Source: Pseudobdellovibrionaceae bacterium (GTDB taxonomy: Bacteria; Bdellovibrionota; FAC87; UBA2466). Taken from it: a stretch of 33,610 nucleotides of DNA. Under the pieces are notes generated by a model. The model was not told the origin of the DNA. It made no database searches and saw nothing but the letters and a program-made list of their open reading frames with translations. Within the stretch, counting starts at the first letter, position 1; each line of letters begins with the position of its first letter. Both the position numbers and the translations under genes were made by a program. Of the stretch, positions 1 to 33,610 are shown one piece after another. Where the stretch lies: NCBI GenBank assembly GCA_023250715.1, contig JAHFAF010000016.1, forward strand, positions 1 through 33,610, given 5' to 3'.

Positions 1-759
1 AAATGCTTTGCGTGTGTAGTGCATGACGGACGCGAAATCGTAGTTTCCCACGCCATCGGCTTCCGTTGGGAGAAGATCGAATTGATCCTCGTAGCCCGGC
101 AAAACGTTAGCAAAAAGAACGCGGATAAAATCATCTCTATCCGGACGGCTCTGTTCGTGCCAGAAACCTAGGGCGTGCAGGGACTCGTGCTCGATCACGC
201 TACGATTTACGCAATCCAAAGTGGAGGCGATACTGATTTCAATCTCCTGCTTGCCCCCTGCAAGGCCCACATAGGAAAGCCCGCAATAGTCCTCGGTATC
301 CACTCCGATGTAGGCGACGTAATCCGATTGATTGGTTCTTGGAACAAAAGTGACTCCGGATCGAGCATGCAGATCATCTAGGGAATCTTTTACGGAATCT
401 TTGAAGCTTGCATTTCCTTCTACGGTGTAGGGGATTGTATTTCCAGGCCAATAGTAATCGCGATAAGAATTGGAAAGGGAGGTGGCGAATCTTCCCGAGT
501 CTTTCATTGCACGTTTCGCTTCGGCGGCAAGAACGCTGCGATCGAGCTTGATGTCCCCCTGATAAACGGGCTTCGGTCCGTCCGCCCCGTCTTTCACTTC
601 ATAACAGGCTCGATGGTTCGAAAAATTTGGGCCTGAAATGTAGGTGCAGGATTTGGTTTCTGATCCAGGATTCTGTCCGGTGCCCCCGCCAGGAGCATTA
701 TTTTTCGAACAGGACGCGAGTAGGCAAAGTAGTGCTAGACAAAGTTGCGAGACCTTCAA
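1..759 (-). CDS. Astacin-like (M12A) zinc metalloprotease lipoprotein, C-terminus beyond the window
   Basis: Reverse-strand ORF open through the window edge, TTG start at 759 (MKVSQLCLALLCLLASCSKN, lipobox LLASC). Contains IEHESLHALGFWHEQSRPDRDD (HExxHxxGFxHEQSRxDRD) and a downstream MHY Met-turn. Missing from the ORF track because it has no stop in the window. Confidence 0.9.
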   Translation of the reverse strand, partial: MKVSQLCLALLCLLASCSKNNAPGGGTGQNPGSETKSCTYISGPNFSNHRACYEVKDGADGPKPVYQGDIKLDRSVLAAEAKRAMKDSGRFATSLSNSYRDYYWPGNTIPYTVEGNASFKDSVKDSLDDLHARSGVTFVPRTNQSDYVAYIGVDTEDYCGLSYVGLAGGKQEIEISIASTLDCVNRSVIEHESLHALGFWHEQSRPDRDDFIRVLFANVLPGYEDQFDLLPTEADGVGNYDFASVMHYTRKAF

Positions 760-790
760 GATGACACCCCCGAAATGTGGAACCCCGTCT

Positions 791-816
791 CTTGGTATCG
801 CAAACTTGATACCAAG
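791..816. promoter_or_regulatory. Perfect 9-bp inverted repeat upstream of the astacin-like gene
   Basis: CTTGGTATC-GCAAACTT-GATACCAAG, about 32 nt upstream of the predicted TTG start. Operator or 5'UTR hairpin cannot be distinguished. Confidence 0.5.
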
Positions 817-1102
817 TTGGGGAAGGCGGGGGCCTCGACATAACTCATTAACTTTATGAACTAACATGTATTCATGAAGATCGTTTCGATCGTGAAAATT
901 GGCTTCAAAGGTTAGATTTAGAATGAAGGAAGCTCATTCTCGGAGAGGAATTAAGGGTTTAGCGGTGTCTATTTATTCTTCAGTCTCACAGGCATGACTT
1001 CTGTTTATCAGACGGCGATTCTCACTGAAAAGGGGCAAGATAGCTCCCGCGTTAGAGTCTTTGACCTAACCCATGGACATCATATAAATTGATCGGCTTA
1101 TA

Positions 1103-1192
1103 GGAGAGATGTCCGAGTGGTTGAAGGAGCACGCCTGGAACGCGTGTAGGGGGGAAACTCCCTCGAGAGTTCGAATCTCTCTCTCTCCGCCA
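1103..1192 (+). tRNA. tRNA-Ser (anticodon GGA at 1137-1139)
   Basis: GGAGAGA/TCTCTCC acceptor arms, GTTCGAATC T-loop, long variable arm (GGGGGGAAACTCCC), anticodon loop CTGGAAC, encoded CCA. Confidence 0.95.
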
Positions 1193-1222
1193 TTTCTTTT
1201 TCTAACTGACACCCAACGCAAG

Positions 1223-1236
1223 CCTCCGAAAGGAGG
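1223..1236 (+). promoter_or_regulatory. Possible Shine-Dalgarno-sequestering hairpin (CCTCC-GAAA-GGAGG)
   Basis: Perfect 5-bp stem with GNRA tetraloop. The 3' arm GGAGG lies 5 nt before the GTG at 1242. Confidence 0.45.
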
Positions 1237-1241
1237 AGGCG

Positions 1242-1481
1242 GTGGAGTTCGACCAATACCCCCCGACCCCATGTAGCACACTGTATTTGACCGACGCCCC
1301 GGGAAATCTGCATCCCGAGGTTATCTTATTGGGTGTCGGCCCAAGAATCTCAAAACCTCTACCATCTTTGTATCGAGTCCATCGAGACCGATCCGGATGC
1401 GGCTCCAATCACCAGGCCAGAACTCTACCACCTCCTCCTGCTGCTGCTCCCGTCTCAACCCGATCCGGTGGAAGCAAATGA
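1242..1481 (+). CDS. Small Pro-rich ORF of unknown function, translationally coupled to the serine recombinase
   Basis: GTG start with strong SD (AAAGGAGGAGG). Stop TGA overlaps the recombinase ATG (ATGA at 1478-1481). Confidence 0.45.
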   Translation: MEFDQYPPTPCSTLYLTDAPGNLHPEVILLGVGPRISKPLPSLYRVHRDRSGCGSNHQARTLPPPPAAAPVSTRSGGSK

Positions 1482-3235
1482 GTGATAGAAAACTCAAACT
1501 TGCTCCTTACTTCCGGGTTTCAAGTCAGACTCAGAAAAATGAGGAAACCATTCACCGCCAGATCGAAAACTTCAATAATAATTGGGGACGTCTAAAAAGT
1601 GAGTACCAGATCCTCACTCGCTTTCCGTTTCTCGATCAAAAGCAGCCCGGCAATCGCTACTTCATCGATGAGGGCTACAACCTCGAAACATGGAATGAGG
1701 ACTCTGCCTGCCACGATCTCATGAGCCGGTGCAAACGCGGCGAAGTGAATGCCATTTTTGTTTCGGAACTAGATCGTTTGTGCCGTTCTAGATCGGCTGA
1801 GTTACGGGGTCGCATCAAGGATATTCTTGAGGCCCGTGACGTAAAGGTCATCACCAAAACAGGCGAGGTTCCACCAGGAATCCTATTTGAACTTCTTTCT
1901 TCGGTAAGTGCTGAAGATAAACGAGCGATCATGCTCAAGTGTCAGGAAGGAAAAATCACCTGGTGTGAAAGAGAGGGGCGCCCTCCTTCCGGGAAGATTC
2001 CTTATGGCTATGATTGGGACCGCTTTACGCGAAAATGGACGGTTGTTCTCGAGGAGGTAACCGTCATTCGCTGCGCCCTTGGTCTTGTAATCGGTAAGGT
2101 GTTCGAAGATATGCCGAGTGAGATCGCGGCACTTGCAAGAGCTCACCCGTTAGGACTTCCCACCCCTGATGTTGTAAGAGCACTGAATATGGCCGGGTAC
2201 AATATGAAGGCCTACTACCACAGAAATCACCTTCGCCGCTCGCTTGAAATCAACCCGACGGGAACCATGCGAAATGGATTTATCAGCGCAATCTTTCAAG
2301 ACGATCGCTACCGTGGGAACTACGTCGTTTGGCTAAAAGAACCACGGCAGATTGGTCGTGAGGAATTCAAAGATTTAGCGCGAGAGATGAAAAGAAAAAT
2401 AGTTATTAAGGTCCCTCGCATCATTGACAGCGATGACGATTGGAAGGAGCTCAAAGCACGTCGCCTCTCTCGAAAAGTCCATGCGAAACGAAACGTAAAC
2501 CATCCCTATTTGCTTCGAGATCTCCTGGTCTGCTCGCTCTGCGGAATTAAACTCTCCGCTCGACCCAAGTGGGGAAGAAAACTGAGAAAGACCGACGGGA
2601 AATGGAGCGAATATGCCCCCACTCTCTACTACGTTTGCACGAGAAAACTCAAAGCCGACGGCTTTCGATGTTCCGCTACTCGATGCCATGCGGCTCCAAA
2701 GGCTGATGCTTTGGTTTGGAACGAAGTGGTGAAGCTTGTGCTTGACCCGGAATTGATCTCGGCCGCACAAGTCTCGACGACCAACCTGTCACCAGCCCCC
2801 TCCTTAGAAGGGCACGAAAGCGACTTAGAAGAGCTCGCGAAGAAGTGCAATGGCCTCAACCAAGAGCGCCAACGGCTAACGACCCTACTTGTGAAGGAAC
2901 TCATCTCAGAATCCGATTTTGTTAAGGAACGCGAGCGAATTGAAGATGAGGTTCACTCAATGGAGAAACTTCAACGGACTATTCGGCGCCAAATCGAGGT
3001 TCTAAAGAAATCTCTATTGGAGGCTCCCGCAGTGGATCTAGACAAACTGAGGAATTCCATTTTCGATCGCCTTCAAGTTCTTACCTTTGACGAAAAACGG
3101 GAAGTAGTCACCACTCTCTTAGATCGGGCAACCCTTAGTCCGAGTGGCACCATTAGAATTTCACTCCGCCCCATGACGAAGCAGCCAATAGCCTCCCCTA
3201 GTTCTCCGGGGAGAAGATCCATCCCTCGCTCATAA
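1478..3235 (+). CDS. Large serine recombinase (resolvase N-terminus, recombinase domain, zinc ribbon, coiled coil)
   Basis: N-terminal APYFRVSSQTQKNEETIHRQ; FVSELDRLCRS; LLVCSLCGIKLSARPKWG...YYVCTRKL..FRCSATRCHA zinc ribbon; C-terminal coiled coil. Start set at MSDRKLKL, inside the longer listed ORF. Confidence 0.93.
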   Translation: MSDRKLKLAPYFRVSSQTQKNEETIHRQIENFNNNWGRLKSEYQILTRFPFLDQKQPGNRYFIDEGYNLETWNEDSACHDLMSRCKRGEVNAIFVSELDRLCRSRSAELRGRIKDILEARDVKVITKTGEVPPGILFELLSSVSAEDKRAIMLKCQEGKITWCEREGRPPSGKIPYGYDWDRFTRKWTVVLEEVTVIRCALGLVIGKVFEDMPSEIAALARAHPLGLPTPDVVRALNMAGYNMKAYYHRNHLRRSLEINPTGTMRNGFISAIFQDDRYRGNYVVWLKEPRQIGREEFKDLAREMKRKIVIKVPRIIDSDDDWKELKARRLSRKVHAKRNVNHPYLLRDLLVCSLCGIKLSARPKWGRKLRKTDGKWSEYAPTLYYVCTRKLKADGFRCSATRCHAAPKADALVWNEVVKLVLDPELISAAQVSTTNLSPAPSLEGHESDLEELAKKCNGLNQERQRLTTLLVKELISESDFVKERERIEDEVHSMEKLQRTIRRQIEVLKKSLLEAPAVDLDKLRNSIFDRLQVLTFDEKREVVTTLLDRATLSPSGTIRISLRPMTKQPIASPSSPGRRSIPRS

Positions 3236-3603
3236 GCGGTTGCTTTGGAAGGTAGACTTTGGGGAAGGTACCACGGACGATTCCGACAGTAGCGGCATAG
3301 CATAAACCTACAATTGCGCACACTACCGCGTCCGCATAATCGTCACGCGACATCACCGTAATATTGAGATCCTCGGGCAAATCGATCTCCAGGAAAGCTT
3401 TGCTTTCGCGAGCGCACGACGGGTATGCGTTCAATCTGCGGAAGATCATTGAGTAGATTGCCCCAATAAATTCTTGATTCGAGTTCAAGGCGTTTTCCGT
3501 CCCACGAAAAAAGCACCAACGCATCTTTGCTCTTCCGGCTGCACATCCACGGCCCTGCGTCCCATCCGAGCAAGAACACTTTTTTCATCGTTCTCGGTTC
3601 CAT
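3198..3603 (-). pseudogene. Degenerate DUF429-like gene (N- and C-terminal parts in different frames, central motifs missing)
   Basis: ORF 3343-3603 gives MKKVFLLGWDAGPWMCSRKSKDALVLF. A second frame (3198-3524) gives DDYADAVVCAIVGL...MSEGWIFSPEN, matching the C-terminal EGWIWAPR/EGWIWLPR of the intact DUF429 proteins here. The central IDVPFGWP and DRLG motifs are absent. Confidence 0.55.
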
Positions 3604-4217
3604 TGTTCATCCCGCTTAAACAATATGAAGTAGCAGGGGATGCCCGGTGGCGCGTCGATCAAGCTAATCGTGATCTTCGACTTCAGCTTAGGCACCAGAG
3701 TGCGTTCTAAAAAATACTTCCTCAACCAGAAGTCGGACTCTGTGTTTGCGACCCTACCTTGATGCTGGTAAATGATTAGCTCTTCCTTATTCGACAGACC
3801 ATCAAGAAGGGAAAGCAACTCCAAGAGAGGCACATGGTCTTCAGTACAACCCCAATTGGGTTCAATCCCGGTATTGGGGTCTAAAAAGATTTGCAGATCC
3901 ATTCTTGATTTTTTACCGCGGTGGGTTTCAAGGATGTCCCTAAGTTCATCGAAGTACTGCGTTCGAACCAAAAATTCGTAAGGGCGCCGATGCACGATAC
4001 TTTCCCGTGTAACATCACTGACTATGAATCTTTCGAAAGCATCAAAAAAATACTCTCTCGTTTCTGTCGCCAGTTTGGTCACGCCAGATGGGGAGGAGTT
4101 ATCTTCGCAAAAATCCGAAAACATTCCACTGTATAGGAGTGTCCGCTTGTTTACGGTTGTGCGAAGTTGATCCCACTTCCATTGATCTGCTCTGTCTCCA
4201 AGGAATTTAACTCTCAT
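3585..4217 (-). CDS. Uncharacterised protein with GDxxDxxKWD N-terminus and FLDPNTGIEP / IIYQH motifs
   Basis: FLGDRADQWKWDQL, LQIFLDPNTGIEP, EELIIYQHQGR resemble a widespread uncharacterised family (GDxxDfxKyxLLR...FLDPDxGLE...YQHxxR), from memory. Lies 4 nt downstream of the DUF429 gene. Confidence 0.6.
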   Translation of the reverse strand: MRVKFLGDRADQWKWDQLRTTVNKRTLLYSGMFSDFCEDNSSPSGVTKLATETREYFFDAFERFIVSDVTRESIVHRRPYEFLVRTQYFDELRDILETHRGKKSRMDLQIFLDPNTGIEPNWGCTEDHVPLLELLSLLDGLSNKEELIIYQHQGRVANTESDFWLRKYFLERTLVPKLKSKITISLIDAPPGIPCYFILFKRDEQWNRER

Positions 4218-4221
4218 AAAA

Positions 4222-5109
4222 CTATCGGCACAATCCCTTTGACCGTACGTCTGTCGACTTTCGCGGTGCCCAGATCCAACCTTCCTTTATGAATAGTTCT
4301 TTCTGCCTACTGTTGCGCGGTATTGCAGCGATACAGTTCCCAAAGTAGTAATCTCGCGCTGTAAGCGCGCAAATCCAAGCATCCCATTCATCTACCACTC
4401 TAAAAGCAATGGATTCTGGTTTTGCGAACAGGTTTCCAAATTTCCTTTTCCACTCTGAATAATGCGGCCGACCGAACCGAAACGCTTTGCTGCCAAGGTG
4501 TGAGGTCACGCTTGCTTTGGGATAGACCTCAATAATGCTTCTCATTTTCCTTTTAGAGAGAGACGGGGTCTTAAACGGTGAGGCGACGCTGAAGTTCCAA
4601 CGGGCAATTAGGTGATGGATCAGTTCAGCGCCAACCATCGCTGTAACTCCCAAGCGATCCGTACTTACAGAGAGCGGGCCTTGGATATAAAGGTCCTTGA
4701 TTGTCTTGAACACCGTCTTATTGATGAGAGTATCAGTTTCCCGGAAACGAAACTTCTCGCGACCTTCCCTGGTGCCCCATCCATAACTCTTACTCGAGAG
4801 AGTTGAGTGTTTGCCGATTGCGTTTACGAACGAGCGCGGCCACCCAAACGGGACATCAATTCCTACCACAACGGATACTTCTGGATTTTGTAATATACAC
4901 TTAACCTGCTTGCTGTACTTTGTGGATAGATCTTCGAACGCCTGCTCCCAACTATCGCCGTGTAAGTTGAATAACATCGGTGACACTACCATCTTGAGTT
5001 TTCCGCGACTGTTTTGGCTGAGAACGCACACTCTTGTTTTGCTGGGGGAGGCAGCGAGATCAATTCCACAGAAAAATTGGATTTTGCTTTTTTTCGGCTT
5101 TGGGTTCAT
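4222..5109 (-). CDS. DUF429 family protein (predicted RNase H-fold nuclease)
   Basis: FFCGIDLAASPSKTRVCVL, VVVGIDVPFGWPRSF, LSVSTDRLGVTAMVGAELI, IIEVYPKAS, DAWICALTARDYY, EGWIWAPR. Shares all blocks with the 25489-26307 product. Confidence 0.8.
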   Translation of the reverse strand: MNPKPKKSKIQFFCGIDLAASPSKTRVCVLSQNSRGKLKMVVSPMLFNLHGDSWEQAFEDLSTKYSKQVKCILQNPEVSVVVGIDVPFGWPRSFVNAIGKHSTLSSKSYGWGTREGREKFRFRETDTLINKTVFKTIKDLYIQGPLSVSTDRLGVTAMVGAELIHHLIARWNFSVASPFKTPSLSKRKMRSIIEVYPKASVTSHLGSKAFRFGRPHYSEWKRKFGNLFAKPESIAFRVVDEWDAWICALTARDYYFGNCIAAIPRNSRQKELFIKEGWIWAPRKSTDVRSKGLCR

Positions 5110-5144
5110 AGGGCTTAGGATCTACCAGATACCGTAATTTGCGG

Positions 5145-5163
5145 CAAGTACCAATGGTACTTG
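5145..5163. promoter_or_regulatory. Palindromic operator (site 1), CAAGTACC-AAT-GGTACTTG
   Basis: Perfect 8-bp inverted repeat 36 nt upstream of the minus-strand DUF429 start, related to sites at 20055-20073 and 21157-21175. Confidence 0.65.
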
Positions 5164-5234
5164 AACTATTACTTTTATAAAAACCGAGAATTTGCCTCAG
5201 GGGGTGAAATCCCCCGAAGCTCCCCCCTTCTTCG

Positions 5235-5303
5235 TGGTTATCTTATTAGGTTGCGAGCCAGCGCCCCCAAAAACCCGACGCGATGCGCATGGTTATCTTC
5301 TTA
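5235..5303 (+). repeat. Two near-identical direct repeats TGGTTATCTT(A/C)TTA upstream of the xis-like gene
   Basis: 5235-5248 TGGTTATCTTATTA and 5290-5303 TGGTTATCTTCTTA. A further GGTTATCTTATT lies at 1319-1330. Confidence 0.55.
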
Positions 5304-5315
5304 ATGTGAACTTGA

Positions 5316-5570
5316 TTGTTGGAAATAACCCATGAAAAAGGAGATCGTATGAAACCCTCGCAGACCAGAGACCTTTCGGTGAAAGAGGTCGCAAGCCAAC
5401 TCGGCGTCAGCACCAAATTTGTCCGCCAGCTAATCAGCCACGGCGAACTCGTGGCCTATCGGCCCGGCGTGCGCAGCTACCGCGTTACCCAAGAGGCGAT
5501 TGAACAGTATAAGGCAGCACGCTTGCACCAATTGCGTAATGAGCTGTTCGTCGCCGGCGGGGGCGAATAG
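5316..5570 (+). CDS. Excisionase-like / MerR-type HTH DNA-binding protein
   Basis: LSVKEVASQLGVSTKFVRQLISHGELVAYRPGVRSYRVTQEAIEQY, typical HTH_17/excisionase pattern. Probable start MKPSQTRD at 5349. Next to a tyrosine recombinase. Confidence 0.8.
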   Translation: MLEITHEKGDRMKPSQTRDLSVKEVASQLGVSTKFVRQLISHGELVAYRPGVRSYRVTQEAIEQYKAARLHQLRNELFVAGGGE

Positions 5571-5630
5571 TGGGAATGTCACATTTTAGTGTCGGAAGCT
5601 ATTTCCCATTACTTCCATGAAAGTAGGCAA

Positions 5631-5711
5631 AAAAAACAAAAAATGTGACATATATAAGGCATAACCGGTAAACAAGGTTTACCTTTTTAGACGTCACATT
5701 TTTTGTTTTTT
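5631..5711. repeat. Perfect 19-bp inverted repeat with 43-nt spacer containing a nested 7-bp hairpin
   Basis: AAAAAACAAAAAATGTGAC (5631-5649) and GTCACATTTTTTGTTTTTT (5693-5711); inner GGTAAAC-AAG-GTTTACC (5667-5683) followed by TTTTT. A third GTCACATTTT occurs at 5578-5587. Confidence 0.8.
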
Positions 5712-5761
5712 CCGACTCCATGTGCTAAAATCAACATTAGGCATCATCGCGAGGAGGGCAA

Positions 5762-7570
5762 ATGTTCGCGAACAAAACGCCCGTCTCGGGCAAAGTCGAA
5801 TTTGCGCACGCATTAAAGAAGGCAGTTCGCGGAGCGAGCGAGCACCAAAGGCGTGCTTTAAGCGCGCTGGAGCTAAATCTATCCAAAGCCTTTGCGATAA
5901 ATACCAGCGACCTCCTCATTGTGGTGGATGCTCTCGAGGCACGTAGTCGCCTCAAGGCCGACTTGCTGGGGCGAGGCCGCACACCGGCCTATGTGCGCAA
6001 TCAGCTTTCGACCCTCAATCAAGTTCTTCGAAATGCGAAGCCGGTCTCTGGTCCGGCTATGAAGACGTCCCCGTGGTTCAAACGCTTCGGAACGCTATTA
6101 AACGAGGGGAGTCCCCCCGGCGAAAAACGCGCGGTCGAATTTTTTCTGTGGTTCGCCAACGAAACGAAAATCACGCCGGATACTTTCGACCCAATGAAGC
6201 ATTTTCCTGAATTCGGTGCGTTCCTCGAAGCCAGGACTGGGCTCTCCAAGTTTGGAAATTTGAGAAAATTTAAGAGGGACGTCAGAAGGCTATTGAGCCA
6301 AGCGGGGTACCTATTTCCCGCGGTGGTCACTGCCCCACCTCTTCCGAAGGCGATGGAGATAGCGATTGAGAAGCTGGGCTTTCATGCCACTAACAGCGCG
6401 CCTACCCAAACGACGCCAAAGGGGAAAAGAAAACTGTTCGCCGAGCTTGAGGGAAATACCAGCCCGATCAGGGACATTACATGGAGGGCAACCGCAAAGG
6501 ATTTACGAAGGTATCTCGCATTTTTCCAGACTCGCAATCGAGAAACATTCGAAAAAATGACTCTCGCAGATTGGCTTACCATCGACCGCGTAAAAGAATT
6601 CTTCATCGACGCTCACGAGCGGGAAGCCTTCAGCGCCAAGACCGGAGAAACCTGGATCTCTCGACTCAATCGAGTCTACAAGTATGCCGTTGAACAAAAG
6701 CTGTTGGGTTTTGAAGAACGCGGCAGAGAAGACCAAAAGAGGTTCAGCGATGAAATTTGGTCTCTCACTCCCCATCTCAGAAAAAACTTTCGCGCCTCAA
6801 CCACCCGCGATCGGATCGAGAGAAACGGCGGTATCCCACCCTGGGCAGAGCTTCACAAGAAATTCCAGGAACAATCCAAGATCGAGTTTAAGCTTTTAAA
6901 GAAAAAGAAAGTGCTATCGGAAAAACTAAGTAAAGAAGACAGATCCGAAGAAGCTAAAAAGATCGATCTTCAGATCGCCATTCGAACAGAGGAATACCTG
7001 ATGGTGGCATTCCATCTGTATCTGGCATGCCGCAAGAGGGACATAACTCACACTATTTCCATAACTCATTTCAAGAAGCTCTCAAACGAGTTTTTTCACC
7101 TTCGCTATGCTCCTTCGAAGACGTCGGGCCGACCGAAACCTCCGTATGTGGACGTATGCCTTCCTCCGTGGCTCACCCCGATCGTGGAAGATTATCTCGA
7201 GCGTTACCACTCCTTGATTTACCCAGGCGCACAGCTGCTATTTCCCGCTGATATCAGAAATAAAAAATCCCAGCATAAGATCGCACACTCTGGTGAAGCC
7301 AAGGAGGGAAATTATGACGAATGGCTACAGCGGGTGACTCTGAAGTATTTCGGAGGGCGAGTCGGTGTGAACCTATTTCGTAAGAGCCTTACCACGTTTT
7401 TCGCCATGCATGGGATATTGCACTCGTATCTTTTTCTTGGCCACGCTCTCAGCGCACGCAATGTTGGGTTAACGGCGATCGAAACAGAATACTATCTTCA
7501 CTGGTCGGATAAGGAGCGGTTGGAGCATGGGAAGCGGCACTGGGAGCAGGTGCTTAGGCTGCTTCTGTGA
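5762..7570 (+). CDS. Tyrosine-type site-specific integrase
   Basis: C-terminal catalytic features ACRKRDI, NLFRKSLTTFF, LFLGHALS, and Tyr in TEYYLH. Paired with an Xis-like gene. Confidence 0.85.
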   Translation: MFANKTPVSGKVEFAHALKKAVRGASEHQRRALSALELNLSKAFAINTSDLLIVVDALEARSRLKADLLGRGRTPAYVRNQLSTLNQVLRNAKPVSGPAMKTSPWFKRFGTLLNEGSPPGEKRAVEFFLWFANETKITPDTFDPMKHFPEFGAFLEARTGLSKFGNLRKFKRDVRRLLSQAGYLFPAVVTAPPLPKAMEIAIEKLGFHATNSAPTQTTPKGKRKLFAELEGNTSPIRDITWRATAKDLRRYLAFFQTRNRETFEKMTLADWLTIDRVKEFFIDAHEREAFSAKTGETWISRLNRVYKYAVEQKLLGFEERGREDQKRFSDEIWSLTPHLRKNFRASTTRDRIERNGGIPPWAELHKKFQEQSKIEFKLLKKKKVLSEKLSKEDRSEEAKKIDLQIAIRTEEYLMVAFHLYLACRKRDITHTISITHFKKLSNEFFHLRYAPSKTSGRPKPPYVDVCLPPWLTPIVEDYLERYHSLIYPGAQLLFPADIRNKKSQHKIAHSGEAKEGNYDEWLQRVTLKYFGGRVGVNLFRKSLTTFFAMHGILHSYLFLGHALSARNVGLTAIETEYYLHWSDKERLEHGKRHWEQVLRLLL

Positions 7571-7609
7571 TTCCCGGATTTCTCCCTTTAGGGGATGGCG
7601 CCATTGGCA

Positions 7610-8164
7610 TTACTTTTTTCTAAGGTCTCCTCCGCCTGATAGCGGGGGCTCGATCCTTTCTTTTTCTGGTCCCGCAAAATCTCTATGTGGCTTCCAGTTG
7701 TCGTTTAGTTTCTTTGGAATAAATTCGGTACTGACCTCGGCTAAATGCCTAATCGCAGACCAAAATTGCCTTTCACTTAGGATTGTTTTCATGTCATTGA
7801 ACAAGCGAGTCTCAATGACGATTCTATGTTTGCTAGGGCCATCGAGATGATCAACGGAAGGGTAAAGTGCGTCAGTCGGTGGACGTAGACGAGATAGCTT
7901 GAGAGGAAGCCGGCTGAAGTATCCGCGACCATCCCGCTGTTTCGCTAAGGCCTTGATAATTCTCTCCCTCCACATTCCTGGCTCAATTGCCTGAGATGGA
8001 GATCTCCCGTTCTTCTTAAGCCATGCTTTTTCTCGTTTAACGCACCCACTGGCTCGGTTTTTAACCCATATGGTCCAGCTATCAACTTCTTGCTTGTTCA
8101 TGGCTCGATCCCACGTCATCAAAACCAATCCCAAACGGACCTTCCAATCATTCTCGCGACCCAT
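7610..8164 (-). CDS. Hypothetical protein
   Basis: 184-aa ORF on the reverse strand, YPSVDHLDGPSKHRIVIETRLFNDMKTILSERQFW. No confident family. Confidence 0.55.
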   Translation of the reverse strand: MGRENDWKVRLGLVLMTWDRAMNKQEVDSWTIWVKNRASGCVKREKAWLKKNGRSPSQAIEPGMWRERIIKALAKQRDGRGYFSRLPLKLSRLRPPTDALYPSVDHLDGPSKHRIVIETRLFNDMKTILSERQFWSAIRHLAEVSTEFIPKKLNDNWKPHRDFAGPEKERIEPPLSGGGDLRKK

Positions 8165-8284
8165 CTGATTTCACTCCGGGGATTCCCCCGAAGGGGCAAA
8201 TGCTCTCTTTCTCTTATCGGTTGCTTCATAAAAAAGGCTCATATGTGGCCAGTATAAACAAACGACAATCCGTAACGTGCTCAT

Positions 8285-8584
8285 ATGCCCCGAATACGGA
8301 AAACTCGCCCAAGAAAGAAGAATGGGCCGGAACTCCCAAGGGCCACCAGCAAACCCCGGGAAGAGGATGAACTAAAACTTCTGAAATTAATTGGCAGGAG
8401 AATTCACTTCGATCTACATCGCCTGGGGAAGCCAGTAGAGTGGCTGGCCTTCGAATCGGAGACTTCCCGCGCAACGGTGCGCCGGGTTTTTGACGCAGAC
8501 CGAAACATTGGCGTCGTAACGCTCCACCGCATTGCGAAAGCGCTCGGCTATGCTGGCGTAGTTCAATTTTTCAAAGGGCTCTAA
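8285..8584 (+). CDS. XRE-type HTH transcriptional regulator
   Basis: LGKPVEWLAFESETSRATVRRVFDADRNIGVVTLHRIAKALGY. Confidence 0.7.
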   Translation: MPRIRKTRPRKKNGPELPRATSKPREEDELKLLKLIGRRIHFDLHRLGKPVEWLAFESETSRATVRRVFDADRNIGVVTLHRIAKALGYAGVVQFFKGL

Positions 8585-8609
8585 GCGACTGCGGCGAACT
8601 TGACCAGAA

Positions 8610-9485
8610 CTACGCGACTGACTCGGCTCGTCTAGAGATGAGCTCTTCGGACCCTGAGCCGTAAGGCAAAGAAATTGCTATTAGTTCTTCAATCTTTCCT
8701 CGTCTGTCTCCCTTAGAGTTGATGCAGCGAGGGGCGTGGACTGTCTTGAGCCTCCAACCAGTAAAGAGTTTTCGCACAACCGGCGCAGACGAATTACTCA
8801 CGAAGATCTGAGCCCCTCTCTTTCTGGCTTGATCGCAGGCGTCTCGGAGCCGATTCTGATCGGACCATGTAAAACCGCCGGGGGTGTAAGAGCTAAAGTA
8901 AGCAGTGTCGGAAAGAGGTACATATGGGGGGTCACAATAGATTAGGTCCCCCTTCCGAGCACTCGCGATAACTTCTGCAAAATCCGTGTTCATTATTTTT
9001 GCACGCGAGAGTCTTTTCGAAACGCTTAACATGTTTTCTAGATCATACAATTCGGGACACTTAACTCTTTTCCCAAAAGACACATTAAAGAGTCCTTTTG
9101 AGTTTGTTCGATAAAGTCCATTAAAGCAGGTCTTGTTCAAAAAGATGAAGCGAGTGGCCCGTTCGATTGCCGAAATTGGATTACTTTTCCGAACTTGGAA
9201 GTAAAACGTTTCCGAATATCTTTTCTTATAGGAGTCTAACTGCTTCATTAATTGTTCTGGATTGTCTCGAATGACTTTATAAGTGAGCATTAAGTCCGAG
9301 TTAGAGTCATTGATGATTGCTTTGGTCCCGGGAGCGATAGCAAGGTAGACGCTGGCCCCGCCAAGAAATGGCTCAATGTATCTCTCAAAGCGACCTGGAA
9401 ACAGGCTAATTAGCTCTTGCAGAAGGCTGGATTTTCCACCAGCCCATTTAAGTACTGGCCGCGCTCTATGTAGGTGATTGAACAT
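8610..9485 (-). CDS. dam: DNA adenine methylase, D12/Dam family
   Basis: RPVLKWAGGKSSLLQEL, YIEPFLGGASVYLAI, LIYCDPPYVPLS, FTWSDQNRL. Confidence 0.92.
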   Translation of the reverse strand: MFNHLHRARPVLKWAGGKSSLLQELISLFPGRFERYIEPFLGGASVYLAIAPGTKAIINDSNSDLMLTYKVIRDNPEQLMKQLDSYKKRYSETFYFQVRKSNPISAIERATRFIFLNKTCFNGLYRTNSKGLFNVSFGKRVKCPELYDLENMLSVSKRLSRAKIMNTDFAEVIASARKGDLIYCDPPYVPLSDTAYFSSYTPGGFTWSDQNRLRDACDQARKRGAQIFVSNSSAPVVRKLFTGWRLKTVHAPRCINSKGDRRGKIEELIAISLPYGSGSEELISRRAESVA

Positions 9486-9520
9486 ATGTATGGGACGGCA
9501 AAAGAGGACCCAACTATATT

Positions 9521-10198
9521 TTACATGAGCCCCAAAGAATATTTCAGAAAGTTCTTAGTCGCATAGAAGGCCATGGGCTTGATTGCCTTTCCGGTCACAG
9601 GGCAGACGATGGTGCGCTTGCCATCCCCTTTCGGACGGACTTGGATGTAGCCATCGGATGTTCCTCTGCTTGAATAATCTCCAATCCGACCGGCTTTTGC
9701 TTCCCCTCGTATCATTAACCAATATTCTCTGATGTGCTTGATGAGCGCAGGATCTGAAACATCCACGGGGGTAATGCTGTGAACTTTGCAAATTTTTTTC
9801 GACTCATGTACACACGCCACAATGATGAGGCGAGACAACTTCTGCCACAGAAAGGAGGACTCGAAGGTTTCCTTCATTAACGTGGCCGGATTAATCGACG
9901 TAATACACATCGTTTCTTTGGGAGAATGGAGTCCGCGACGCAGTACGAGCGAAGTTGATTTGAGTTCGAAATCGATCCCGTCAGGTTTCTGTAAAGAGCC
10001 GCCAACAACATTTCCTACTTTTTCGACTGTAATTCCCACCCAGCCTTTGTTGAGCTTCCCGTTCCGGGTCACCGTCACATTGTGTAGCTTCGCCAAATCG
10101 AAAAGGTTTCGCTTTGCGAGTGCGACACGAAGACGTCTCACAACTTCGAATCGTGTCTGATCGACCTCTTCCAAATTTAGTGCTGGAGTCTTTTTCAT
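9521..10198 (-). CDS. MutH/Sau3AI-like type II restriction endonuclease
   Basis: NKGWVGITVEKVGNVVGG...DGIDFELKSTSL resembles MutH/Sau3AI active-site spacing (ExK). Start set at MKKTPALN. 35 bp downstream of dam-like gene end on the same strand arrangement. Confidence 0.7.
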   Translation of the reverse strand: MKKTPALNLEEVDQTRFEVVRRLRVALAKRNLFDLAKLHNVTVTRNGKLNKGWVGITVEKVGNVVGGSLQKPDGIDFELKSTSLVLRRGLHSPKETMCITSINPATLMKETFESSFLWQKLSRLIIVACVHESKKICKVHSITPVDVSDPALIKHIREYWLMIRGEAKAGRIGDYSSRGTSDGYIQVRPKGDGKRTIVCPVTGKAIKPMAFYATKNFLKYSLGLM

Positions 10199-10344
10199 CG
10201 CTTTGTTACGGCCCCCCTCACTTATCGACACGATACATCCAAAAGTTATGCCCCAATGTTCAAACGGCACGAAACTTAAGCTGTGGTAAAATAATTTGGA
10301 TGGTTTTTGGTAGTTGTTCTAACTATCTATCGTACTCAGGCCAA

Positions 10345-11286
10345 ATGAACGCCAATGAAACACGCTCCGCGTCGCGACGCGCATTCAATAGTTTTGAAGC
10401 TGAGAGTGCTCCCACTACGTTGTTAAGCCCGTTACGTTATCCCGGTTCGAAACGCCGTCTTGCCCCTTTTATTGAAAAAATAATTCGAGCTAATGGATTG
10501 AATCCTGACCTTTACGTTGAACCCTTCGCTGGTGGAGCGAGCGTGGCTTTGCATTTATTGGCGGCCGATGCCGTGGAGAAAATCGGGCTTACGGATAGAG
10601 ACCCTTTGGTAGCTTCGTTTTGGCAGACTGTTTTCTTCAATCCCGGGGGACTAATCCGGAGAATTAAAAGGTTCGAAGTTACACATGCTCGTTGGTACGC
10701 TCTCAAAAAATCCGAGCCTCGTGACCTCGTAGATCGAGCTTTCAAATGCCTCATCCTGAATCGAACCAGCTTCTCGGGCATCTTAGCAAAAAACGCCGGG
10801 CCTCTTGGGGGAAAGAACCCCGGTTCATTGGAATTGCTCAACTCCCGCCTATATCGTAGCGGTGTAATCGAACGAATTGAAAACGCTCACTCCATGAGGA
10901 AGAGAGTCGCGTTCGTTTGGAATGCTTCTTGGGATCGGGCTCTAAACATAATCAAAAAAAGGAGCCTTGGTCGGATTTTTCCGAAGAACGTTCTTTACTA
11001 CTTCGACCCACCATTCTTTGAGAAGGCGGATCGCCTATACAATTTTTTCTTCGCTTCGGATGAGCACGAAACGCTTCGAGACGCTCTATCTGTTCTAAAA
11101 GCGCCATGGCTCTTGAGCTATGACTCGCCACATAAAGCACGAAAGCTATATTCTTCTGCAGGCGTGGTTAGTCGTAGTTTCCAGATGACTTATAGCGCTT
11201 CGGCCACACCCGCTTTTCGAAAGTCGGAGATCCTCATTTCGAATTTAGGTATCCTGCCACGGCCAGGCGCCTTTGGAACGAGTTAG
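10345..11286 (+). CDS. Second D12-class N6-adenine DNA methyltransferase
   Basis: PLRYPGSKRRLAPFIEKII, YVEPFAGGASVALHLL, NRTSFSGI, VLYYFDPPFFEKA. Start set at MNANETRS within the listed ORF. Confidence 0.85.
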   Translation: MNANETRSASRRAFNSFEAESAPTTLLSPLRYPGSKRRLAPFIEKIIRANGLNPDLYVEPFAGGASVALHLLAADAVEKIGLTDRDPLVASFWQTVFFNPGGLIRRIKRFEVTHARWYALKKSEPRDLVDRAFKCLILNRTSFSGILAKNAGPLGGKNPGSLELLNSRLYRSGVIERIENAHSMRKRVAFVWNASWDRALNIIKKRSLGRIFPKNVLYYFDPPFFEKADRLYNFFFASDEHETLRDALSVLKAPWLLSYDSPHKARKLYSSAGVVSRSFQMTYSASATPAFRKSEILISNLGILPRPGAFGTS

Positions 11287-11408
11287 TCGTTTCCCATGCC
11301 TACCTGTGAGACTGCATCAAACGTCTCGAAATAGCTTATTTTTCACAAGAAAAATGCCGATAGCCATTAGAAGTTCCAACGGACTTGGGGCCTTTAACTC
11401 AAAGCACT

Positions 11409-13472
11409 ATGAAAACTACAGAAGCCAACCAACTTAAAGAACTCGTTCAAAAAGAAAATTTCGTTGGTTGGACATACTCAGTCGACTACGACCGGGCTCT
11501 GATAATGACCAATGATCTTTGGAAGGTCCAAGCACTAGGTGTTCCCCACAACTGCTTCTTGGTCGCGGCTTCGTTTAATCCAGAGGAGATTGAATCGGTC
11601 CCTGAAGCCGATCGAGAGGTAATCCTTCTTCGTGTAATCGCGGCGACTCATCTTCCGCAGGAGCAGGACCTCATCCAAACGAAGATTGATCATTTCCAGC
11701 GACAAGAAGGCATCTACCAGTCATCCGGCGCCCACGATTACGATGACATTACCAAGAACCAGCTACAGTTCAGCGGTCTAGAGTGTAGAGTTCTCGGAAC
11801 TTTCTACGTGCGGGACGGAGAACTGAACTTGGGCAGCGACTTGGAATCATTTGGCACAGCTACACGATTGAATGTCTATCGGCCCAGAGGAAAATCTCTC
11901 GCCATTATTGCTAACTACGTCGATCCAATTCGACGGCAAAAAAGCGCTGAAGAAATGCAGCAGCTTGGTCTTAAGAAGCCTATTTCACCCTTCAAGATAG
12001 GAACAGTACGGTATACCTCCACCGATCGTCTTCACCGCCTGAACGACGAAGAGAAAGTTCCTGTGGCAATTCAACCTGCCGATTTTCTAGCCCGACGAAC
12101 GGCCATTTTTGGAATGACCCGCACTGGGAAGTCCAACATGGTCAAGCAAATGGTCTCTGTCGTAAAGGACGTAGCTGACAAAGGCGAAATCAGAATAGGC
12201 CAACTTATCTATGATATTAACGGCGAGTACGCGAACGCGAATCAACAGGATAAGGGAGCCTTAGCTGATCTCTTTCCACGCGATACCGAGCGCTATCGAA
12301 TGCTAGACACCAAGGGTTTTCATGATCTTCGAAATAACTTTTACGAACAGCTAATCGAAGGGTTTTCACTAATCCGATCTGAACTTCAAGGGGCCCCGGG
12401 TGCTAATTCGGGTTACCTCAGTTTTTTTCTCAACATGTCGTTAGACGAGCCAGGTGCATCTGACTACGGTGAAAAAATCCGTTGGGAAGTGAGGGTCGCG
12501 GCTTACAAAGCTCTTCTCTTCAAAGCAGGTTTCGAGCCCCCTCCAAGTCACAAAGTAAGATTTACTGCAAACAAGGATGTCCGGAAGGCAGTGGACGAGG
12601 CGGCTAAAACATCACTCCCGGATCCGAGCACTGGACTCACCCTTGGTCAGGCAGTCGATTGGTTCTTGGCCGCAAGGGCGGCAAATAATGAGCAACCACT
12701 TACTAGTAGCGGAAAAGGTAGATGGGTTGATGATACTTTGGGAGTTGTCTTAGACATGCTCCAACAGAAGAACCAAAACAATACCTTCATTTCCGGGTTC
12801 GTGGTTCTGACCGATATTGCAAAGTATCATTCGGCAAAAAGAACAAGCGACGTTGCAACTGAAATCTATAAGTTTCTCGAGCAGGGAAGGATCGTTATCC
12901 TTGATCTTTCAGTTGGAAACGCGCTCATACGCGAAAGCATTAGTAAGCAAATCGCGGCAAAAGTATTCGATGAATCGATGAAGAGGTTCGTGGAGGGGAA
13001 ATTACCCCCGAACATCGCTATCTATATTGAGGAGGCCCACAATCTCATAGGGAAGGGAATGGAACTCAGTGACACTTGGCCCCGCCTCGCTAAGGAAGGG
13101 GCGAAGTATCGAATTGCCCTTGTGTATGCGACCCAAGAGGTATCATCCGTTCACCCTAACATTCTGGCTAACACAGAAAACTGGTTCATTACGCATCTCA
13201 ATAATTCCAGAGAAATAAGGGAGCTTTCGCAATTTTATGACTTCGAAGATTTTAGTCGCTCTTTGTTGCGGGCCCAGGATGTTGGGTTTGCCAGAGTCAA
13301 AACTTTATCCAGTCCTTATGTGATTCCAGTGCAAATTGACAAATTCGAGCCAAAGCTGAAACGGTCCTTGGCAACACCTTCTCCTACGACTGGTGGTCCA
13401 ACAGAACAGAAGGGTCTGATGGGCGGGAAACTTCTTCTTGGTAACAAGAAGGCGGCGAGTGGAGGCAAGTAA
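11409..13472 (+). CDS. herA: HerA-like ATPase (DUF87/FtsK-HerA)
   Basis: Walker A FGMTRTGKSN, LIYDINGEYAN, Walker B IAIYIEEAHN, C-terminal YATQEVSSVHPNILANTENWFITHLNN. Start set at MKTTEAN. Confidence 0.9.
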   Translation: MKTTEANQLKELVQKENFVGWTYSVDYDRALIMTNDLWKVQALGVPHNCFLVAASFNPEEIESVPEADREVILLRVIAATHLPQEQDLIQTKIDHFQRQEGIYQSSGAHDYDDITKNQLQFSGLECRVLGTFYVRDGELNLGSDLESFGTATRLNVYRPRGKSLAIIANYVDPIRRQKSAEEMQQLGLKKPISPFKIGTVRYTSTDRLHRLNDEEKVPVAIQPADFLARRTAIFGMTRTGKSNMVKQMVSVVKDVADKGEIRIGQLIYDINGEYANANQQDKGALADLFPRDTERYRMLDTKGFHDLRNNFYEQLIEGFSLIRSELQGAPGANSGYLSFFLNMSLDEPGASDYGEKIRWEVRVAAYKALLFKAGFEPPPSHKVRFTANKDVRKAVDEAAKTSLPDPSTGLTLGQAVDWFLAARAANNEQPLTSSGKGRWVDDTLGVVLDMLQQKNQNNTFISGFVVLTDIAKYHSAKRTSDVATEIYKFLEQGRIVILDLSVGNALIRESISKQIAAKVFDESMKRFVEGKLPPNIAIYIEEAHNLIGKGMELSDTWPRLAKEGAKYRIALVYATQEVSSVHPNILANTENWFITHLNNSREIRELSQFYDFEDFSRSLLRAQDVGFARVKTLSSPYVIPVQIDKFEPKLKRSLATPSPTTGGPTEQKGLMGGKLLLGNKKAASGGK

Positions 13473-13501
13473 GTCTCAAACGGCCCCCGAGAGCTCAATT
13501 T

Positions 13502-14908
13502 ATGCCCTATAGGAAACAATTTGCGAGCAAGGTTGCTCACGGGGACATCATAAGAAACCCGGAAGTCGCAGACTTTCTTTCGGAATGCGAGTATCTCCGT
13601 GTTCCTTCTGATGAAGAAGGCAAACGGATGGTTCAAGATAAGTTTCTTGAGCCTGTGTCCGACGGCTCTACCGACCTTCCTCTTCGCGTTGTTAGCTTTG
13701 ATGGGAGCTATCACGAGTCAAGTATCGACGATAAACTGCCCAGCACAAAAGTAGGCTACGTCAAAGTAGGTTGCATTTTGATCGAGATGGAGAAGTTTAA
13801 TAATCTTCGCCGAAAAGAAATAAATTTAGTCGATCCATTTAGAGTTGCAGCACTTCAGCGCGACAATGACTCTCTGACGTTCTCCCTTCCAAGTGCAAAT
13901 ATACGACTCAAAGGAAAGGCTTCGGTTCGCGACAGCTTCAGGGCTGCCTTGGATGCTCATTTACATAGTGCTAAGACGCGTTTCTTGCCCGAGGATCCTA
14001 CGACTAGTCTGCGAACCACGCTCTTTCACCTGGCTTCTAGGCGGCAAGGAGTCTTGGGCACAAACGATGTTACTCGACTGAAACTCCACAAGTGCCCTTC
14101 CTGCGAAGCGGGGCCCTTGGAAATAACAGATACCGATGCTCAGCAAAACTGCCCTCAATGTAAAAAGGAAATTTACCCATCGGACTGTCTCCGGATTTGG
14201 GAGGAAGTTTCGGATTTCCAATCAAATATTCAAGCCATGACTCGGTTGATGATGATGGTCGAGCACATGCTCCCAATTCATTACATTAGATACTTGCTTG
14301 AAAACGATCTTGAGTGTTTGAGTAAGGTGTCTTTTTTCATCGATGGACCTCTCGCCATCTTTGGCAATTGTGCATGGCTTCATGGTCCAATTATGAGCTA
14401 CATCGACAGGGCCAACTATGAACTTACTAACATGGGACTCCCCCCGTTGTTAATAATTGGCCTGCAAAAGACAGGACAGGTCGTTGATCATGTAACATTG
14501 ATTAACCGCTTCGTAGAGAATAACCGCCTATTCTGCATAGACGATGACTACCGCTACAACTTCATTCTGACTGGCCGAGATCCCGCTGGAAATGGTTTCG
14601 GCAGTGAAACCTACTATGGGCAAGACTATATTTACAAAACGCCAAGCGGAAGATTCTTCGTCTTCGCGCTTCCTTATCCGTTTCCTTCAAAAAAGATTGA
14701 GCGCGTTGAGTTTCATCAGGCTAAGTTGGATTCTGAGAGGTATCCGAGACTCGAGCAGGCTTTACGCCTCATCCAGCATTTTGAATGCGATCTGTATGAT
14801 AACTCCGTAATACCTGTCGCACTGGCACACAAACACACTGCAATTAGCTTAGTTCCTGGGGGGCAGGTTCTCGACCTATTGACGAGACGAGGTCTTGCGT
14901 CGAAATGA
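13502..14908 (+). CDS. nurA: NurA-domain nuclease with internal zinc ribbon
   Basis: VVSFDGSYHES, CPSC..(n)..CPQC ribbon, FFIDGPLAIFGNCAWLHGPI, LLIIGLQKTG. Directly follows the HerA gene. Confidence 0.82.
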   Translation: MPYRKQFASKVAHGDIIRNPEVADFLSECEYLRVPSDEEGKRMVQDKFLEPVSDGSTDLPLRVVSFDGSYHESSIDDKLPSTKVGYVKVGCILIEMEKFNNLRRKEINLVDPFRVAALQRDNDSLTFSLPSANIRLKGKASVRDSFRAALDAHLHSAKTRFLPEDPTTSLRTTLFHLASRRQGVLGTNDVTRLKLHKCPSCEAGPLEITDTDAQQNCPQCKKEIYPSDCLRIWEEVSDFQSNIQAMTRLMMMVEHMLPIHYIRYLLENDLECLSKVSFFIDGPLAIFGNCAWLHGPIMSYIDRANYELTNMGLPPLLIIGLQKTGQVVDHVTLINRFVENNRLFCIDDDYRYNFILTGRDPAGNGFGSETYYGQDYIYKTPSGRFFVFALPYPFPSKKIERVEFHQAKLDSERYPRLEQALRLIQHFECDLYDNSVIPVALAHKHTAISLVPGGQVLDLLTRRGLASK

Positions 14909-14915
14909 AAGGTAA

Positions 14916-15908
14916 CTATGACTCAACTCTGCTGCTTTTTCGAAGTTCACTTCTTAGCCAATCTCGCTCCTGAGAAGTGATTGGGGTTAGCGATGAATTG
15001 CTATTGGATGCCTCAACGATTTTTTCTGCCAGCGGTGATGGTAGCAGTGTGCGCACATTTTCGATCGGTGGATCTCGTTCTATTTCGAATTTCATGAAAT
15101 GAACGTATTTTCGATTGTTAAGTGATGTCCCACCTTTCACGCCTCCCTCAAATATCTCGGATTTTTCTCCCTCCAAAGTATTGCAATAAGGATGCGTCAG
15201 GACGCCTTCAACACATCGATTAACAGTAATATTCCTAGATCCCAACCTCATTTTCTGTTGACTACCTGGAGCCTCAAAAAATAGGAAAATAATTTTATCC
15301 CCTCTGTGAGCGTTAAGAAGGTGCCGCACTGAAAATGAGCTATTCGAAAACGCCCAAAAACGATCTTTAGATCGTAGTGATTCCATCTTCTTCCAGTTTG
15401 AAAAAGCCGTCCCACGCAGCGGAACTAACCAGACTTGCGATTCCGAAATATCGCGCGGGGCCAACTCCTTCTCAAGGAGGGCGTCTTTGCAAAGGGAGTC
15501 TATTCTATCAGATAGCCAATTGCGAAAGTGAACCGGCTCAATAACTACCTTTGGAATAGTCTTTTCAGGCGAGTCATCATTGAGGCAGAAGAGGTAGCCC
15601 GAGTTTTTTTTAATGTAATCTACTTGGGACTTTTTCGTGAATTCACTTGATTTCCATTTGATTTCGACTGGGATTCCTTTCTTTTTATCGCGAAAGAAAA
15701 GAGTAAAATCCGGTCGGTACCCTTTTGTGTCCTTAGCCAATTCAGGAAGGATCAAGTTCAGATGTCTGAGATGACAGATCACACGCCTGTCGTTGGGAAG
15801 CATCATGTTTCTCACAGCCAATGAACCAAAATAGAGTGACTCCATGAAATAACGATGGAGGATCTTCTCCGTGAAGGCGTTCTTATTAATTTCTCGAAAC
15901 GAGCTCAT
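14916..15908 (-). CDS. PD-(D/E)XK-type restriction endonuclease-like protein
   Basis: YRPDFTLFFRDKKKGIPVEIKWKSSEF (D-xn-ExK). Overlaps the XRE gene upstream, ATG/stop coupling at 15905-15908. Confidence 0.65.
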   Translation of the reverse strand: MSSFREINKNAFTEKILHRYFMESLYFGSLAVRNMMLPNDRRVICHLRHLNLILPELAKDTKGYRPDFTLFFRDKKKGIPVEIKWKSSEFTKKSQVDYIKKNSGYLFCLNDDSPEKTIPKVVIEPVHFRNWLSDRIDSLCKDALLEKELAPRDISESQVWLVPLRGTAFSNWKKMESLRSKDRFWAFSNSSFSVRHLLNAHRGDKIIFLFFEAPGSQQKMRLGSRNITVNRCVEGVLTHPYCNTLEGEKSEIFEGGVKGGTSLNNRKYVHFMKFEIERDPPIENVRTLLPSPLAEKIVEASNSNSSLTPITSQERDWLRSELRKSSRVES

Positions 15909-16255
15909 GATAACCCCATCTTCTTAGCTAGAATGACGACAGTGTTAAGATCGCGGTAGAGTTTATCGGGCAAGTCCTCTACTTGCTTGTATCTGTCTCT
16001 TATTTTCTTTAAATCGAAGACTAGGACATCATCATTCGTAAAAAATATCGCGGGACTAGTTTCCAAACCCTTCGCCAACGCCACCAACGTCTGCACCGAG
16101 GGCGAGTTCTTCCCCGCCTCAAAATGTGCCAATGACCCCTGCGTGATTCCCGCCTTCTGGGCCAACTCAGTCTGAGTCATCTTTCGCAGCTCTCGTAGGT
16201 ACTTAATCCGTTCATTCAAGGGATAGTCCGACTGTTTCTTTGGCTTTACCTTCAT
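15905..16255 (-). CDS. XRE-family HTH regulator
   Basis: LRELRKMTQTELAQKAGITQGSLAHFEAGKNSPSVQTLVALAKGL. Paralogous to the 20748-21098 product. Confidence 0.88.
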   Translation of the reverse strand: MKVKPKKQSDYPLNERIKYLRELRKMTQTELAQKAGITQGSLAHFEAGKNSPSVQTLVALAKGLETSPAIFFTNDDVLVFDLKKIRDRYKQVEDLPDKLYRDLNTVVILAKKMGLS

Positions 16256-16302
16256 ACATATAATATCGGCTAAGCTATTGAAAATATCAATATATATTAC
16301 TT

Positions 16303-16332
16303 ATACACATAATAATATTAGCCATACACATA
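16303..16332. promoter_or_regulatory. Tandem ATACACATA direct repeats, possible operator of the upstream XRE regulator
   Basis: ATACACATA at 16303-16311 and 16324-16332 (21-bp period) in the divergent intergenic region. Confidence 0.4.
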
Positions 16333-16355
16333 TTTCCAATTGACTTTGCGACTCG

Positions 16356-17087
16356 ATGGGTCATAATATAAGTATGCGAAGTTCAGTAAAAAATAGCGAA
16401 TGGCTTCCAACGGAAGCAAGGCCACTCTCGGCGCAAATCAAAGGGATTGTATTCGATCTCGATCAGACACTAGTCGATTCACAAGAGCTGGTCCTAAAGG
16501 CTTTCCAACATGCACTGGCTGATTTCGGGATACCCATCACTTTAGATGACATCGAGCAGATTCGAGCGAAGTCCTCCTCCGATCTATTCGCTCATTTTCT
16601 AAAACCAGAGGATGCGAAAGCGGCACTTCAGAAACTCTGGAAATATTCAGAAGAGAATGCTCACAAAGCACGAATCTTCCCTGGATTAGTTGAGATTCTC
16701 CACTCACTGCACGCCCTGAAGACTCCGATGGCTGTGTGGACAGCGAGGGACCTCCGATCCGCCGTCAAAATTTTGGAGGCTAATAAGATCTCTCATTTGT
16801 TTTGTGCGGTCGTGGCGGCTTGTGATGTTGTGAAGAATAAACCGCACCCCGAAGGGCTTTTGAAAATCTCTGAGATGCACCTTGAGATCCCTCCCCACGA
16901 ACTTCTCATGGTTGGGGATCATGCTCACGACATTACGGGCGCCAAATCTGCGGGCGCACTCTCGGGAGCTGCAGGCTGGAGTACCAACGCTGTTTCTGAC
17001 GCGCAACTACAGGAAAAACCTGATTTTGTTTTCGATGAAGTCTCAGACTTTCATTGCTGGGTAAAACTCTTTACACAAGGAATGTAG
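16356..17087 (+). CDS. HAD-superfamily hydrolase
   Basis: IVFDLDQTLVDS (DxDxT), AVWTARD, VVKNKPHPEGLL, LMVGDHAHDITGAKSAGA. Confidence 0.88.
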   Translation: MGHNISMRSSVKNSEWLPTEARPLSAQIKGIVFDLDQTLVDSQELVLKAFQHALADFGIPITLDDIEQIRAKSSSDLFAHFLKPEDAKAALQKLWKYSEENAHKARIFPGLVEILHSLHALKTPMAVWTARDLRSAVKILEANKISHLFCAVVAACDVVKNKPHPEGLLKISEMHLEIPPHELLMVGDHAHDITGAKSAGALSGAAGWSTNAVSDAQLQEKPDFVFDEVSDFHCWVKLFTQGM

Positions 17088-17089
17088 AA

Positions 17090-17155
17090 ATGGCTCAAGA
17101 CCCCAATGAGATTGAAGTAACTCTCCGCGCCATTCAGATTTTTTCCGATAGGTAA
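17090..17155 (+). CDS. Possible 21-aa leader peptide MAQDPNEIEVTLRAIQIFSDR
   Basis: Short ORF filling the gap between the HAD and Cas4-like genes, stop 4 nt before the next ATG. Confidence 0.3.
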   Translation: MAQDPNEIEVTLRAIQIFSDR

Positions 17156-17159
17156 GAAG

Positions 17160-18686
17160 ATGAGTATCAAAGCGAAAACCAAAGCCAGTGGACTGTCCGG
17201 CACCATCGATTACCAACTGACCAAGACGACTTATACATTCGGAGTTCAATGTCTGAAACGTCTGTACATGGAAAAGCATGAACCGGCGCTGGCAACGCCC
17301 GATGCGCCAAGTACAGAACTCCGGAAAATGCGGGGTGTCGAAATCGGCAACCTCGCCCATTCCCTTTATCCTAAGGGAATACTCATCGAACGAGACTCTG
17401 AGAAACCTGCCCATGAAGCGACTCGCGAAGCGATGGAAAACGGAGCTCTTACGATTTTTGAAGCGACCTTTATTTATGACGGAGTTCTTGTCAGAGTGGA
17501 CGTTCTCAATCGCAAGAATAAGAAAGCGCCCTGGCAACTGATTGAAGTGAAGTCGTCCACCCACCTGAAAAAGGAACACCTTCCCGATCTTGCCATTCAG
17601 ACTTGGGTTTTGAAAAACTGCAAAGTTCCTCTAGAAGGAACCTATCTTATGCATGTAGATAACTCGAAACCATTCCCTGCCACTCAAGACCTTATGAAAC
17701 TAACTGAGGACCTCTCGGAGGAAATCGACGAGCATATCGAAGAAGTCCCCAAGAGAATCAAGGAGATGAAAAAAGTCCTCTCTTCGAAAAAGCCTCCGGA
17801 AGCAAAAATCGGAACACAGTGCGAAGCCCCCTGGAAATGTCCTTTCAAAGAACAATGTTGGAAGAACGTGCCTGAGCCCTCAATTTTGGATCTGTATAGG
17901 TATCCAGTGGACGAACGCTACGATTTGTATCACTCCGGGATCGTAAAGATCACTGACAAGCGCATTGAACCGACAAATGAAATCGCCAAAAGAATGATCG
18001 AGGTCGAGAAAAAGAAAAAGCCTCATTTCAACAAAGAGCTTGTTCGAAACAAACTTACCAATGAGTGGCAGCTGCCTTACTACTATCTGGATTTTGAAAC
18101 AATCAGTACGCCTATTCCACGCTTTAATAAGGTGAAGCCATACAATAAAGTTCCGATTCAGTTCAGCCTCCATATCCAGGAAAAGCAGAACGGAAAAGCG
18201 ACTCACAAAGAATATCTTCACTCGGATGGAAGCGATCCTAGACCTGCTATCGCCAAAGCTCTCTGCGAAGCCATCGGCAACAAAGGAACGATTCTAGCCT
18301 TCAACGGGAGCTTCGAAGCCGCTATTCTTAAGTCACTCGCGGCTGCAGTGCCGAAATACGCGAGCCAGCTCAAATTGATGGCAGAACGGATAGAGGATCC
18401 TCAGATTCTCTTTCGGGAGGCTATTTACGACAGTAAATTTCTAGGAAGCTTCAGTCTGAAGATTGTTGCACCAGCGATTCTGGGAGCGAAGTTTGACTAT
18501 AATTTATTGGAGATCAGCGAGGGCGGTGCCGTGGAACTTTTCTTCGACGAAATGAATCAAGAAAGCACGCCAGGAAAGAAAAAGGAAGAACTCCGCAAAC
18601 AGCTCCTCGCTTACTGCAAAGTCGACACAGAGGCGCTCGTTGAACTCACGAACTGGCTGTGGAGCAAGCTGAGCAAAGGAGAATGA
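17160..18686 (+). CDS. Cas4-like nuclease fused to DUF2779 (DEDD exonuclease-like) domain
   Basis: N-terminal FGVQCLKRLYMEKHEP, WQLIEVKSST (ExK), Cys cluster CEAPWKCPFKEQC; C-terminal YYLDFETISTPIPRF, FNGSFEAAIL, LLAYCKVDTEALVEL. Confidence 0.85.
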   Translation: MSIKAKTKASGLSGTIDYQLTKTTYTFGVQCLKRLYMEKHEPALATPDAPSTELRKMRGVEIGNLAHSLYPKGILIERDSEKPAHEATREAMENGALTIFEATFIYDGVLVRVDVLNRKNKKAPWQLIEVKSSTHLKKEHLPDLAIQTWVLKNCKVPLEGTYLMHVDNSKPFPATQDLMKLTEDLSEEIDEHIEEVPKRIKEMKKVLSSKKPPEAKIGTQCEAPWKCPFKEQCWKNVPEPSILDLYRYPVDERYDLYHSGIVKITDKRIEPTNEIAKRMIEVEKKKKPHFNKELVRNKLTNEWQLPYYYLDFETISTPIPRFNKVKPYNKVPIQFSLHIQEKQNGKATHKEYLHSDGSDPRPAIAKALCEAIGNKGTILAFNGSFEAAILKSLAAAVPKYASQLKLMAERIEDPQILFREAIYDSKFLGSFSLKIVAPAILGAKFDYNLLEISEGGAVELFFDEMNQESTPGKKKEELRKQLLAYCKVDTEALVELTNWLWSKLSKGE

Positions 18687-18690
18687 TGCT

Positions 18691-19407
18691 ATGAAAAAGC
18701 GACTGGGAATAATCAATTTAGTTACCGATCTGAGAAAACACATTGCTAAAGACAGGGCCAAGTATGCTTACTTTCAGACCCTCGGGAAAATAGAGAACCT
18801 AATCACATACGAGCTAGCAGAAGTTGCAAGAAACAAGTACCACACCCTCTCATTGGTAAACTGCGGAAATAAGGGGGAACGAAAGTACGACGTTATGTTC
18901 TATAATCCAAAGAATCTAAAGTTGGAAGAGAATCGAAATGGATCGGATTATTCTTCGTATCCAGAAAAGGCATCAACCGTCATTGAGTTGAAGTATATCA
19001 ATAATGTTCATCGCTCTAGTTCGTACGATGCAACAGACAATATCAGTAAAGATATTTCCACTCTTTCCAAGCAAATGAAAATAAACAAGATGAAACAGGG
19101 GGGGATTCCAATCGCGCTTTCCTCTCGTACGAAGAGTGTTTATGGGATCGTGATTACCTCATTCGTTCACAATGATAAATTTTCCAGTGAGAAGGTGCGC
19201 CACAACAAAGCCGCATTCGATAAACGCATCATCGAGACACTTGACCACTTCGGCTTATACTACGTTGACACCATATCCAAGAAGTCCGTGACGGCCTATG
19301 ATGAGCAGGAGATCCAACTTGGGAAGGAAACTTACCGGGCAACTCTCAGGTTCTACCTAGTTTGGAAGCCAAGCTATTATAAAGCCGATATCAAAAAGGC
19401 AGCGTAG
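18691..19407 (+). CDS. PD-(D/E)XK-like putative nuclease
   Basis: ERKYDVMFYNPK...ASTVIELKYINN (D-xn-ExK). 5 nt after the Cas4-DUF2779 gene. Confidence 0.5.
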   Translation: MKKRLGIINLVTDLRKHIAKDRAKYAYFQTLGKIENLITYELAEVARNKYHTLSLVNCGNKGERKYDVMFYNPKNLKLEENRNGSDYSSYPEKASTVIELKYINNVHRSSSYDATDNISKDISTLSKQMKINKMKQGGIPIALSSRTKSVYGIVITSFVHNDKFSSEKVRHNKAAFDKRIIETLDHFGLYYVDTISKKSVTAYDEQEIQLGKETYRATLRFYLVWKPSYYKADIKKAA

Positions 19408-19437
19408 CTTTTTCCTCGGCACAGCTGCTTAGAAATC

Positions 19438-20001
19438 TCATTTCAAATGTCCCGTTTGGGTCAGCATTCGCAGAGTCATGATGACGGGATTGTTCCGATA
19501 CATGCCGCGCCTACCTTCCGCGACGAGCGGGTCCACCATGTCATCAACCGAATAGACGTCAACCTTTGCACCGAAGTCGTATGTTAGAAGATGATTTCGG
19601 ACGGCAGCCTCTTCTCTTCTTTTGAATTTGCCAACGAATAGAACCAGGCGAATATCCTCTTTGACGTACCCGTAGCGCTCCATCGCTGCATTCACGATAC
19701 CTACTCGGACTTGCTCGTCATTGAAGAGCTTGCATCGACTAAGGAGTGTCGCTTGCGGCATCTTTGCTATACCCCGAAACCAATTCGCCCCAACGCCTTC
19801 CGATCCGAAGAATGATTTTACTGAACAAAGCAAAAGCTGGTCCCTGCGGGCCGCTACAAGATCGATTTCGTATCCGTTGGTTTGCCGTTCTGGCCGCGAC
19901 AATTTCTTAGTAAGTACTTTAACTGGAAACTTAATATTCTCGGAAACGGCGAATCCCTTCCCCTCCAGGAAAAGTTTTGAAATTTGCTCGAAGGCTTCCA
20001 C
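19438..20001 (-). CDS. PD-(D/E)XK-like putative restriction endonuclease
   Basis: NGYEIDLVAARRDQLLLCSVKSFF (EIDLVA...xVK). GTG start. Confidence 0.55.
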   Translation of the reverse strand: MEAFEQISKLFLEGKGFAVSENIKFPVKVLTKKLSRPERQTNGYEIDLVAARRDQLLLCSVKSFFGSEGVGANWFRGIAKMPQATLLSRCKLFNDEQVRVGIVNAAMERYGYVKEDIRLVLFVGKFKRREEAAVRNHLLTYDFGAKVDVYSVDDMVDPLVAEGRRGMYRNNPVIMTLRMLTQTGHLK

Positions 20002-20054
20002 GGGGCCGAATCTACACTATTCTGCGCTCGAGCAGTAACACATATATGATAGCT

Positions 20055-20073
20055 TAAGTACTTATAGTACTTG
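20055..20073. promoter_or_regulatory. Palindromic operator (site 2), TAAGTACT-TAT-AGTACTTG
   Basis: Perfect 7-bp inverted repeat between divergent genes at 20001(-) and 20108(+), 14 nt before ATCTGGTAGAT exactly as in site 1. Confidence 0.65.
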
Positions 20074-20107
20074 TTACAACGGAACCGATCTGGTAGATGG
20101 TCTTAGA

Positions 20108-20746
20108 ATGACGACAGGGAAATCCAGTTTTTTGTTGCCGCCGTTTGGAAAAACGATTCAAAAGAGCCCTTCAGATTTATCCGGTGCGCTCAGCCATGTT
20201 GACCGAGCGATTAACGTTCTCACCCGACGGCTAAGACGCTGGCTATCTAGTGAGCTTCAGCTTACTGAAAACCCTCGTTCGTGGATCGGACAGTTCAAAG
20301 ACGAGATCAACCTGCGGACTTCTTCACTTCCCACACTCGCCAGAACGCACACGGTTAGTGAAATTATTACTCAGTTGCCCAACCTCATTCGGCTTCATGA
20401 TGCACTCTCGTGGGCCGATACTCTCGGCCGAGCGTATTCGGTTGAGCTTTGCCATCCTACACAAAGCCATTCCGATGATTGGAATGCCGACCTAGTCTTG
20501 AAAGACACAAACACTCGCACATGTCTTTGTTTCGAAATTACCGACTCCAAGTCTCCCACGAATAATGAAAAGTTGGCTCATACCTTCAGGAAATTTCGTG
20601 ATGTAAGGCGGGCCAAGCCAAAACATGCCATCTCATTTTTCATGGTTGCTCCAATTTCTTGGGAAGGCTCGCTGAGGAAGCGAAAGTTTGTAATGGCGAC
20701 CTATACACAAGGTTCTTCGGCTATTGGTGAGCTCGACGTGCGGTAG
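20108..20746 (+). CDS. Hypothetical protein, possible degenerate nuclease fold
   Basis: WNADLVLKDTNTRTCLCFEITDSKS resembles a PD-(D/E)XK core with altered ExK. Confidence 0.5.
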   Translation: MTTGKSSFLLPPFGKTIQKSPSDLSGALSHVDRAINVLTRRLRRWLSSELQLTENPRSWIGQFKDEINLRTSSLPTLARTHTVSEIITQLPNLIRLHDALSWADTLGRAYSVELCHPTQSHSDDWNADLVLKDTNTRTCLCFEITDSKSPTNNEKLAHTFRKFRDVRRAKPKHAISFFMVAPISWEGSLRKRKFVMATYTQGSSAIGELDVR

Positions 20747-20747
20747 G

Positions 20748-21098
20748 TTACTTCAGGTATTTAATATCCCGCGCAAACTGCACCACCTTCCAAAGCGCGG
20801 CGTGCATGGCATCGGTGAGGTCTTCACTTTTTTTATACTTTCTACGAAGTCTCGGGATGTCAAAAACGTGCACCTCTTTTGAGGCAAAGATGGTGGCGAT
20901 ATCGACATCGAGGGCAATGGCGATCTTGCGCAAGGTATCTACCGAAGGGTCTTTGAGGCCCTTTTCGATATGGGCGATGGTGGATTGGGAGACCTTTGCG
21001 TGCTTAGAAAACTCCATCTGAGTCCATTGGCGAGATTCTCGAAGGTACTTCAGTCTCTCACTCAGCTTGTACTCAGGGAGTTCTTTGTGCTTCTTCAT
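20748..21098 (-). CDS. XRE-family HTH regulator, candidate master regulator of the CAAGTAC operators
   Basis: LRESRQWTQMEFSKHAKVSQSTIAHIEKGLKDPSVDTLRKIAIAL. Start set at MKKHKELPEYKL. Paralogue of 15905-16255. Confidence 0.85.
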   Translation of the reverse strand: MKKHKELPEYKLSERLKYLRESRQWTQMEFSKHAKVSQSTIAHIEKGLKDPSVDTLRKIAIALDVDIATIFASKEVHVFDIPRLRRKYKKSEDLTDAMHAALWKVVQFARDIKYLK

Positions 21099-21156
21099 GA
21101 TGTTCCTATCGGAAACTCTCACTGGAATCCTTAGAGAATGCAACTATATACTATTT

Positions 21157-21175
21157 CAAGTACCCATAGTAATTG
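21157..21175. promoter_or_regulatory. Imperfect palindromic operator (site 3), CAAGTACCCATAGTAATTG
   Basis: Lies between the divergent XRE gene (21098-) and the LRV-PcfJ operon (21256+). 15/18 matches to site 2. Confidence 0.55.
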
Positions 21176-21255
21176 ACTCGCCGCGCCCACTTCGGGTAAG
21201 TTGCACCTCAGTTTTGGTTTAAGTCCTCAGCATCGAAAGCCACACCTAAGCGGAA

Positions 21256-22956
21256 TTGAATGAAGAGAGCGGTATCGTGAGCATGCAAGAATTGGAGCGG
21301 TTGAAACGGTTTGGGCTGAAAGAGTTTCGTGGCTTGGAATCGATGTGGGAATTCATCCAGGGCTTAGACGAGCTCGATGTTCTCCGAAATCCCCCGAAAG
21401 GGGGCGATGCTTCCGAACTCTCGAAAATTCTCAGGCAAACGGTTTCCATAATCGCCTACCACTGTAGAGTCACCGCTACGATGAAGCTCAACTCGACTTT
21501 GGTTCAGGCTATTCTCGCAGATACGCGCCCATATGTTAGAGCGGCTCTCCTACTGAACGAGAAATGCTCCGCGACAGAAGTAATTCTGCTGCTTGGCGAT
21601 ATTTCAGCTGAGGTCGCGGAGTTTGTTGCTTCTCACCCTAAAGTGAAACTTCTGGAAAAAAGAAGATGTGGCGAAGTTCTTCTTGGTAAAAATCAAAGAA
21701 GAGTCGCGGATGCCCTCATCCAAAACGCCGACTGTCCTGTTCATATCTTGAAAATGATGGCTCAGGACCCCAATGAAAGAAGGCTTCAAATTCTGGCAAG
21801 CAATCCAACGCTTCCGAAGGAGGTCTTCGACCTCCTGTCGCTTCATACCGATACTACAGTTCTTGCCCGGCTAGCCGAAAATAAAAACCTACCTCCAGAG
21901 TTTTGCAATCGCCTGGCACTTACTAGTGATTTTCAAGTTAGATCAGTTCTCGCAGATCGTTTGGACATTGAGCCCAGCCTCCTTGGGAAACTCAGCATGG
22001 ATTCTCATGTGCGTGTTCGCGCGGTTGCCTCAAACCGGCTCGAGGGAGTCTTGCGGATGGGCGGGACGCGGTTAACCGAATGGTGCCATGCGAATTTGGG
22101 TGTTTCTAGTCCCCGCTTCACGAATTTAGTTCAGCGCTCAATACCTACACTTTCGCCAATGGGCTGGATGGCGATTCTGGCAGATTTTCTAAGACGCGTT
22201 TACGGCACCAACACGAGTGAGTATTTCGATATGCTGGAACGGTTGTCCTGCGAAGCGGTCGCCAGTAATATTTCTGGATCATCCGAAGTATTTCAGGGGT
22301 GCCCCTTCCTCGAAGCAAGCTTTAGCGGGTTAACCAAAACCAGCATCGAGAGAATTCTTAGGAGCGATTTTTCAAAAGAGAGATTGTCGCTTTGGTCGTC
22401 TTTAAAAAAAGATATGGGGAATTCCCTCCTTTTCGTTAGGCCCGAGCTTAAGGAAGGGCTCAAGAAACAGGAATTTCGAAGTATGGATGACCTTCTTAGA
22501 ATAGCGGGACAGATTATTGAAAACAAATACAACGAGCTAAAGATTTTCAAGACTCACTCCCTTCCGTTAGCAAAGACACTCTTCAATTTGCACAAGATTA
22601 AGCTCGATGGCGAACTTGCCCACCTAACAATTCATACCCCAAAAACGCTCCAGGAACTTGTGGAAGTCGGGGGAGTCTTGAAAAACTGCTTAAGAAACAA
22701 GGACACTGCTCTGAGATACGGACATTCAACCCGCCCCGTTTTCATTCTCAGGTCGAGTTCAGACAAACGGCCCGTCTATGTCGTGCAAGTAGATAGCGAT
22801 GGGGCCATTCAAGATATGAAAGGGAAGTGTAATCGGCCGGCCCCAAAACGGCTTCAAAAAGGCCTGCAGTCAGCCATTTTGAAGGCAACTCCAAGGCAAA
22901 ACATTTTGAGTGGTGCGCGCTCGCTTGCTCGACAACTGGGTCAACTGCCCGGATGA
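21256..22956 (+). CDS. LRV/HEAT-like repeat protein with C-terminal PcfJ-like domain
   Basis: Repeated units such as LKMMAQDPNERRLQILASNPTLPKEVFDLLSLHTDTTVLARLAENKNLPPEF; C-terminus LQELVEVGGVLKNCLRN...FILRSSSDKRPVYVVQVDSDGAIQDMKGKCNRPAPK. Start could be 21277 or 21283. Confidence 0.7.
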   Translation: MNEESGIVSMQELERLKRFGLKEFRGLESMWEFIQGLDELDVLRNPPKGGDASELSKILRQTVSIIAYHCRVTATMKLNSTLVQAILADTRPYVRAALLLNEKCSATEVILLLGDISAEVAEFVASHPKVKLLEKRRCGEVLLGKNQRRVADALIQNADCPVHILKMMAQDPNERRLQILASNPTLPKEVFDLLSLHTDTTVLARLAENKNLPPEFCNRLALTSDFQVRSVLADRLDIEPSLLGKLSMDSHVRVRAVASNRLEGVLRMGGTRLTEWCHANLGVSSPRFTNLVQRSIPTLSPMGWMAILADFLRRVYGTNTSEYFDMLERLSCEAVASNISGSSEVFQGCPFLEASFSGLTKTSIERILRSDFSKERLSLWSSLKKDMGNSLLFVRPELKEGLKKQEFRSMDDLLRIAGQIIENKYNELKIFKTHSLPLAKTLFNLHKIKLDGELAHLTIHTPKTLQELVEVGGVLKNCLRNKDTALRYGHSTRPVFILRSSSDKRPVYVVQVDSDGAIQDMKGKCNRPAPKRLQKGLQSAILKATPRQNILSGARSLARQLGQLPG

Positions 22957-22972
22957 GAGAATCGGAGAAAGG

Positions 22973-23371
22973 GTGATCGTTGAGATCCAGCCGATGAGAG
23001 GCGAGCCGAAAGAGGCGCAAGCAGCAGGCAGACTTTATGGTCGAGAGTTTCGCTTCTTTATTCACTCGCTAGAGGGACAGGTCATAGAGTTATTTTACGA
23101 TCGAAGTAGGATGTGTACTCCGCTGATTGAAATGATGAAGGGGGGGTGGCTAGTGGACCCTCTTTGCGACGGTCAGATTATTCGTAGTGGAAAGGTTTTT
23201 GAAGTAATCGATAACAGCGTTTTCGAGCATCTTCAGGAGATTGTTTTGAAGGGCCCAACGGTACCAAGAGCGCACTATCGCTGTGTTGCAAATCTTATCG
23301 CACGAACGACCCATATTCCATGCAGTCTGGCGCCATCTTTGTTGCAACGGATTCATCTTGGGGAAATTTAA
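22973..23371 (+). CDS. Hypothetical protein
   Basis: GTG start preceded by GGAGAAAGG, 16 nt after the LRV-PcfJ stop. Confidence 0.55.
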   Translation: MIVEIQPMRGEPKEAQAAGRLYGREFRFFIHSLEGQVIELFYDRSRMCTPLIEMMKGGWLVDPLCDGQIIRSGKVFEVIDNSVFEHLQEIVLKGPTVPRAHYRCVANLIARTTHIPCSLAPSLLQRIHLGEI

Positions 23372-23397
23372 GATGCTAGCGGTTTGGAAGGAATACT

Positions 23398-23745
23398 ATG
23401 ACATTGGATGAACGCAGCCGCGAACTCTTCAGGCTGGTCGAGATTGGATTACGCGGTATCGAATGTTTGGAATTTAAACACGACCGTGACACTGACGCCG
23501 CCGTAGCGAAATTCCGAGTTCGACTCATCGGCTCAAACGACATCACCTACACTTTAGCGGCTCGTATTACCATGCTTTCTGAACTTCGCAATCAGTTAAC
23601 TCAATTGCGTCGATGCGCTGACAGAGCGGGTGAATTGCTAGGCAACAAGGATTTTGGCAGTGGTCTATTTGAGATTCTACAGGTGACTGCAGAGATCTTG
23701 TCGAACCTTGGATGCAGCGATGCGAAGTCGGAGAAGCCCATATGA
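23398..23745 (+). CDS. Hypothetical protein
   Basis: 115-aa ORF in the operon. Stop overlaps the next ATG (ATGA at 23742). Confidence 0.6.
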   Translation: MTLDERSRELFRLVEIGLRGIECLEFKHDRDTDAAVAKFRVRLIGSNDITYTLAARITMLSELRNQLTQLRRCADRAGELLGNKDFGSGLFEILQVTAEILSNLGCSDAKSEKPI

Positions 23746-24194
23746 CCAACCTCGAGAAACAAGTAGGCGGCGCGACGACTCTATCGGAATTAGTGAGTTC
23801 GCTCAAACCCGGTGCTTTAGTGTGGGTATTCTCCTCTTCCGTAGATAACCTGGGTTTCAAAGAAGTTAACCAAGCGTGTGAACGCGGAGGCCTCGATCCC
23901 TTCTACATTTTCTGGCCTCGAACGCGAGTGAATGGCGATGAGCCTCCAGACACCTTTCCACTTGGCCCAAGCGGAATGAAGCGCATAGCAAGAACGACCA
24001 ATTCCGTCGTAATCAATTTTGCTCCCTTGGAACCCCGGATAGATGAAAATCTCAGTCTTAACGATGTCCGAAGTCAGTGGAGAGGAACTCTTCATGAGTG
24101 TGATGCGGAAATAATAATCATTCGAGAGAAGGGATCTGCCCACATAGTGAGAAACCGGCTCGGCAGCTGGGGCCCCCTAGCGATGGAATCTTGA
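23742..24194 (+). CDS. Protein X, first copy; possible degenerate RecA/DnaB-like fold
   Basis: Paralogue of 25038-25487: LKPGALVWVFSSSVD...ACERGGLDPFYIFWPR...HECDAEIIIIREKGSAHIVRN..GSWGPLAMES. Confidence 0.65.
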   Translation: MTNLEKQVGGATTLSELVSSLKPGALVWVFSSSVDNLGFKEVNQACERGGLDPFYIFWPRTRVNGDEPPDTFPLGPSGMKRIARTTNSVVINFAPLEPRIDENLSLNDVRSQWRGTLHECDAEIIIIREKGSAHIVRNRLGSWGPLAMES

Positions 24195-24195
24195 G

Positions 24196-24327
24196 ATGGA
24201 ATCTAACGATACATTTTTCTGCGGCGTTGATCTCCCCGCTTCTCCAAAGCATAGCTACGTCACCGTTGGCATTGATCTCGGGTTATCTTCCCAGAGAAGC
24301 ACCATCGGGTCCGGAGGCACAGTATGA
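24196..24327 (+). pseudogene. DUF429 remnant (43 codons)
   Basis: MESNDTFFCGVDLPASPKHSYVTVGIDLG... matches the N-terminal FFCGIDLSASPKHTG and GIDVPFGW motifs of intact DUF429, then terminates. Not in the ORF track. Stop overlaps the next ATG (ATGA). Confidence 0.65.
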
Positions 24328-25031
24328 ATACATACCCCTTTACCGACGATCACCCCCTCAACAACTTTTCCGTCGCCCATCCGATATCCAAGGCTGTCCT
24401 TGCGAAACTCCATCGCCTCGGCATGATGAAAAAATCCCAGTTAAAAGACGGGTATTTCTACTACGGCTTCTGCCACAACGCCCGAATTGCTATGTGGTTG
24501 GCCAACGAGAACACATTTCACTATCTTGGTTTTAAAGGCGGTGTATTCGAAGAACGAATAAAGCATCCTGAAGACGACGACTGCAATTCATCGTTGCCAG
24601 TGGATCTATTCAAGCCCCTGTATGAATTGCCACCCCAGCTAAATCCTAACCTCCCTGTCGACGACTGGATGAAACCAGATAAAAAAGAAGGGTTAAAGCT
24701 ATTACTGAATGATTGGGTGCATTCTGGCTACTCCAACCAGAATCAGATTGTGACGGGAGGCTTTTCTAGTCAGAACTCACAGAAGCTCTATAAGACTCGT
24801 TGGCCGCAGGAACCTGGAGTTGCAGGTCTTTATGATCGGGGCTCTCAGTGTGGCGGATGTAGCTTTTATGCCCCATTCGATGCGGACTATGGTCTTTGCT
24901 GTTTTTCAAAATCACGCCATCACTTGGAAACGGTTTTTGAACATTTCACTTGCGAGGCCTTTCAAAAGGAAAGTTGGGGCGCTCATTCATTCCAGGAGAC
25001 TTCTCCCCCACCAAAGCGAGGCAAGAAGTGA
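24324..25031 (+). CDS. Uncharacterised protein with C-terminal four-Cys motif
   Basis: QCGGCSFYAPFDADYGLCCFSKSRHHLETVFEHFTCEAF resembles CGxC...GxC...FEHxxCxxF metal-binding motifs (DUF3027-like). Confidence 0.65.
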   Translation: MNTYPFTDDHPLNNFSVAHPISKAVLAKLHRLGMMKKSQLKDGYFYYGFCHNARIAMWLANENTFHYLGFKGGVFEERIKHPEDDDCNSSLPVDLFKPLYELPPQLNPNLPVDDWMKPDKKEGLKLLLNDWVHSGYSNQNQIVTGGFSSQNSQKLYKTRWPQEPGVAGLYDRGSQCGGCSFYAPFDADYGLCCFSKSRHHLETVFEHFTCEAFQKESWGAHSFQETSPPPKRGKK

Positions 25032-25037
25032 ACATGT

Positions 25038-25487
25038 ATGAATAGAAAGAAACAACCAGGTAGTCCGACTGAGCTGTCAGAATTGATCGATATGCTGAAG
25101 CCGGGTTGTTTGATGTGGGTGTTTTCGTCAGTCGTAGATCAGGCAGCCTTTAATCAGATACAACGGGCGTGTGAACGAGGGGGAATGGATCCCTTCTATA
25201 TTTTTTGGCCACGCGCCCAAGTGCAATGCAATGGACCACTAGCCAGCTTTCCTCTGGGCCAGAAAGAGATTAAGCGGATTGCAAAACTATCGAACACCGT
25301 GGTCATCTCCATTGCCCCAATATCAGGTCGGAAGGAGGGACGCCTCACCCTCAGTGACATCCGACAGCAATGGGGTGGAATGATGCATGAGTGTGACGCA
25401 GAAATTATCATTCTGATAGAGAAAGGCTCCAACAGCATAGTCAGGAACTTATATGGAACCTGGGGACCTTTGGTGATGGATTCCTAA
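25038..25487 (+). CDS. Protein X', second copy of the X family
   Basis: LKPGCLMWVFSSVVD...ACERGGMDPFYIFWPR...HECDAEIIILIEKGSNSIVRNLYGTWGPLVMDS. Confidence 0.65.
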   Translation: MNRKKQPGSPTELSELIDMLKPGCLMWVFSSVVDQAAFNQIQRACERGGMDPFYIFWPRAQVQCNGPLASFPLGQKEIKRIAKLSNTVVISIAPISGRKEGRLTLSDIRQQWGGMMHECDAEIIILIEKGSNSIVRNLYGTWGPLVMDS

Positions 25488-25488
25488 C

Positions 25489-26307
25489 ATGAAGAAAACC
25501 AAATCAAAGAAGGGTGTCTTTTTTTGTGGTATCGACCTGTCGGCGTCTCCTAAGCACACCGGTTTGTGCGTCCTGACAATGACGGAGGGGAAGCTGAAAG
25601 CGATCGCAAAACCCATTGAAGGGAATTTCCGTGCAAAGGAATGGACAGATGAGTCTATTAACTGTTTGGTCGAGTTTTTCAAAAGCAAAGGAATATTCGA
25701 ACACCCATGCAATGAAATTGTTCTCGCGATTGATGTTCCGTTTGGTTGGCCCACTTCATTCGCAGAGGCCCTGGAGAACTTCAGAATAGGTGGATCTACT
25801 GGTGATAAGTGGGGCACTAGACTCGGTCGCCAGAAGCTGCGCTTTCGACAAACTGATCTATTTGTATGGGGCAAGCTCAGGAAAAGCACGTTGTCGGTCA
25901 GTACTGATCGATTGGGAATTACTGCAATGGCGGGAGCCGCTATCATATCCGAACTAGCGCGCAGACTTAGATTCTCAGTAGACCTATCAGGGGCGAACTT
26001 GTCCGCGCGACGACGAATTATTGAGGTTTATCCCATCGGAAGCGCCAGATCGTTCTTGGATTCAAGACGAAGCTCACAGCCCCCCAAGAATAGTTTTGCC
26101 AGGGAGCGAATGCTTTTACTTCGAAATTTTCACGGAGGTGCTCACGCTCGCGACGCGCTCTTATGTGCACTCACAGCAAAGAGTTACTACGATCGTCAGT
26201 GCTATTTCCCGTCTGAACTAGGACGGGAGCATCAAGGACAGATTAAGAAGGAAGGTTGGATTTGGTTACCTAGAACCGGGGGAATGGCTCAAACATTTCT
26301 TAGCTAG
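25489..26307 (+). CDS. DUF429 family protein (predicted RNase H-fold nuclease), intact
   Basis: FFCGIDLSASPKHTGLCVL, LAIDVPFGWPTSF, LSVSTDRLGITAMAGAAII, IIEVYPIGS, ARDALLCALTAKSYY, EGWIWLPR. Confidence 0.8.
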   Translation: MKKTKSKKGVFFCGIDLSASPKHTGLCVLTMTEGKLKAIAKPIEGNFRAKEWTDESINCLVEFFKSKGIFEHPCNEIVLAIDVPFGWPTSFAEALENFRIGGSTGDKWGTRLGRQKLRFRQTDLFVWGKLRKSTLSVSTDRLGITAMAGAAIISELARRLRFSVDLSGANLSARRRIIEVYPIGSARSFLDSRRSSQPPKNSFARERMLLLRNFHGGAHARDALLCALTAKSYYDRQCYFPSELGREHQGQIKKEGWIWLPRTGGMAQTFLS

Positions 26308-26321
26308 AGGATGCATCTAAC

Positions 26322-27005
26322 ATGAAAAAGAACGGAGGAAGCAAGAGCGTGGTTTCGCTTCATCATATAGGGGAGCCGTTCGTAGCGCGCCTATTGGAGT
26401 CCGCGCTGAAGAAACAGGCTGATATTCCCTGTCTGATCAGGCCCCTTGTGAGACAGGGTACCTGGAAAGAGGCCAACTTATTTCAAACACTCAAAGCTGG
26501 TTCGAAAAAATTGAAAGTTGTCTATGATACTCGAGTCCACCATGAGTCTGAAAAGATGAATCACCTGCACCGCCTTGATTGCGGAATTCTTTCTCGCACA
26601 GGGCGTTCGTGTTTTGCCATCGAGGTTAAACTTGGTTTACCTTGGCAAACTGGTTTCTATCGGAAATTTATCTCTAAGCGGCCGATACTGAAAGAGCTGA
26701 GCACCGATCTTTGGGGGGGATCTATGTGCGCTTTATTGGAAAGATTCCCTAAATCTGCCAATTTTGATTTTTCAAAATTGTTTATCTGGACCGACCAGAA
26801 AAAGGTCCAACTCGCTGAGCCTTGGGGTGTGGTGGTAAGAAAAAATCAAGTTGAATGCCTTACAGTAGCACCCTTCAGAAATTTGACCCACATCATCGCT
26901 CTGGAAGATCTCGCTGACAGGGTCAAAGAGCGTTTCGAAGAGATTGCCGAGTCTTTGATTTGGCCCCGGGGAAAGGCAAAGCAGACTCTATTTTCAACCA
27001 AATAG
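26322..27005 (+). CDS. PD-(D/E)XK-like putative nuclease
   Basis: HRLDCGILSRTGRSCFAIEVKLGLPW (D-xn-ExK). Confidence 0.6.
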   Translation: MKKNGGSKSVVSLHHIGEPFVARLLESALKKQADIPCLIRPLVRQGTWKEANLFQTLKAGSKKLKVVYDTRVHHESEKMNHLHRLDCGILSRTGRSCFAIEVKLGLPWQTGFYRKFISKRPILKELSTDLWGGSMCALLERFPKSANFDFSKLFIWTDQKKVQLAEPWGVVVRKNQVECLTVAPFRNLTHIIALEDLADRVKERFEEIAESLIWPRGKAKQTLFSTK

Positions 27006-27029
27006 GGCCAGGGAAAGCTTGGTCTTAAC

Positions 27030-27125
27030 TACGGATTCTTGAAAGAGCGCATGATGGATAAGTTTGAATCTGTTGCCACGTCGCTTTGGCCGTTGCGGGG
27101 AGCGGCTTACGAATTCCTTAGTTGA
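27030..27125 (+). pseudogene. C-terminal remnant of a paralogue of the 26322-27005 protein
   Basis: YGFLKERMMDKFESVATSLWPLRGAAYEFLS* resembles the C-terminus VKERFEEIAESLIWPRGKAKQTLFSTK*. Confidence 0.4.
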
Positions 27126-27304
27126 AGAAGAGAAATCGACCCACGGTAGAAGCAACACCCGGTAGCGACTCAAGTCCTGATACTTTTGAAAATTCAGGGT
27201 AAGCGCCTGACCTCAAGGACCAGAAAGGAAAAGAGGAAATGTGCCGATTAGTAAGGATAGGGGTGCGATCAATATTAACGCGTTGAGTCTTCTGGGGGCT
27301 TGCC

Positions 27305-28996
27305 ATGGCGAGAGTACAAATAAAAGGGGGGGAGTTCCCCATTGGAAAGATCTTCAGCAAGGAGTTTGTATTTCGAATTCCTCTCTATCAAAGGCCATAT
27401 GCATGGCAGAGGGAACAGTGCGAAGAACTCCTGGAAGACCTCCTTAGTTTTCTAGGCAATGGTACAGCCTCAATAGCAGATCTAAATCCTTACTTTCTGG
27501 GAAGCGTCGTTGTCATAAAAGAAGATCATAAACCAAACGCCGAAGTGGTCGATGGTCAGCAACGCCTTACTACACTTACAATTCTCCTGTCTGCGATTCG
27601 CAGTCTAATCGGGTCAGAAGACGCAAAGGCACTGACGGAATATATCTATGAGCGCGGCAATCCAATCGAAGAAACTGAAGATCGCTTTCGGTTGACTCTT
27701 CGAGATCGCGACGCGGAATTTTTTAGAAACTTCATTCAGAAGGAAGGTCAGATCGAGGAGTTACGGGGGTTAAATCTGGCTAAATTGAATGACAGCCAAC
27801 GAAACATTAAGCAAAATACCGTCGTCTTTCTTGATCGCCTTAAAAGTCTAACTGACGACAAGCGAAAACGGCTTGCGCAGTTCATCGTAAAACAATGCTT
27901 TCTAGTCGTAGTATCAACGCCGGATTTTGCTTCTGCATACCGCATATTCATGGTGCTAAATAATCGCGGTCTGGATTTATCCCATTCTGATATTCTGAAG
28001 TCAGAAATTATTGGAAAGGTGCCAAGTGCAGAACAGGAAAAATATGCCTCTCGTTGGGAAGGAACTGAAGAAATTCTGGGGCGAGAGGCTTTCGTAGATC
28101 TCTTCTCTCACATGCGCACGATTTATCGGAAGGTGAAACTCAAAGAGACCGTCTTAGAGGAGTTCCGACAGTACGTTGTGGGAGCGATGCCTGAGCCCAA
28201 GAAACTTATTGACGACGTGGTTGTGCCGTTTGCTACGGCATACTCCCATCTGAAGGATGCAGACTACGAAAGTGCATCGAATGCTGATGAAATTAATCGA
28301 CTCCTAAAATGGCTAAACCGAATCGACAATACGGATTGGCTTCCTTCAGCGATCCTTTTTATGGCTAGACATGGTGACGACTCCAAAGCCCTATTGAAAT
28401 TTCTTATCGACCTGGAACGTCTGTCAGCGATTCAGATGCTTTCTAGGGCAACCATTAATGAACGAATCGAAAGATATGGAAGGCTAATCAGCGCAATTGA
28501 GAAATCAGGGGATCTCCATGAAGAAAAGTCCCCATTGCAACTTACGGCCGAGGAAAAGAGAGAGGCAAAGCAGATTCTTAACGACGATATATACAATCTT
28601 CTTCCCAAAGTGCGAATGTATGTCCTATTGCGGTTGGATGCAGCCATGTCCGGAGGGGGAGCTACGTACGACCATTCCCTGATAACCGTCGAGCACGTTC
28701 TCCCACAGAGTCCCGGTATAGGTAGTCAATGGAACTCTTGGTTTTCAAATCCAGTGGAACAGGTTGAGCTTGTACATAAGATAGGCAACCTCGTGCTGTT
28801 AACTCGGAAAAAGAATAGTAGTGCCAGCAACTACGACTTTGACAAGAAGAAGGCGAGTTACTTCTCAAAGGGAGGGGTATCGCCGTTTGCACTTACGACT
28901 CAGGTTTTAGCTGAACAAGAGTGGGCCCCTGCGATCATTAGAAAACGGCAAGCAGAGATCGTTGCTAAACTGGGTACGATATGGCGATTGGCATAA
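27305..28996 (+). CDS. GmrSD-like type IV restriction enzyme (DUF262 + DUF1524 HNH)
   Basis: FRIPLYQRPYAWQREQCEELLEDL, EVVDGQQRLTTLTILL, C-terminal VEHVLPQS...GNLVLLTRKKNSSASNYDFDKKK. Confidence 0.92.
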   Translation: MARVQIKGGEFPIGKIFSKEFVFRIPLYQRPYAWQREQCEELLEDLLSFLGNGTASIADLNPYFLGSVVVIKEDHKPNAEVVDGQQRLTTLTILLSAIRSLIGSEDAKALTEYIYERGNPIEETEDRFRLTLRDRDAEFFRNFIQKEGQIEELRGLNLAKLNDSQRNIKQNTVVFLDRLKSLTDDKRKRLAQFIVKQCFLVVVSTPDFASAYRIFMVLNNRGLDLSHSDILKSEIIGKVPSAEQEKYASRWEGTEEILGREAFVDLFSHMRTIYRKVKLKETVLEEFRQYVVGAMPEPKKLIDDVVVPFATAYSHLKDADYESASNADEINRLLKWLNRIDNTDWLPSAILFMARHGDDSKALLKFLIDLERLSAIQMLSRATINERIERYGRLISAIEKSGDLHEEKSPLQLTAEEKREAKQILNDDIYNLLPKVRMYVLLRLDAAMSGGGATYDHSLITVEHVLPQSPGIGSQWNSWFSNPVEQVELVHKIGNLVLLTRKKNSSASNYDFDKKKASYFSKGGVSPFALTTQVLAEQEWAPAIIRKRQAEIVAKLGTIWRLA

Positions 28997-29032
28997 GGTC
29001 GTTTCAATATAAAGACAAGAGAGTGGAAACGA

Positions 29033-30061
29033 CTATGGTGGAGACGAGTCACGTAGCTCAGTAAGGTCAGCGTACCAGACCCAAAAGGAGTTACCTTTTA
29101 AGACTTCCTTCTTCGCAACTTCAAATGAACTGCCTTGAAACCCAAGATAACCAACAGCGTCCGGAAGACTGACTAAGTCTCCTAATTGTCCCTCGTCAGG
29201 AATTGAGATCAAACGAAAGGATGACGGACACTGGAGAATAGATGGCTTCCCATCTGGTCCCTCATTGAACGAGTCAGGGCCGAAAGATTCAAATTGCGTG
29301 GGCTCTAAACCGCGTTCAGTTGGGCTTAGTCCTAGTTGGGCTGACCGGTCTATCAACACATCTATTTGGCCTGGCCCCAATTTCAGGTCATTTGCTATTT
29401 TTTTCAGAAAATTCAGCATTGGAACCAGTTCAGGTCCAAAAACCTTGCCGGCACGTCCCGTCTCTCCATGCCCTACTAAGGCAGTTATTCCCCCAATCAA
29501 GCTCTTAGCGCTGCTACTCACAGCATTGCTGGACGTCATCATCATCACTATTGCTTCGACCCGCTTGAGGCAATCGAACATGTATCGGCGCATTGGTTCA
29601 TGAGCTTTGCGGGCGCGATTTCCAAACAATCTATGCCCTTTGAAGTTAACTTTATTGGATTGGCTGGGTAACTGAGCTCGTGCCACAGCAGCTTCTCTAA
29701 GAAATGTGGTCAGAAAATGCGCTGTCGTAACCACACAAGTATATAAAATGAATTGGCCGCCCTGTTGAGTAGCGTCTTCCCGACTTTCATCAATGAGAAA
29801 CACCGGGCGGCCTTTGTTTACCATCCAATCATCGTAAAGGTCCTGCGTGCTAGGCATGTTGAGTCCCAATATATTAAATCCGGATTCTACAGGGTTAGGG
29901 CATGGAACGTCCTCGGTCCTTGCGATTCCGTCAAAACCACGATATCTGTGAAACCACGAGATCGTAAAGTTTAGAAACGTAACAATTATTAAGGCTTGCG
30001 CGGTGTCAGTTGTCTCGCCGATCTCGCCATTTACGATTTCGACTGACTTTGGATGATTCAT
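29033..30061 (-). CDS. DUF3800-like protein
   Basis: PVFLIDESREDATQQGGQFILYTCVV, IDVLIDRSAQ, ISIPDEGQLGDLVSLPDAVGYL. Confidence 0.5.
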   Translation of the reverse strand: MNHPKSVEIVNGEIGETTDTAQALIIVTFLNFTISWFHRYRGFDGIARTEDVPCPNPVESGFNILGLNMPSTQDLYDDWMVNKGRPVFLIDESREDATQQGGQFILYTCVVTTAHFLTTFLREAAVARAQLPSQSNKVNFKGHRLFGNRARKAHEPMRRYMFDCLKRVEAIVMMMTSSNAVSSSAKSLIGGITALVGHGETGRAGKVFGPELVPMLNFLKKIANDLKLGPGQIDVLIDRSAQLGLSPTERGLEPTQFESFGPDSFNEGPDGKPSILQCPSSFRLISIPDEGQLGDLVSLPDAVGYLGFQGSSFEVAKKEVLKGNSFWVWYADLTELRDSSPP

Positions 30062-30155
30062 CTAACTAACTGTAACTAAACGCTGGATTCACCAGCATCA
30101 CTGAGCCCATTTCTCAAGTTGGCTATTATTTGGCTACAAATTGGCTACGCTTGAG

Positions 30156-30178
30156 TTGTACATATAAAGTATGTACAA
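30156..30178. promoter_or_regulatory. Palindromic operator of brnTA
   Basis: TTGTACAT-ATAAAGT-ATGTACAA, perfect 8-bp inverted repeat overlapping the possible brnT ATG at 30171. Confidence 0.6.
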
Positions 30179-30468
30179 TAGAGGTGTGAATTTCATCTGG
30201 GGCCCTAAGAAAGAAAAATTCAACATTCAGAAACACAAGGTTTCGTTTACGGAAGCGGTTACAGTTTTTTTATGATCCGCTTGGTAAAATCGCATCGGAT
30301 CCCGACCATTCTGATGAGGAAGACCGCTACATTTTAATTGGGCATAGTCAAAGGAGTCATTTGCTTTTTGTAGTGCATGTATACCGTTCTGAAAATGATA
30401 CGGTGAGGATCATTAGTGCCAGGAAGGCGACAAAAAAGGAAATTAGAGATTTTCAAGAGGTGAAATAA
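30171..30468 (+). pseudogene. brnT: BrnT-family toxin, frameshifted at a T7 run
   Basis: MYNRGVNFIWGPKKEKFNIQKHKVSFTEAVTVF then, with one T removed from 30265-30271, YDPLGKIASDPDHSDEEDRYILIGHSQRSHLLFVVHVYRSENDTVRIISARKATKKEIRDFQEVK*. Confidence 0.85.
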
Positions 30469-30477
30469 GGAGAGCAT

Positions 30478-30702
30478 ATGCGAAAAGAATACGATCTAAA
30501 AAAAATGAAATTGAGACCCAACCCTTATGTGGGAAGGCTAAAACAAAGCGTAACAATTCGTCTGGACAAGGACGTTATCGAATATTTTAAGGTTCTCAGT
30601 GAACAGACCAGTACGCCTTATCAGACTCTTGTGAATGACTTCTTACGTAGCTGTAAGGAGCAGAAAATGACTCCTAAAACTATTTGGAAAAAAACGGGCT
30701 AA
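30478..30702 (+). CDS. brnA: BrnA-like ribbon-helix-helix antitoxin
   Basis: KQSVTIRLDKDVIEYFKVLSEQTSTPYQTLVNDFLRSC, 9 nt after brnT. Confidence 0.85.
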   Translation: MRKEYDLKKMKLRPNPYVGRLKQSVTIRLDKDVIEYFKVLSEQTSTPYQTLVNDFLRSCKEQKMTPKTIWKKTG

Positions 30703-30785
30703 GGGGGCATAGACCAGGATGATGGGATTTAAAGAGCGGGGAGTGGGTCCACGAGCATGTTGCTAACAGGACCTTGGAGTAGGCG

Positions 30786-31031
30786 ATGCCATCAACACCA
30801 ATTCCAACTATCGCTACCAGAAAGACCGCCATTGGCGGTGTCGCAATTGTAATTTACCTCCTCGTTTACTTTACGATTCGTTGGGCTTGGCAGGAAACAT
30901 GGGAAAAAGATGGCAAGGCGTATGTGATTTTTCCTTCCTCTCCCATTGCTGTGTACTTTGCATTTCGTCCGCTAATGTTTCTTGATGGCATGATAACCGG
31001 GATGCGTTTTCATATCGGACCCCATCACTGA
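30786..31031 (+). CDS. Small predicted membrane protein, hypothetical
   Basis: 81-aa ORF with hydrophobic AIGGVAIVIYLLVYFTI segment. Confidence 0.45.
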   Translation: MPSTPIPTIATRKTAIGGVAIVIYLLVYFTIRWAWQETWEKDGKAYVIFPSSPIAVYFAFRPLMFLDGMITGMRFHIGPHH

Positions 31032-31160
31032 TTTCGTGAAGATTCCCGACATTTCTTGAAGTTTGGCTATTTTTGGCTACTTTTCCTTGTAACTGATTGA
31101 AAGCAAATGAAAGTCATCGAATCCGCCAGACTTGTTCTCTGTTAATGGTTGTCATCAAAG

Positions 31161-32654
31161 CTAGTGGCCCTTGCCTTCCTTTGCGCCATTGGTGGGATTT
31201 GGAGCGAATACAAAAGACGCAATAGCTTCCTGACTTTTCTTCGCTAACGCAGAGCAGTCGGTAAGTTTCCCATCCTGATACTTATTTTCTCTCTCATCTT
31301 TCTTGGCATTCACCGCTTTTAGTACCGTGGCGGCGATGTCTCCCAAATAAGTACTTTCGCTATCTCGAACCAGGTAGCTGGAAGAGCCTTCAAGGACTTC
31401 CATGCTCCAGCGATTTACCGGAACGCCGGAGGGCTCGAGAAGAAGCCGAACGAGCGCGATACGTTTCGCACCGTAGTCGGGAAAAACGTTCTTAAGATTC
31501 TTTTCTTCGCCATCGTAGAGTTGGGGATTGTCGTGTGCATAATGGAGTTCCTGAAAGACACGGTTTTCAACTTCGGCTTCGGAGAGCAATTCTCCAGCGA
31601 TCTTTGCGTTCGCCTTAACAACTTTGCGAAGACTCTCTTTGATAGCGGAGAGCTTTCGATTGTGCACTGAAAGAATACGCTTCATGGTATCTGTTTCAAG
31701 TTCCTCGAAAGTTTTATATCCCAGATTGGCTAGCAGTTTTCTAACTAAATTCTCCGGAATGAAATCGCCAACCAGGCCAGACATATTTTCTTTGTAATGA
31801 TCGGTAAAGCACGACTTATTCGACTGTAGCGCACCGACTAGGGCAAATTTGACCACCTCGAAATTCTTGGACTCTTCGACCTCCCGCACCACCCGGTTTC
31901 TATTCCACATGTGAAATTGGCCAATCATTCGATCGCCGTTACCAACATTTTCTCTGCTCGTTAGGACAAGGTGTGGGCCCCCTTGTCGCACTCGTTTGCC
32001 ACCAATGTTCGTGTACGTGACTTCCCCCGGCGTAAATTTTATCTGAGCTTCGTATTTAGTTTTCCCTGTTTTATCCACCGTTTTTTTTACCGAAACTCCC
32101 GTGGGTAGTTCTAATTGGCTGAAAATAGGGTCCTCGGCCAAGCTCTCGAGCAAGTATCTGTAGAGCTTTGCCTGCTCGGAGCCTTCGTAAATCGTATCGT
32201 GGAGAAATCCGAGCTGGCCAGCCCAAACGGGGTAGCTACTCCAGTTGGGACGATTGTAATGACAACGTTGGCAGGCCTTTTCGTTGAGGTTCACGTTCCC
32301 ATCCCGAGTGCGCACTTCAGAATGGTAAAATCGAGCCTGGTGAAAGTTTTGAACTTCAAAGTGATCGGGGTTCTCGAGGGCTACCGCAACCTGGGCGGTA
32401 CCAGTTCCATTATTCATTAGGATTCTAGGGAGTAAGGGGGAGGCCGATTGTTTACTCTCCGTATCGATCATGATCGAATAGTTTCGCCGAAACTCGGCCG
32501 GAAGATTTTTGACGAAGGGGCCCCCACTGCCGGATTTACCACGGGAGTCAGAAATTACTTTAAACAAGTCATCCGGCATCCCCACTGAATTTTTCAAAGT
32601 CTCATCGGCAATTGCTGCAATTGTAGTGAACAGCATGAGAAAAACAATTTGCAC
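31161..32654 (-). CDS. Secreted protein with a CxxCH heme-binding motif, hypothetical
   Basis: N-terminal signal-like MQIVFLMLFTTIAAIA; KACQRCHYNRPNW. Confidence 0.7.
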   Translation of the reverse strand: MQIVFLMLFTTIAAIADETLKNSVGMPDDLFKVISDSRGKSGSGGPFVKNLPAEFRRNYSIMIDTESKQSASPLLPRILMNNGTGTAQVAVALENPDHFEVQNFHQARFYHSEVRTRDGNVNLNEKACQRCHYNRPNWSSYPVWAGQLGFLHDTIYEGSEQAKLYRYLLESLAEDPIFSQLELPTGVSVKKTVDKTGKTKYEAQIKFTPGEVTYTNIGGKRVRQGGPHLVLTSRENVGNGDRMIGQFHMWNRNRVVREVEESKNFEVVKFALVGALQSNKSCFTDHYKENMSGLVGDFIPENLVRKLLANLGYKTFEELETDTMKRILSVHNRKLSAIKESLRKVVKANAKIAGELLSEAEVENRVFQELHYAHDNPQLYDGEEKNLKNVFPDYGAKRIALVRLLLEPSGVPVNRWSMEVLEGSSSYLVRDSESTYLGDIAATVLKAVNAKKDERENKYQDGKLTDCSALAKKSQEAIASFVFAPNPTNGAKEGKGH

Positions 32655-32846
32655 GAAATAATTTTATCCCACCGAGGGGTTCCGAGTTATATTTAATTTC
32701 TCAAGTCGGCATACCAGCTGCGTTGAGCTAATCGATTGGGTTTTTGCAATCGCCGAACTATAAGTTCCGCCTTTGATCCGGTGTTTTTCACACTGTGATA
32801 CCATAATAAAAACTTTCCCATTCCAACATCATCAGGGGGCTATCAA

Positions 32847-33610
32847 ATGATAGGGCGATGGATCGTGGTTATTCTCGTTAGTGGATTTGTCATTAGCGCC
32901 TGTAGTAAGTCGGGCGGAGCGGGTTCGCTTTCCTCCACAACGAAACTGACGAGTACCTCCCTAGGAACTCGAACGTCCTCTGGGTTGAATGTCGCTGTGC
33001 ATCCCTGCCCGACGGGAACTGTTACCTGTGTGACGCCCTCAAATTTCAGCGGTAAAGCGATCAAGACAGCGCTCCGAATCGGCTCCGGCGGCACTTACAT
33101 TAGTGTGACTACGGCCACGAGTGGAGATTTATCAAAGGTAACCTCCTCGACGACGCTGAACGATTTTGATTTCGCAGCTGGACTTACCTTTTCCGCGACG
33201 GGTTCCATCGAAAAGGAATTCGATGCGGGGGCGAGTTTCAAAGATGCTTTGATGTTTTTCGATTATATCGATGTAACTTTCACGGCCCCCTCGTTCGGGG
33301 TGAGCACCGCAACCACTTTAAGACTCGTTTTCGCAAACGATGAAGTCTTGGGATACACGATGGGAGACGTTCTGATTAAAGACGGAACCGATTTCAAATG
33401 GTGCTCGACGGGCGCGGCTTCGCTTTCCTCATGCTCCACGACACGTCCCGCGAGCCCCATCGTGAATGCAGAGGTGAGGGATTATGCCGAGGCAGGGAGT
33501 CCAGTCATTCCCTATTTCACGACGGAAGTCTTCTCGAGTAGTGCAGGAACATCACCCGTAACGACAACTTTCGCCGAACTAAACGGAAAGGCTTGGACGT
33601 TCAGCTTCGA
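32847..33610 (+). CDS. Putative lipoprotein, C-terminus beyond the window
   Basis: MIGRWIVVILVSGFVISACSKSGG (lipobox ISAC), open to the window end, Ser/Thr-rich. Confidence 0.75.
   Translation, partial: MIGRWIVVILVSGFVISACSKSGGAGSLSSTTKLTSTSLGTRTSSGLNVAVHPCPTGTVTCVTPSNFSGKAIKTALRIGSGGTYISVTTATSGDLSKVTSSTTLNDFDFAAGLTFSATGSIEKEFDAGASFKDALMFFDYIDVTFTAPSFGVSTATTLRLVFANDEVLGYTMGDVLIKDGTDFKWCSTGAASLSSCSTTRPASPIVNAEVRDYAEAGSPVIPYFTTEVFSSSAGTSPVTTTFAELNGKAWTFSF

What the first reader, a model, noticed from the sequence alone, without database searches (positions are those of the whole stretch)
21256..27005. Candidate undescribed multi-gene system: LRV-PcfJ / X / DUF429 / Cys4 / X' / DUF429 / PD-(D/E)XK operon
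Nine same-strand reading frames are packed with gaps of about 1-26 nt and two ATGA overlaps (23742, 24324). The order is LRV repeats-PcfJ-like, two unknowns, X, DUF429 remnant, Cys4 protein, X', intact DUF429, PD-(D/E)XK. Packing implies co-expression. Two predicted nucleases plus a repeat sensor-like protein inside a restriction-rich island suggest defence or element control. I do not recognise this gene set as a named system. Function is inference.
Basis: partly seen in the sequence, partly recalled or inferred. Interest (0 to 1): 0.85.

Follow-up and report, generated by a model that had tools for sequence, protein, structure and literature searches.

The report
Paired nuclease genes in defence island
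A tightly packed run of genes in a bacterial defence island carries, at its end, a pair of predicted DNA/RNA-cutting enzymes that also occurs side by side in another genome of the same phylum and is probably an uncharacterised anti-virus module, while the other genes of the run are mostly local additions of unknown function.

Summary
The same-strand frames lie at 21256-27005 with gaps of 1-26 nt and two ATGA overlaps; X is duplicated (58% identity), DUF429 is present once intact and once as a 43-aa remnant. Codon statistics and X1/X2 divergence indicate real genes.

The claim of one nine-gene system is not supported. X has no relative in 369 genomes of the phylum, nor (at pattern or tblastn sensitivity) in GTDB contigs, IMG/VR, phages or plasmids.

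The part that recurs is DUF429 + the terminal PD-(D/E)XK protein. That nuclease family, unknown to Pfam, NCBIfam, PADLOC and PHROGs, occurs in 2 of 369 genomes. These are the same two that carry a close DUF429 (E<=5e-27), and the genes are adjacent in both. More distant DUF429 genes elsewhere also sit next to unrelated PD-(D/E)XK-like genes (DUF4268, DUF6998, NOV_C types) and inside Qat, Gabija-like, DRT and type I restriction loci. PADLOC lists DUF429 only as an unverified candidate (PDC-S44).

Best explanation: a two-nuclease anti-invader module. X may be a P-loop-less RecA/DnaB-like adaptor (weak evidence). Function is inference; both fold predictions (X, PD-(D/E)XK) failed.

The parts
20748..21143 (-). 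HTH_3 (Xre-type) regulator, divergent from the operon; possible regulator
   Evidence: Pfam HTH_3 5.6e-14; paralogous to the HTH at 15905-16255. No clear operator palindrome found. Role as regulator is inference.
21256..22956 (+). Repeat (LRV-like) + PcfJ-like protein; first gene of the run (TTG 21256 or ATG 21283)
   Evidence: PcfJ PF14284 1.7e-6 above cut-off; LRV below cut-off. Only partial repeat-region matches on plasmids.
22973..23371 (+). ORF2, unknown, 132 aa
   Evidence: No family; codon usage supports coding.
23398..23745 (+). ORF3, unknown, 115 aa
   Evidence: No family; codon usage supports coding.
23742..24194 (+). X1, 150 aa, orphan family; possibly a RecA/DnaB-like domain without Walker A
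   Evidence: 58% to X2; no relatives found; hhalign X pair vs DnaB score 33.8, 65 columns, prob 39%.
24196..24327 (+). DUF429 remnant (43 aa)
   Evidence: Residues FFCGVDLPASPKHS match DUF429 (E 1.4e-5); codon score near neutral.
24324..25031 (+). Cys4 protein; N-terminal part related to small phage proteins (phrog_18490)
   Evidence: phrog_18490 2.2e-10, residues 34-87; 35-39% identity to proteins of Pseudomonas, Bordetella and Erwinia phages. No plasmid match.
25038..25487 (+). X2, 149 aa, paralogue of X1
25489..26307 (+). DUF429, predicted RNase H-fold nuclease with intact acidic residues D16, D82, E179, D222
   Evidence: PF04250 1.3e-14; PDC-S44 2.4e-14; residues conserved in 24-26 of 26 diverse DUF429 sequences.
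26322..27005 (+). PD-(D/E)XK-type nuclease, unlisted family; core partner of DUF429
   Evidence: Conserved E18, D86, E101xK103; homologue directly next to DUF429 in G328 (L038); family in 2/369 phylum genomes.

Best explanation
The run is a layered defence-island operon whose functional core is a two-gene nuclease module: DUF429 (RNase H/RuvC-like fold) and a PD-(D/E)XK endonuclease. Shown: both genes, their intact motifs, their adjacency here and in one other genome of the phylum, and the defence-island setting of several DUF429 relatives. Inferred: the two act together on invading nucleic acid, the PD-(D/E)XK enzyme cutting duplex DNA and the DUF429 enzyme cutting a branched or RNA-containing intermediate (as RuvC- or RNase H-like enzymes do). 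Also inferred: X, which follows the pattern of a RecA/DnaB-like domain that has lost its P-loop, is a local non-catalytic adaptor that steers the nucleases, perhaps to replication forks; and LRV-PcfJ, ORF2, ORF3 and Cys4 are accessory or separate cargo under the same promoter. The X-DUF429 pair was duplicated long ago; one DUF429 copy decayed and Cys4 now follows it, while both X copies stayed intact.
For: PD-(D/E)XK family and close DUF429 (E<=5e-27) occur in the same 2 of 369 phylum genomes and are adjacent in both; chance of the same two genomes by independent draw is 1/C(369,2), about 1.5e-5, ignoring shared ancestry or transfer. Gene order is swapped (DUF429-PD here, PD-DUF429 in G328) and identities are only 31-39%, so this is not recent copying. 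In other loci, DUF429 lies next to unrelated PD-(D/E)XK-like genes: L006 (30 nt, ENQ-type motif + DUF4268), L017 (135 nt, DUF6998), L007 (222 nt, PDF...EEK motif), plasmid L039 (overlapping, NOV_C/DUF3883). DUF429 relatives lie in Qat, Gabija-like+SEFIR, DRT8-like and type I restriction loci. Active-site residues kept in 26 diverse DUF429s. DUF429 is assigned to the RNase H-like superfamily in PMC3985635; PMC4429107 cites RNase HII activity of a mycobacterial DUF429 protein. X copies under purifying selection.
Against: Only one independent genome shows the exact pair. Defence islands are rich in PD-(D/E)XK genes, and I have no background rate for adjacency. The fold models of X and the PD-(D/E)XK protein failed (pLDDT 38 and 31). 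The PD-(D/E)XK call rests on motifs. Many DUF429 genes (e.g. most in the Myxococcota-centred set) are in ordinary chromosomal settings without a nuclease neighbour, so the family is not defence-only. The X-DnaB similarity is weak and single-template.
Confidence: 0.5

Rival explanations
1. Unrelated cargo: genes accumulated in a mobile island and packed by chance into one transcription unit; DUF429 and the PD-(D/E)XK gene each act alone (DUF429 as single-gene candidate PDC-S44).
For: X, Cys4, ORF2, ORF3 have no conserved neighbourhood found; PADLOC treats DUF429 as single-gene; a decayed DUF429 copy shows turnover; a second DUF429 in the window (4222-5109) pairs with a different gene (3585-4217).
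Against: The exact DUF429/PD pair recurs in G328 with divergent sequence; the X-DUF429 junction is the same in both copies.
Confidence: 0.27
2. One nine-gene defence system, as first proposed, with LRV-PcfJ as sensor and the nucleases as effectors.
For: Tight packing and two ATGA overlaps; no internal promoter-like site; divergent HTH gene.
Against: No other genome with the set; G328 has the pair with WYL instead; X absent from the other 368 phylum genomes.
Confidence: 0.12
3. Element-maintenance or repair/recombination function for the mobile island (nucleases processing the element's own replication or transfer), PcfJ being a conjugative-plasmid family.
For: PcfJ domain; recombinase gene and tRNA-Ser near the window's start; HerA-NurA pair nearby.
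Against: No conjugation genes recognised among the genes scanned; island content is restriction-like (MutH, D12 methylases, GmrSD).
Confidence: 0.08

Closest known systems
DUF429 (PF04250; COG2410/COG4328/COG4923), RNase H-like superfamily
   Same: Sequence family above the cut-off and all conserved acidic residues kept; superfamily assignment published in PMC3985635.
   Different: Sits in an operon with X and a PD-(D/E)XK gene; PMC3985635 describes DUF429 as mostly single-domain with conserved context in related taxa and unlikely to be mobile, whereas these copies are on an island.
PADLOC candidate PDC-S44
   Same: DUF429 here and the second DUF429 in the window match the model (2.4e-14, 4.5e-12).
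   Different: PDC-S44 is a one-gene candidate; [quoted passage not shown] A conserved nuclease partner is not part of it.
PD-(D/E)XK-like genes adjacent to DUF429 (DUF4268, DUF6998, NOV_C/DUF3883 types)
   Same: Same partnership pattern and same type of catalytic motif.
   Different: The window's nuclease matches none of these; no Pfam, NCBIfam, PADLOC or PHROGs family passed its cut-off. That these Pfam families belong to the PD-(D/E)XK superfamily is from motif reading and own knowledge.
DnaB C-terminal (RecA-fold) helicase domain
   Same: X aligns over 65 columns (32% identity) to the DnaB segment LKALAKE...SDLRESGAIEQDAD...NGPTG.
   Different: X lacks a Walker A motif and is only about 150 residues; Pfam DnaB_C does not match X.

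Membership tests
DUF429 / RNase H-like | Match to PF04250 above gathering score | tested here: met
   54.9 bits vs cut-off 23.
DUF429 / RNase H-like | Conserved acidic residues of the active site | tested here: met
   D16, D82, E179, D222 conserved in 24-26 of 26.
DUF429 / RNase H-like | RNase H fold by structure | not tested
PADLOC PDC-S44 | Match to PDC-S44 profiles | tested here: met
   2.4e-14 over residues 35-264.
PADLOC PDC-S44 | Anti-phage activity | not testable with these tools
   Needs an assay.
PD-(D/E)XK nuclease | D...ExK catalytic motif conserved between diverged members | tested here: met
   E18, D86, E101, K103 invariant in two sequences 31% identical.
PD-(D/E)XK nuclease | Restriction-endonuclease-like fold | tested here: inconclusive
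   AlphaFold2 model failed, pLDDT 31; no PDB sequence match.
DnaB/RecA-fold domain (X) | Profile similarity beyond unrelated proteins | tested here: inconclusive
   Score 33.8 (X2 alone 34.1); in 400 background ORFs the five best (37.7 to 27.4) were all P-loop NTPases by their sequence and the best other scored 26.5; but prob 39%, no PDB or Pfam match.
DnaB/RecA-fold domain (X) | Walker A (GxxxxGK[ST]) | tested here: not met
   Absent in X1 and X2 (sequences).
Nine-gene conserved system | Same gene set in other genomes | tested here: not met
   X in none of the other 368 phylum genomes; none found in GTDB contigs, IMG/VR, phages, plasmids.

The most novel reading that the evidence does not exclude
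DUF429 proteins are the RNase H-fold half of a widespread, unnamed defence arrangement in which they are paired with interchangeable PD-(D/E)XK nucleases; in this island the module has gained a dedicated P-loop-less DnaB-like protein (X) that targets it to replication machinery.
Probability: 0.15. Interest if true: 0.8.

Novelty: new variant of a known kind. Interest (0 to 1): 0.5.

Why it matters
DUF429 is a common family with a predicted nuclease fold and no settled biological role; the held literature (four papers naming it) offers no defence function that I could find, and PADLOC carries it only as an unverified one-gene candidate. A recurring PD-(D/E)XK partner would explain why single-gene tests could fail, and gives a concrete two-gene construct with defined catalytic residues to test. 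X is a protein family so far seen only at this locus.

Tried and rejected
Relatives of X by pattern in GTDB contigs and IMG/VR, by profile in 369 phylum genomes, by tblastn in phages and plasmids: none. Structure of X (pLDDT 38) and of the PD-(D/E)XK protein (pLDDT 31): unusable, so no fold search was run. PDB sequence search for X, PD-(D/E)XK and DUF429: no significant match. RadA/Sms as template for X: no signal above shuffles. An hmmsearch with a DnaB profile did not single out X, and X1 alone matches DnaB only over 20 residues; I therefore keep the RecA/DnaB idea as a lead. X1/X2 as a recent duplication: rejected, synonymous sites are saturated. An operator for the HTH gene: no good palindrome. 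A repeat of the tRNA-Ser end as attachment site: none of 15 nt or more in the window. DUF429 searches centred on the genomes of a Gammaproteobacteria MAG and a Myxococcales MAG: DUF429 relatives found, but no PD-(D/E)XK of this family and no X beside them.

Full report
Observation. The two ATGA overlaps are at 23742 and 24324. The annotated frame of each intact gene beats its five alternatives on codon usage; the 43-aa DUF429 remnant does not stand out clearly. X1 and X2 are 58% identical with pN 0.26 and saturated synonymous sites, so both have been kept as proteins for a long time even though the DUF429 behind X1 has decayed. In both copies X and DUF429 are separated by exactly stop-1nt-ATG.

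Setting. The window has a tRNA-Ser (1103-1192) and a serine-recombinase-type gene (1397-3235) near its start, and carries MutH-like and D12 methylase genes, HerA and NurA-like genes, a DUF2779/Cas4-like gene and a GmrSD restriction gene. The run begins less than 200 nt from a divergent HTH gene and is followed by GmrSD at 27305.

Gene identities. LRV-PcfJ: PcfJ is above its Pfam cut-off, LRV repeats below. DUF429: Pfam 1.3e-14 and PADLOC PDC-S44 2.4e-14. The last gene has no accepted family in four libraries but carries E18, D86 and E101-x-K103, invariant in its one relative. Cys4: its N-terminal part belongs to a small phage protein family, phrog_18490. ORF2, ORF3 and X have no significant match.

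What recurs. A profile of the PD-(D/E)XK protein matches 2 of 369 genomes of the phylum, the window's and G328. A profile of the island's two DUF429s matches five genomes, but only these two strongly (G328 5e-27; the other three about 5e-4). On G328 contig C38 (L038, 5.3 kb) the order is WYL-domain regulator, PD-(D/E)XK, DUF429, then an FtsK-like frame (the FtsK label is from reading the sequence). X was not found in G328 or in any of the other 367 genomes. The pair, not the nine genes, is therefore the conserved unit.

Wider DUF429 context. In loci fetched from GTDB contigs, DUF429 lies behind QatB-QatC-QatD (L005), between Gabija-like genes and a SEFIR gene (L008), in a type I restriction locus (L019), behind a DRT8-like reverse transcriptase (L007) and beside a type I restriction subunit C-terminus (L013). 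Several loci have a PD-(D/E)XK-like gene directly upstream: DUF4268 type in L006, DUF6998 in L017, an unnamed PDF...EEK protein in L007, NOV_C/DUF3883 on a Nocardioides plasmid. These loci were selected by DUF429 similarity only, but I have no background rate, and in the Myxococcales-centred set most DUF429 genes have ordinary neighbours.

X. hhalign of the X pair against 27 DnaB sequences gives score 33.8 over 65 columns (prob 39%), aligning LSLNDVRSQWRGTLHECDAEIII with the DnaB segment SDLRESGAIEQDAD and its flanks. Among 400 background ORFs only two score higher than X, and the five best all read as P-loop NTPases; the best other ORF scores 26.5. X1 alone matches DnaB at a second, colinear place just before the P-loop position. 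X has no Walker A. Against this, controls are mixed (a reversed X scored 26 against RadA), an hmmsearch with the DnaB profile did not separate X from background, and no PDB or Pfam match exists. I treat RecA/DnaB-like as a lead of perhaps 40%.

Mechanism. Most likely the DUF429 and PD-(D/E)XK proteins are two nucleases acting together on invading nucleic acid, with X as a non-catalytic adaptor specific to this locus. DUF429 belongs to the RNase H-like superfamily, in the clade of resolvases such as RuvC (PMC3985635), and a mycobacterial member is cited as having RNase HII activity (PMC4429107). The catalytic residues are present. Joint action, substrate and trigger are inference.

Novelty. PADLOC holds DUF429 as candidate PDC-S44; a paper that uses PADLOC discards PDC entries as non-defence, unverified or unpublished predictions (PMC12409356). 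I found no paper in the held library describing DUF429 in defence or paired with a nuclease; the Payne et al. 2024 preprint on embedded defence genes is cited by held papers but is not held, so it could not be checked. Hence a new variant of a known kind, not a categorically new system.

Noticed in passing
3585-5109 (-): A second intact DUF429 (4222-5109, 43% identical to the operon's) directly followed by an unannotated 210-aa gene (3585-4217); a weak relative of that gene (E 0.004) lies between two DUF429 genes in L017. Possibly another DUF429 partner.
   Followed up: partly
8610-11286: MutH-type nuclease gene flanked by two D12-class adenine methylase genes: probably a GATC-type restriction-modification set.
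   Followed up: no
11385-14908: HerA-like ATPase gene followed by a NurA-domain gene with a zinc-ribbon-like stretch (CPSCEAG...CPQCKK).
   Followed up: no
15905-16255 and 20748-21143: Two paralogous HTH_3 regulators, both on the minus strand, in separate parts of the island.
   Followed up: partly
17160-18686: Cas4-like + DUF2779 + RNase H-type protein; a DUF2779 homologue sits next to a DUF429 in L031.
   Followed up: partly
L039:6001-6754: Nocardioides plasmid pCHL carries a DUF429 without a listed gene (one in-frame stop) abutting a DUF3883 gene.
   Followed up: partly
24324-25031: Cys4 protein joins a small phage protein family (phrog_18490) to a C-terminal CxxC...CC...C region; a phage-related domain inside a defence-island operon.
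   Followed up: partly
5631-5711: 81-nt self-complementary stretch (76%) upstream of the tyrosine-recombinase-like gene at 5762.
   Followed up: no
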